NCBI GenBank assembly: GCA_020055645.1
Contig: CM034546.1
Span: 65,906,001 to 65,970,000, forward strand
Reading direction: 5' to 3'
Source: Tomocerus qinae
Lineage: Eukaryota > Arthropoda > Collembola > Entomobryomorpha > Tomoceridae
Length of the DNA stretch: 64,000 bases
Both the position numbers and the translations under genes were made by a program. This document shows positions 1-64,000 of the stretch, in pieces. The stretch's first letter is position 1. Every line of letters begins with the position of its first letter. The notes beneath the pieces are model-generated. The model saw only the letters and a list, made by a program, of their open reading frames with translations, did not search any database and was not told the DNA's origin.

Positions 1-1534
1 AAACATTCTAGATTCAACTGTCGCTAATGCAGATCGAGATTATTGCCTGACAATCGGAAATTATAGGCTGTACCACGCACAGTGCAGCCAAAGTAATAGA
101 GTCACACGGAATTTAAGGCTTTTATGCGGCAATGAACGTTATCCTGGTGAGTTATTGTATCCAAATTATGACTAGGGTTACCAGATTTTCTTCAACGAAT
201 TTAAGTATCCTGGCCAACAAAAGCCATTTACTATCCCGGGCCCTTCGGGCGCGTCTGGGTAAATGCTTTCAAAAGTCATACTGCCGTATTTGGAGCTATC
301 ATATGAACGCAGCTAACTTAACGTTTTTTTGATGAAAATGAAGCAAAAATAAGTAAATTGCGTATCTTGAAATAAAATATTTTTGCATATTACTTTATAT
401 ATTTAACCGTTTAGTGACATAGTTGAGGAAGAGAGTATTGTTATTTATACCCCACTGATAAGTTGTTAATGAATTTATAATTTTTCCTTCGAAATTGGAA
501 GACAGTATTGACTATTAAACTGGATTTAAACAAAAAAATACTTAAATTCGCGCGAAACGAGATAAAATTATAATTAGTCAACGTATCTGAACGATAACAA
601 AGTGTGTTCTAATATTATAGGACATCAAGTTATTTTACTGTTTCCGATTTTAGTTAGTGTAAATATATTTAAGTATAATTTAAGCATTATTATTTTAAGC
701 ATAGGGAACAATTTAAGTATTATACTTATCATTTAAGTATACCTGGTAACCCTGAGTAACGTCTCCTGCCAAATAAAAAACCAATAAAAATTGCTTAATC
801 ACTATAATCACTTTCTTTTTTGAAAAAAAACAGTAAAATTTGAAATAGTTTTTCGCACACCTTATATTTGCACGCATTTAAGCCAAATAAATTTAAAAAT
901 AACAAGTATATATTCTTTTAAAATATGCTTGAAGTTTGTTCCATCCTGCCGGTGGATTTATTAAAGTATTTGTGCCAATATATTTTTCATTTTATGGAAA
1001 GAAGGTAGCCTTGAAAGCCTGCGTCCCATAACTTTTGGACTTTTAGAAAGAAATGAGGTTATCTTGACCCAGATGGAATATTCTAATTACAGGGCAAATA
1101 ATATGTTCTGTCAGTTATAATATCCGGTTATTGTCCCGCCCCTAAGCGTTCTTATCAGTTTCCCACGTTACTCTTGCCACGCTTTTAAAGTTGGGCAAAG
1201 CCATGGTATACTTATGCCTGAGGGTATCTACTTATTGGGTAAAGTTGTGCGAGGATTAAAAATATTATTATTCTTTGCAGAACCGCCTGTTTTTTATTAT
1301 AGTAAGTTTCTATGTGAGTGATGACCGTCTAATATTATAATATTTGTCTTGTTGTATGTATTGTTGTAGCTCAGTGTTTTAATCAAGCAGAGGGTTGCAC
1401 TACAAGAACTGTAGATGAATGTGCCAATTATATGGTTCAGAGGGCTACAAATACTTCAGCACCTCCTCCTCCACCACCTCCTTCACCACCACCTCCTCCA
1501 CCGCCACCTTCTCCACCACCACCACCTCCAGCCG
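1..1534 (+). CDS. C-type lectin-like/polyproline protein, unit A (5' partial)
   Basis: Two exons are visible. Bases 1-146 are the end of the main C-type-lectin-like domain (CTLD) exon: they match the end of the unit D exon (21314-21686), including the Tyr-Cys-Leu and Ala-Gln-Cys cysteines, and finish at a gtgagt donor. Bases 1370-1534 (acceptor ttgttgtag, donor gtaagt) encode AQCFNQAEGC, then TVDECANY, then a short polyproline/serine tract. Both junctions are phase 1, so they join in frame. No C-terminal Cys-rich exons of its own are seen before unit B; the next phase-1 acceptors are at 6482 and 7642. A may therefore share the 3' exons of B, or be truncated. Signal peptide and N-terminal exon lie left of the window. 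Likely secreted; the ligand cannot be told from sequence. Confidence 0.7.
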
Positions 1535-1586
1535 GTAAGTACCTAGATGTTTTCTATGAACAACTTTTATGCAATATCATTGCATT

Positions 1587-2180
1587 CAATGACGTATTTA
1601 GGGGGTGCTAGGATGCTTAAGCACCCCCTAAATATTTTGAAAACATACTAGATACTATCATGTTTTTACCAAACAGATATATTTAATTCGAAATTGGGAG
1701 AAACATAATTTCATTTTTTTATACCGTCAATATAATATGACATTACATTTCGTATCTTATTTTCGAGTATTTTCGAATCTGTTTCAGCCTCAGCACTTTT
1801 GAATCTGAGCACTTTTGGAATTTGTTCGAGCATTTTCGAATCTGTTTGAGCATTTTTGAATTCTTTTCTCACTAAAGCGCCCTTAGGACTGTGTCTTTTG
1901 TTTACAGAAATAGAAATAAATGTAACTAAATGAGATTTTTCTTTTTAAAATGCCTAAAACTAAATCTGCCGAACTGAGTGGGTGATGGTGTAACCCCCTT
2001 AAATCTACAGAAAAAGGATTTTTTTGTCAAATAAAATTAAAAATCATAAATATTTTCGCGCTGTGCGCAAAAATGTATTCTTTTATCCAATAGATTGTGG
2101 TGCTCTAATTTGTTTGATTCATGCAATACTCATTTTTCGAAATTAGCACCCCCTAGATACAATTTCTAGATACGCCCTTG
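1587..2180. mobile_element. hAT-like MITE 1
   Basis: The ends are inverted and hAT-like: CAATGACGTATTTAG on the left against CAAGGGCGTATCTAG read inward from the right. The element is flanked by a perfect 8-bp duplication ATTGCATT (1579-1586 and 2181-2188), the target length of hAT elements. No transposase is seen inside, so it is non-autonomous. It lies just downstream of the polyproline exon of lectin unit A. Confidence 0.85.
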
Positions 2181-2188
2181 ATTGCATT

Positions 2189-3809
2189 GTTGTGAAAAAC
2201 ATTATGCCAAAAAAAAATTTGAATTAGAATGCCAATTTACATCATTGATTTTACCTAGGACCGTTGGAGATGGCCGCAGCCGCCCCCTTTGACATTGTAC
2301 CAATTGGGGATGGCAATAAAGGACTTGTTGGGTATTATTCGCAAATCCCTCTAAGGGTATGTAAACTATATTAAAACCTTTCAGCAAGCTGCAAAGGAAA
2401 GCTATCTTGTGTTTTATTTATGCATAGCAAAAGTTAATTTAAGCACCCTAGCGCCACCTTAAATACACTCTTGTCTATAGGCTATAAGAAGTACAAACCT
2501 ATAAAAGGGACGCTGGTCTTTTAAACGTTTCCAGTATATGACCAATGAGAATTGCCAAAATTTTAAAAACTTATAGCCCATTTGGGTGTGCTATTTCAGT
2601 AGGAAACCCGTGTATAACCTAAAGTACCATTCTAAATATTATGGAGTTGGAAATTCTAAGAGGTTAGCAGAAATGGGTTTCGGAAATATTAAATTAAATA
2701 TTTAAATTGTATTATGGTCCTTCTTCGTTTTATTAAAATTTTCAAGTCGTCGTCAAAGATTTACGATATAATACAAATTTCTAAGTTCTGCAAAATTACC
2801 TTTCGAAATTTAATACATTGAGAAATCTTCGGTCAACGCCCATTTATTTTGAATCGTACTATAAATCACGAAAATCATGAAAATAATCGTTACTTTCCTT
2901 GGCTAATTTCGAAGTGGATATAGTCCATTCAATTTCATTAATCCATCCTTTTATATCAACGGCAAAAAATTCCGTTTGTATGTTTGCACTTCTGTGCGTT
3001 TATTTGCCGCAATCTTAAAACGCAGCCAGCCAATCTATGAGACAAACCTCAACAGGTCCGAACCAGAAGAACTTTATGCCCGTGCGTATCAAATTATGCA
3101 CTGTGCGATCGGTGTAGTCTCCTACGGCTTGCAAGGCACCAAATATTTCATAACAAAAGTTTTATATATATAACTAATAGCCCCCAGCATGCGTAACCCG
3201 ATTTCGAAAGGTAGGGAAACAGCAAGCAGAAGCATAATCATGTGTTGGTTAATTTCGAAATACTGTTAACCCGTGGTGCACTTACTGTTTATATAGGCGA
3301 ATAAAATAATAAATAAAATGTCTTATTTTGTAGTCCGATATTTCTAGATTAGTGTTTTATTGATTTAAAACACTATTTCACACTACAAATGTTTTATATT
3401 TGATTGGTTTGTGTAGTAGTTTTAGACTGACTACGTCTTTATGCACAGGTAAAAAAGCAAAGGTAAAACCAAAGAGGTTCTAATAATATTAAGGGAATAG
3501 AGTTAAAGTGGAGAATATTTTCTTTATAACATTGATGAATAGCTCCGCCGTGAAACGGCGCGAAATTTTACCGATACCTACTAATACATCCGACTACTTC
3601 TGCCGTGAAACGGCGCGAAATTTTTACGATACCTACTAATGCATAATCGAAGACAATAGAGACTGATTTTTGTACCATTGAAAGGCATTACGGTTTTGGC
3701 TCTACAGTTTATAACCTCTTTGGGTAAAACAGGTACCTTTTAAGTAAAAAAGGCATTGCTTTTTTGTTCCTTGTCTCAATCATTATTCTTTATTTCCATT
3801 TCCATACAG
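2189..3809. other. spacer between lectin units A and B
   Basis: No coding exon could be supported here. In particular, the signal-peptide exon and N-terminal CTLD exon that precede units C and D were looked for and not found before the unit B CTLD exon. A short hairpin-containing duplication (3546-3640) is the only structured feature noted. Confidence 0.5.
3546..3640. repeat. tandem duplication carrying a short hairpin
   Basis: A block starting GCCGTGAAACGGCGCG and ending CCTACTAAT occurs twice, about 56 bp apart, with few differences. Each copy opens with the small palindrome GCCGT-gaa-ACGGC. Confidence 0.75.
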
Positions 3810-6800
3810 TTAACGTATTTTGAAGCCGTTTGTGCCTGTTATAACCGGGGCCTGGCCCTAGTCAGTCCATCAACTCCAGAGGATTTAAATGATCTCAAAG
3901 CTGCATTTGGGGATGATGAGGCTATTGGCTGGAGCGATGTCCATGCTTATGGTGGACAATGGAAGAACCTATTGACGGGAAATATCATTGACGGGGAATC
4001 AATGGTTTTCAATAACGCTCCACCAAAAAGTGACTATTGTTTGGAAGTTGGAGCAGTGAGGCAATTGGAATCAAAGCCTTATAAGCTTTTTTATTACTTA
4101 AGATGTGACAGTCATACAATCTATAAACGACTTCTATGCATCAATAAACAGTATTCAAGAGGTAAGTTATATTTCATCTACAGTGCACAAAATTTACCAC
4201 TTTTTAGCTATTTTTACCATCACAGTGGTAAAACCTACAGCAAGCCGTAACAGAAGCTCGCCTGAGTAAAGTTTACCGTGTACACATTTTGGTAGCGAAA
4301 AGTTACACAAAACCGAGCGTACGGATTTTGATCAAACTTTCAGAATTGAGTCTTTATATATGTATCTACGACATATTAAAAATTCAGACATTGGTATTAT
4401 AAGGAAACGAAGCTATATCATTTCAAATATCAACATAAAATCAAAATTGCTGATTGTTGACCACGAAAATCAATCGAAAATCAAAATTGATTAATGTTGA
4501 TAATCAAAATCAACCGAAAATAAAAATTGATTAATGTTAACAATCAAAATCAACCAAAAATCAAAGTACATTAATGTTGACTATAAAATCAACATAAAAT
4601 CAAAGTACATTAATGTTGACTATAAAATTCAACAGAAAATCAAAGTACAATAATGTTGACTATGAAAATCAACAGAAAATCAAAATTGATTAATGTTGAT
4701 TAAGAAAATCAACAGAAAATCAAAGCACATTAATGTTGACTATGAAAATCAACAGAAAATCAAAGCACATTAATGTTTACTATGAAAATCATCAGATATT
4801 CAACTTTGATTGATTATGAGTATTAAAATCAACAGAAATTTAAATTCGGTTAATAATGACTATTAAAATTAAAAAGAAATCGCAAAATGGATATTTGACT
4901 ATCAATTTGAATATAAATGCGAAATTGATTTATTTTCGTCCTATGATGTTTATTTTGCAGTTTTATTTACGTTATTATAAAATTTTAAATATTGTCGAAG
5001 CAGAGTTAAATATTTTATACTATCCCGCTAACAATTAATAGGAAACACAATTGAAATTTTTATGGCCCATTTTCTGCTTTGACTATCAAATAAAGACAAA
5101 GTGAGCGCGCGGTATCTCAGCAACTTATGGACCGATTTGAACCAAAATCAATAGGGTTCGTCACCAGTCCATAGGCATAGTTTATGCCAAGTTTGGTCAA
5201 TATCCATCATTGCTTTCGAAAGTTATCGTGGGTACGGACGGACGGACGGACGTACGGACAGACTGCGCGGTTCTATAAGCTGCCTTATTCAGGCGAGCTA
5301 AAACTCACTTAAAATCCATTTAATGGTAGAGATGGTAAATTATAGTGAATACTTTGCAGAGATACATAAACGACACATCAAAATATGTTTTCATGCTCCA
5401 TTTTCTCTAAAATATTTCTAATTAAGATTTTTATTTGAAATTTGTTGCAAGTATTGAAATGAAATTACTTAAACGACATTTATTCCCTTGATACGGCCAA
5501 CATTCATTTAATTAGAAAAATGCTCATTTAATTGAAATTTATTATTAAGTAAATATGGAGGATTTTGTCCCAATTAGTTGACTTTTTATTGATTTAGTTA
5601 ACACACAATAAGTTGGGCAGTCAATTTGTGACAACAATCGTCACCTGGAAATTAGCGGCGAATTTTATTCAAAATTCTGTACGAAATAAAACCATTTTTT
5701 TATCATTTGTTACTAATTAAACTATTACCGCCAATTTTTAGGTGGTGGTAAATAACATTAAATACCATACAAATCCACCTACCACTAGTAAAAGGTATTT
5801 TGTACACTGCAATTAACGTTGCTAGTAAGCAACTTAATGTCGACTGAAAATTGTGCATGCAAATAACAAAACTTTGGCTATCAAAGGGTCAACGGAAGTA
5901 CAAATTGTTCCAATCCAATTTAATTAATTTTGCATTGAAATAATACAAAAGTTTGCCATTCGAAATATTAGTTCCCTTTATAAAATTAAATTCCCATAAG
6001 GGGAATAATAAGAATATTTTTAACTAAAATATCGTTCCTTAAGAAACGATATGCCCCCAAATGGGAGTTCCCCTGGGGAACTAAATGGATTTTTACGGTA
6101 TTTTTTGAAAGGAGTAACTATGAAACAGATTCATAGTTACTCCACGATGTTACATACTTCCAAGAGCACATTTTGTGGTTTTGGAACTCAAATGATGTAC
6201 ATTGTTGGAATCCCCGATAAAGCTACCTACTCATTTTATTTTGCACAACTTTTCCAAGTTCATGTACACATTTATTTTGAAAAAATTAATGAGGCAGGAA
6301 TTATACGAATTTAAAAAATAGGAATTATTTATTAATGAAATTTTTTTAAAACAAAAATGTAAATAGCAAAGAAGAGTGTATTCAGGGTAAAATCTAAGTT
6401 GTGATTTTTAAGACTTACTTCTTTGGTATATATAGTTATATTAACTTGTAATATTCATCGTTCTTCTATGTATTGTTTTAGATGTCTTACCGCAGTGCAC
6501 AAAAGAAAATATAATAAAGTTTGCTACAACTGGCCCTCAGTCAACTCTGCCAAGTGGAAATGGAAATTATCCAGGTTTTAAAATTGATTACTTTTCACAT
6601 AAAGGATATTCGTTTTCACATCTTGTCTCGATAAAGGATTTATTTATTTTGGCATTAACTGGTGGGTTAGGGGAGAAGGATAATATAGCTTTAGTTCTAA
6701 AAATCGAATGTAAAAGGGAGGAAAGCAGCCTAAATAAATGTAGGAACAGTCTTCAAAACGCTGTCTCCTCCAGTATCACTTAGCCTTGAGTTCAAGTTCA

Positions 6801-7782
6801 GCTTTATTCAAGTGACAAATATAGGCCCCAAGGAACAAAAACGGACCTTTATTATCTTTCACCTTTTTTTGCTTTTTCACAAAAAGTAGGCATTTAAAAA
6901 GAGATATGTCCTTTTTATCTCTTTTGTCTCACCTTACTCATAAATACGTAGAAAATAGGTGAAAAGCAAAAAAGGTACACTTTTTAAAAAGAAAAAGGTT
7001 GTGTTTTTACGTTTTATATAAAAAAAGGTATTGTGTTATTGTTTCTTGATAGGCCCATCAATTACACGAACTAAAAGCGGTTTGTAGGCACAGGCAGGCA
7101 TAACTACCACCACTTTTCACCAAAAAGCGTGCAACTAGTTGGGCTAACTAACTGACCCTAACCCAGTGGATTCGATAAATTTACAAATCCTTTAAAAGTG
7201 ACTATGCACCCATATTGAACTCGTACATTGATACATATATGCATTTTTATGTAATAATTTATTATCAAAGCGTATATAAATATTTCGTCCGAAACTTTCT
7301 ATATGAATGTTGAAATTGAGATATTTATCATTTTGGCATACTTACATCGGTGGTAGGTCGATTTGGCAAAAGTCATTTTGGCAAAAGTTGTTTTGCCACG
7401 ATTTTGACCCCTCGGGATAATTTGGCAAATCACCTTTTTGCCATGTCGGAGAGTTTGGCAAAATGTGCAAACGCACAATCTGGCAAAAACTATAACCGTA
7501 GTATAGGATGGATATTGACGGTACTTTAAGGGACGCTGACCTTACATTCTCTTTTTCCAATACGGAGAAGGTTATTGTACACAAAGATAAACCTTAGACT
7601 ACTAATTAATTTTCCTTTTATGTGTGATGTCAATTTTGTAGGGGGAAATAGTTGTGGTCAAAGAGGGTCTTGTGGATGTGGTTGTCCATGTAAGTTATTT
7701 TTATCTCAAGAAATTCCAATTACAACCAAAAGAGAATTTTAATTTTTTACTTGTTGCAGGGTGGACTATGTTCTTTGGCTGA
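3810..7782 (+). CDS. C-type lectin-like protein, unit B (5' exons not found)
   Basis: Exons are 3810-4161 (main CTLD), 6482-6574, 7642-7689 and 7760-7782, with consensus junctions and matching phases. The CTLD exon gives YFEAVCACYNRGLALVSP, then AIGWSD, YCLEVG and RLLCI, a C-type-lectin fold with the four expected cysteines. The calcium-binding EPN/QPD and WND triplets are absent, so calcium-dependent sugar binding is doubtful. The second exon (LPQCTKENIIKF...) replaces the polyproline exon of the other units and ends in the same GNYPG. The last two exons encode GGNSCGQRGSCGCGCP and then WWTMFFG-stop, the family C-terminus. No signal exon lies between unit A and here, so B may use the 5' exons of unit A. 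Confidence 0.75.
4254..5301. mobile_element. TIR-bounded non-autonomous element with internal tandem repeat
   Basis: AGCTCGCCTGAGTAA at 4254-4268 is inverted at 5287-5301 (TTATTCAGGCGAGCT). The right part holds a GGAC microsatellite and a GCGCGGTATCTCAGCAAC segment of the kind common in arthropod repeat families. No reading frame resembles a transposase. A related fragment (tttagctcatctgaatgagct) lies near 8260. Flanking duplications were not clear. Confidence 0.6.
4434..4855. repeat. tandem repeat, unit about 40 bp
   Basis: About ten imperfect copies of a unit containing AAAATCAACAGAAAATCAAA and GTACATTAATGTTGACTATG run head to tail. It lies inside the TIR-bounded element 4254-5301, within the unit B intron. 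Confidence 0.8.
6829..7052. repeat. inverted-repeat insert in unit B intron, possible MITE
   Basis: AGGCCCCAAGGAACAAAAAC near 6829 is loosely inverted at about 7035-7052 (TTGTTTCTTGATAGGCC). The right part recurs in lectin unit C near 12000-12090 and a fragment occurs near 3725-3775. Boundaries are approximate. Confidence 0.35.
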
Positions 7783-9276
7783 GAAGCAGCTATTTAAAAA
7801 AATACCTTTAGATTGTATAATAATATGTTGTAGGAAATGTAACTTTGATTGGTTTTCTTTTGTTTGCAGTAAATGTATTTTTAATACTAATATGGCAAAG
7901 ATGGTTTGAATTATTTTGCATGAACTATTAAATCTAGGTTTTCAGTCATTTCTAGAATTTAAATAATATTATTATAGTGTGTTCAACACTGAAACCATTA
8001 CCCGGGTAAAAATAAAGATAACAGTAACGATCCTACCAATTTGAGTGATGTGGACAGTTTTCCAAAAATATTTTTTTCTAAAAATTTTGACGCCGAAAAT
8101 ATATTTAATCTTTGAAAACGATTTCACTAAAAAATGGGTACAATTTTTTTAATTAACTCAAATGGCAAAAGAAAAGTTTATGTTTATGAAATTTCTAGGA
8201 ATTATTATCGGCTGCCAATTTATTGGTTTGGTACCTACATCACTTTCGTAATGTGAGAGTTTTAGCTCATCTGAATGAGCTATGTAGAACCGTACAGTTT
8301 GCCAGTTATCCCGTCCCGTTTTGATGGCCTCATAATTTTTAAGCTTAACTTGAAGCGATTATATGTAAAACATTAGCTGTTTTTGATTGTATTCGGCAAA
8401 GTGCCTTTGACTTTGGTGCGATTGTATGTACATTTATGGCTACTTTTTTGACGAAGCTGGATTATATATGAATTTTAGGCCACTTTTAACAATTTTCGGC
8501 AATGAGAGACAATAATTTTCGCGGGATTATATGTGAACTTTTTATATGTGACCTTTAGACAATGTTTTTGAGTTTTTCGGCAAGTAACGGCCTACATTTT
8601 TGCGCTTACCATTATGATTTGTGAATTGTTGATTAATTTCTTCAAAAAGAGCCTAAAATTTTGTGATGCATATTATGGTTGTATTACGTCGTTTTACTCC
8701 GATGTCGGTATCTAAATACAATATCGTATAATGTCCTGTTTTCTCGTCCACAAATTATGGTCCGCCTGTAAAACTTTCCCTGCGAAAATAATTCCAACAC
8801 TAGAAATGTGGAAATCAATAAATCTAGACCAGTTGATTCTTCGAGCAGATTAATAAAAGGTATTGTTTTCCTTAACAATGAAGTATATATTTTATTTATC
8901 AATTTTTATTTGGTGTTAACTTTCTAAATTATTGATAGCTGAATTACACGATATTGTAAATGAATGTAGTATTCGACTTTCCATCATTTACTTCATCTTA
9001 GTCTTTACAATCATTTCAGTTCATAATTCCTCATTACGCACCATGTTGATTGACAACTAAAGCAGTTTTAGCTTCATTACTAATGATCGTATTAATATTC
9101 CTAGTTCTATCTATTGCAACATGGGCATCTGGTGGTAAACATTTTATCATTTCAACTCCAACATTCCTAATAAACATTGTGAATTTCCTTACCTTCCGCA
9201 GGGACATCTTCCAAATTTAGAGAAAAATTATTTATTTCGAAAAAACATTCGCCGTTGTTTGCATGGTCTCCCACTC

Positions 9277-9426
9277 CAAACATGTATCCAGGAATTTGAC
9301 CTAGGGGGAGGCACGCCAATTATATTAGTAAAATTAAGAAACTTTTTTGGATTTTTAACCTTTTGTGACAAAAAAATTCTTTTCTGGAAGCTTAGGGCCC
9401 CCCTCTAGCTTCTGGATACGTGCTTG
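9277..9426. mobile_element. hAT-like MITE 2
   Basis: The element starts CAAACATGTATCCAGGAA and ends TTCTGGATACGTGCTTG, imperfect inverted ends of hAT type. It is flanked by a perfect 8-bp duplication TCCCACTC (9269-9276 and 9427-9434). It is non-coding and sits in the first intron of lectin unit C. Confidence 0.85.
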
Positions 9427-12320
9427 TCCCACTCATAAGTTGAGCAAATCAAACGAAATTTGGCAATTAGGCAGTAGGAAAGTTCGGCAAACGTTTGCAA
9501 AAAAATGTTAAGCGTGAGATGGAGTTTGGCAAAGATAATTATCTAAATGATTATAATTGGGACGGGGATCAGGCAGGCTGGTAGTCAGAGACAAACAATT
9601 AAAATCCGATTTCTTTCATTTTGGCACAAAATTGTGGAATTTTGTGCCAAAATGAATGCCAGTAAACCAAGGGTGAGATATGGACAGTAAGGGGTACTGC
9701 TAATAATATATATTAAGAAAGAAATTGAATTTCAATTGTTTTGCTTTGACTACCAGCGTATCTGATCCCAGTTTTACAGCAACTCCTAGGAAATTATTTT
9801 GGAGGTTGGCATTATATAACGGACTTCGAGGCGGTGGCGAGCATTTGCTATGATTTTGAGAGACTGTCTAGCCAAAAGGCATGTGCAAATATTTTAACCT
9901 GTTTTACCTAGGGGCAAAAGAGGAATATAAACATATCACCTTTACCACAGGCTCGTACTATGAAAACGGTGTACGTCAGTATATCTACTATTCCAAAATC
10001 AATTTTGCGGTAAGTGAATATATATACGATGAAAAATCTTGCGGAAAAATGAATGCGTGTTGTTTAGATCATTTATTTAACAGCAGGAAATGTTTTTTTC
10101 ATTTGTATTAAAGTATCAAATAAGTTGCTTATTTTTTATTTTCAACTATAAATTGAAAAAAGGATTTTCAAACGACCAAAAAGTAACAATAGCAGTAGCA
10201 CAAATGCATCTTCAAGTTGACATAAAAATGCTCAACATGCATATTAAACACTTATATGCGTATTGTGTAACTGTTCGGTGTCATCCTCAAGATGCATAAT
10301 ATTGTGCTTAGGGCTGCAGTGTGTACATTTACTGTCTCTGTTGTTAATCTATTGTTAATCTGTTGTATTAATTACACAAGGTAACGTAGCAACAACATCC
10401 CGCTGCTTAGGTGCATGCAGCCCTAAATTTTAATCATTACATCACTATAAAGAGAAAATAATAATACAAATATCTTACACCCTCCGTGATCATTGGCTTA
10501 CGATATCAGATATCGTACGTAAGGGGTTTGCTTGGTGTTTGGAAGATATAGGAAGCTTGGTGTTGGGTATATAGGTATGGCATGAGGTACGTACAGTGTA
10601 CAAAATATCCCACTTTTTAGGCTTATTTTCTTTATTAAGTTTTGTTTCTAATGGCCCAAATAACAATAATTGCAAGATTACACGGATGTTGTTGCTGTCA
10701 GCTGCGTAGATATCATATATTATTATGGTATAGTACAAACCTGCATTTATGCCTATAGTTATAAAAAAACCCTTACACCCAAATACTTTAAAAAAAGGGA
10801 TCGAGGGTTTTTTCTAAACAACCCGGGTTTTTCGATACCGTGGCACACTATGATATGCGCACTCATTCATACGTTATGGAGTAACGTGCTTCTAAACTTG
10901 ATTGAAACTCTAAGGGTTGGTAGTTGAATGAAACATGTTAATTAATTTTTCCACTTTCGCCGCGAAGGGACAAATTTCTCCTTATATTCATGTGTTCATT
11001 TTCGAAATTATCTGTACCATTTACCTGTATCAAATCAAATCTGTCTATCATATTAACATTTTTGCGAATAAACCGATAACAGACCTTCTTCGGTAAAGTT
11101 GTGCGAGGATTAAAAATATCATTTTTCTTCGCAAACTTGCGCGTTTTTTATTGTAGTAAGTCTCTAAGTGAAGACCGGTTAATCTTGTAATATTTTTCAT
11201 TGGTCCATTGTATTGTTGTAGGTCATTGTTTTAATCAAGCTGAGGGTTGCACTAGAACAACTGTAGAAGAATGTGCCAATTATTGGACTCCGACGACTAC
11301 AGCTCCACCACCACCACCTCCTCCTCCACCACCTCCTCCTCCACCACCACCACCTCCTCCTCCACCACCACCACCCCCACCTCCACCGCCACCTCCACTG
11401 CCACCGCCATCACCAGCACCCAATGGAAATTACCCAGGTTTGAAGATTGATTAATTTCCACTAAAAGGAAATTCGTTTTTACGTCTTGTCTCGATAAAGG
11501 ATTTACTTATTTTGGCTTAAACTGGTGGGTTAGGGGAAGGAACTAGCTTCAGTCTTGGAAAGGGATTTAAAAGGGAGGAAACAGGAAAGAACGAAAAAAA
11601 AAATTATGGAACAGTCTTCAAAACGCTGTTTCCTCCAATATCATCCTGGGTTCAAGTTCAGCTTTATGCAAGTGACAAACATAGGTTCATTAATTCTCGA
11701 ACTTAAATCGGTATGTAGGCAGGAATGACTACCACTGCCTTTCAACACGAGTAACCAGAACTAATTATTGTTTTCAATAACTAGGCCCTTAGTACTCCTT
11801 TTGAATTTCAAAAGATTTGTAGGTAGTCAAAATTTGGTTTAATTTCGAAATATTCTTATCCCAGAGTGTAGTTCCTTATCTCGCGCTTGCGCATTTAGGC
11901 TTTCACTACCAGACATACAAAGATAGATAGATACACAGATAGGTTGCGAAATTTATTACTTTATCTCAGACTATGATTATTTATTAGAATGTAGCAGTAA
12001 ATAGTAGTAAAAAAGGTACCCTTTTAAAAAGAAAAAGGTTGCGTTTTTACGTTTTACATAAAAAGGTATTGCTTTATTGTTCCTTGATAGGCCCATCAAT
12101 TGCACGAACTAAAATCGGTATGTAGGCACAGGCAGCCAGGACTACCACCGCTTTTCACCAAGAATCTAGCAACTAGCAGGGCTACGGGCTAACTAACTGA
12201 CCCTAACCCAGTGGATTCGATAAATTACATATATACTCGTTTACATATATACGCATGTAACTATTCACCCTTATTGAACTCGTCCATTGATAAATATTGC
12301 AATTTTATGTAATAATTTAT

Positions 12321-12795
12321 GGGAAAATAGGAATTTGTATGGCACACACATGACTTTTGTATGGGAGAGCTAAAAATAGATAGTATTACTGTGTATGGTG
12401 GTGTATGACTTTGTATGGTGGTTTATGACTTTGTATTTGTATGGCAATATTGAATATGCAAGGTAAGTTAATTTTTTATGCATAGAGTGTTAGCAGCCTG
12501 AATTCATTTTTTGATTGGTACAGGAAAAAGCCTATATCCAATTTTCGTTTGGTGAAGGAGGCTAGTCTATCCTTAAGGGACGATATATTATTAACATTGA
12601 ATAAATTTACCAACCTATGGTGATATATTATATCGTGTATCGGTATACTATGCATGTTTGTATCACCACACAATTGTAATTATTTCCATACAAATTCATT
12701 AGGTAAGCCATAACACACCATACAAAGTCACACTAAATGTCAAAAAATCCTCCATACAAAAGTCATGTGTGTGCCATACAAATTAATTGGCACCC
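12321..12795. mobile_element. MITE with empty site in the paralogous units
   Basis: Inverted ends begin GGG and share AATTTGTATGGCACACAC on to ATGACTTTTGTATGG (12331-12363 against 12753-12786). A 9-bp duplication ATAATTTAT lies at 12312-12320 and 12796-12804. Lectin units B (near 7250-7270) and D (near 23505-23525) carry the same intron sequence with one uninterrupted ATAATTTAT, i.e. the empty site. A fragment of the foldback family seen at 35935 lies inside (about 12500-12590). Confidence 0.85.
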
Positions 12796-13984
12796 ATAAT
12801 TTATTATCAAAACTTACATACATCTATATGAATGTTGAAATTGAGATATTTATTATGTGGCATACTTACATCATACCAAAGCAAAGGAAAAGACCAAAAC
12901 TAGTTATATTTAAATTTAGCAGAAAAGTTAATTCAAATTAATTTTCCTTGTGTCCATTTTTGTAGCGGGACCTCCAAATAGTTGTGGTCAACAAGGGGCT
13001 TGTGGATGTGATTGCCCATGTAAGTTATTTTCATCTCAAGAAATTCCAATTGCAACCATAAAAGCAAATTTTAATTTTTTACTTGTTGTAGGGTGGACTA
13101 TGTTCTTTGGTTGATTGAGCAGCTATTTTAAAAAATAACTTTAGTTGAAGGAAATGTAACTTTGATTGGATTTCTTTTGTTTGCAGTAAATGTATTTTTA
13201 ATACTATTATGGCAAAGATTGTTTGACTGATTTTGCATGAACTATTTTACTTTTTGGTTTTCAGTCGTTTCTAGAATTAAAAATTATTATAGTATTGACG
13301 TCCAAATATTTACAATCTTTGAAAATGGTTTCACTGAAGAAAATTGTTGACACACAAACCAAGTCCTACCATACCAATATCTTTTTTGTGTATGAAACGA
13401 CACGGCGACACACGCGATTTATTTGGCGCATTTAATTTTAGGTGCTTTAAACAAAAAACCTCATTTCAAAAATGACCCATTGCTAGGTACATTTCTATTT
13501 TTTAACCATTATTATAGATAATCTCAGATACTCGAAAAAATGCCCAAAAAGTGTTTGTTTTTGTGACTTTTTTCAAAGTCAACGAGCCCAACTCTCAAAA
13601 CAAACAAATCCTCATTGCAAAAAAAATCACATCAAACATCTAATTGAATACGACACATTGCTTTTAATTGTGCTTCAAAATAATTTAACTTAAGTAAATT
13701 TATTTTACAGTACCCCACGAATTAATTTCCTTCATTTTACCTTGGACTATGTTGAAATTACAATATTCGCTGGATTATATATGAATTTTAGGCCACTTTT
13801 AACAATTTTTGGCAATGAGAGACTATAATTTTCCCGGGATTTTATGTGAACTTTTTATATGTGACCTTTAGACAATGTTTTTGACTTTTTCGGCAAATAA
13901 CGGCCTACATTTTCACGCTTAACATGATTATTTGTGAATTGTTGATTACTTTCTTCATAAAGAGTCTAAAATTTTGGGATGCAT

Positions 13985-14165
13985 CCTTTAAAGAACGAAA
14001 GAGACAATATCCATTTTTTGTTTGGTGCAGGAAAAAGCCTATATCCATACGTCTGTTAGGGGAGTTAGGCCATTTCCTGCAGCAAACGAAAAATGGATAT
14101 AGGCTTTTCCGCTACCAAACAAAAAATGGATATTGGCTTTTTTGTTCCTTAAATGGCGATATTAT
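13985..14165. mobile_element. short copy of the foldback family seen at 35935
   Basis: The segment is palindromic. Blocks like AAAAAGCCTATATCCAT and their complements ATGGATATAGGCTTTT alternate with TTTTTGTTTGGTGCAGG-type blocks. The same blocks build the arms of the larger element at 35935-41922. The ends here are degenerate. Confidence 0.6.
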
Positions 14166-14571
14166 GGTTGTATTAGGTCGTTTTCCTCCGATGTCGATAT
14201 CTAAGTACAATTTCGTATTGTATCCTGTTTTCTCGTCCACAAATTTTGGTCAGCCTGTAAAACTTTCTCTGTGAAAATAATTCCAACACTGGAAATCAGT
14301 AAATCTAGGCCAGTTGATTCTTCAATCAAATTAATGAAAGGTATTGTTTGCCTTAACAATGAAGTATGTTTGTTTATTTATCAATGTTTATTTGGTGTCC
14401 ATTTTCTAAATTATTGATAGCTGAATTACACGATATTGTAAATGAAAGTATTATTCGACTTTCCATCATTTGCTTCATCTTCGTTTTTACAATCATTTCA
14501 GATCACAATTCCTCATTACTCATTACTCACCATGTTGATTGACAACTAAATCAATTTTAGCCTACATTACA

Positions 14572-17500
14572 ATGATCGCATTAATATTCCTGGTACTATC
14601 TATTGCAACATGGGCATCTAGTGGTAAACACTTTATCCTTTTAACTCAAACATTCCTAACAAACATGGTGAATTTTGGTGTCAAAGGCGTCTCAAAATTG
14701 TTTTTTAACTTTCGATAACGAATCAAATAAATAGAAATCAATTCGATAAGGGGCAAGTTAGAAATATTTTTAAAAAATATATAGTTTTAAAACTTATATT
14801 TTAATAAATCTTGAGTATCTGTATTAATCTGAATAATCGCTAAAATTACTTTTTTACCATTAAATGCATTTAGCATTATAAATAAATTAGATTTGGTAAA
14901 TTAGATTTTTGCAACTTGGCAAACATAACGGCTGTATTCCCTCCACCAGTCTGTTTCACTGTGTGCGAAGTCCTTTTCAATTAGGACATTTACTATTGTT
15001 ACCTGATGTTTTCCATATGAAATCCACAAGTCAATAAAATCGACATTTTATATTAACATGAAAATAGTCTCAAAAATCAAAAATGTTAAAAATTATAACA
15101 AAAAGTCTTTCCAAAATTTTCTGAATATCTGCTACCTTGACCAGGGATGTTTCCCAAGTATAACCTGGCAAGTATTTATTGCTGTGGTTGCGGTCACAGT
15201 TTGTAGTTTCTAGGGCATAAAAAACTCGGGGCGGGTGTTTTGTGTTTTATAAACAAATTATTGTTGTAGTAAAATTTATGTCATTTTACATTATCATTTA
15301 CCTAGGGGCAAAAGAGGACTGTAAAAATATCATCCTTAGCACGGCCATGTACCAAGTGAACGGTGTACTTCACGATTTCCACTATTCTAAAATCAATTTT
15401 ACGGTAAGTAAATATACGATAAAAAATACTGCGGGAAAAGGAATTCGTGTTGTACAGATAATTGTAACTGCTGGTAATGTTTTTCATTTGTATTAAAATG
15501 CCAAATAAGGTGTTTATTTTCTTGTTTTCAACTTTAAATTGAAAAAAGTGTTTTCAAACGACCCACGTCCCTTAATATAAAAAAGTACAAATGCATCCTC
15601 AGGTTGACATAAAAATGCACAACATGCATTTAACATATTTTGAGTTCGAGTATAAAGTGCCTGTTCGGAGTCATCCATCTATCCTGAAGATGCATAATTT
15701 GTGCTTAGGGACGCATAGATCTCTCTAATGTCTTAGAATAAGGTCAGCACTTCTGCACGCGTATCCAAAATTATTATCTCATCGTGGGGAGATTTCCCAC
15801 TTAAATGAATTATCGACTGTTATTCTCAAATACTAATTACCTTTTGATCCTTGGCGGCGGCAGATCAGCAAGCAGGTTAATTTAGTCCACAAGAAATGTG
15901 GAAATTTTTTCCCTCAAATTGACAGAAAAAGATTTAGCTAGATTATATTTTAGTATTGAAGGCTGAAAAGTGAAAAGATAAATCGTCTGCTTAAGGCTAT
16001 CTCGACGATGCGCAGAACATCGATAACACGTTTACCGTGGGGAATAAAAAGTTGGCAGATTTTTTAATATATTATGTAACACATATTTTCTGAGGGCTTA
16101 TTGTGGCCCTTTTTTCCAAAACGTCCCCCAATTTTTCAAATTTAAATAACTTTTGGAGTGGGAGAAATACATGTGAAATTGATAAACTCTGTTCTATGAA
16201 ACATTAAAAGAAATAGGGCCCACAATAAGCTCTCCAGAATTTTGAGCTCTATTTTTTGAGGTACTACATTTTGAAATCGGTTGCCCCAAATTGCGTGTGT
16301 CAATGTTTTGCATCTTTCCAACACCTTTCCTTACGGTACCACTAGAGTGTGCCATTTTTTACTACGGGGAGGAAGGCGCCAATCTAAAATTAAGCCACAT
16401 TCTACAGCTTGAGTTGGTTTATTACCAAGCACCCCGTAGTAAAATTACTCATTTCTGCTCGTCGCTAAGCAACCGTATCATTAAGGCAGCCTTAACATGA
16501 CTGCGACAATGTAACAAAGCACTGTATCAGGAGATAGGTTTGTCACATTGTCGCTGCCATGATAAAATGGCTTGTTACTACTTGTTACTAATTTGGCTTG
16601 TTACTTTGTAATGTTAAGCAGACGATATCCAATATATCTGTTTCAGCAAAAAGCATAAAAAACAGCATAAATATTGGCTGTTTTTGAAAAACGACCAATA
16701 CCAGAAAACTAAAGGCACCTTTCTTTATCCGTATTTCTCGGAAATCTCCTTTGGCATACTAGTACATCCACTATTCAGTGTCATCACGTATGCAGTGCTA
16801 TTCCCAACCCTTTTTCATCATATTAGCTAGCATAATAATATTATTGTTGTTTCCTCAGGCTGAAATGGCTCTGCACGATATGGTTTCCACTATTTTTATG
16901 ACAAAACACTAGTTGTTAAAGCCGTTAAAAACTGAGCTATTCCGAATGGATATATAGTTTAGCAGATAAGTTTTGAATCATGACAGTTACTATTACTGTA
17001 CTTTACAATTGACATTGCCATACACAATCCATTCACACATTACCTATTTTGTGCCTAAAAATTAATTATTTGACTAAGTAAATTTATGCTCCATAATCCA
17101 TCTAACTTTATAATGGCTTTATTTTTAATCCGGTAGAATTTTGATTAAACAATTCCTTATATGAAAAATTGTCTATTTAGATATTTATTTCGTAATTTTG
17201 AAAGGGAAGAAATTCGAATTTTTCACAAATTTAAAAAGCATCCCAAAATACAGCGATTGTTTACTTCTGTTCCAAAGTTTCATCCAAATCGGACCGTTAG
17301 TTTCGGAGTAATTTTATATTCTGATTTTTTGTGTTGCTTCACATACGCCCTGAAGTGAAGTGAAAGATAAATTTTTTGACCAAAGATAGTTGACAGAAAA
17401 TAAACAACAGAAATAGAAAACAGATAAAGTGCACAGAGAAACAGAACTAAAAATGTCCCTGAATACTGAAGATCTACTTTTTTCATTTTCCTGTTTCAAA

Positions 17501-20500
17501 TAATTTCTGTTTAATGGTGAAATGTAGCTCGTCCTTGTAAGTTGCTTATGATATCAGTTAACATCAATTAAAATTGTTTATAGATCGTGGGGAGATGTAT
17601 TCTGCACATTTTTCGATCACTTTGCAGTATTTTTATGAAACATTAAAAGGGCATTTCTACAGTTTCAAAAATTTTGCTTAAAACTATAGCGATTAGCTTA
17701 ATGGCATTAATGTATAATGTAAATAGGTACAGTTTGGTTCCGTCCGCCGTGGCAGTCAACATGATTGTTATGCGTAGTTTATTGTGCCCAGTTATAAGAA
17801 TTGAAACTTCCTGAGCACCTTTCCATTCACTTAGAGTTTTTCGATGAACATTTAACTGTTTGCTGACCTTAGTCATCGAGCTTTCGTGACATAATTTAAT
17901 AGCCCTGATCTTAAAAGCCAAATTTCTTGACACATAGGAAGATGGTCTTTTTGGAGCCAAAAATACTCGTTCTTCCTCCGCTTCTGCCATTTCAGAGTGA
18001 ATGCAGACTGCAACTAAACTACCATCATGCTGTACTCTGAGAACCTTTCACTCAAGTCAATGTTCTTAATTCCTTAGTACATATTTTATGCACTTATTTA
18101 TTTTATCTTATTATTAAATTTGCCTTTTGCCTACACTAACATGAATACGCAGGTAAAGGTACGCGGAATTATTTCGATACGCGGAATTATTTGCTAGAAC
18201 GGCCTAAAAAGCTAAGTAAAATCGAAATAATTCCGCATACGCGGAATTATTTCAGTAGGCGGAACTATATCGATATTTACGGTATATTCTATTAATTTAT
18301 TAAGTTTTTAAGTGCTTAACATATTATTGCATATGAGGAGCTACTTACATAATCTACACAACTTACATCGACCCTCTTAGATTGCAACCAAAATCGCTGA
18401 GCGTGTGTCTAAAATCGAGTAGTGAAAGGAATGGACATTCAAAAAATTCAGAAAAATCAAGAGGGGCGTGGAGGGTCAGGGGAAGCACTTTTACTTGGGG
18501 CGCCTGTTGTGTCCAAACGAAAGGTCATAAAAACTTTTAGTTTTCGCCATAAATAGGACAGATACATGGTCCATACGGGCTCGAAGAGTTTTGGTTATTA
18601 TTCTAAACCTTTACCCCTAAATGAGGCCTCGAAACCAAAAATTCCAAGATTTCAGAAAGTACATGTATTGAAAACAAACTAAAAGCATTATAATGGCATA
18701 AACTAAGATTCCGTATGTCCTAGAAACCTATTTAACACTTTGCCAAGTCATTTTGGCCAACCTCAATTACGAGTTATTTTGAGGCCCAATATTGGGCTCT
18801 GAATATTTCAAAAACTACTGTACCTACAGTCATGCGACCACCGCCAATCGACTAAGAAATCCTGTCTCTATCACGGCCGTGACATAAATCACCACTTTTT
18901 GGACCCTATCGAGAGGGTACCCCTAAGGTCCAACATTAGGGTTTAAATAATTCCGAAAGTACTGTAGCGATGGTCATGCGACAATCACCAATCGATTTAG
19001 CAATCCTGTTTTCATCAGGGCCGTGACAAAAATTACAACTTTTCAGACCCTGTCGAGAGGATATCCTTAAGGTCCAACATTTGGGCTTAAATATTTCAAA
19101 CTGTCAGCACCGATGGTCATGCGACCCGCGCCAATCGATTCAGCAATTCCATTTTCATCACGGCAGTGACAAAATTTACCACTTTTTGGACCTATCTAGG
19201 GGGTAACCCTAAGGTCCAACATTGGGTTGGGGCTTAAACATTTCAAAATGTACTGCACCTATGGTCATGCGACCCGCTCCAATCAATTCACCATTTCTGT
19301 ATTAATAACGGCCGTTTCATTGCTGTCGCTTTAGTAATGCCTATCAGGGAAAACCCCTAAGGTTTGACTTAGGATCTTAAATATTGTAAAAAATACATTA
19401 TTTTGTCATAAACAATTTGCCACTCAACCAATCGTCCGTTTATAAATTTGACAAAGGTTGTCACGGCCCTAATGAAGACAGGATTGCTAAATCGATTGGC
19501 GGTGGTCGCATGACCATAGGTGCAGTACATTTTGAAATGTTTAAGCCCCAATGTTGGACCTTAGGGATATCCCCTCGACAGGGTCTGAAAAGTTGTAATT
19601 TTTGTCACGGCCCTGATGAAAACAGGATTTCTGAATCGATTGGCAGGGGTCGCATGACCATCGGTGCAGTACTTTTAGAAATATTTAAACCCTAATGTTG
19701 GACCTTAGGGGTACCCACTCGATAGAGTCCGAAAAGTGGTAATTTTTGTCACGGCCGTGATAAAAATAAGATTGCTTAATCGATTGGTGGTTGTCGCATG
19801 ACCATCGGTACAGTACTATCGGAATTATTTAAACCCTAATGTTGGACCTTAGGGTTACCCCTTCGATAGGGTCCGAAAACTGGTAATTTTTGTCACGGCC
19901 GTGATGAAAACAGGATTGCTAAATCGATTGGTGGTTGTCGCATGACCATCGGTAGAGTACTTTCGGAATTATTTAAACCCTAATGTTGGACCTTAGGGGT
20001 ACCCTCTCGATAGGGTCCAAAAAGTGGTGATTTATGTCACGGCCGTGATAGAGACAGGATTTCTTAGTCGATTGGCGGTGGTCGCATGACTGTAGGTACA
20101 GTAGTTTTTGAAATATTCAGAGCCCAATATTGGGCCTCAAAATAACTCGTAATTGAGGTTGGCCAAAATGACTTGGCAAAGTGTTAAATAGGTTTCTAGG
20201 ACATACGGAATCTTAGTTTATGCCATTATAATGCTTTTAGTTTGTTTTCAATACATGTACTTTCTGAAATCTTGGAATTTTTGGTTTCGAGGCCTCATTT
20301 AGGGGTAAAGGTTTAGAATAATAACCAAAACTCTTCGAGCCCGTATGGACCATGTATCTGTCCTATTTATGGCGAAAACTAAAAGTTTTTATGACCTTTC
20401 GTTTGGACACAACAGGCGCCCCAAGTAAAAGTGCTTCCCCTGACCCTCCACGCCCCTCTTGATTTTTCTGAATTTTTTGAATGTCCATTCCTTTCACTAC

Positions 20501-23500
20501 TCGATTTTAGACACACGCTCAGCGATTTTGGTTGCAATCTAAGAGGGTCGATGTAAGTTGTGTAGATTATGTAAGTAGCTCCTCATATATGATTGACATT
20601 ATTTCTTTGAATTTAATGATTTTTATTTCCTGCACTTTAATACAATCCTTTCATCACAAAAAATCTTAAAGTAGGTAAATCATTTTCCCATGAGATTTTT
20701 AATTTTAATAAAACCAGCATATCTCAAAATCTTATTTAAAAATAATCCAAAACACAGTGATACGTTTCCTTTAAATTCACAAAATTTTCATGTAGGTAAA
20801 TCGTTTTCCCTTAAGTTGGGCAGAATTTTATAAAAACATTTTTATTTTTTCAAAACACGATTTCAAAATTTCATATGCGGTTTTAAAAGTTGAATTTCGA
20901 AACAATTTTAAAACCAAATCTGGACAAAGTTATTACTTAAATTTTGGTAAAGGTTTCATTTAAATGCGGAGAGTATTGACATTTTTAATTCTCAAAATTT
21001 TTACCTTTGGAACCCCCCTGCCAAATTAATTTTTTCCTTCAAATTGGTTTCTTGTAAAATTATAAGCTATCAGAAAACCTAATAATTTCACTCAATGATG
21101 TCATTATTTTTTTCAAATAATTTCTGTCATTATGAAATAGGATGCTTTTTAACTTTGTTGAAACTCAAAGGGTTGGTAGCTGAAACATGTTAATTAAGTT
21201 GTCCACAAATTGTATTATGTTTTTGTTTCTCCTTATATTCATACGGTCATTTTCGAAATTATCTTTCTTTCTGGTGTTATATATTAATTTTATTAATTAA
21301 TCATTTATACTAGTTAACGTGGCATGAAGCCGTTTGTTGCTGTCATCACTTTGGCAAGGCAGTAATCAGTCCACTTACTAGACCTCACCTACAGGGGCTC
21401 AAAAACAAATTCTTAGATGCTCTGGGTGATGACAATATTATTGGTTGGTCTGATGCCTTTGGCTTAAACGATGGACGTTATGTACACCTATTGACCGGCG
21501 TTGTGATAAATCAATACAGCAACATTCTAGACTACACTGTCGGTAATGCAGATCGAGGTTATTGCCTGAAAATCGGACAAAGCCGCAGAACAGGACAACA
21601 TTATTTGTTGTATACCGCACAGTGCAGTCAAAGTAATACAGTCACACAGAATACAAGGCTTATATGCAGCAATGAACAATATCCAGGTGAGTTGTATTCA
21701 AATTATGACTTGATAACGACTCCTGCCAAATAAAAAACTAATACAAATTCCTTATTCACTTACTTTTTTGAAGATAACACTAAATTTTGAAATAGTTTTT
21801 CCCACGCCTTATTTGCACGCATTTAAGCCAAATAAATTTTAAAAAACAAAGACATATTCTTTTAAAATATGCTTGAAGTTGTTTCCATCGTGCCGGTGGA
21901 TTTATTAAACTATATTTGTGCCAATAGATTTTGGTTAATGGAAAGCAGGTAGCCTTGAAAGCCTGCGTCGCATAACTTATGAACTTTTAGAAAGAAATGA
22001 GATTATCCTGACCCAGATGGAATATTATAATTCCAAGGCAAATAAATGTTCGGTCATATCTGGTTATTGTCCTACCCCTAAGCGTTCCTATTAGTTTCAA
22101 AACGTTACTCTCGCCACGCTTCAGCCGAGGTATTCTTATGCCTGAGCGTGTCCACTTTATAGGGTAAAGTTGGGCGAGGATTAAAAATATCAATGTTCTT
22201 TGCAAACCAGCCCGTTTATATTATATAGTAAGTTTTTATGTGACTGATGACCTTCTATAATATTGTATTATTTGTATTGTATATATGTATTTTTGTAGCG
22301 CAATGTTTTAATCAAGCAGAGGGTTGCACTACAAGAACTGTAGATGAATGTGCCAATTACGTGGTTGAGAGGGGTCCACGCCCTCCGGAACCTCCTTCAC
22401 CAACCCTTCCTGAAACTCCTGAAACTCCTCAACCTCCTCCACCTCCTCCACCACCCCTTCCTGAAACTCCTGAAACGCCTCAACCTCCTCCACCTCCGCC
22501 ACCACCCCTTCCTGAAACTCCTCAACCTCCTCCACCTCCGCCACCACCCCTTCCTGAAACTCCTGAAACGCCTCAACCTCCTCCACCTCCGCCACCACCC
22601 CTTCCTGAAACGCCACAACCTCCTCCACCTCCGCCACCACCCCTTCCTGAAACTCCTGAAACGCCTCAACCTCCTCCACCTCCGCCACCACCCCTTCCTG
22701 AAACTCCTGAAACGCCTCAACCTCCTCCACCTCCGCCACCACCCCTTCCTGAAACTCCTGAAACGCCTCAACCTCCTCCACCTCCGCCACCACCCCTTCC
22801 TGAAACTCCTGAAACGCCTCAACCTCCTCCACCTCCGCCACCACCCCTTCCTGAAACTCCTGAAACGCCTCAACCTCCTCCACCTCCGCCACCACCCCTT
22901 CCTGAAACGCCTCACCCTCCTCCACCTCCGCCACCACCCCTTCCTGAAACTCCTCAACCACTTCCACCTCCTCCACCACCCCTTCCTGAAACGCCTCAAC
23001 CTCTTCCTCCTCCTCCACCACCCCTTCCTGAAACTCCTCAACCTCTTCCACCTCCTCCACCACCCCTTCCTGAAACTCCCCAACCTCTCCCACCTCCTCC
23101 TCCACCCCCACCCACTCCTACAACACCCCCACTACCTCCTCCACCACCCACTCCTCCTCCACCCACATCCACTCCTCCAACACCACCACCAATACCTCCA
23201 CCTCATTCTCCACCCCCAACGCCACCTCCTCCTTCACCCCCACCCACTCCTACAACACCCCCACTACCTCCTCCACCACCCACTCCTCCAACACTACCGC
23301 TACCTCCTCCACCCCCACCAACTCCTCCAACCTCTCCCCAACCTCCTCCACCGCATCTACCACCACCACCTCCGGATGGTAAGTAACTAGATGTAAAAGC
23401 TTACTGATTTTCACAACGACGTAGGAAAAATGACATCTATTTAATTAATTATGAGATTGCAATGGTATTATTATTGAACTCGTACGTTGATAAATATGCA

Positions 23501-23864
23501 ATTTTATGTAATAATTTATTATCAAAACGTATGTACATATTTCGGCCGAAATTTTCTATATGAATGTTGAAATTGAAATAATTATCATTTGGCATACTTA
23601 CATCATATCAAAGCAAAGGCAAAGACCAATATTAATTTATATTTAAACTTAGCAGAAAAGTTGATTCAAATTAATTTTCCTTTTATGTGTGATGTCCATT
23701 TTGTAGGGGGAAATAGTTGTGGTCAAAGATGGCCTTGTGGATGCGGTTGTCCATGTAAGATATTTTTATCTCAAGAAATTCCAGTTACAACCATAAAAGT
23801 AAATTTTACTTTTACTTTTTTACTTGCTGCAGGGTGGAGCGGGTGGACAATGTTTTTTGGTTGA
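14572..23864 (+). CDS. C-type lectin-like protein with long polyproline region, unit D (complete)
   Basis: Six exons join in phase: 14572-14623, 15306-15403, 21314-21686, 22299-23378, 23707-23754 and 23833-23864, giving about 560 residues. Residues 1-16 (MIALIFLVLSIATWAS) are a signal peptide. The CTLD follows to about residue 174: HYSKINFTLTWHEAVCCC, DDNIIGWSD, YCLKIG and RLICS carry the fold cysteines, but the EPN/QPD and WND calcium motifs are missing. The 1080-nt exon encodes AQCFNQAEGC...VDECANY, then about 330 residues of polyproline repeats built on LPETPETPQPPPPPPPP. The end is NSCGQRWPCGCGCP then WWSGWTMFFG. The protein is probably secreted, with a proline stalk separating a binding head from a Cys/Trp tail; ligand and role are unknown. 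The second intron (5.9 kb) holds a transposase remnant and a foldback element. Confidence 0.85.
15986..16625. mobile_element. possible MITE
   Basis: ATCGTCTGCTTAA near 15986 is repeated inverted as TTAAGCAGACGAT near 16613-16625. Internal hairpins include GCGACAATGTAACA against GTCACATTGTCGC around 16500-16555. No target duplication was confirmed. It lies in the long intron of lectin unit D. Confidence 0.4.
17643..17990 (-). pseudogene. pogo/Tigger-like transposase remnant
   Basis: A 115-codon frame begins with a helix-turn-helix of the kind found at the N-terminus of pogo/Tigger-like transposases (LAFKIRAIKLCHESSMTKVS, then LNVHRKTLSEWKG). It jumps to a stretch resembling the start of a DDE nuclease core (LRITIMLTATADGTKLYLF). 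The roughly 100-200 residues normally between the two are missing and the catalytic region is cut off, so this is an internally deleted, dead copy. It lies in the unit D intron. Family assignment rests on motif resemblance only. Confidence 0.55.
18155..18275. repeat. cluster of a 14-bp motif in both orientations
   Basis: ACGCGGAATTATTT occurs at about 18160, 18180 and 18240, with an inverted copy AAATAATTCCGC near 18223 and a diverged copy AGGCGGAACTATAT near 18256. It lies 80 bp left of the foldback element. Confidence 0.7.
18335..20584. mobile_element. foldback transposon, about 1-kb arms with 144-bp subrepeats
   Basis: The left arm starts GAGGAGCTACTTACATAATC and the right arm ends with its complement. 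By eye the outer 500+ bp of the arms are near-perfect inverted copies. The inner arms are tandem repeats of about 144 bp: the CATGACC/CATGCGACC landmark recurs at about 18835, 18978, 19120 and 19267, and inverted at 19509, 19653, 19797, 19941 and 20084. A spacer around 19330-19450 separates the arms. ATAT flanks both ends (18331-18334 and 20585-20588), a possible 4-bp duplication. There is no transposase. The element sits in the 5.9-kb intron of lectin unit D. Confidence 0.85.
22420..23100 (+). repeat. coding minisatellite in the unit D polyproline exon
   Basis: A 51-bp unit encoding LPETPETPQPPPPPPPP, alternating with a 42-bp form encoding LPETPQPPPPPPPP, is repeated about 15 times. The central copies (22640-22900) are nearly identical at the nucleotide level. 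Units differ by whole codons, so the frame is kept. Antisense open frames here are by-products of the repeat. Confidence 0.9.
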
Positions 23865-25387
23865 GCAGCTATTTAAGAAATACCTTTAGATTGTATAATA
23901 ATAATAATAATATTTTATGTTGTAGGAAATGTAACTTTGATGGGATTTTTTGTAAATGTATTTTTAATACTAAAAAATTTTTGACTGATTTTGCATAACT
24001 ATTTACTTTTTGGTCTTCAGTCATTTCTAGAATTTAAATATTATAGTTTGTTCAAAAATAGGCACACTGAAATCATAACAAATGTACTAAAAACAAAGAT
24101 AACGGTAACGGTCCTTCCCATTTGAATGATGTGGACAGTGTAGCGTGTACAATAATTAGAAAGCAGAAGTGGTCATGTTGGTACGATAAAAGTGAAAATC
24201 TCCTTGTGATGAGATAAGCGTACGTATGTGTGGGGCAGCTTATTCGAAAGACGGCAGCAAGTACTAGGGCCCTTGGCAGTCGCTTTTTCCAATTTAAAAT
24301 TAGAAATAGAAAAAAATACAACATATTTCGTAGCTGATTGAAAATTCGTAAAATTTTTATTTTCAAAAATTGTTAAAATACACTAAGATTTCTTTTTTTA
24401 ATCTGCCCTTCAGGTGCCCTAGACAGAAACTGGTACTTTCAGAATATAAATGTCTCAAAGCTTTAAGTTGACTCCGTAACCTGTTCTCATCGCAGCCAAA
24501 AGTGGGAAGTCACCCTTAAAACGAATCTTGAGTGGCTCTCAGAATTTAAGAGAAATTTCATATAACGGGTAGTAATATTTCATCTGATGTTCCATTGGAA
24601 ATGATGTGAAGATTAGAAACTATAGTTCCTCTCCTCCCTACCTGCGCTGGCATTTAGATGCTTTAGGAAAATTATGTTTTGATAGGACTAACCAAATCTT
24701 TCGTGTTGCGATTCATATTGATTGAAAAATGAAGTTTCTTTTCTTCTCTGCTGTCCTGACCCAGTGTGCCATTTCAAGAAAAATGTCGGCTACTCTTAAA
24801 CTTCATTCGGGGTCGGGTATTATATTGAATCAAAGTTCTAACTTTCTTTGCTAACCAAAAAGAAAATTGAAGTTGGCACTTTTACTGCGTTTGCTTCAAT
24901 TAAAATCTTTCCTAATGGCCCTTCTGGCAAAAATGAGAACAATTCGTGCTAGGGTAAATACATATACTAAGATTAAGCCTGAACAGCTTAATATGCCCAA
25001 AGTCTTTGTTATTTTTGATGCCATCTCTCATAATTTAATCATTACTATTGGCTAGTTGACAGCCAATGACAATGACTAAATTATGACCACCTCTGGTGGA
25101 TTGGAGTTTGAGAACAAGCGCCAATTCGTGGCGCAATAGTTTGGCAGTATAGGCATTCAAATTTGCCTTCAGATTGGTAAATGGACTTTGTGTGTCTTAT
25201 AGCAGAAAAAAGCTTTTTTCTGCTATGAATACTTAGTCTATGGGGTAAATATTTTTATGCTAGCAATATGCAATTCTTCATAAGTGAATGGTAAAATAAG
25301 AACCTTCAGAAAATACAAAATGAAAATATGTGCGTCATGCGGCACCAGTTACTTTTACTGACATTGAAACTTCAGTACGTTTAAAGT
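23865..25387. other. intergenic stretch after the lectin array
   Basis: No gene or element is recognised. A few short open frames (for example near 24867-25055) show no family resemblance or splice context. Confidence 0.5.
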
Positions 25388-28300
25388 TTAAAGCCTGAAT
25401 TTATTAAACGTATTTTGGGTAAAAGTAGGTCCTTGGAATCCATAAGAATATCTATTGGCCTGATTTATCAATATTGGATATCTTCCAAAGTCAATTCCAA
25501 CCTTATTGATATTTTTATTCCTGGTTCTCCATATGAATCCTATAAATCGGTTTGCAATTTTCAATACAGATTCCTTCTTCCTCTTGTAGTGCCAAAAAGC
25601 TCTTAAGGTAACAAAATACCCAACTTCGATCAACGACATTACACTAAATCCGAGACATAGTCCAAGTAATCCACCCGTGTTAGCTACATTACAATAATAA
25701 AATAAACAAATGAAGGACAAAGACATCAAAAATAAATCAGACATTTTGAATTATAAAATAGTAAAAGGAGCTTGCCAATAAGATCCGTCGTTCCATACAG
25801 TCGTTTTCGGATTTCTATATTATTATACACAGTAAGTAAATTCGTATATGGCTAGACATTTATATCAAAAAGGCAATAATTTTATATTTCGTATTGTAGT
25901 TTAAGTACTAACTCGGTACAGTAGAATCAGTGCCAAGATAAAAATGAAGTATCCCAACTTTGTTGTTTTCCCTGTGGAAACATTTTATTCAATGAATTTT
26001 TAGTGCCGAAATTATATTTTCCATCAAGAGTATTAAAAGCATACCATTCGGGTTTCGTTTGATTTTCATGGTCCCCCCATAAAGTGGACGCTTTATGCAA
26101 ATTACTGACAGTAACCTCCATATTGTATGCAATTTCTACGCAGGGGGACAGACAGTGTTCACATTTAATTTTCAGAGCATCTGCCATGTTGGCTAATAAA
26201 AAAGGGATTAGATTTCAATACCTAACTTATAAAAAACGATTTATTTTACGACTAAGTTTATTTACCCCGTCCTTCCATAATGCAGTTGTAATCCTTTGAC
26301 CTCATATCAGCATCACAAACATTAGTTTCCTCAGACCCTGAATAAATATTGTTGTTGTATTGAAATACAATTTTTTTCAATGTCATTGGCATAAAAAGTT
26401 TAAACACTCACTGGGCATGAAATATTGAGTACAGTTACATAGTTCAATTAATATTTTCGATGAGCACTCGTCCATACAATTACTGGCCGTATAGGGTCGA
26501 TAGAAATCTAAAGTATGTTCGTTGCTAAATAAGCATTTTCGATCGTTCTGTTAAAACATGCAATTTAGCAATCAAAAAATGAATTTATGTTACTGGGTGA
26601 ATGGAAAATATCATGCAATGTCTGTTTACGCACGACGCTAAAATCAATGATATCGTCATCGGCCAGAGTTACTTCTGGGTGAATCTCCGTAAAAACTTCC
26701 TGACCTAAACCAATGATTGTCCCCAGCTCCTAATCATTTATTAATTAATCAATCCTGTATTTATGAGTTTGGTATATGTAAACAAATTATGTATAAAATA
26801 TTTTTTTTAATATTTTTTAGTTATCTATTCTATCATTTAAATGTAGTTGTACATAATATGTAAATTATGAAGTGTTGCAGTGTAATGATGTTGTTATAAA
26901 AACGTACTTGAACTTGAGGTAATTCCAAAGGTGTGTGCAGCATCATCCTGACACCTTCGGAATCCGACATGGGACAGAAACTATTTCTACAATAAGACAA
27001 ATATGTCAGTAAAGAATGTTACTGTAGTAAAAAGTGCAAGTATAGTTGGGATAGCAAAAATCATTACCCAACATTGGGATCAATTAATATTGAAAGACCA
27101 TTTTGGAGTCCAGCTCTAGATTGTCTACGTGGCTGTGTCACGTAACGTGGTAATAAGAAACCGTCCTTAATGTAATTCCATTGCTTCCACTCTTGATGTT
27201 CTTCTTCTGACCACCTTGCCACATATGGCGTTTTTCTTCGCTTTGAGTCTTTTAATCTAAGTTTACTGTAAAGTTTTTTTAATGAAAATTATTATTCATG
27301 TTCCGAAAACTATTAAGGCCGGTATTACGAACCGCTTTAAGTTCGGAGAGCTCTTTAAGCCATTCAAAATCAGGGTTGCGTTTTGTCCGGACAAAACTAT
27401 TACTGTCCAGGATGAAATTAGTTTTGTCCACCTTCTATCCAGGACAAAAGTGGACAAAACTAATTTCTTCCAGGACAAAACTAGTTTTGCCCTGGATAAA
27501 ACCACTTTTGTCCACACCTTCCTATCCGGACACCGCAACCCTGTTCAAAATACTTGGAAGTCAGTGTCTTGACGACTTCTTACGAACATAATAGTAGGGT
27601 CATAATACTACTGGCCTCTAAGACAAGAAATTATGAAAATGAGACGTTGGTGAACTACAAACGTACAAACGCAGAAGAAAGGCTTCCGGTATCATATTAA
27701 AAGTACAGCACTGTGGTGAACAATAATTATATAGACAGGCATTAATAAATGTGATAGATATTAAAATTTCGTGTCAATCGACAACAATAATTAATTGATT
27801 ATAAAAACTTTAATATTTTCTTACCATTCCGTAGTCTATAACAATTTCAATAAGAAAGTCAAAGTCGTCAAAATTGTCAAGTTTTCAACCATGAAAAACA
27901 ATACCATACGCAATTATTTTATAGCAATTAATTTAAGTTTAATACACTTGATATAATACGAAAATGTTTTCATACACTAATGGTGTACGGTTATATGCAA
28001 TCGTAATTCAATAACAAATGTGCTAAAATAATTATTCAGAATATTACAATACTTGTAACAATTGCTTTGAAAAAAGCTTTGCAATCCACTATATCTTCAG
28101 ACCAAACGCAGTACCGTATCAATTTTTCACAAGGCAGAGTGTGCTATGTAAAATAGAAATAATTTTGAATTAAACTTTGACGACATTTGTTGTATTACAT
28201 TTAAAATGGCAACATTAAACGTACTATAAGAATATTACTTACAGTAACAAGGAATTCCACCATTTCACGTTTACTTTCATTATTCAATCCACCTTCTGTG

Positions 28301-29197
28301 AGACTAGGATCAATATTTCCTCGACTGTATGCAAAATTATTTTGTTTAGCAAAACTGCTTTGGGTTGTACATGCAGCGTTTATCATTTTAATTTCTTCTC
28401 TAGCCAAGATCTCCTCTTCTGTCTGAACTCCATTTTTGTTTGAATTTTGAATAATCCTAAATAAAGTATTCTAAATGTTATCAGAAATAAATATGTTTTG
28501 TATTTGTGCACTTCAATTATAAAAAAGTTCAATAATTTAATCACTTTAGTCGTTTTTCGAGTTCGGATTTTGGAAACTTGTTCATGTTACAAATTGTGAC
28601 TGCAGGAAACTAAAAATAAATATGAGGATTTCACAAAATTGATGAATGAAATGATAAAAATTCCGTCCTTATCATAAATTCCTTAGATAATAAAACATAC
28701 CGGGATTTCGTCAATGCCTATCTCTTGGGGTGTCAAAGAGACAATGACAGGGTTGTTATAATATCTGGTCCAAACGTCATTAATTAGCAGAACTGCGGCT
28801 ACAACGCTGAGAAGAAATACCACGCTCCAAAAAATTCTAGGAATTGAACAAAACAATAATTTTTATATTTTCAATGTAATGCAAGCAAATGAATTGCTTT
28901 TTACCTTTCACTGAGATGACGTTTAGGCTGAGACACAAATCGAAGTCCGTGCATTGACGACTGCATACAAAAATCTCCAGGAATGCTCTCCTTAGGTGGC
29001 TCCCACCACCATCTTCCATTTCCACAAAATTTTGCCTCTCGTTCTCGATATAAAGGGGAAATTTCTTCATGCTCTTTTATGGCTGGACTCTTATATGTGA
29101 GTATCTTTGTCCACTTCTCGTTTTTCTTTAATGTACCTCTATATCGTTGTAAAACCAGATTTTCAAAGTCCACACCGTTTAGTGCGCTGTAATACAT
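25388..29197 (-). CDS. DEG/ENaC (pickpocket-type) sodium channel subunit
   Basis: Exons in transcript order: 29197-28905, 28836-28701, 28609-28545, 28456-28243, 28143-28053, 27835-27825, 27710-27667, 27256-27068, 26986-26908, 26729-26634, 26547-26412, 26337-26266, 26192 to about 25959, and 25683-25388. Family marks appear in order: FCMQSSMHGLRF before membrane segment 1 (FWSVVFLLSVVAAVLLI), FPAVTICNMN, NYGMCCTFN, QPRRQSRAGLQNGLSILI, GVRMMLHTP, DRKCLFSNE, CEHCLSPCVEIAY, and membrane segment 2 with the selectivity sequence GFS (GGLLGLCLGFSVMSLIE). This is a plasma-membrane, trimeric, amiloride-type cation channel; gating stimulus unknown. About 650 residues. The junction between the last two exons is unresolved: the 26192 exon has no strong phase-1 donor. 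The start at 29197 is the first ATG in the open frame of exon 1. Confidence 0.88.
27371..27543. mobile_element. hAT-like MITE 3 (in channel gene intron)
   Basis: Inverted ends CAGGGTTGCG and CGCAACCCTG enclose 173 bp, with a perfect 8-bp duplication TTCAAAAT (27363-27370 and 27544-27551). The interior consists of alternating copies of GGACAAAACTAATTT-like blocks and their complements, which create long spurious open frames on both strands. It sits between the channel-gene exons at 27710-27667 and 27256-27068. Confidence 0.88.
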
Positions 29198-30953
29198 TGC
29201 TTCAATATTTTTCAAATTGTCAATTTTTTATTAATTTAGGTTAACTCGTTCTGGTCTCACTTATTGATAAATATATATGCTGACTACTGTAAACTAAACC
29301 ATTTGTACGTAATATTCCATTCATGTCTTTATTATAGACAATGCTTTTAAGATTGTTTTGAACAGAGCAATTCATGCAATGTTTATAACTTTAATGTAAA
29401 TCTATTGTTATGCAATATATAATTTAATGCACTTTGGATAAAAGTACTTTCCTTTTAAACTATTTGCTTTCACACGCACACACCTTCACTTCATGATTAA
29501 CAATTAGTTGCACACTTTATCGACCATTCGTCCTCCTCCTATTTACATTTTGACAGAAGTCACGTTCAAGGGCACATTGTTACTACTACTTGTGATAGAA
29601 TAGAATGCAATGCCTAAAATATCAACTGTGATACTACGCCAATGTACTACGTACTACTGATATTATCTCTCTATTCATCTATAGTAAATCCAAATTCTGT
29701 TGAATTGAGAATCAGATTTGGGGATTCAATTCTTTAACAATTAACGTTAAAGTGGGGTTATACAAATATATAACGGTATGTTGGTATATTGGTGAAAGTT
29801 CCTTAGTTCCTATAGTATTTTTATTTTTTCATATGTGTACTACCTCAACCAGTATTTTTGATAAAGTAGCGTACATTGTTATTGTATAGTTTCCTTTACT
29901 TTCAGTATATATTGAATTTTTTCATGCCATTTATCAATAATATTAGATGTAACAAAATTCTTTGCCGAAAATATTGCTTTCTCCAATGCAGTGTTGTCAC
30001 TAGTGCTTAGTGTGGGCATTTACAGATGTAGATGAAGATAACAACTATATGTGATGACATGCAACCAACATATTATCCCGCTTCAGTAAAAATTGAGATG
30101 CATATGTTAAAGTGCATGCCGCATCAAAAGTTTAATTGGCAACCATTTACCAATGTTTTATTTGTCATAGAGTCATTTCTAAAGTATACAATAATACAAT
30201 GCACTTATGTCTGCTAACAGTTTTAGGTATATATAGTATCTTTCCTTTAACTTGTAGTAATTACAGTCAAAATGCTACTCATAAATAGGAAACACAATCC
30301 TCAGCAAATTTATTTGGTTACATTTTTGCTTTAATTCATACTTAAATATTATTCAGTTAAGTAACAAGGTCACAAGTAATAACAAAATTTAGATAGTGTT
30401 TTAGTCATCTAGACAGAAAAACAATTTATTATTCTTGGCCCACGATTTCGGGGGACAACTACATCTTGGATCTTAATGTATAGCATTTTAGGTACAAAAC
30501 AAGGTGATACATTAAAATTATAAAGTGTTACATATTGACTTAATTTTAATACATACGTACATAATATGTTTTTATGAATACAATGGCGATTTCCAAAAAC
30601 AACCCGTGTGCTATTACAATTTACAATATCAACTAGTTTTCTTACTGAGCTACTAGGGCTACATCCAAAATTATAGTTAATTAGTTACCGAGATATTTGA
30701 CAATATGTTTTACTTACTTTTTTATTTTTATTTTACAGATGACCTGGGGCAAAATGAAATTTTTATCCAAATTGTTTAATAGTATTAGTAATATACTCTT
30801 ATAAAATAAAGTAGATCATTAAGCCCTTTAGATTTACTTTTCATTCCTAATCCTATTAGGGTCATGATTTATACATAAGAGACAATTTCTGTCTATGATA
30901 TATGTTACCGTTAAGATGTACCGTACACCTTAGATATCTACCACCTCCATTTC
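29198..30953. other. intergenic stretch between channel and NLR-like gene
   Basis: No coding exon, RNA gene or mobile element could be supported. The 5' UTR or promoter of the channel gene and the 3' UTR of the NLR-like gene must lie here. Confidence 0.5.
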
Positions 30954-33900
30954 CTATTTAAACTGTTGCTCTGTAATGGTTGTTTTGCGATGAATATTGT
31001 CTTCTATTTCATATTGTACAAATTGCTTATGTAAATCATTTCCATAAGCAACTCGTTTTACATTGGGGGGAAGTACATTAATATCTAGTACGTTTATATG
31101 TCCAGGGTTATTGACAAAATTCCAAATTATTAAATACTTGGAATGTAGCAACAGTGATATAAACGGTTTTTCTTCTAGTATTTCTTTCAAAATGTCACAA
31201 CCACTTAAGATTAACTTATCCAAACATAATCGACTGCCGTGAGAAATTATTTGCTCTAATTTAATTCTCTCTAACTTCAAAACTTTTAAAGATTCGGGAA
31301 CTAATCTTAGGTCTAATTCTGATGACCTTATGGTTAAAATTTCTAAAGGCGGATCGTTACAATTGGGTGGGCTCCAAAATGAGCTAGAAAGGTCACTTTT
31401 CAGATTCACTCCTGTCAAAGAAAGCTTTTGTAACCATGGAAGATACTCCAGAGTAGTAGTGTAACCCCGAGGACATTCACTCCATTCAAACTTATCTACA
31501 CGTAAAGACGATAAGTCAATTCTTTCGTTTTTTTTATTCACACAATACAAATGTATTCTTCCTTTATTGCTCCTATCTTTTTTCACTGTACACTGTGATT
31601 GTGAAATTGTAAAAGAACTACTTGGCTGACTGCTACGGCTGCTTGTACAACAAACTAGTGTATCAATGATTTCAACTGTTTGAAGGTAAGTTAAATCCAT
31701 CAGGTCTATAGTACAGAATTTCAATTTCGTAATTTTTAAGTGGTCAAGGTTATCAAAATTACTTAAGAAAGAGTTGGCAAGATTGTATTCATTTGTACTA
31801 CTTCTGATAAACTTCGTTTTGTACAGCTCAATTTTCGATGTTGCTGAATTTACTTCTACGCTGTCACTCACTATTGCTATATTTGAAGGATTAGTAACGG
31901 GAAAAGGCAATAATAATATGCAGTTTGCACAACCGCATCTTTTGTTGCTCTCTTCCAAGGTCACGGTAGAATTCTTAATTACCAATTCCTTAAATAGATG
32001 GTAATGAATAGCTTTGTCGGCACATATACCGTTTAATAATAAAATTTTTGAATTTTTGTCAAACTCAATTATACTGCTTACAATTTTAATTCTGTAAAAC
32101 TGTAATTTAAAAACAGACTCCCAAACGCAATACCCACCACTGAAAAAAGTACAATAATCTATTGCGTCAACATCCAATTGGCTATAATTATTTTCGGTAG
32201 CTAATTCCAGGTCAAAATAAGATAATTTAGGAAGCGCAACTTTATATTTCCAAGTACCCCAGGTCCTGATGTTCTTTAATGTAACTTTAACCACGTTGAC
32301 ACATTTAGAAAAAAAATAACTAAGTTCTAACATGTCGATTGTAATATTCTCTAAACTTACAACAGTCAACAATTTCCTTCTAAGACAAAACGTATCCCAC
32401 ATACTCAAAGGTCTATAAATGCTTTTTCCATTGAAACTGAATCCTAGTTCTGGCAAAGGAAATATGACAGGTATGTTGTAGTCTTCTGTAAAGAATTAGA
32501 TCAAAGATTAATATTCAAATATGTTTTTATATAAGTATTTATACTAACCATTATAAGACGCTTCTTGGTAGATGGGGATGATAGTTAATTCAGGTCTTTC
32601 TGAACATTCCCGGTTAATGATGGTAGAAATATCTCCAAAAGCTTTAAAGAATTCTTCCAATTTCCCTGTTGCTTTGAATGTTTTTTGTAAATCGATTATT
32701 AGTTGATTGCAACTGGAAAAACTTTGTTTTTCAAACTCAACTGAAAACATTGATAAACGAGCCAAGGAGAATAGTTTCTTTAGTGTTTCCAAAGATTTTT
32801 CGTACATCGTATTGTGTCCATGGGCGGAAACGAGCATAGAAGTTACTTCTACTAATTTTTTGAAAAAGTCGTACCAAATTGGAAATTTTACCCAATGGGT
32901 TTTATATTTTATTTTTGGGATTGCAGCGTCAAACAAAACAATTACATTTTCTGAGTCAAGCTTGGCTCTATCTAAAACTAATCCTAATCCAAATTGCAAA
33001 ATTACTATCATTTCTTCAGCCATGAATATTTCTTCACAGAGAACTGGGAATAAGATTTCGATATTTTTGTAACAGAGGCTGGCAAAAATGTTAATCAATG
33101 TTAGATCTTCTACAAAATCTGTCAACGGTTGTACTTGAAGTTCTGTTTTCTTGGGACTATTTGTCACAAAATATTTTTTTAAATCGATAATAAAGGAGGG
33201 TGACATTTGTTTAAATAATTTTTGGGAAAATTCTTTCAAAATTGTAATAGACTCGGCTCTTTGTCCGTCTTTTTCCAAACAAATAGCATGGTTGTACATT
33301 GAAACCAAAAACTGCATTTCTTTTGAAGGTACATTAAATGATTTCCAAATCATTGATGACAAAGTAACTGCTTCGCTAAACCTTTTTTCCTTTATAGTAA
33401 CTCCGAGAGTTGAACTTGGTCGATCAATTGGGATCTTATGTAGGAAAACTCCTGTTTATAATCGTCATGATTTTCAGCGTGGAAGTAGGGTATAAATTTT
33501 TGGTTAATGCTAGCGGAGCTTAGTAATATTTTTCTAAGTATATTGCTTTCTTCTTCTCTTACATGATATCTTATCATTTGCTGCAGCAATCGATGAATGC
33601 TGACATACTCAACCTCATTTTTTGTCTCAACCCTAACAAGTGAGTATTTTTCTAATAGAGCGACTGAATCTTGTGTCGTACAAGTATGGATAACTTTCTT
33701 GCTACCCATTCAACTAATTGCAGGTCTACAATGCTTATTTCGTCTGATTGCATGTACCCTAAATTCTCTAAAATAATCATAGCACACTTTTCGGTTGTAG
33801 TATCGTCACGTATAATATGATTCAAAGATATTTCCATCGTTTTATAAATGGTCGGTTCGTAGTCAACGAAATTTTTCTTAAATAAATCGCTCATCGCTTT

Positions 33901-35045
33901 ATCACCTCTAGCCAAATTGTCTACATAGTCTCTAATTTTTGTTCGCTTGACATTTAGAGTAGCCACTGCAATTTGTAAAGCTAACGGAAGATTGCCGAGC
34001 AGCCCACCTAGCTTTTTTAATTGTAGTTGATCGGAGAAAGAAGACTCATTGAAAGTCTCTCGATTCAGAGAGTCTTTAAGGAACTCGAGCGTTTCTTGTT
34101 CACTAAAGACATCCATGCAAAATTTAGGAATTGACCCATACCCTGTGGTGGATCCCCACTCTTGGTTTCTTGATGTGATTAGTGCATGCATCAGGGAATA
34201 TTCTTTTGACGGAAGAACGTGTAGGATTCCATCAGTGTCATTATAACTTTCGGCATTGTCGTAAATCATTAAACATTTCAACCCTTGTAATTTCAAAAAA
34301 CATTTTTCAGCCAACTCTATTAACTTGTTTAATTCGCTTCTATTTTCAATTTTTAGGTCTCTTGCTAAGGATTTAAATGAATCTAAAATCATTCCTATCC
34401 CGCAATCGATCCAGATTATGTAATCATATTTATTCGCGTAATGGTTGGCAAAAGATTTAACAATGGATGTTTTTCCAATTCCAGCTAACCCTAAAACGAC
34501 TACAGTATGTTTGGAGATCATCTTCACTGTCTCACTTTCATTCCCTTCTAACATCGAGGACAATTTTTCTATTACTAATTGGCCTTCAACTTTCCTTTCA
34601 CAAAATGAATTGACCATGAACATTTCCCTAGGCCACCATTTTTTTATTGGGAGTTTGAGCTTCCTTTCGGTTTTATGATTTTTACTTAGAAAACTCGATT
34701 TTATCGACGAAGGTTGCAAATTCATTGGACTAATTGGTTTACATTTGGCACCACTTTGACTCGATTGAGAAACCAATGTTCGCCGTGGTTGTAGAGTTGG
34801 CCTATTTTCTAATATATCAGCCAAATGTTTATTCCCCGTGTCTTTGAGAATTTTCAAGAGAGCGTTAATAATGTGGCAGCCTTTTTTCTTCAGAAGTATA
34901 AATAATTCAGAATTTTGCTTGTATCCGTTTCCCTCGTTCTTCTATGAAACATAATATTAGCATAACTAAATCACTCTTATATATTCTATAATATAATCGC
35001 ACTAATACCTGACTATCTATGTCTTGGTAGGGGAGTCTAGGAAAC
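30954..35045 (-). CDS. NLR-like protein: CARD, NB-ARC, helical region, LRR-like end (two frame changes)
   Basis: Exons: 35045-35009, 34941-32549 and 32485-30954; the introns have good GT-AG ends (the last is 63 nt) and matching phases. The first two exons end a death-fold CARD: LPYQDIDSQ, then LFILLKKKGCHIINALLKI and LKDTGNKHLADILE. The NB-ARC ATPase follows: P-loop VVLGLAGIGKTS (near 34480), Walker B CLMIYDNAES (34260), ALITSRN, GGLLGNLPLALQIA (33990) and the MHD-equivalent SIHRLLQQMI (33590). A TPR-like helical part (AICLEKDGQRAESITILKE) leads into about 510 residues rich in LxxLxL segments, probably a leucine-rich solenoid. The large exon changes frame near 33700 and near 33400. It could be an intracellular sensor or apoptosome-like scaffold. 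5' exons for the first CARD helices were not found. Confidence 0.75.
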
Positions 35046-35932
35046 CTGCATATTATATTACTAGTATAATATAAACATGATTCAAATGTATGTATGTTGT
35101 ATGTTTGTGTGTACGGATGTTGTAAAGTTATGAATGTTATTACTCGGCCACCGTACGGTTATTTCAAAATGTATTAACAACACAGTTTAATTTATTTGCA
35201 AAAGATGCTAAATTCCATCCAGATGGAACTTGGTTTTATGCATATACGCTTGCGCGGGGATAAAATTATGAAAGTCACTTGTGAGACGTGGTAGTTGAAA
35301 TTCTTTCTTTCAATTTAATATACCGTGCCGTGACCTTATTTTACACGCAGGAAAGTTTAAAATTTGGCTATTCATATTAAAAATATATTTTTTTCAATTC
35401 TCAAATGGTTGTAAGCTAATAGGAGGTTAAATTAAAAATGTTTTATGTCTTAAATAGAAAAGCTAAGTCCATTCTAAAATAGAAAATATTCAGACCGGGA
35501 TGAAGTGGTAAACTATTTTTTTTATTTCAAATGTGTACGTTTTGAATCTTTGGTGACTTGGTGGTATATGTAATTAGTTATTCCAAACCAAAAAAAAACA
35601 AAATTTCTAAAACTTCAGCTTATTACGACCAAGGGCCAATATTTTTGTGTTGGAATTTTATTGTGAGCGGTACTTACTCTGGTCACCCATTATGGTCACA
35701 TTTTTGACTTGGGGTAAAAAGGTACGTCAACGTTACTCTGACTCATCATTATGCATACTGCCAAGCATAGATATAAGCATCCCATCCATTATACCCAACA
35801 TCCCCATCCAGGTGTTTGAGTTGGCTGAAAGGGATGTGTCGGTGATGGCTGTAATGATACTTTATTTGGAAACTGGCGATGGGCTGTATTAGATGGATAA
35901 CTTTATTTGGATATTGGTGATGGGCAGGATAA
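35046..35932. other. intergenic stretch upstream of the NLR-like gene
   Basis: Nothing is recognised. The missing first CARD exon(s) and promoter of the NLR-like gene could lie here or beyond the mobile elements to the right. Confidence 0.4.
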
Positions 35933-36512
35933 TATCGTCCCTTAAGGATCGAAAAAGCCTCTATCCACTTTCAGATTGGTGGACGAATAAGCCTATATCC
36001 ATTTTTTGTTTGGTGGACGAATAAGCCTATATCCATTTTTTTGTTTGGTGGACGAATAAGCCTATATCCAATTTTTGTTTGGTGCAGGAAATAGCCTCTG
36101 TCATCTTACAGCATTACGTAAAGTTGTCGGGGCACAGTAAGAATAAACAAGTTGACGGAATGAAGTATTTATTATTTTTATGTTGATACTTGAAATATAT
36201 CATGCTAGAATGTACATAAGCATTATAAAATTTTAGCTAATTACACAATAAGACAAAAACAAAACTTTTAATGACACAAATTCGTATTTTGATATTGGAT
36301 AAAACTGAACTGGCTGGAAGGAAGAATAAAATTTCAATATTTCCGCCACCCATATTAACTATGTATCAATACGCCCCTATAACTTTACAAGCAAAGCTGC
36401 TAGAGGATAGAAGCTATTTCCTGCACCAAACGAAAATTGGATATAGGCTTATTCGTCCACCAAACAAAAAATGGATATAGGCTTATTCGTCCACCAAACA
36501 AAAAATGGATAT

Positions 36513-36923
36513 TGTAATGGTATTTAGGTGTAAGCTGTATTATGTTGTGTCCTGCAATAGTATGTACTCTAGTAGTAAAGTAGTCATAGCGCTAAGAGGA
36601 ATGTTTGAATATTGGCGTAGCCAATAAGAGTGAGTGAGCTCAGCCGAATGAGTCTGTAGCTTAATAAAAGCAATGTAAATGTATGAAAGAGTACTCAGTC
36701 ACGGATAGAGACTCACAGAGATCGAGTCGGAGGAAGAAGTCTGAAATAAAGATTGGATAGTTGGCCGTTGACATGTAGTCCAAGAGTGGTGAGTCGTCAT
36801 TATTTCGTCGGTCATGTCATTGTCATCATGTCATCCTGGCGCCTGGGCGACCTACCAATTGCTCATACTATCTGAACTAGCTACATTCATCCCCATAACC
36901 CCGTAGTGAGGAGCTTCATTACA
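36513..36923 (+). repeat. left LTR (411 bp)
   Basis: Begins TGTAATGG, ends CATTACA; identical by eye to 41448-41858. Contains AATAAA-type signals near 36663 and 36743, which suggest where transcripts end. Confidence 0.9.
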
Positions 36924-39900
36924 GAAGATGCGGGGTATTGTCTGCTTCAGGAGGAAGACTGAGGACGATGGACTTGGCGACGACGACGAAGACATCATGC
37001 GGGTAAGGTTAAGTATCGTATTCTAAATTATGGGGATAATTAGAAATTGTTTAAATTAAATTGGGGATAATTTTGGGAAATTGTTGAATTATTTGGGGGG
37101 CGTGATCAGCAGTCAGTCATCACTGTAAAATATTTTTGGGTTGAAATTTAGATTGCAAATTATAATGTGGGATTAGTTTGTTTCATTAACATCAATTTTG
37201 GGCTTCCTAAATATATTTAAATCGTAAATTTTGATGGGGAATTAAGTACATAAAATTCGTGTGAAAGGGAAAGTGATGACTACATATTGACTTTTTGGGG
37301 AATTGTATAGTGATACAGGGTCACAATAATTTTATATGGTCAATATAATAATTGGGGAATCACTTAAAAATACTATCATTATAATTTGGGGCATGAAATC
37401 TGTAGAAAAAGGTATTTTTGTGGGTCACTATTGTGTAGGTACTGTTGAGTTGTCATTTTGGGGGCGTTAGGGAATTATTTCGACATAATGCGTGGATATT
37501 TCTTATTTGTAATAACATTTCTGAATTTCTGTGCATATAAAATTCAGGTTTAAATAGATTTTTTCAAATTTTTGGTATATATGGGTACGTATACAGTTCC
37601 AGGGTTTCCTGGGCTGACATTTTTTTTATGGGTTGGATAATTGGGGTAAAATTCATTAAATAAATTGAGAAAAATTACTTTAAGCCAGCATTTCATGGGA
37701 ATGTCTATTACAAAAAATCTAAAATTAAAATTAGGATGAATTTTGAAAAAATTATATTTAATTAAGTAGGGAGTCAATATTGTCCCACCGAGTGAACCTT
37801 GGTACATTGCTCCAAATGTATAATATAGTGTAGTAGTGTTAGGGTGGTAGCTGCGGAGCGATGCTAAATCTCTCATGGCTAAGCGATAATTTCTAGTAAT
37901 TTATGTTGATAAGTGGCGACAGTCTAGCCGTCCAACTCCTAATTTATCTTTCGTTGAACCTAGTTGAAAGTCAGATAAAATAGGAGGATGAATGCTTAAT
38001 TAGCTAAAAGGACGCTCATGACTACATAATTAAGGTTACCGTCTGGCCACATGTTAATTATATAATTTTTTATCAGTTAACAAGTTGAATGTGTAATGGT
38101 GTGTGTGTAATCTAGGCCTAACTAGTGAAGAATAGAGTTTATTTTAATTTTAGAAGGGAGTTTTCTAGAAGTTAAACAAATTCAAGTCTGTGTGAAATTA
38201 ATTTAATTTTGTTTCTTTGAGATAATCTTTGTTCTGAGACTATGATTGGCGACGAGAAAAAATGTGAATGCTAATTATTTTTGGCGACGACAGTCTGAAG
38301 GCCAATTGGACATTGTCCTCCAGCCACTAGACACGAGAGGATTCCATGATCAGACACTGACCGAGACAGACGTAGAGAGACGAGCTGCGGTGACGAACAA
38401 CGAAGTCTACCATGGAGAGTGACGATGAAGAAGATTCTTTTTTGAGCAGCCTTAGTCTTGGTTTATGGGTTCTTGGTTTCAATTTTATTTGATTATTTGA
38501 AATTTATTTAATTATTATTGAATTTATTTGGTATTTTGACGACATTGGAATTTGAGTGAAAATAATTGGGCATTTAGTAGAAAATCTGAAAATTAATTTA
38601 TCGTTTTGAGAAATGTCTGGATTTAAAATTTTGATTCTTTTGATTTCTTGGAATTTTGATTTGAATTTAATTCTTTTTGTTATAAAAATTAAAATGATTT
38701 CTTGAATTTGGAACGGGTTTTGTACATAAAAGGTGTAATGTGTGTTGAGTGAGAGTAGTATAGTACACATACAAGTACAATCATGAGTATCCGAGTTTTA
38801 TTTAAGTTTGAATTTTGATTTCATTTTGAGTAAAGTTAAGAAGGTTTGAAATACTACTGTTTCTGAAAAATGGGCTAAATACTTTAAGAATGTTTAAATG
38901 AGACATAATTTTGATGTTGTTTGAAAAAGTAAATGCGTAAAGATTTTTTGATTTTCAGTTTAAGAATAGTTAAGAATAATTGGACAATTTTGGTAAAAAT
39001 TATAGAAAGGGAAACTTAAGGCTGATTGGGTTATATTATTTAGTGCAGTAAGGTTTGAATTCTTCGATTGTCTATAGTAGCCATAAATTGGGGAATATTG
39101 TCGAAGTTCTTATTGAATTCGTTTCCTTGGCATGGTGAAACATAGGAATCTTGAGAAAGAAAAAATAACTTTTGCGACTAATAAATCCTTTTAGTCATTT
39201 TGTATTGATTCAGTTTCTTTACAAATTCCTAGCGGTGCAGAAAGAAAGAACATTTAAATTTTAATGGTATTATTTTTGTTTTGAAAACTTTGAGTTGTTT
39301 AAAAATAATTTCGTAAAAGTAATAACTATTGGGAGAATAGTAAAGTCAATTTAATTGGGGAAATTGTTTTTGAATTTGTTGATTTTAGAAAAAGGTGTGA
39401 ATTGTTGTAAAGAGTTAATGAAATTGCGTATTTGATAATTCAATGACTGATTACTACCTACCTACCTAAAGAAAAAAGCTTGTTAAATCTAGTACCAGCA
39501 GAGATAGAGGACCCTGGGGTAAAATTAGGTGTTGATTCGCCACACCCTACGGTTTCTTTGTGCATAGTTGCTTGAAGGAATTCGCGGAGCAAAGCACGTA
39601 CTAGTGAGCTAAAGGTCAGAACACAATGGGTATTAGCTTACCATGTTCCCGTGGCCATACTAACATTTAAAATCTTCTACTGTACTAACATTCCAGTCAC
39701 GAATTAGAAATAGTTGTCTGCTAACATCTAATGAAGGAGTACAATAATTCTACCTAACTACGTTCTTTGATTAAATTTTGTGTTGAAATTGGGATAGTTT
39801 TTGATTAATTTTGTATGTGGGATATTGACTTTATTATTATTGGGTTTCATAAACCTTAAGATTAATTTGGGGAATTTTGAGAATGCCACTAAAATATTAT

Positions 39901-40127
39901 GTTGTATGGAGTAAGTATTTGCTATTGGAATTTAATTCTAATCCTACTTTGCTGACGAGTAAAAAGGGATTTATTATGTGTTTATTTTTGTGGAGTGCAT
40001 ATAGTTTGTAGGAACATTTCTGTCTGTCGATTCCGAAAACAGCCTTAGGAATTCTTCACGTTCGGTGAATCATTCGAGCTGAAAGGAAATGAGAGGGAGG
40101 AATTATATAATTTAGAGTTAGTGAGAG

Positions 40128-40290
40128 TAGAAATCCTGAGACCTACGGGGGGTAAATCCTGAGACCGACGGGCGGTGAATCCTGAGTCCTACGGGGGGAA
40201 TAAAATACCGGTCGAAGGAAGGCCGACGGGAAAATACCGGTCGAAGGAAGGCCGAAGGGAAAATACCGGTCGAAGGAAGACCGAGGAAAT
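40128..40290. repeat. GC-rich tandem repeats inside the retrotransposon
   Basis: Three copies of an AATCCTGAGACC(T/G)ACGGG unit are followed by three copies of AAAATACCGGTCGAAGGAAG. They stand out in the AT-rich interior and may mark a leader, packaging or structured region; that role is a guess. Confidence 0.75.
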
Positions 40291-41447
40291 AGATTAGGAT
40301 AAGGGCAAAGGTGCCAAACGACCTCTGAGCCAGGAAGGACAAGTCGAAGTTAGTTAGTTAAAGCCTGAAGAGTATACCAGGGTAGGAATGAGGTCTGAAA
40401 ATTTAAGTATTTCTGGGAAAAACAAAGAGGATTACCACAAAGTGTCATACGTAAGGATTATTTGAAGCAAGGGATTACCCGGAATTTCATTGGTCATTGT
40501 TTTTGTGGTTTTTGGAAATATTTTTATTTACGTGCCAATAGAACCTATAGTTAGAATAGTTATAATAATATGAAATGTATTTGTTTGATGTGAAGAAATG
40601 CATTATTAAAGATGGGGAAGTAAATGAAAAGTAATTTTGAGTTTAAAATGTTTGAATTTTGATGATAAAAGTTTTGATTTAATGTTTTTGAATAGTAAAA
40701 TGATGTAATTTTGATTTTTGTTGAAATGAAGTGTACTCCAGGAAGTAAGAAACAGTAGGTATTGAATAATCGATGTTGATTATAAAGAGTCTAAAGGTTA
40801 AAGACGTTTATGATTTAAAAAGGTTTATGAAATGTTTTTTATGTGCTAATTGGAATTTATGCTGTATTTTAGTGTGAGCTGAGTGATGATGTGTTTTACT
40901 GTCTTTTTGCTGAATGTGTCCGGTAACAATAAGAGCAAGCGAAATAATGAGAATCGGTGAGATCGAGGTCTAATGACTTAAGCCGATAGCCGATGTGGCT
41001 CCTGGGGTCTTTCTAAAGGTCCGAGCCGAAGACACAAGCGAATTGTAAATCGACATGGAAAAGAACGAACGCGATTTTCAGCGAGTGCATTAAATTATTT
41101 TTTTGAATTGATTGATATTATTTTGATTGACATGGTTTTTTGAAATGGTTTGGTTAAAAGTATTTCGATTGGCTGTTTTTTTAGAAATTAAGGATTACTA
41201 TTAGGAGGTATTTTGTATTGTGAATTGTAAGAAATGAAATGTGAAATGAATTGTATGCGAGTTTCATAGTGTAGTTGTTTAGCATTAGATATTTTGTGTT
41301 ATTTTATTTGATTTGAGTTTACTTAGTGAAAATCTTTTTAAATTTGGATTTGCTATTATTTTTCAAAATTGTTATTGGGGACGTTTCTAAAAATTAAATG
41401 GGGTCCGACAAATGTGGAAATTTGTCTTGGAATAAAAAGGGGAAATA

Positions 41448-41858
41448 TGTAATGGTATTTAGGTGTAAGCTGTATTATGTTGTGTCCTGCAATAGTATGT
41501 ACTCTAGTAGTAAAGTAGTCATAGCGCTAAGAGGAATGTTTGAATATTGGCGTAGCCAATAAGAGTGAGTGAGCTCAGCCGAATGAGTCTGTAGCTTAAT
41601 AAAAGCAATGTAAATGTATGAAAGAGTACTCAGTCACGGATAGAGACTCACAGAGATCGAGTCGGAGGAAGAAGTCTGAAATAAAGATTGGATAGTTGGC
41701 CGTTGACATGTAGTCCAAGAGTGGTGAGTCGTCATTATTTCGTCGGTCATGTCATTGTCATCATGTCATCCTGGCGCCTGGGCGACCTACCAATTGCTCA
41801 TACTATCTGAACTAGCTACATTCATCCCCATAACCCCGTAGTGAGGAGCTTCATTACA
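41448..41858 (+). repeat. right LTR (411 bp)
   Basis: Direct repeat of 36513-36923, preceded by a polypurine tract and followed by the duplicated ATAT. Confidence 0.9.
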
Positions 41859-41924
41859 ATATAGGCTTATTCGTCCACCAATCTGAAAGTGGATAGAGGC
41901 TTTTTCGATCCTTAAGGGACGATA

Positions 41925-43590
41925 TGTTGATCTTTTCTTGGGTGTTTGGTGATGATGGGATGGATGGGGTTGGATGTTCCATCTTTTGCATTGGATGGGA
42001 TGTTTACCTACAACTTACATCTATGCTGCCAAGTGTTATTCTGTTTTATCCGACCAAGTAAATAAACTGCTTCCCCTCACGCACCAGGTGGGTGAGGGGA
42101 AGAAGTACAATCTATCCATCTTACAATATTGCCCTGGATTACGCACTAGCTTTATTTATAACAGGGCCTGGGCCCTGTGACCGGCTAGTATTGTATAATT
42201 ATAGTTGTCGGTTTATGCACAGAGGTTTATCTTTACTGTATTAGTATCGTCTGCCTAATAACTGCAATGCGACAAACCTTATTGTCATTATTTTAAGAAA
42301 ATAGGTAAAATTTTTCAAAAACTATACACTCTTGTGGCGCCAAACTTTAATTTTTTTTTTAAAAAGTGGCTTGTCACATTATATTACTTTGTTAAAAATA
42401 CTTTTTATTGGCCTTTTCACAAGTTGTCAAAAATCCATCAAATTTAATTAAACATAGAATCTGGCTTTTAAGTAAACATCACATTTAATTAAATTACTTT
42501 GACATTCATAGTTTTCTCACAACACTAATGTCTTTTTCTTCATTAAAAGCGGATTAAGACTCCTTTCAAATGGTAATTGTAACAGTAGCATAAATCAAGC
42601 ATGATAAAAATTATTTGATGACCATATGCAGCCAAAGCCATAACTAACAATGCATAATGAAATAATGATTCAAGAAAAAAAAACTTACTATTGAGTCGTA
42701 TTCAGGTTGTCAGTTGTGTGATGATTCCACTTTGAAGTAAGCATACCAGGACCTGGAGTACGTTGCACAAACCATTCGCCAAAGCATTCAAATTTCTAGT
42801 AATAATTTCATTTTCTTCCATTTTGTAATACTGCACTAAAAATCATTCAGCTTTAATTATTATTAAAACGTGCAACATAGTTTTAACTTCAAAATGGTTC
42901 CTGTAACCTGTGTCGGTTAATGGTTTCTGTATCTGGTTCAAATCTCAGCACAAACTTATACCGAGGTATGATATTATCATTATAATAATAGCTACACAAG
43001 TACCCTTTAGCATCAAGCTACGAGGTTCAAATTTTTACTGGATGTTCACCTCATAGTCAGAACCTCAGATGATCATTTTCATAACGATTGGTTTCATAGA
43101 AATCGTTTTATGATTTTTTGAAAATCAAATTTTAACATGGGAGGGATAGGGAAAAACTCAAACTGCCAAACCTATCTCCTCCTACAGTTTTCAACCAATC
43201 TCCATCAAATTTTTTTGAAGCTTCTAAGGACCAATATTGAGGTCCTCAAGTGGCGGATTTTTAATATTTTGATTCTACGATTTTTAAATGAATTTAGAAA
43301 ATTCAATTATCCATTCGTGCTTCTCCGTGTATAAGGGGCTACAGTGACTACGCACTGTAAATGCGACCATGGCCCACATAGGTGGCGCATGTTCTCTTTC
43401 CCTTCAGCTTTATCTACACCTGCTCGGTTGTTGGGGCTGCGAGAAACGAACAGTTTAGTTTCAATAAACATAAGGTGAAACAGAAATAGATTTTTTGGTT
43501 CTTCAGTTTTCATGTTTGAATATCTGTCAAATAATTCATGATTTAAAATAAAATAATTGGACCAAATAACATGTAAGGGGCAATTAAAAT
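41925..43590. other. non-coding stretch, nothing recognised
   Basis: No gene-like frame. Short G-rich text around 41940-42000 loosely mirrors 35760-35820, outside the foldback element. Confidence 0.4.
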
Positions 43591-43639
43591 AACACGTTTA
43601 ATTAAGGTGACGCGATATGTTAAAACTAAATAACGAAGG

Positions 43640-44491
43640 AAGATTAAAATGGGTTAATTAAAATAACGGGGTTAAGTAAAATAACGAGGTTAATTAAAAT
43701 ATTGGAAATGTTTAAAATAAAGAGGTTGTTTAAAATGTCGGGGTTATTTAAAATCACGGGGTTATTTAAAACAACGGGGTTATTGAAAATAACGGGGCTA
43801 TTTAAAACAACGGGGTTATTTAAAACAACGGGGTTATTGAAAATAACGGGGCTATTTAAAACAACGGGGTTATTTAAAACAACGGGGTTATTTAAAACAA
43901 CGGGGTTATTTAAAACAACGGGGTTATTTAAAACAACGGGGTTATTTAAAACAACGGGGTTATTTAAAACAACGGGGTTATTGAAAATAACGGAGTTATT
44001 TAAAATAACGGAGTTATTTAAAACAACGGGGTTATTTAAAACAACGGAGTTATTTAAAACAACGGGGTTATTTAAAACAACGGGGTTATTGAAAATAACG
44101 GGGTTATTGAAAATAACGGGGTTATTGAAAATAACGGGGTTATTGAAAATAACGGGGTTATTGAAAATAACGGGGTTATTGAAAATAACGGGGTTATTGA
44201 AAATAACGGGGTTATTGAAAATAACGGGGTTATTGAAAATAACGGGGTTATTGAAAATAACGGGGTTATTGAAAATAACGGGGTTATTGAAAATAACGGG
44301 GTTATTGAAAATAACGGGGTTATTGAAAATAACGGGGTTATTGAAAATAACGGGGTTATTGAAAATAACGGGGTTATTGAAAATAACGGGGTTATTGAAA
44401 ATAACGGGGTTATTGAAAATAACGGGGTTATTGAAAATAACGGGGTTATTGAAAATAACGGGGTTATTGAAAATAACGGGGTTATTGAAAA
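43640..44491. repeat. 18-bp minisatellite, about 42 units
   Basis: Units alternate between GGGGTTATTTAAAACAAC (mostly 43755-44085) and GGGGTTATTGAAAATAAC (44086-44491, more than 20 near-identical copies). Copies decay to the left into looser GTTAATTAAAAT text from about 43590. Because the period is divisible by three, long frames are open on both strands; they are not genes. A separate TAACCCC/GGGGTTA inverted pair lies near 44615-44650. Confidence 0.93.
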
Positions 44492-45304
44492 TGTATGTTG
44501 ATTCGATAAGTATTGTATTTTTCCCGTGAGTAGGATGTTGTAGAAATGTAGCAAGCAATTTAAAAAAATTAATCTGTTAATTTTTATGCTTTTTTAATGC
44601 ATAATGCACACTTATAACCCCTTAATGTGTAACCCCATTAAGGGGTTACCCATTTCCCGTTCGGAGAACGGGCCTATTACTAGTATTATATATTCATAAA
44701 CTGTTGAACTGTTCCCCTTTTCACTGATAGTAGTAATGTTAGATAAGGTGTTCGAATATTGAGTATTGGGTAGTAATACCTTTATTTAATATGCTCAATG
44801 TTTTCAAGATAAACATTCCTTATCTCAAAGCATGTTACCTATGCCTGCAATGTTAATTTGCAGTAATATTTAGTCATAAATATACCATACCAATCTTTCA
44901 GACATTGTTTTGAGGAACTGATGTATGTAGGGCATTTACAATACTATATAACTAACATTACAATAATATTAATATGAAGCTGTACAATTAGATATGTAGA
45001 TAAAGTTTTCAACTCATCTATTTATCATAAACATTACATAAGCTTCAAAATATCTTGTCGTTGTACAAATTTGTATTGTCTTTCTTTTGGCATATAGGTG
45101 GTTATAGATTCTGAGTGTAATACAAAAATATGACCAATCCTCTTCATCTTGTGGGATGTGAATGACGCAAGATAAGAGCTATATGGACCAAGTGGGGTGC
45201 AATAAATGTAACTATGATTAGGTATTCTTCCATAAATGGTTTCGAATGATTTAGTTATCAGACTTGAGACATTTCGCACGCACACGCTGCAAATCCCTTG
45301 TCAC

Positions 45305-46158
45305 AAGGTTTCGGGTGGGAAATCAAAAAGTGGAATCTTCCCATTTTCCCAGTGGGAAAAGTGGGAATCAAAATGGCTTAGTGGGTGGGAAAATGGGAAA
45401 TGAAAAAAATGACTGGGAAATGAAACATTAGTACACAAAAGGTATAAATACTGCTCCCTAGCAGTCTCACATGAGACGAGACTTCCTTAGTGCTCTTCAA
45501 GTCATCCTTGCTAGTTTACATTTCGTAAGTTACTAAGAGTTGTTTGTAGATGTAATAAAAATTTTGCATTGAAGTTTTTTTCTTTAACGTAAGTAAACGT
45601 AATAATAATTACAATAATTTAGGGCTTTTAATCAGCGGGATATCGTTACCTGTGTTGCCTTATGCAATGAATATGCAACAGATTAATGTATATTAAAATA
45701 AAAACACTGCGCACTGTGCTTCAGATACAGTGACGTTATTCCGCTGTATAAATTCATAGCCCAAATTACAAAATGTGATTATTAAATCAAAATACTTGTA
45801 TTACTCACTTCACATGTCAATACTAATGCAACTGCCGAGTATTCCAAATTTTTATTCACTTTGTCATAATTTACGTGATCGTAATAAGTAGAAAATAAAC
45901 CAAAGTAAAATTTAGAGTATGGAATTGGCAGTCCTTGTCATCTGGATTGTGGAATTACAAAATTATTTACTTTTGTTTTTGGTTGGTAATTTGTAGCATA
46001 AAAGAACAGCCGCCCTAGGTTACCGCAGCGAATCATATCATTTCACGTGACTTTTTTTCATTTCCCAGAAATTTCCCACTTTTCCCGTATTTCCCACTTT
46101 TCCCACTTTTCCCAACTGGCTATCAAAATGAGGTGGGAAATGGGAAAATCCGAAACTA
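45305..46158. mobile_element. inverted-repeat element, possibly hAT-like
   Basis: The left end AAGGTTTCGGGTGGGAAATC is loosely mirrored by the right end ATTTCCC...CCGAAACTA. Multiple GTGGGAAA-type blocks on the left answer TTTCCCAC blocks on the right. TGTCAC flanks both sides (45299-45304 and 46159-46164), a possible 6-bp part of a target duplication. No transposase. Confidence 0.5.
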
Positions 46159-46226
46159 TGTCACTATATGTACTTATTTTATAACATAACGTCAGCATAC
46201 CCTTGTCTTGGTCTGATAGTGGTAAC

Positions 46227-46390
46227 CAAGGACGTATTTAGGGGGGTGATAGGGTGCTTAAGCACCCCCTAAATTTCCCAAAAACATACTAGATAATTCA
46301 CAAAAATTGATAAAAAGTAGTTTTATACATAAGAAAAATCTGCTATTATATTTAAGCACCCCCTTAATTTGATTTCTGGATACGCCATTG
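46227..46390. mobile_element. hAT-like MITE 4 (same family as MITE 1)
   Basis: Starts CAAGGACGTATTTAGG and ends TTTCTGGATACGCCATTG; flanked by a perfect 8-bp duplication GTGGTAAC (46219-46226 and 46391-46398). The left 60 bp closely match the left end of the element at 1587. Confidence 0.9.
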
Positions 46391-46399
46391 GTGGTAACA

Positions 46400-47402
46400 T
46401 AATGGTCTATCGGTAATCATCATACCCATCAGATAATCTTAAAGTGGAGTTGCGCAATGAAACATTTCCGGGATAATGTTTGAATGTAAAAGATGAACTT
46501 CGTGTAGGTATGCAAGCGCAAGAATAATTACAATATTTCGAAATTAAACCAAATGCTGCGCGGATGATAAAAGGACTTTAAATAGCAACCTTAGAAAAGA
46601 TTTAATTTTTTTGTAAAATGATTGGATTTGGTATTGTTAGGAGTGGGTAGTGTTGATAATTTCCAGTCAGTAGGACGGGCTTTTTCTAGTTAACAGTAAA
46701 CTATGACAGTAATTTTAAATTGAACTAATATAGAAAAGCGTCATATAAAATGCTTAGTTTTAGCTAAGAATACAAGAAGTTATTGAAAACTCTGTACTGA
46801 TACTCAGAATACGTGCGGATTACAAACTCAAATACAAATATTCAAAAACCAAAAATCATAAATTGTAATTTAAAGGGAAAATGGCTTTTTTTGCTTTGCG
46901 TTGCGACTTTCGACTACACAATATCATGACAAATCTGAGACAAAACCTTTCCGTTGTGGCGGGAAGGAAGAATCTGTAATTCTGCCGCTCAATGGGATGA
47001 AAAGAAAAAGGAAGAAGTGAAAAAAGGAAAAATAAATTTTTCTCAACCATTTTCTCATTTTCTGGGACAGGTTTTTTTACCTTGACCTTCAAGAAAAACG
47101 GTGAAGTAAGATTTAATATTGAATTGTTAATTTTTGAAAGTTAATTTTTCTCTGTGGGTAGGTAGGTATATTATATGATGTGGTCCAAAGCACAAAACCA
47201 AGACAAAAAATTAAATTACGACATACTAGATCAATGATCTAATTTTATGTTTATCAATTATTATATAGTAAATAACTTTTAGGATTTATGATTTACTGAC
47301 CAAATCTTATATTATATTATAGGGTATTGTCTGTGTCTGGTTCAGTGTCCTCTTAAGCGAAACGGGAAACCTAAATTGCAGTAATTATTATTATTATTGA
47401 CC
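46400..47402. other. intergenic stretch upstream of the zinc-finger gene
   Basis: No coding feature recognised; it should contain the promoter and 5' UTR of the ZAD zinc-finger gene. Confidence 0.4.
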
Positions 47403-50400
47403 ATGGAAAAAATTTTAGATCGCCAGCAATCTACCGAAGGAATTCACGGAGCGGTTATCTGCTTAATTTGCATGCAGATGTGTCATAATCAAGTCACGGA
47501 ACAAAATCTTGACAATGAGACCTTTAGACATCATCAAAATATTTTTCAGAAGGTTTCGAAGTATTTATCTCATGAAATTTATAAAGTAAGCTGTCAATGG
47601 GATTTTGTTAACCAACGAAGATCACCAATTTGTGCCACGTGTTTTTCTTCTGTTGAAAACATTTACAAAAATATTGACATGCTCCAAAAACTAGAAAACA
47701 CAGTTCAAGCGTTGGTAAATTCTTTCACCGTAGAAATTCTCAAACAACACAACAGACTGAAAAATGTAGCCAGTGAAAATGAAAATTTCGCCATTTATGT
47801 TAAAGAAGATATTAAAGACGAAGTGGAAATAGAATTAGAGCTGTCGACCATTTCTGATTCGATAATTACAAGCGACGAGGATGAAAATATTGAAAACAAC
47901 GAACTTAATTTTCTAAATGCTAAGCCATCAAAATCAGTGAACAGAACAATTATTTCTTCTAGAAATGGTAATAACTATCTTGTGAGTACACGATTGTTTA
48001 AAAAAATTTAAATGAAGCAGAATATTCTGAGTTAAAGAAGTTGTTCTTCAAATTGTAGAAATAGTTCAAAATAATGACAACGCACTTCTATTTACATTTT
48101 ATACATTTTTCATTTCAGTTACGAATGCCGGCATTCAAGACTTAGATGTCCTATCAACATATCCTGGAGTACATCTTAAACCCCTCAAAATTATTCTAAC
48201 CAGTAAGTTCATCATTAAAGCACGAAAATCAAGAAACATTTATATAACCCAAGATATTGGATAAAATCAGATAAAAGATCCATTAGTACAGATTTAACAA
48301 TTAAAGATTTTTCAATTGAAGTTTTGCAATTTTGCAACAATTCCACATTTTGTTGAACTTTTTTTTCAGAGAAGACGATTGGGCATCTAATTCTGAAGTG
48401 GAAAGAAGCAATGGCGAAACAGATTCCGAATTTTCGGATGGTCCTGATTATGAGAAGGATATGCAATTACAGAAGACACAGAATATAACGAAAAGGACAA
48501 AATATTTCAAAGCTGCTAAGCGATACAAATGTCAGTTAAGGTCCTGCAATTTGTCATTCAACTTCGTGAAGGATTTGAAATCACATAGTGTCAAATCGAA
48601 GCATAGCAATCTCCGAAAATACAAATGCACTAAGAAAAATTGCGCCAAAAGCTTTTTCAGCCAGAAGGATTTGAAAAATCACATTAAATTTGACCATTGC
48701 GATGACGATCTGAAGTGTCAAAATTGTTTTAACGCATTTAGACACAAGAAAATGCTTCGAATTCATCAGTTTAATTGTCACATGACGAAAATGTTCAAAT
48801 GTGATGAGTGTACCAAAACGTTTTCAAGAAAACTTAACTTTATTCATCATAAAAAATTACACTCGGGACAGTGCTCTGAATGTAAAAAGTGTACTAAAAA
48901 CTTTAAGTGGAATATTTCTCTCAAACTCCACGTCAAAGCTAACCATGGCAGAGGTAAGTTTAATTGCAAAATATGCAGTAGACAGTTTACAAGTCGTCAA
49001 AAATTCCTAGAACATCATTCGGTCCACTTTAAGAGTAGAATTGGAAAAACATTTCCATGTGCTGCTTGCAAGAAAACTCATTTTGTGGAAAATATCTGGG
49101 ATAACTGCGTAATCAAACATTTACGGAAAAAAGAACAAAAGGGATTTATTTGTGCAATATGCCTTTTGCCTTTTAAATCATCCAGAGAACTTGACAATCA
49201 CAGTAAAGAAATAGTTCATCGCAATAAAAAATTATTTCGGTGTAACATCTGTAAAAAACGTTTCTACAAACATGATCAATTAATACAACACACAAGAACT
49301 CATAAATATTCTGGCAGCTTTAAATGCAATGTCTGTGGAAAGCAGTACAAACAAAAAGCACGTCTTCGCTCTCATAGTAATGTCCACAGTGGCAAAAAAC
49401 CTTACAAATGTCAAATATGCAATGAAGCATTTCATGAGCGTCACGGGTTGAGATACCACTCGCAATTTTGTGTCAAAATTAAAAAAGGCTCAGAAAACAA
49501 ATCTTTTGAGTGCAAATTCTGTGAAATGGTTTTTGAAACTGAAAGAAAGTTAAAATTGCACGGAAAAATTCACCCACGACATAAAAAGCTACCGTGTAAA
49601 TTTTGCGGAAAAAAGATATGTAAGTTTTTCTTCCTAAAACATTTGGAATTGCATGTGAACGCTAAAGACCAGTTCAAATGCAGCAAGTGTGACCTTGGCT
49701 TTAATCTTAAATATAAATTAGACAGACATGAACTAATGGCTCATACAGAAGAGAGACCGTTTCCATGTTCTTCTTGTGATTTAAAATTTAAATTGAAATA
49801 CCTTTTAAAACGCCACACGCAAAGAGTACATTCTGCTTCTAGCCGCGTTTTATGTGACACTTGTGGAAGAAATTTTGCGACCGAAGATCAATTACGTGTG
49901 CACAAAAAATTACATACAGGAAATTTGGTAAAATGTACTTATGACAACTGTAGCAAAACTTTTTATCATAATTCTCAGCTTGTGCACCATATAAAATTAA
50001 AGCATACAAAAGAAATACAGTATGTTTGTGAAGTGTGCCAAAAACGTTACTACTCAAAAACAAATTTTGAAATTCATCAACGTACACACACAGGTGAAAA
50101 ACCATTTCCTTGTCCACGTTGTGACCAAAGTTTCATTAGCAAACTTTGGCTGCAGAGTCATATGGCTACAGTACATAGTGAAAACGATTTTAAATGCGAG
50201 ATTTGTGGTAAATGTTTTGGTCGGAAAATGCACTATATGGTTCACATGAAATCTATTCACGGGGAAAATAAATACAAGTGTGAATTTTGTCCGTACTTGT
50301 GCAGTCGGAAGGACAATTTGACTACCCATGTTAAAGAAAATCATACTCATGTTAAAGAAAGACCGTTTGTGTGTGAAATATGTGGCAAGGGCTATAAGCG

Positions 50401-50491
50401 TAAGCATGTCCTTGATATTCATATGAAAGGACATGATAAGATCAAGGAAATGGAAAATCAGCTGTCAGATATTGAGTCTGACAGTGACTGA
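47403..50491 (+). CDS. ZAD-C2H2 zinc-finger protein, about 22 fingers
   Basis: Exons 47403-47967, 48119-48202 and 48372-50491 join in phase 1. The start ATG sits in gaccATGG. Residues about 15-110 form a ZAD, the arthropod zinc-finger-associated dimerisation domain (CLICMQMC at the N-terminal pair, CATCFSSVENIYKN at the C-terminal pair). An acidic linker follows (EDIKDEVEIELEL, TSDEDENIE). The last exon carries about 22 C2H2 fingers, mostly C-x2-C-x12-H-x3-5-H, several joined by TGEKPF-like linkers (THTGEKPFPC). At least one is degenerate (the PCAACKKTHF finger). It is likely a nuclear, DNA-binding, dimeric regulator; the target is unknown. The third acceptor is a cagag tandem AG; only the second AG keeps the frame. 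Confidence 0.9.
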
Positions 50492-50577
50492 ATCCTATGT
50501 AATTACTGTGAGCTAATTTCCTATTTACTTTAGGTTGGCACCAGTTAGCAGTTATGTCTTATTTGTCAAAATATATC

Positions 50578-50583
50578 AATAAA
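50578..50583 (+). terminator. polyadenylation signal of the zinc-finger gene
   Basis: AATAAA lies about 87 bp after the stop codon. Confidence 0.55.
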
Positions 50584-51816
50584 TGTATTTACGTATTATT
50601 GTATTCAATAATAATAATAATAATTTTACTGTCTCAAATTGAGATTGAAAGAAGACACAGCAATAAATAATTCAACAATAGAATAGCAAAATGAACAATG
50701 TAATGAAATATAAAAGAAAAAAATTAAATCATAGCATTGGGCATGAATTTTGAATACACGATTTTGCAAAATTGATGCAGATCCTTTGATAGAAGCAATT
50801 TTGCTATTTCCTCCAATAAATCTGGTGGCGAAACCTCATTTTTATCTTCTCACAAAAGCAATGCACGATTCCGGGTTTACAACACTACACTTGCACATTC
50901 CAGATCACATTCCCGACCGAATTAATGAATAAATCTTAAATTAATATTTGTTTTTAGAGTTTTTGTAAGTGGTAAAACTTTCATGGAAAAATAATTACAA
51001 TTTTCTTTAAAATTGTGTCTTATAATCTGACTATCATTAGTTTAGAAAAATGTCAATGGCAATAAATATGCATTTAAAATTATCGTTTAAACTTTTAATT
51101 TGTTTGCATATGTTGAAAGGTCAAGAATTCTTAAAATTTATGCACTTTTTCCATATGATAGTGAGAGAAATGACAACCTGCGAGAACATCGTCAGACAGG
51201 CAGGATTACCTCCCCATCTATAGGTTAAAAGTAAGTGGTAACTGGTAAGAGTTTGTTTCCATAAGAAGTTTGTCTAAGTTAAGCTTGATTGAAAGGTTAG
51301 AAATTCGAGTTAACAACCATGGAAGTTTATGACTAAGGAGTTGCTGCTACATTTGATCTCTGAGAGCAAAATTTCACTCAACAAATTTATTTTCCAGATT
51401 CTTGAAAGAGCTTTTCCTTTTCAAGGTGTTGCACAGCTGCTACAAAAACAAAGGGGTGAAGTGGTGAAGTACTACATCCTGCACGCCATGCCAATGAGGC
51501 GACTTTCGTTTGGAGGCAAAGTTTTATTTCAAATATTGATTTCTTCTTCCCGTCATATTTTCTTTCAGTTTGGAGTTTGCTTGGAGCGAATAGCTAAAAT
51601 ATTGGGTGTAGGAGTTTAAAACGTTAAATTACGCAAATTATCTTCAATACATGTTGAACCATCTCCAATTTTTTATTACAATTTTAACTGATCACTGATA
51701 AAAAAGCAATTTCAGTGCATTTCCCATTACTGATTACCACTATTTTGTGTTTTAACATTATTGGAATTAGAAAGACCTTAGTAAACTAACAGGTGACGGG
51801 TGAACCTGCATCAAAA
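50584..51816. other. intergenic stretch between zinc-finger and FLYWCH loci
   Basis: No supported exon. A 96-codon open frame starting at 51329 has no recognisable domain or splice context and is not called. Confidence 0.4.
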
Positions 51817-53732
51817 ATGGAGAAAAATCGAAATATAGATTTTGATTCGGAAGTTGAAGTGGATTCCTTGAAGGATGCTGTATGGAGATTGACAACTCGA
51901 GTATATCTTCTCGAAGATTTTATTGCTGAAACATTTGGTATCGGGTTATGTTTATGTTTTAATAGATTAATAGATTAATGTCTTAAACCATCCGCCCGAC
52001 ACTAGTTAACTACCAGTTAACTGTTAATATTAAAATGCTATACAATACTTTTCCCAAGTTTACTTGTGATGTGGGGATAGTTTACTTAGCCAATTAGGGT
52101 ATTTATCATTACTTTTATTATTTAATTTATAGAAATGATTGTTTTATTTTATTTTAAAAGTGCAATTAATATTATGGACGCATTGACATTCTGTTTTTCT
52201 ACAGGACAAGTTATTGGTCCCGCTGGTTTTACTAAAGCAACAATGATAACTACTCCTGTGCCACAAACTGCAACTGGGAGTAACGCAAAGGTCAGCAGTC
52301 AAAATCAAAATGCACCTTCTAGATCCAGTGGAAGGAAAAGTATGTATTAAGTTCCTGAATGATTTATAATAATGACCACAGCCTGATCTGTTTCAATTTT
52401 ATGTAATTATGATCATACAAAATTTTAAATATCGGCAGGGAGGAAGCGTCATTATGCGTCTACTGGTCATGATCAAACAGGAGGACCAGAAAGTAAACTG
52501 CAGAGGAACCCAGAGAAATCAATGGATTCTTTGAACGAAGGAAGCAACTCTAGCATTGGTATTCAACTGGACTCGGAGGAACAGAGCGAATCGGAATTAC
52601 TTTTGATTCCTAGTAAGTTTAATAAACTAACACATTTAAAATTACTTTTTGAGTTATATTATTTGATAGAAAAGTATTTTCTATGGTTTGAGGAGCATAA
52701 TAAATAATAAGTAGTATTAAATAATATATAATAATATTTAATTTTTGATGATTTTTCTACCAGAAGATGAAATATTGCTAAAAGACGGTGGGGAAGTGGA
52801 TGCAAGTGATTATTTTTTGGATGATAAAAGTGACGACGACGAAGATCATAACGACTCAGTAGCCAAAGATCCTGATTTCGATCCTTTGACAAATACTCCA
52901 GGGCCTAGTCGAAATATTCAAGACAAAAGTGAGTTTTCCATTTACACTTTTTTGTAGTTACAAATTCTCATTATTTACAAAGCGGCCTTGATTCAGTCAC
53001 GTGAACTTGTACAAAAGCTTGAGATCCCAAAGGGATTATTGCTATAAATACTATAATAATTATAAAGATTTAATTTCGAAGGATGAGGAAAACATTTTGG
53101 GGAGCGTGAAGTTAATTTTAAAATGGGTATATTAAATACAAACAAGGGCATAACCTCTGAAAAGTAACTCTAGGCTAATTAGGACACTAAAATGCAGCAG
53201 AACGAGAGCGTCTCTGAAAAATGTTTAATTCGGCGGTTAATGATTTTGCCTCCAAGGTGTGATTATCCAGTTACCACCCACGGCGGAGTCAAATAAAAGA
53301 AAAGAATGTTTTTATGAAAAACTGCAAACTTTTTTGGCCTCAAAAGCATTCAATAATCGAACAATAAGCTCTGCTCAGTATCAAAAAACTCTTGAAAGAT
53401 TGAAGATACTGGCGGCAGGAGGGAAACGAATTCTAACTGATACAAATATCATCAGAAGATTCATTTTACTAAAATCCGGAGAAGACTATTACATCGCCAA
53501 TAAGTCAAATAACAGAAAAGTGGTAGCAGCAGAAACCATATTCGATATTCTAGAGTCGACTCATATAGCCACTAAGCACGGGGGACGGGATATAATGAAA
53601 AAACATGTGAATCAGATATACGACAATGTCACCAGGGAACAAATACTACTATATTTAACAGTGTGTGACCAATGTCGGCTTAAAAAAGCAAAGTCAAAAA
53701 ATCCTATTCTGATTGTAAATCCTGCTGTTTAA
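51817..53732 (+). CDS. shared 5' exons plus 3' end 1: H2C2 integrase-type zinc finger
   Basis: Shared exons are 51817-51937, 52205-52339, 52439-52612 and 52764-52928; all internal junctions are phase 1. They encode about 198 residues: a short helical start (VDSLKDAVWRLTTRVYLLED), then low-complexity Ser/Gln/acidic sequence (DDKSDDDEDHND). There is no BTB domain. 3' end 1 (53257-53732) adds a region like the N-terminal, zinc-binding part of retroviral/Ginger-type integrases: EDYYIANKS, then ESTHIATKHGGRDI (two His) and CDQCRLKK (two Cys), an H2C2 finger. No DDE core follows before the stop, so this is a domesticated DNA/protein-binding piece and not an integrase. Nuclear role inferred. Confidence 0.75.
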
Positions 53733-54318
53733 ATGGCTGTTATTAATTGTAAATTACATTGGCATTGCAGCCCTTTAAATTCAGTTTATTTCGTTAAAAA
53801 GCCGTAAAAAGAGCGAGACAAGTGCTATTAAATAATAAAAACAATTAGATTTTCTGCAAAGTGTCCATAAATGGAAATTGTAATAAAATACAAGTCTGTA
53901 ACATTTAAAACTAGTTTTTGAGGAATGATGCTCAATTATAAATATACCTATGTACTTGTAGTACAGACTTATAGAAAATTGTTCACAAAAAGTCATAATC
54001 TGCCTTAATACTTCTGGTCTTGATATCTCATTAGAACTTGTGAGAGTATGCCTTTGTTTGTATTTGTGTTCATCATTGCAATGTAACATTGAATTTAGTT
54101 AATATTTCTAGTATTGTATTTAGATTTAGTACTATAGTATTAACGTAGTGTGTTAGAACTCAAATTAAGCTTAACTCCTTGGAAAATGAAAAATGTAAAG
54201 TAAGTGGATTTGTATATCCACTAAATTAAATCGACTCTGCTTTACTTACGCGACTGTCCTTTACGATTTTTCATAGATATTTGAAATGCTAATGTAATCC
54301 AATAATATATTTGAACAG

Positions 54319-54797
54319 CCCTTGCTGCCCCTGCCGAGAGTTATTCTTTAATTAAAAGTACGAGGGGCAAAGATTTGTTACTGGATTCGGACAAAAACAC
54401 TTATGATATGCAGAAATTTGGACAAAAGGGCAAGAAGATTTGGCGATGTACCCGTTATAATGATTTGAAATGCAAAGGAAGATGTCATACAATTGGAGAT
54501 CAGATGTTCCGAACACAACCCCACTGTCATTTGGAAAACGGAGAGGATTTTAAATGCAGACAAGTAAAATCCAGAATCAAGGAACTAGCCGCAACAACTG
54601 ATGCCTCCGCGTCTGACATAATTGCAACGGCTTTGGAAGGCGTAGAAGAGGAAATTATAGCCAAATTGCCAAAAATGAAAACGTTGATCATTATCGCTAA
54701 CAGAGCCAGAAATCCGAATACATCAAATACAGCCTCCAAATCTCCATACAAAATATTACAAATTCCTACAAATTCAAATAACGATAAATTGGCTTAA
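54319..54797 (+). CDS. alternative 3' end 2: FLYWCH-type zinc finger
   Basis: The exon starts after ttgaacag and opens in phase 1, matching the phase-1 end of the shared exon at 52928. It encodes SLIKSTRGKDLLLD, then WRCTRYNDLKCKGRCHT and TQPHCH, the Cys2-His2 layout of a FLYWCH finger. A helical tail (RQVKSRIKELAATT, ATALEGVEEEIIAKLP) is of the sort seen after FLYWCH fingers in MULE-derived proteins. It has its own stop. As it has no start region of its own, it is best read as an alternative C-terminus of the 51817 gene. Confidence 0.75.
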
Positions 54798-55059
54798 TTG
54801 ATGCGATTTACCATTATTAAAAAATGACAAAATCTCCCTCTCCAGCTGGAAAATTGAAAATACTATTTAATACCACATACTATAACACTTCCGGTTTGAA
54901 TTTGTCGAACAAAAAATAATGTGCATAGGTTTTTTATAATTCGAAGATGTATTGAGATAAAGATTTTTGATTAAATTAAGTTGTGTTTACTCAAATATTA
55001 TGTACTATTTATTCAAACTTATTTTTGCTATTAAACTACGCATTGCATAATATACTGTA

Positions 55060-55086
55060 AATCAATCAATCAATCAATCAATCAAT
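55060..55086. repeat. (ATCA)n microsatellite
   Basis: About six uninterrupted ATCA units between the two FLYWCH-type exons. Confidence 0.9.
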
Positions 55087-55277
55087 ACCATTCATGATTA
55101 ATAATAATATGCTAAGATTTAAGTTGAGGATTTCACTGAAAGTATTTTATTTTTTTAAATCTGCTACTATTATTATATTTAAAACTCACCCATCGCTATT
55201 GTGCGATTTTAAAGGTATTAATTATTATAAAACAAAAGTGTCTAAAAATGTTCTGTTTTGTTTTTATTCATATTTAG

Positions 55278-55850
55278 AGTTACTACTGAGTTCAAAGGAT
55301 ATCGATCAGGTTCATTTTGTAAAATCCCAACGAGGCAAAGATAAGTTGGTCCACGCTGGTTTCGTTTACTGTCATATCAAGGATTTAAAAAGCGGTGGAT
55401 CAAATTGGACATGTGAAAAGCGTCCTAAATGCAAGGCGAGCATAAGTTACTCAAAAAGTAGGGGGCTGGAAATGCACAGGGACCATGACCACCCTGCTGA
55501 TCCTGGCAGGTATTATTGTCATTGGCCATGTATTTAAATTTCAGATTGTCGCAAATAAAAATTAGTCTTCGAATTTCAAATCTCATTTTATTTATTTATT
55601 TTTCAGGTTGGAAGTTTTAAACTTAATGGAGAAAATACGACAAGAAGCGCAAATGCCTGACTTAATGCCGTCATCTATTTATGCAAAAGCAATTGCAGAA
55701 CTCAGTGCAGAGGCTGTAGCCAGTATTAATAAAGAGAGTTGCAAGAGATTGATACGGAATCGGAAAAAGAAAAGCATGAATAGTGATAACTCCAAGGACA
55801 AAGAACCCAAAACGCCTGAGCCTCAATCATCGAAAATAGATAAAGTGTAA
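55278..55850 (+). CDS. alternative 3' end 3: FLYWCH-type zinc finger, two exons
   Basis: Exons 55278-55509 and 55607-55850 (phase 2 between them) form a third possible C-terminus. The first opens in phase 1 after tatttag, so it too can follow the shared exon ending at 52928. It encodes FVKSQRGKDKLVHAGF, NWTCEKRPKCKASISY and MHRDHDH, a FLYWCH-type arrangement, then EVLNLMEKIRQEAQM and a basic, Ser-rich tail (RNRKKKSMNS). The basic end could be a nuclear localisation signal. Which end is used, and when, cannot be seen from the sequence. Confidence 0.72.
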
Positions 55851-56681
55851 CTTTTCTCTCACGTTGTGGATATCAAGTTTTTTCTTGCACAAGCCTACAG
55901 ACTACAAACCATGCATTTTTGTAAGAAATATTCTGCTACTTTATTCTCAAAAAAATTCAATTTTGTTCAAAAAGTAACACATAATGATATTGTATATAGT
56001 TCGCTAGATCATTCGATATACACATTATGTATATCACTATATATAATCATAGAATTTTATAATGTTAGCAAATATACCCAATTTGTATATTGCAAAAATA
56101 CCCTGCTGTTACTGTTACCCTAATTATGCTCTGGGTTTTAATCACAATATTTCGAAATTAACGGAAGTAATGAACCTAGTATAAAAAATTATTCGTTTAT
56201 CCAAATTAATGTTCACAAATGACTAAAAATTAGTTTGTAAAGTGTTTGATATATGCAGTTTAAGGGTCTTGTGAGTTTGGAGTTAGAATTTATTGACTAC
56301 CAACAACAGAACCGAAATACCTCTCTTAATTGCATAATAAAATATGCCTTTTACTACATAGTTAGTATTATATATGTCACAATAATATACAACACTAAAT
56401 AATGAACAAGATTCGTTTTGGATTCATTACTAATTTAAGGTAAGGCAAGGTATGTGCATATAGATTTCCCTTACAGTTTATAAATAATCAAAAAATTCGC
56501 GATTATAGATAAAAAGTTCTTTATTAACAAACATTTTTGATTTCCTTTCCATTCCGAACCGTTGTGATACAAACAGTTTTCAAGCGTCTCAGTTTCAACG
56601 TAAACTGTATCAAGCCTAAAAGTAGCTTATTATATTTAATCATAATTTTAAAGAATACAGTTTAGGAAAAGAATAGAATAA
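55851..56681. other. intergenic stretch, 3' ends of two convergent genes
   Basis: No coding feature. TTTATT at 56520-56525 is an AATAAA on the minus strand, about 160 bp past the stop of the minus-strand receptor and a candidate polyadenylation signal. Confidence 0.4.
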
Positions 56682-59102
56682 TCACCATGTCTCTTTTGGT
56701 GAAATGACGACCACATTAATATTAGACGGTGATATAAAAAATAACGCATTTTCCATTTTGGTTTTTACAGCATTCCATACAGTAATGGCAAATGTTTTTA
56801 AACGTTTTCGATTTTCCCACAGAAAGGCTACAAAATATGTGATTGCAATACACATACTAATAAAAAATATTGAGGAAATGTTAGAATTTAAAAATGTTAC
56901 TGGTCGTGGGAGATCTCTTGTCCAGCATGTTTTACATTCAGTAAAATTATTGTTCTTAGAATATTCTATCCACTTATCAAAAATCCCAGAATGGCTTAGG
57001 GCAAACAATCTTTGTCGTAAAAATGAAGTGAGCATCGGAATATTACTGCTTGTTAAATACGTGTTAACGGCTATTGATAGTAAGGAATTATCCTCAGACC
57101 CATGATAAAGAGTCTTTGTCGGTTCATTGCCTTTATTCTTTGGATTCCAGTTAGAGTCATTCAGCAATCGATGGAGTCGGGAGCTTCTGAGAATTAATGC
57201 AGAGTTATTGCACTGTGAAATCCATCTTTGAGGACTTACGGCAGGAAAATCGGGAGGAATTCCCACAATTTTCCAAATCTTGTCCATTAGCTCCGAATGT
57301 TTTGAATAGCCAATAATTTTGTAGGATTCCTGAAGATGTCCTACTAGGTCTAGTAACGAAAAGAATGATTTAAAATCATCCATACTATCATTAAATACGA
57401 ATTGTGTTGCTCTCCTTACTACACTTCCGTTGTTGTTACGATTGAAATATTTAAAAGCTTTGCGTAACATGTTCGCACATCCATATTCTTTATTATTTTC
57501 ACAATATCTTTTAGAAATAAAACCTTGCAAAAGGGAGCTAATTTTAAAAGGTGTGTATTCATCAGTTCCAACAAAATCGCTGAAGGCAATGAAATTAGTT
57601 AGATTTGCCATTTCTTCGATAGATTCAATTCTTTGTACAGGACGAGGTTCAACAAGATCTGTTGTGACAATTCCTCTGTATGCATTTGTAAGGACAATGA
57701 ACATGAGCAACATGGGACCCATTATCAACTTGATCCAAAGTGTCTTTTCAGCCTTTACAGATAAAGAGTAACTGATCTCCAACAAATATGCATAGCAAAT
57801 CAAAATAATTGGAACACTTTCGTCTTTTTTCCAAAATATTACCACTTTAAAAAATATTATTACAGCCAGCACGGAAATACCCATTCCGAGCCAAGCTTCA
57901 GGTTGATATGGCCGAATATACCCATAGAAAGAGAGACTTTCATCTTCCAAAACGACACAAGAGATGAAATTGTAAGAATCTGGCATCATTGGAATGACGA
58001 CAAGGTTAGGATCTCGGACTTTTATTATGAAGTTTTCAGATTGAATAAACATATATATAGTGTTCTCTCTCCCAAATAACCGTCTAAAAGAACAACCACT
58101 GCGAAAATATGAGATTGTAGAATTTTCAAAGCCTTCAACAATAACAGACGAAATAGGAAAAGAAACGCTTTCATAATTGGCAAAGCAATTTGTGAAATAA
58201 ATATTTTTAATCGGTGGTCCACAATATCTTATTTTACTATAATCGGGAGATTCTGGTTTTAAAATCAATGAACTCGCAACTGTGCTCCTTTTTATGAAGA
58301 TGTTCATAGCTATTCCTTGCAGCGGTCGGTCAAAACAATCATTTTGGGAGCAAATGACCTCCATAGTATACCTATACTGATTTTTTTCATTCAATTGAGG
58401 ACAAATAAAATAGATTTCATCTTCGCCCATCAGAGAAAGCATATACCAAGGCTTTTTCCAGAGTAGCCGGTGTATGTTAGTGGAATGTGAGATTAATTTT
58501 TCAAACATAAAGGAAGAACCAGCCCTGGTCGACTGCAACGTCTCTCTATTCACAATTAAGTATACGGAAGAATGTTCTGCAAAGTTATACCAGTTACGCA
58601 GATGGTCGACTTCGTTTTCTTTTTGCCAAGCAATTTGATGACTGTCATAGAACGCCTCACTGATATGGTAAATTATTGTCAGGTCCACTAAAACATTGAG
58701 ATTGAAATCAACTGCGAAATGCACCACACATGAAAATAGGCTCTGTAGACGTGGAGATGATATTTTGCTGAAATATTCGTCTTTGACTAGGCAACAATTG
58801 CCCTTGATACAACTGCTTCCCCAATTGTATGCATTTTTGTAAATGTATGTCCATTGGTGTTTTTTTGTTCCATTGAGGAGGCAATTATGTTCCTTCCCAT
58901 TTAATTTAAGGTTTGTAACTCCGTAGGGAACCAAAATATTTTGTAATTGTACATTCTGCAACGCTTCCAATTGATTGTAGAAATTGCTATGTTTGAAAAT
59001 TAAATTAACGTAACAGTTTTCTTCCAAATTCACTATTTCTGACAACTGCCATCCAACAATTGGCCCAATAATAAAAAATATTGAAACTAAAGTACACCTC
59101 AT
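56682..59102 (-). CDS. divergent ionotropic receptor (IR) 1
   Basis: A single-exon gene of 806 residues. The start ATG at 59102 gives a clear signal peptide (MRCTLVSIFFIIGPIVGWQ); the open frame continues upstream without an ATG. Layout is that of variant ionotropic glutamate receptors: long extracellular N-terminus, membrane segment 1 near 402-424 (WLGMGISVLAVIIFFKVVIF), pore loop, segment 2 near 455-475 (LIMGPMLLMFIVLTNAYRGI), the S2 ligand-binding half, and segment 3 near 740-760 (ISSIFFISMCIAITYFVAFL). Probably a chemosensory ligand-gated cation channel in sensory-neuron membranes; ligand unknown. It is a paralogue of the gene at 60730, sharing LEDESLSFYGYIRPYQ and VTTDLVEPRP. Confidence 0.85.
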   Translation of the reverse strand: MRCTLVSIFFIIGPIVGWQLSEIVNLEENCYVNLIFKHSNFYNQLEALQNVQLQNILVPYGVTNLKLNGKEHNCLLNGTKKHQWTYIYKNAYNWGSSCIKGNCCLVKDEYFSKISSPRLQSLFSCVVHFAVDFNLNVLVDLTIIYHISEAFYDSHQIAWQKENEVDHLRNWYNFAEHSSVYLIVNRETLQSTRAGSSFMFEKLISHSTNIHRLLWKKPWYMLSLMGEDEIYFICPQLNEKNQYRYTMEVICSQNDCFDRPLQGIAMNIFIKRSTVASSLILKPESPDYSKIRYCGPPIKNIYFTNCFANYESVSFPISSVIVEGFENSTISYFRSGCSFRRLFGRENTIYMFIQSENFIIKVRDPNLVVIPMMPDSYNFISCVVLEDESLSFYGYIRPYQPEAWLGMGISVLAVIIFFKVVIFWKKDESVPIILICYAYLLEISYSLSVKAEKTLWIKLIMGPMLLMFIVLTNAYRGIVTTDLVEPRPVQRIESIEEMANLTNFIAFSDFVGTDEYTPFKISSLLQGFISKRYCENNKEYGCANMLRKAFKYFNRNNNGSVVRRATQFVFNDSMDDFKSFFSLLDLVGHLQESYKIIGYSKHSELMDKIWKIVGIPPDFPAVSPQRWISQCNNSALILRSSRLHRLLNDSNWNPKNKGNEPTKTLYHGSEDNSLLSIAVNTYLTSSNIPMLTSFLRQRLFALSHSGIFDKWIEYSKNNNFTECKTCWTRDLPRPVTFLNSNISSIFFISMCIAITYFVAFLWENRKRLKTFAITVWNAVKTKMENALFFISPSNINVVVISPKETW

Positions 59103-60729
59103 TTTTATCCAAAATGGTGTAGTGTAATATCCGTTATTGGAAAATTGGAAATTGGAATAGTATATCCTCAAAAAGTGAATTTAACTCTTCGTCTTCGCTA
59201 ATTTTAAAATTTGACTTCGTTAAAAAAACTGTTTTCTGAAAATTTAAATAGAAATGACTTGATATTGGTCTCACATTCATAGTCACATTAACATCAACCA
59301 CAATGGTACAATTCAATGATAAAATATGGTGCGAAATACACATTAGGTATCTATAATAATATTTTCTTTCTATATAGACCTCTGTCTCTTGATTCGTTGA
59401 AATAAATAAAATATTCATATATCTCGAATCTCGACTGGAAAACAAAGCCAGCAAGTAACAATTATTAAATTATTTAGAAGCTTTCATATTTGCTTAACAT
59501 ATTTTTTTGGACACTGAAGTAAACCAAAGGTATGTGCGATATAGATTGTAAAAAAGCGGTCTGGTATGTATTGCTTCTTAAAGCATTAATTTATATGTGC
59601 CTATTTATGTGTGTATTCATTTTCATACACATACCCTAAGGAAATTAATGTACTGGAAATGGAATAGAGTCCAGTACCTTATATTATGTCTAATGGTATA
59701 CTTACAGATAATTCAAGCAATTTTATTTCAGTCCAATGCTGATATTATTACATGACCATCCGATTACCTCGATACATAATACTTATATACATGGAAAGGA
59801 ATGTTATATAAGCATAATAATATGAATATGAATACGGCCAAATGTCCAAGGCTTTTTTGTGTCCCAAATAGGATTAATATATTTATGGATGAAGTACTAA
59901 TTTAAATAAATTTTTACTATAAATTATTCTCCCATTTTAAATAACTTTAAATTGCGGACATTAAAATGTTTTACAATTTTAGAAAAATAAGAATACATTT
60001 AAAAATCAAAGTATCATTTACTCTACGACGACATTTTGTCAAGCTATACTTGGAATTGGAATAAGCCGAGGAACAAGAAGCCTTAAGTAAACACAAATAT
60101 CACGAAAGTTATAACATGAAAAATACTAGAAGCCACATCGAGAACAATTTAAATACAGGTCGGAAGACTATTTGCGTATTCAAATTATCAATACGATGCC
60201 AAGTCAAGTTATAACATGCAAACTTCCAAGGACTACTTCCAAGAGCAATAAAGAATTATTTAAATGCGGACAGTGGGTTTATTTATGTAAATTATCAATA
60301 CGGTGACTTTGAAAACAGACTACAGGCAGGTTTTTCCAGTCCCAAACTGAACAAAGCCTTTAATTTTCTAAACTAAAAATTTCTAATCAAACTAATCCAG
60401 AGTTTTAAAAGTTGGACAATAATCGTTATCTTTTTCGACAGCGCATTTGTAAATTCATTAATACAATTCGAGTTTAGTTACAAAAAAAACTCTGTTGTAA
60501 ATATTAATTAAAAAGCTATCGAAAATTGAATTACCTGCTTCAAATTTTTATGCAGCATTTCTCTTCGAAAAATATTGGACTAAAATAATATATGGGTATT
60601 ATAGAATACAAGTGTTGAAATTTAAAAATAATAATAATTATATCCTATAACCAATAATTTCTCACTGAACCCAAAATACGGAAACTGCTACTACCATTTC
60701 CAAGACTCAATTATAAACGATAAGAAAAC
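59103..60729. promoter_or_regulatory. shared upstream region of the head-to-head IR pair
   Basis: 1.6 kb without a supported gene separates two divergently transcribed IR genes and must hold both promoters. A 106-codon minus-strand frame (59134-59454) overlaps the IR1 leader and looks like chance. No specific promoter motif is claimed. Confidence 0.45.
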
Positions 60730-63048
60730 ATGGCACAGTTTTGTGTGTCTACCCTTCTCATTGTTGGATTATCCTTAGGGTTGGAAATAAAAGATGTGGC
60801 GTATTTCGAAAAGGAATGCTACATAAATGTATTATTCCTACACTCTAGTGAATACAAAAAGCAAGAAAAAGCTCTAAATCTGCAGCTTCAAAAAATGGAT
60901 ATTCCATACGCAATTACAACACCACAACAGTATCATGAAGACGGTTTGGAAAACGAAAACAAAACCAGCCTGAAATTTCAGAGCCGTATGGTATGTATAA
61001 CTGACATAATAGTTAGCATCTCTGCGAAAGCCTTGATTGATTCCATGTATTTTGACTCCGTCAGTAGCCCGTTTTCAAATGAAAATAAAATCACTGCTAC
61101 ACGGAATCCTTCAAATTGGTATCCCTATGCAGAACATTCTTCTGTCTACTTGCTTGTCCGAAAAAAAGTTTTGCATTTAATTAAATCCAATGCCAACAAA
61201 TTATTTTTTGATATACCAAGAAAATCTAATCAACAGTCAGTTTTAAACACGCATATTTTATATAGACCTTGGTTTGTCTTGTCTTGGTCAGGTGCTGATG
61301 AAGATGTTTATTTTTTGTGCCCAGACACGATAAAATATTTTGGTTCTGAGGTACATACTTATAAAATTATATCACTGTGTTCAGGAATGAATTGTTATGG
61401 GAAAAAACTGCGTCAAATGGCGATAAAAGACTTTCTTACTAATATGAAAGTTGTAAAGAAAATATTGCTTTTAATAACTGATTACAATCATAATAGGAAA
61501 AATCAAAATTATTGTGGGCCTCCACTTCGTAGTGATTATTTCACAGACCCATCTTTTAATTCAGAACATGGAATTGCGGCTATAATTGTTTCGATTATAT
61601 TTCAAAATTTTCTTAATTCCACAATAGGGTATTGGCACAATTTCAAATGCGAAAAAAATTTAAGACGACTTAGTCAAGTACTGAGAATCGATTTCCAACT
61701 GCAAAATCTCGACCTGTTGCTCTCTGAAGGATCTTATAAGTCTGTGATTGCAACAACGGACGATTCTTACAATTTTATTTCCTGTGTTATTTTAGAAGAC
61801 GAAAGTCTTTCCTTCTATGGCTACATCCGACCTTATCAATTTCATGCTTGGATTGGCATAATCATCTCCGTCTTTCTTGTAATTATATTTCTTTACGGAG
61901 TGACATTTATCAAAAGAGATTATAGAGAGCCGTTTCTTCTCATTTGCTATGCATATATATTAGAAATCAGTTATTCCCTATCACCACAAGCCAATAAAAA
62001 AGCTTGGATCAAATTAGTCATCGGCCCGTTCCTTCTTATGTTCGTTGTATTAACAAATGCCTACAAAGGTATCGTCACTACAGATTTAGTTGAGCCACGT
62101 CCCGTCAAGCGAATTGAATCTATGAAACAATTGGCAAATTTGTCTGAAATTACGACTTTTGGTGCTTTGGAGCACACAGATGACTTTGAACCTTTCCGTG
62201 TAGCAAAAACAACACAATATAATATTTTACGAAAGTTTTTTAAGGATCACAACGAAACTATAATCCTGGAAGCTTTGCAAATTGTAAATTTGAAATTACG
62301 AACTTTAAAAAATTTAGGCCCTTATCTTATAAACGATATGTTTAAAGTGGTACATTCATACCGTAATTTGTACGATTCCTACATTCGTCGTCAGTTGATT
62401 CCACAGATGCAATTTGTAATGAAAATTGCAAATTCACTTCAATTTCCTCCTGGATTTCCTTACATTAGTCCTTACGAGTGGATTTCACAATGCAATAACT
62501 CTGCAATGATTTTACAAACCTCTACTATGCATCGATTCTTTAATGATTCCCATTGGAATCCTGAGAGTGGAGGAGTTCGACCAGTCCAAACTTTATATTA
62601 TGGAACGGAAGAAAATTCTATTATTCCAATGTCCTTTTATACATTAATCCATACTGATATAATACCCATGCTCACTCCACAAATAAGACAAAACTTGTTC
62701 GTTGTAAAACGATCCGGACTTTTTGATTTCTTGTATGAAAACTTCCAATCATTTAATTATACCAAATGCCGAACATGTTGGTTGAGAAGTCCCCCTCGGC
62801 CTTTAACATTTCGCAATTCCAATATCGGCACAATATTTGCAATTGGTGCGTGCATTCTACTACCATCTTTGATAGCCTTCATTGCAGAAATTATAAAATC
62901 TTATATAAACAAAATATGGATATTTGTATGTAGATTTGTAATTGGGTTCAAAAATATCAGAAACGGAATAATTAGAGGAAAATTTTTAATTTCCCACTTC
63001 ATCTTTGGTACAAACACTTCGTTTCCTATTGGTACCACACCGAGATAG
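60730..63048 (+). CDS. divergent ionotropic receptor (IR) 2
   Basis: A single-exon gene of 772 residues starting at aaaacATGG, with signal peptide MAQFCVSTLLIVGLSLGL. Membrane segment 1 lies near 374-395 (WIGIIISVFLVIIFLYGVTF), segment 2 near 428-449 (LVIGPFLLMFVVLTNAYKGI) and segment 3 near 699-722 (IGTIFAIGACILLPSLIAFI), with the divided ligand-binding region between, as in invertebrate divergent IRs. It shares with IR1 the LEDESLSFYGYIRPYQ block before segment 1, TTDLVEPRPVKRIES after segment 2 and the WISQCNNSA stretch in S2. Likely a chemosensory channel subunit. The N-terminal domain is much more diverged from IR1 than the channel core. Confidence 0.87.
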   Translation: MAQFCVSTLLIVGLSLGLEIKDVAYFEKECYINVLFLHSSEYKKQEKALNLQLQKMDIPYAITTPQQYHEDGLENENKTSLKFQSRMVCITDIIVSISAKALIDSMYFDSVSSPFSNENKITATRNPSNWYPYAEHSSVYLLVRKKVLHLIKSNANKLFFDIPRKSNQQSVLNTHILYRPWFVLSWSGADEDVYFLCPDTIKYFGSEVHTYKIISLCSGMNCYGKKLRQMAIKDFLTNMKVVKKILLLITDYNHNRKNQNYCGPPLRSDYFTDPSFNSEHGIAAIIVSIIFQNFLNSTIGYWHNFKCEKNLRRLSQVLRIDFQLQNLDLLLSEGSYKSVIATTDDSYNFISCVILEDESLSFYGYIRPYQFHAWIGIIISVFLVIIFLYGVTFIKRDYREPFLLICYAYILEISYSLSPQANKKAWIKLVIGPFLLMFVVLTNAYKGIVTTDLVEPRPVKRIESMKQLANLSEITTFGALEHTDDFEPFRVAKTTQYNILRKFFKDHNETIILEALQIVNLKLRTLKNLGPYLINDMFKVVHSYRNLYDSYIRRQLIPQMQFVMKIANSLQFPPGFPYISPYEWISQCNNSAMILQTSTMHRFFNDSHWNPESGGVRPVQTLYYGTEENSIIPMSFYTLIHTDIIPMLTPQIRQNLFVVKRSGLFDFLYENFQSFNYTKCRTCWLRSPPRPLTFRNSNIGTIFAIGACILLPSLIAFIAEIIKSYINKIWIFVCRFVIGFKNIRNGIIRGKFLISHFIFGTNTSFPIGTTPR

Positions 63049-64000
63049 ATGCAGTTAATCCAGCTACCTGAAATACATGTGTTATAATTAAGATTTCGCC
63101 TCATTTACATCCATCCATTATATAGTTCGTATACATTCCTGATTGACGAGGTTTTACGCCCCCACAGGGTTTCAGACCATTAATATTTTCAATACCATTT
63201 GTGCTTAGAATTTTGTTATACAAAAATCTCTCTATATGAGGTATTGGAATTATACTTTGAATCTACACACTATTTCTTATATTAATATTAATATATATGT
63301 ATACACTCCTCTCCAGTCTCAACTGAAATAGGACTATATTTCAGGAAAGGAAAACTATCTACAATTAAATTTAAAGATTTTGGTTTGATCAAAGATCCCA
63401 CCACTAGAAAACTAGAAACACTAGTTTGTTCGTTCGTATGATTTATTTATTCGCTTTCCCAGTACTGACTATATTTCACTTACAAAAGCAGGTCTACACA
63501 CTCTTTAAATTATTTATTAACTTTTCCTATTTACTTTGTTATATTTACTTCTGGAACTAAAATGAACAAAACCGATGTGAGCACTATATATACCTACTAG
63601 CCGGTAACAGGACCCAGGCCCTTCTATGACCAAAGCTATAGTGAGTTTCAACAAACCACAATTACACCAACGCACATTGAAATAAGTTTTAATGCTCTAT
63701 GTTATCTAAAATACATCGAATTAGTATTTATATCTAAATCTATCTACAATGAAAGCGCAATGAAACGATATCATTTAAATGACTTTTATTCGTTTAGAAC
63801 AGTATTATAAATTACCTACCTAATTATAGCTTTGACAGATATTGTGGTAAATTGAATATTAGTTGGAGTGCCTGACCTGAAGTAAAAATATATAATTAAA
63901 GAGGATTTGAACAATTGGTGGTGGATAGAAAATAGACATAATAAGGTACTATCGTTATAACTACACAGGACATTTCCATACCTCTCTGTGTTAAGAAATT
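63049..64000. other. stretch after IR2, nothing recognised
   Basis: AT-rich sequence up to the window edge, with no supported gene, repeat or element. Confidence 0.4.

Follow-up and report, generated by a model that had tools for sequence, protein, structure and literature searches.

Does a springtail make NLR-like receptors, and is the CARD-NB-ARC-LRR-like gene in this stretch of Tomocerus qinae DNA one of them? The window, meaning the whole 64,000-nucleotide stretch that was analysed, is C1:65906001-65970000 of a 334-Mb genome assembly in 115 contigs. The COX1 gene of this assembly, translated with the invertebrate mitochondrial code, shares 97% identity along its entire length with Tomocerus caputiviolaceus and 96% with Aphaenomurus, and the insect odorant-receptor family 7tm_6 has just one match in the genome (31.7 bits). 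These results point to a springtail near or in Tomoceridae and agree with the arthropod named in the original prediction. NLR-type sensors are reported missing from various arthropods, and the original prediction, made from the sequence, proposed an NLR-like sensor of independent origin at this locus. According to our analysis, this locus probably belongs, as a degenerate member, to a large springtail family of NLR-like receptors with the switch mechanism proposed below. The family is best read as a set of CARD-NB-ARC-LRR sensors that evolves by birth and death and whose assembly was independent of the NLRs of vertebrates and of plants.

The gene is organised in three exons on the minus strand of the window, from 42821 to 30954. 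The original prediction had placed it at 30954-35045; the 3' end stands, and the gene reaches further upstream, to 42821, with three frame breaks that had gone unremarked. Exon 1 (42821-42689), encoding the first half of the CARD and followed by a GTAAGT donor, was located by tblastn 7.7 kb upstream of exon 2, where a family exon-1 profile of 11 rows matched at E 8.8e-8 (runner-up 0.015); inspection by eye of up to 7 kb upstream of exon 2 had shown no such exon. The location of exon 1 defines an intron of about 7.7 kb (34942-42688, minus strand) between the two CARD halves. This intron is filled with repeats and holds a mobile-like element of about 6 kb (35932-41925, no strand assigned), with perfect 67-nt terminal inverted repeats (35932-35998 and 41859-41925) and an identical 300-nt direct repeat (36513-36812 and 41448-41747). 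Four overlapping or adjoining minus-strand open reading frames span 34941-30954. According to these frames and Pfam, exon 2 (32549-34941, minus strand) encodes the second half of the CARD, a linker, the NB-ARC, the winged helix and TPR-like helices. One frame (33655-34941) carries the CARD second half (~34929-34804) and the NB-ARC (~34515-33913) identified by Pfam, a second (33395-33709) carries the end of the winged helix with the motif IHRLLQ, placed by the reading frames and by blastx against paralogues, and a third (32547-33455) carries the TPR-like helical segment seen in a structure model of paralogue L003, with homology from ~33395. The splice ends of exon 2 and the 63-nt phase 1 GT-AG intron that follows it (32486-32548) were read by eye from the sequence. 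Exon 3 (30954-32485, minus strand) encodes the C-terminal 513 aa, modelled with AF2 as an LRR solenoid, and the stop codon. Rfam and tRNA scans of the window gave no matches. The neighbours of the gene are of eukaryotic type, with C2H2 and FLYWCH domains. Bacterial contamination was considered and rejected on the introns, the 140-Mb contig and these neighbours.

The CARD is split between two exons throughout the paralogues compared. In the window, the second half alone (frame 34941-33655) matched at E 0.046; joined to exon 1, with an X at the frame break, the complete CARD reached 47.9 bits (E 1.4e-12, cut-off 23.9), bearing out the CARD C-terminal half that had been predicted. Joined CARDs scored 44.8-55.6 bits in all eight sequences (seven paralogues and the window), and the paralogues likewise have the second half fused with the NB-ARC in exon 2. 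Paralogue exon 1, counted from the aligned start up to its GTAAG or GTGAG donor, is 120 nt long at 11 of 11 loci measured; the aligned start is an ATG in 10 of the 11, and L002 has its ATG one codon later. In these 11 paralogues, 23-839 nt separate the donor from the start of the exon-2 reading frame; the intron is at least this long, since the frame often starts within it. Exon-1 profile matches place an N-terminal CARD at 17 of the 29 paralogue loci L002-L030, of which 11 are the profile's own rows, and the match in L010 is cut by the locus edge. L027, L028 and L029 have a differing N-terminus of roughly 370 residues, and this alternative domain gave no result in PDB or Pfam searches.

The NB-ARC with its P-loop, Walker B and GLPL motifs was correctly recognised in the original prediction. 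In Pfam, the window copy scores 42.8 bits for NB-ARC (E 4.8e-11, cut-off 23.5), and its NACHT score of 18.4 bits lies under the cut-off of 26.7. The P-loop residues G162, G164, G165, G167, K168 and T169 are invariant in a 17-row family alignment, as are D238 N239 of Walker B and L324 P325 L326 of GLPL. The IHRLLQ motif, proposed as the MHD equivalent, is conserved across the same 17 family rows (I455 H456 R457 L458 in at least 90%, L459 Q460 invariant), and in the L003 model it lies at the end of the winged-helix strands, which we take to be the expected MHD site. DUF7779 scores 19.6 bits in the window and 23.2 bits in L002 (cut-off 27). The helical segment of the window copy has no confident Pfam match, TPR_19 included. 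TPR_19 is over its cut-off in two of the nine family reading frames scanned (L027 and L029), and the segment is helical in the L003 paralogue model, in agreement with the helices first read from the sequence. This main-exon model is weak (pLDDT 63, pTM 0.40), and in the structure search its fold resembles Apaf-1, STAND-TPR, CED-4 and NRC.

The C-terminus is an LRR solenoid, a call made by predicted structure only. Structure prediction had been named beforehand as the means of telling LRRs from WD40 blades in the roughly 510 leucine-rich residues, and the AF2 model of the 513-aa C-terminus (pLDDT 72.8, pTM 0.71) is an LRR-like solenoid. The model matches LRR proteins in the structure search, with TM-scores of at most 0.36 against single LRR chains. 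Pfam, NCBIfam and PDB profile searches with the C-termini of the window and its paralogues gave no LRR at or near significance. A WD40 C-terminus was also considered and was rejected on the LRR-like solenoid and its LRR matches; among the 50 VIA rows for the C-terminus, none was a propeller by title.

The recurrent exon order provides genomic evidence that the CARD, NB-ARC and LRR exons form one predicted gene, as had been proposed. An LRR-exon match lies downstream of the NB-ARC on the same strand at 14 of 16 loci (the window and L002-L016), 1.2-3.0 kb beyond the NB-ARC match; L015 and L016 have no LRR-exon match. The genome contains 22 LRR-exon matches, the one in the window and 21 others, with several at a single locus, and 20 of the 22 are explained by a position after an NB-ARC exon. 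In L066, a more distant member, the CARD second half, NB-ARC, helices and C-terminus share one open frame of 1124 aa, with CARD exon 1 upstream and a C-terminal stretch whose spacing looks LRR-like by eye. The window-type LRR-exon profile did not match the C-termini of L065 and L066.

The count of paralogues called for in the original prediction shows a large and clustered family. We estimated at least 149 NB-ARC loci genome-wide, one of which (L034) is Apaf-1, leaving at least 148. The total comprises at least 139 loci on C1 and ten, counted by hand, on C5, C14, C18 and C107. It merges an NB-ARC profile search (126 of 126 scored matches over cut-off, among 253 candidates) with a protein search (98 scored of 308 candidates), each locus being defined by its NB-ARC match, whatever other domains it has. 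On C1, 30 of the 138 neighbouring pairs among the at least 139 loci lie less than 50 kb apart. Selection, also raised in the original prediction, was estimated as Nei-Gojobori dN/dS among the 12 closest pairs listed for each exon. The main exon gave 0.17-0.40 and the LRR exon 0.38-0.75; dS exceeds 1 in many pairs, and truncation affects two of the three LRR copies that are closest. Overall, the family is thus under constraint, which is weaker on the LRR exon. These estimates indicate that the NB-ARC exon is under purifying selection and that the LRR exon evolves faster, a difference that rests partly on truncated copies.

The window copy is probably a pseudogene, although its frame breaks could partly be assembly errors. 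Blastx against paralogues places one break approximately at 33667-33736 (minus strand, frame 1 to 3), inside the winged-helix region, and a second at ~33395 (33390-33400, frame 3 to 2), where no residues are lost relative to most paralogues. The third lies in exon 1, which is 133 nt long in the window and 120 nt in 11 of 11 paralogues, with the frame broken between ITQ and EYDSI. In a 54-row quick tree, the terminal branch of the window copy (0.89) exceeds those of all 29 other family rows, which reach 0.57 at most. The three frame breaks together with the longest branch in the family therefore make a pseudogene probable. A working copy interrupted by assembly errors or unrecognised tiny introns would agree with the open NB-ARC segment of the window copy itself and with two of the breaks, which are compatible with single-base indels, but we consider it improbable given the 133-nt exon 1, the position of the breaks outside long homopolymers (by eye), the long terminal branch, and the nine of 15 clade mates whose entire main exon is open, with no introns at the break sites. 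Introns at the window breaks were rejected because the paralogues are open there. The other six of the 15 clade mates have no full main exon, as in birth-and-death families. The window copy being most likely a pseudogene, the locus is therefore probably not a working receptor, and the original prediction is supported as to a CARD-NB-ARC-LRR architecture in a large family distinct from Apaf-1, but not as to a sensor encoded by this copy.

For the family as a whole, two other functions deserve consideration. Its members could be expanded Apaf-1-like apoptosis adaptors with a diverged C-terminus, and not sensors. Apaf-1 and CED-4 share the CARD-NB-ARC-winged helix order with the family, and Apaf-1 is the best fold match of the main-exon model, as any NB-ARC that has a winged helix should give. 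Apaf-1 differs, however, in its WD40 repeats and APAF-1 WHD, and the springtail has a canonical Apaf-1 gene of its own. This gene, L034, matches human Apaf-1 at 5.8e-35 and carries APAF-1 WHD (50.0 bits) and APAF1_C (64.8 bits), with a WD40 repeat whose 25.4 bits fall slightly short of the cut-off of 27, and a CARD second half at 17.1 bits, also under cut-off. L034 thus has both the winged helix of APAF-1 (PF21296) and its helical domain (PF17908); the Pfam tables obtained for members of the family list neither APAF-1 WHD nor APAF1_C. The PDB matches at E 0.01 of a profile with 21 springtail and two bacterial rows were AfsR and Roq1, not Apaf-1. With an LRR C-terminus in addition, the adaptor explanation appears very unlikely. 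STAND proteins serve many functions, and the family could act in developmental or symbiont-related cell death, or in self-recognition, instead of pathogen immunity. We regard such a role as rather unlikely, as the family's size, clustering, pseudogenes and faster LRR exon would better fit a recognition arms race.

By sequence, the NB-ARC of the springtail family appears closest to bacterial NB-ARC/DUF7779/TPR proteins. Its far-best NCBIfam match is NF040586, an FxSxx-COOH system TPR protein (113.4 bits, E 1.2e-32; below the equivalog cut-off of 300 bits). Run against a large collection of proteins, a profile built on 17 springtail rows found first P0004, an unnamed protein of 1039 aa (E 5.2e-88), followed, among the best 120 of 149 matches, by the TPR protein P0005, proteins of Nasonia and Dryococelus, and many bacterial TPR proteins. 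The 54-row tree is limited by its long branches and by a support of only 65 for the rooting. In it, a branch with support 61 has every one of the 30 springtail family rows on its one side. A second group (support 99) takes in 20 of the 21 further rows from the database, with P0004 standing apart. The genome's own Apaf-1, a row assembled by eye from its exons, lies far from the family.

Comparison with known systems reveals shared parts in different combinations. The bacterial proteins may share with the springtail family the type of NB-ARC, a DUF7779-like winged helix and TPR-like helices, but no CARD or LRR accession was noticed among the domains listed for them. The NB-ARCs of Nasonia LOC100678007 and the Dryococelus protein share the springtail profile search and the broad tree group, and the Dryococelus protein has the alternative N-terminal domain in common with L028 and L029. 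Unlike the springtail LRR, the C-termini of both proteins are ankyrin repeats, with TPRs in addition in Nasonia; CARD is absent from the Pfam table of the Dryococelus protein and from the 25 families, of 35 in all, that were listed for Nasonia. Vertebrate NACHT-LRR NLRs of the NOD1/NLRC4 type have the same order of CARD, STAND ATPase and LRR, but their ATPase is a NACHT, whereas that of the springtail family is an NB-ARC. Plant NLRs (NRC, ZAR1, Roq1) have NB-ARC and LRR in common with the family and appear among its fold matches. Their N-termini are CC, TIR or RPW8 domains, whereas the springtail family has an N-terminal CARD and a TPR-like segment between NB-ARC and LRR.

We consider it somewhat more likely than not that springtails built a full NLR repertoire of their own (at least 148 NB-ARC loci besides Apaf-1), independently of other lineages, from a bacterial-type NB-ARC/TPR switch, a CARD or a second uncharacterised N-terminal domain, and fast-evolving LRRs. 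The independent origin anticipated by the original prediction gains support from the type of NB-ARC and is not proven. If true, NB-LRR sensors would have arisen once more, and this in a phylum various members of which reportedly lack NLRs. The generalisation that arthropods have no NLRs would be limited if a hexapod living in soil carries well over a hundred NB-ARC genes and many of these include CARD and LRR. The family would also offer a natural comparison for the assembly of tripartite sensors and is a candidate explanation for springtail survival in microbe-rich soil. We found no report of springtail NLR-like or NB-ARC genes in the open-access literature that we searched, and none that brings Collembola and NB-ARC together; prior description elsewhere is possible. 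The terms NB-ARC, NLR and, in part, NACHT are absent from the main texts of the Folsomia, Orchesella dallaii, Holacanthella and Campodea papers, and from those of the collembolan AMP and transcriptome papers. Passages of a preprint on eukaryotic TIR domains report uncharacterised TIR clades in non-model arthropods, and these passages describe no CARD-NB-ARC-LRR genes (PMC13142454).

The domain layout of the family suggests how its members could act as receptors. STAND proteins with a CARD-NB-ARC-LRR layout are autoinhibited switches that a ligand opens, leading to oligomerisation and CARD-CARD recruitment. By analogy, we infer ligand sensing, a nucleotide switch, oligomerisation, caspase recruitment and an immune role for the springtail family. 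Its intact members would be intracellular NLR-like receptors with the order CARD, NB-ARC, winged helix, TPR-like helices and LRR, in which the resting NB-ARC is closed and probably ADP-bound. When the variable LRR/TPR part binds a microbial or damage ligand, nucleotide exchange and oligomerisation would follow; the CARDs, now clustered, would then recruit a CARD-bearing caspase or adaptor, leading to cell death or defence.

The genome has 38 caspase-domain exon matches, and one locus offers a possible partner for the proposed recruitment. At L068 (C4), a CARD second half scoring 24.0 bits (cut-off 23.9) precedes same-strand caspase exons by about 0.6 kb. This CARD-caspase gene is tied to the family by the shared domain alone. 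In the other seven of the eight caspase loci examined, the family CARD profile matched nothing at E 0.5. A further CARD exon is present at L031 (35.2 bits). A CARD-caspase partner would also be needed by Apaf-1 itself.

Among the paralogues, the NB-ARC ATPase is not always preceded by the same N-terminus. Three loci encode an alternative N-terminal domain of ~370 amino acids ahead of NB-ARC (L027:2361-3552, L028:2301-3426 and L029:427-1614), each containing a Gly-rich hydrophobic stretch, and those of L028 and L029 matched P0007, an NB-ARC protein of Dryococelus with an ankyrin C-terminus (7.8e-5 and 8.0e-4, respectively; blastp, small set). Searches with this domain returned nothing confident from Pfam and zero matches from PDB; at a guess, it may be a membrane-active signalling domain. 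In the paralogue L003, two copies of CARD exon 1 lie in tandem, both upstream of the NB-ARC ORF, and are possibly alternative first exons. Two LRR-exon matches (G000:C1:40178697-40179116 and C1:40169715-40170038) are without an NB-ARC partner in the 16 compared loci.

CARD sequence was also found at L068, where a CARD second half (624-869) lies upstream of caspase exons (1231 onwards; the two together at G000:C4, ~17648602-17649970), making this locus a candidate initiator CARD-caspase. Within the window gene, the CARD intron holds a mobile-like element of ~6 kb (35932-41925), bounded by perfect 67-nt terminal inverted repeats and carrying a 300-nt direct repeat with identical copies.

The 140-Mb contig C1, on which the window lies, contains a full-length COX1 with 12 TGA codons (L062, G000:C1:36670928-36672268), and there are additional partial copies; this reflects either a nuclear mitochondrial insertion or an assembly join.

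Elsewhere in the window, two long intronless ORFs of 774 aa (60724-63048, plus strand) and 832 aa (56682-59180, minus strand) had zero Pfam matches at 0.01; by eye, they resemble each other and appear ionotropic-receptor-like but divergent. Other features are a proline-rich repeat ORF (22244-23383), a minisatellite with several open frames (43648-44526), a C2H2 zinc-finger gene (48320-50488) and two FLYWCH domains (54315-55534).
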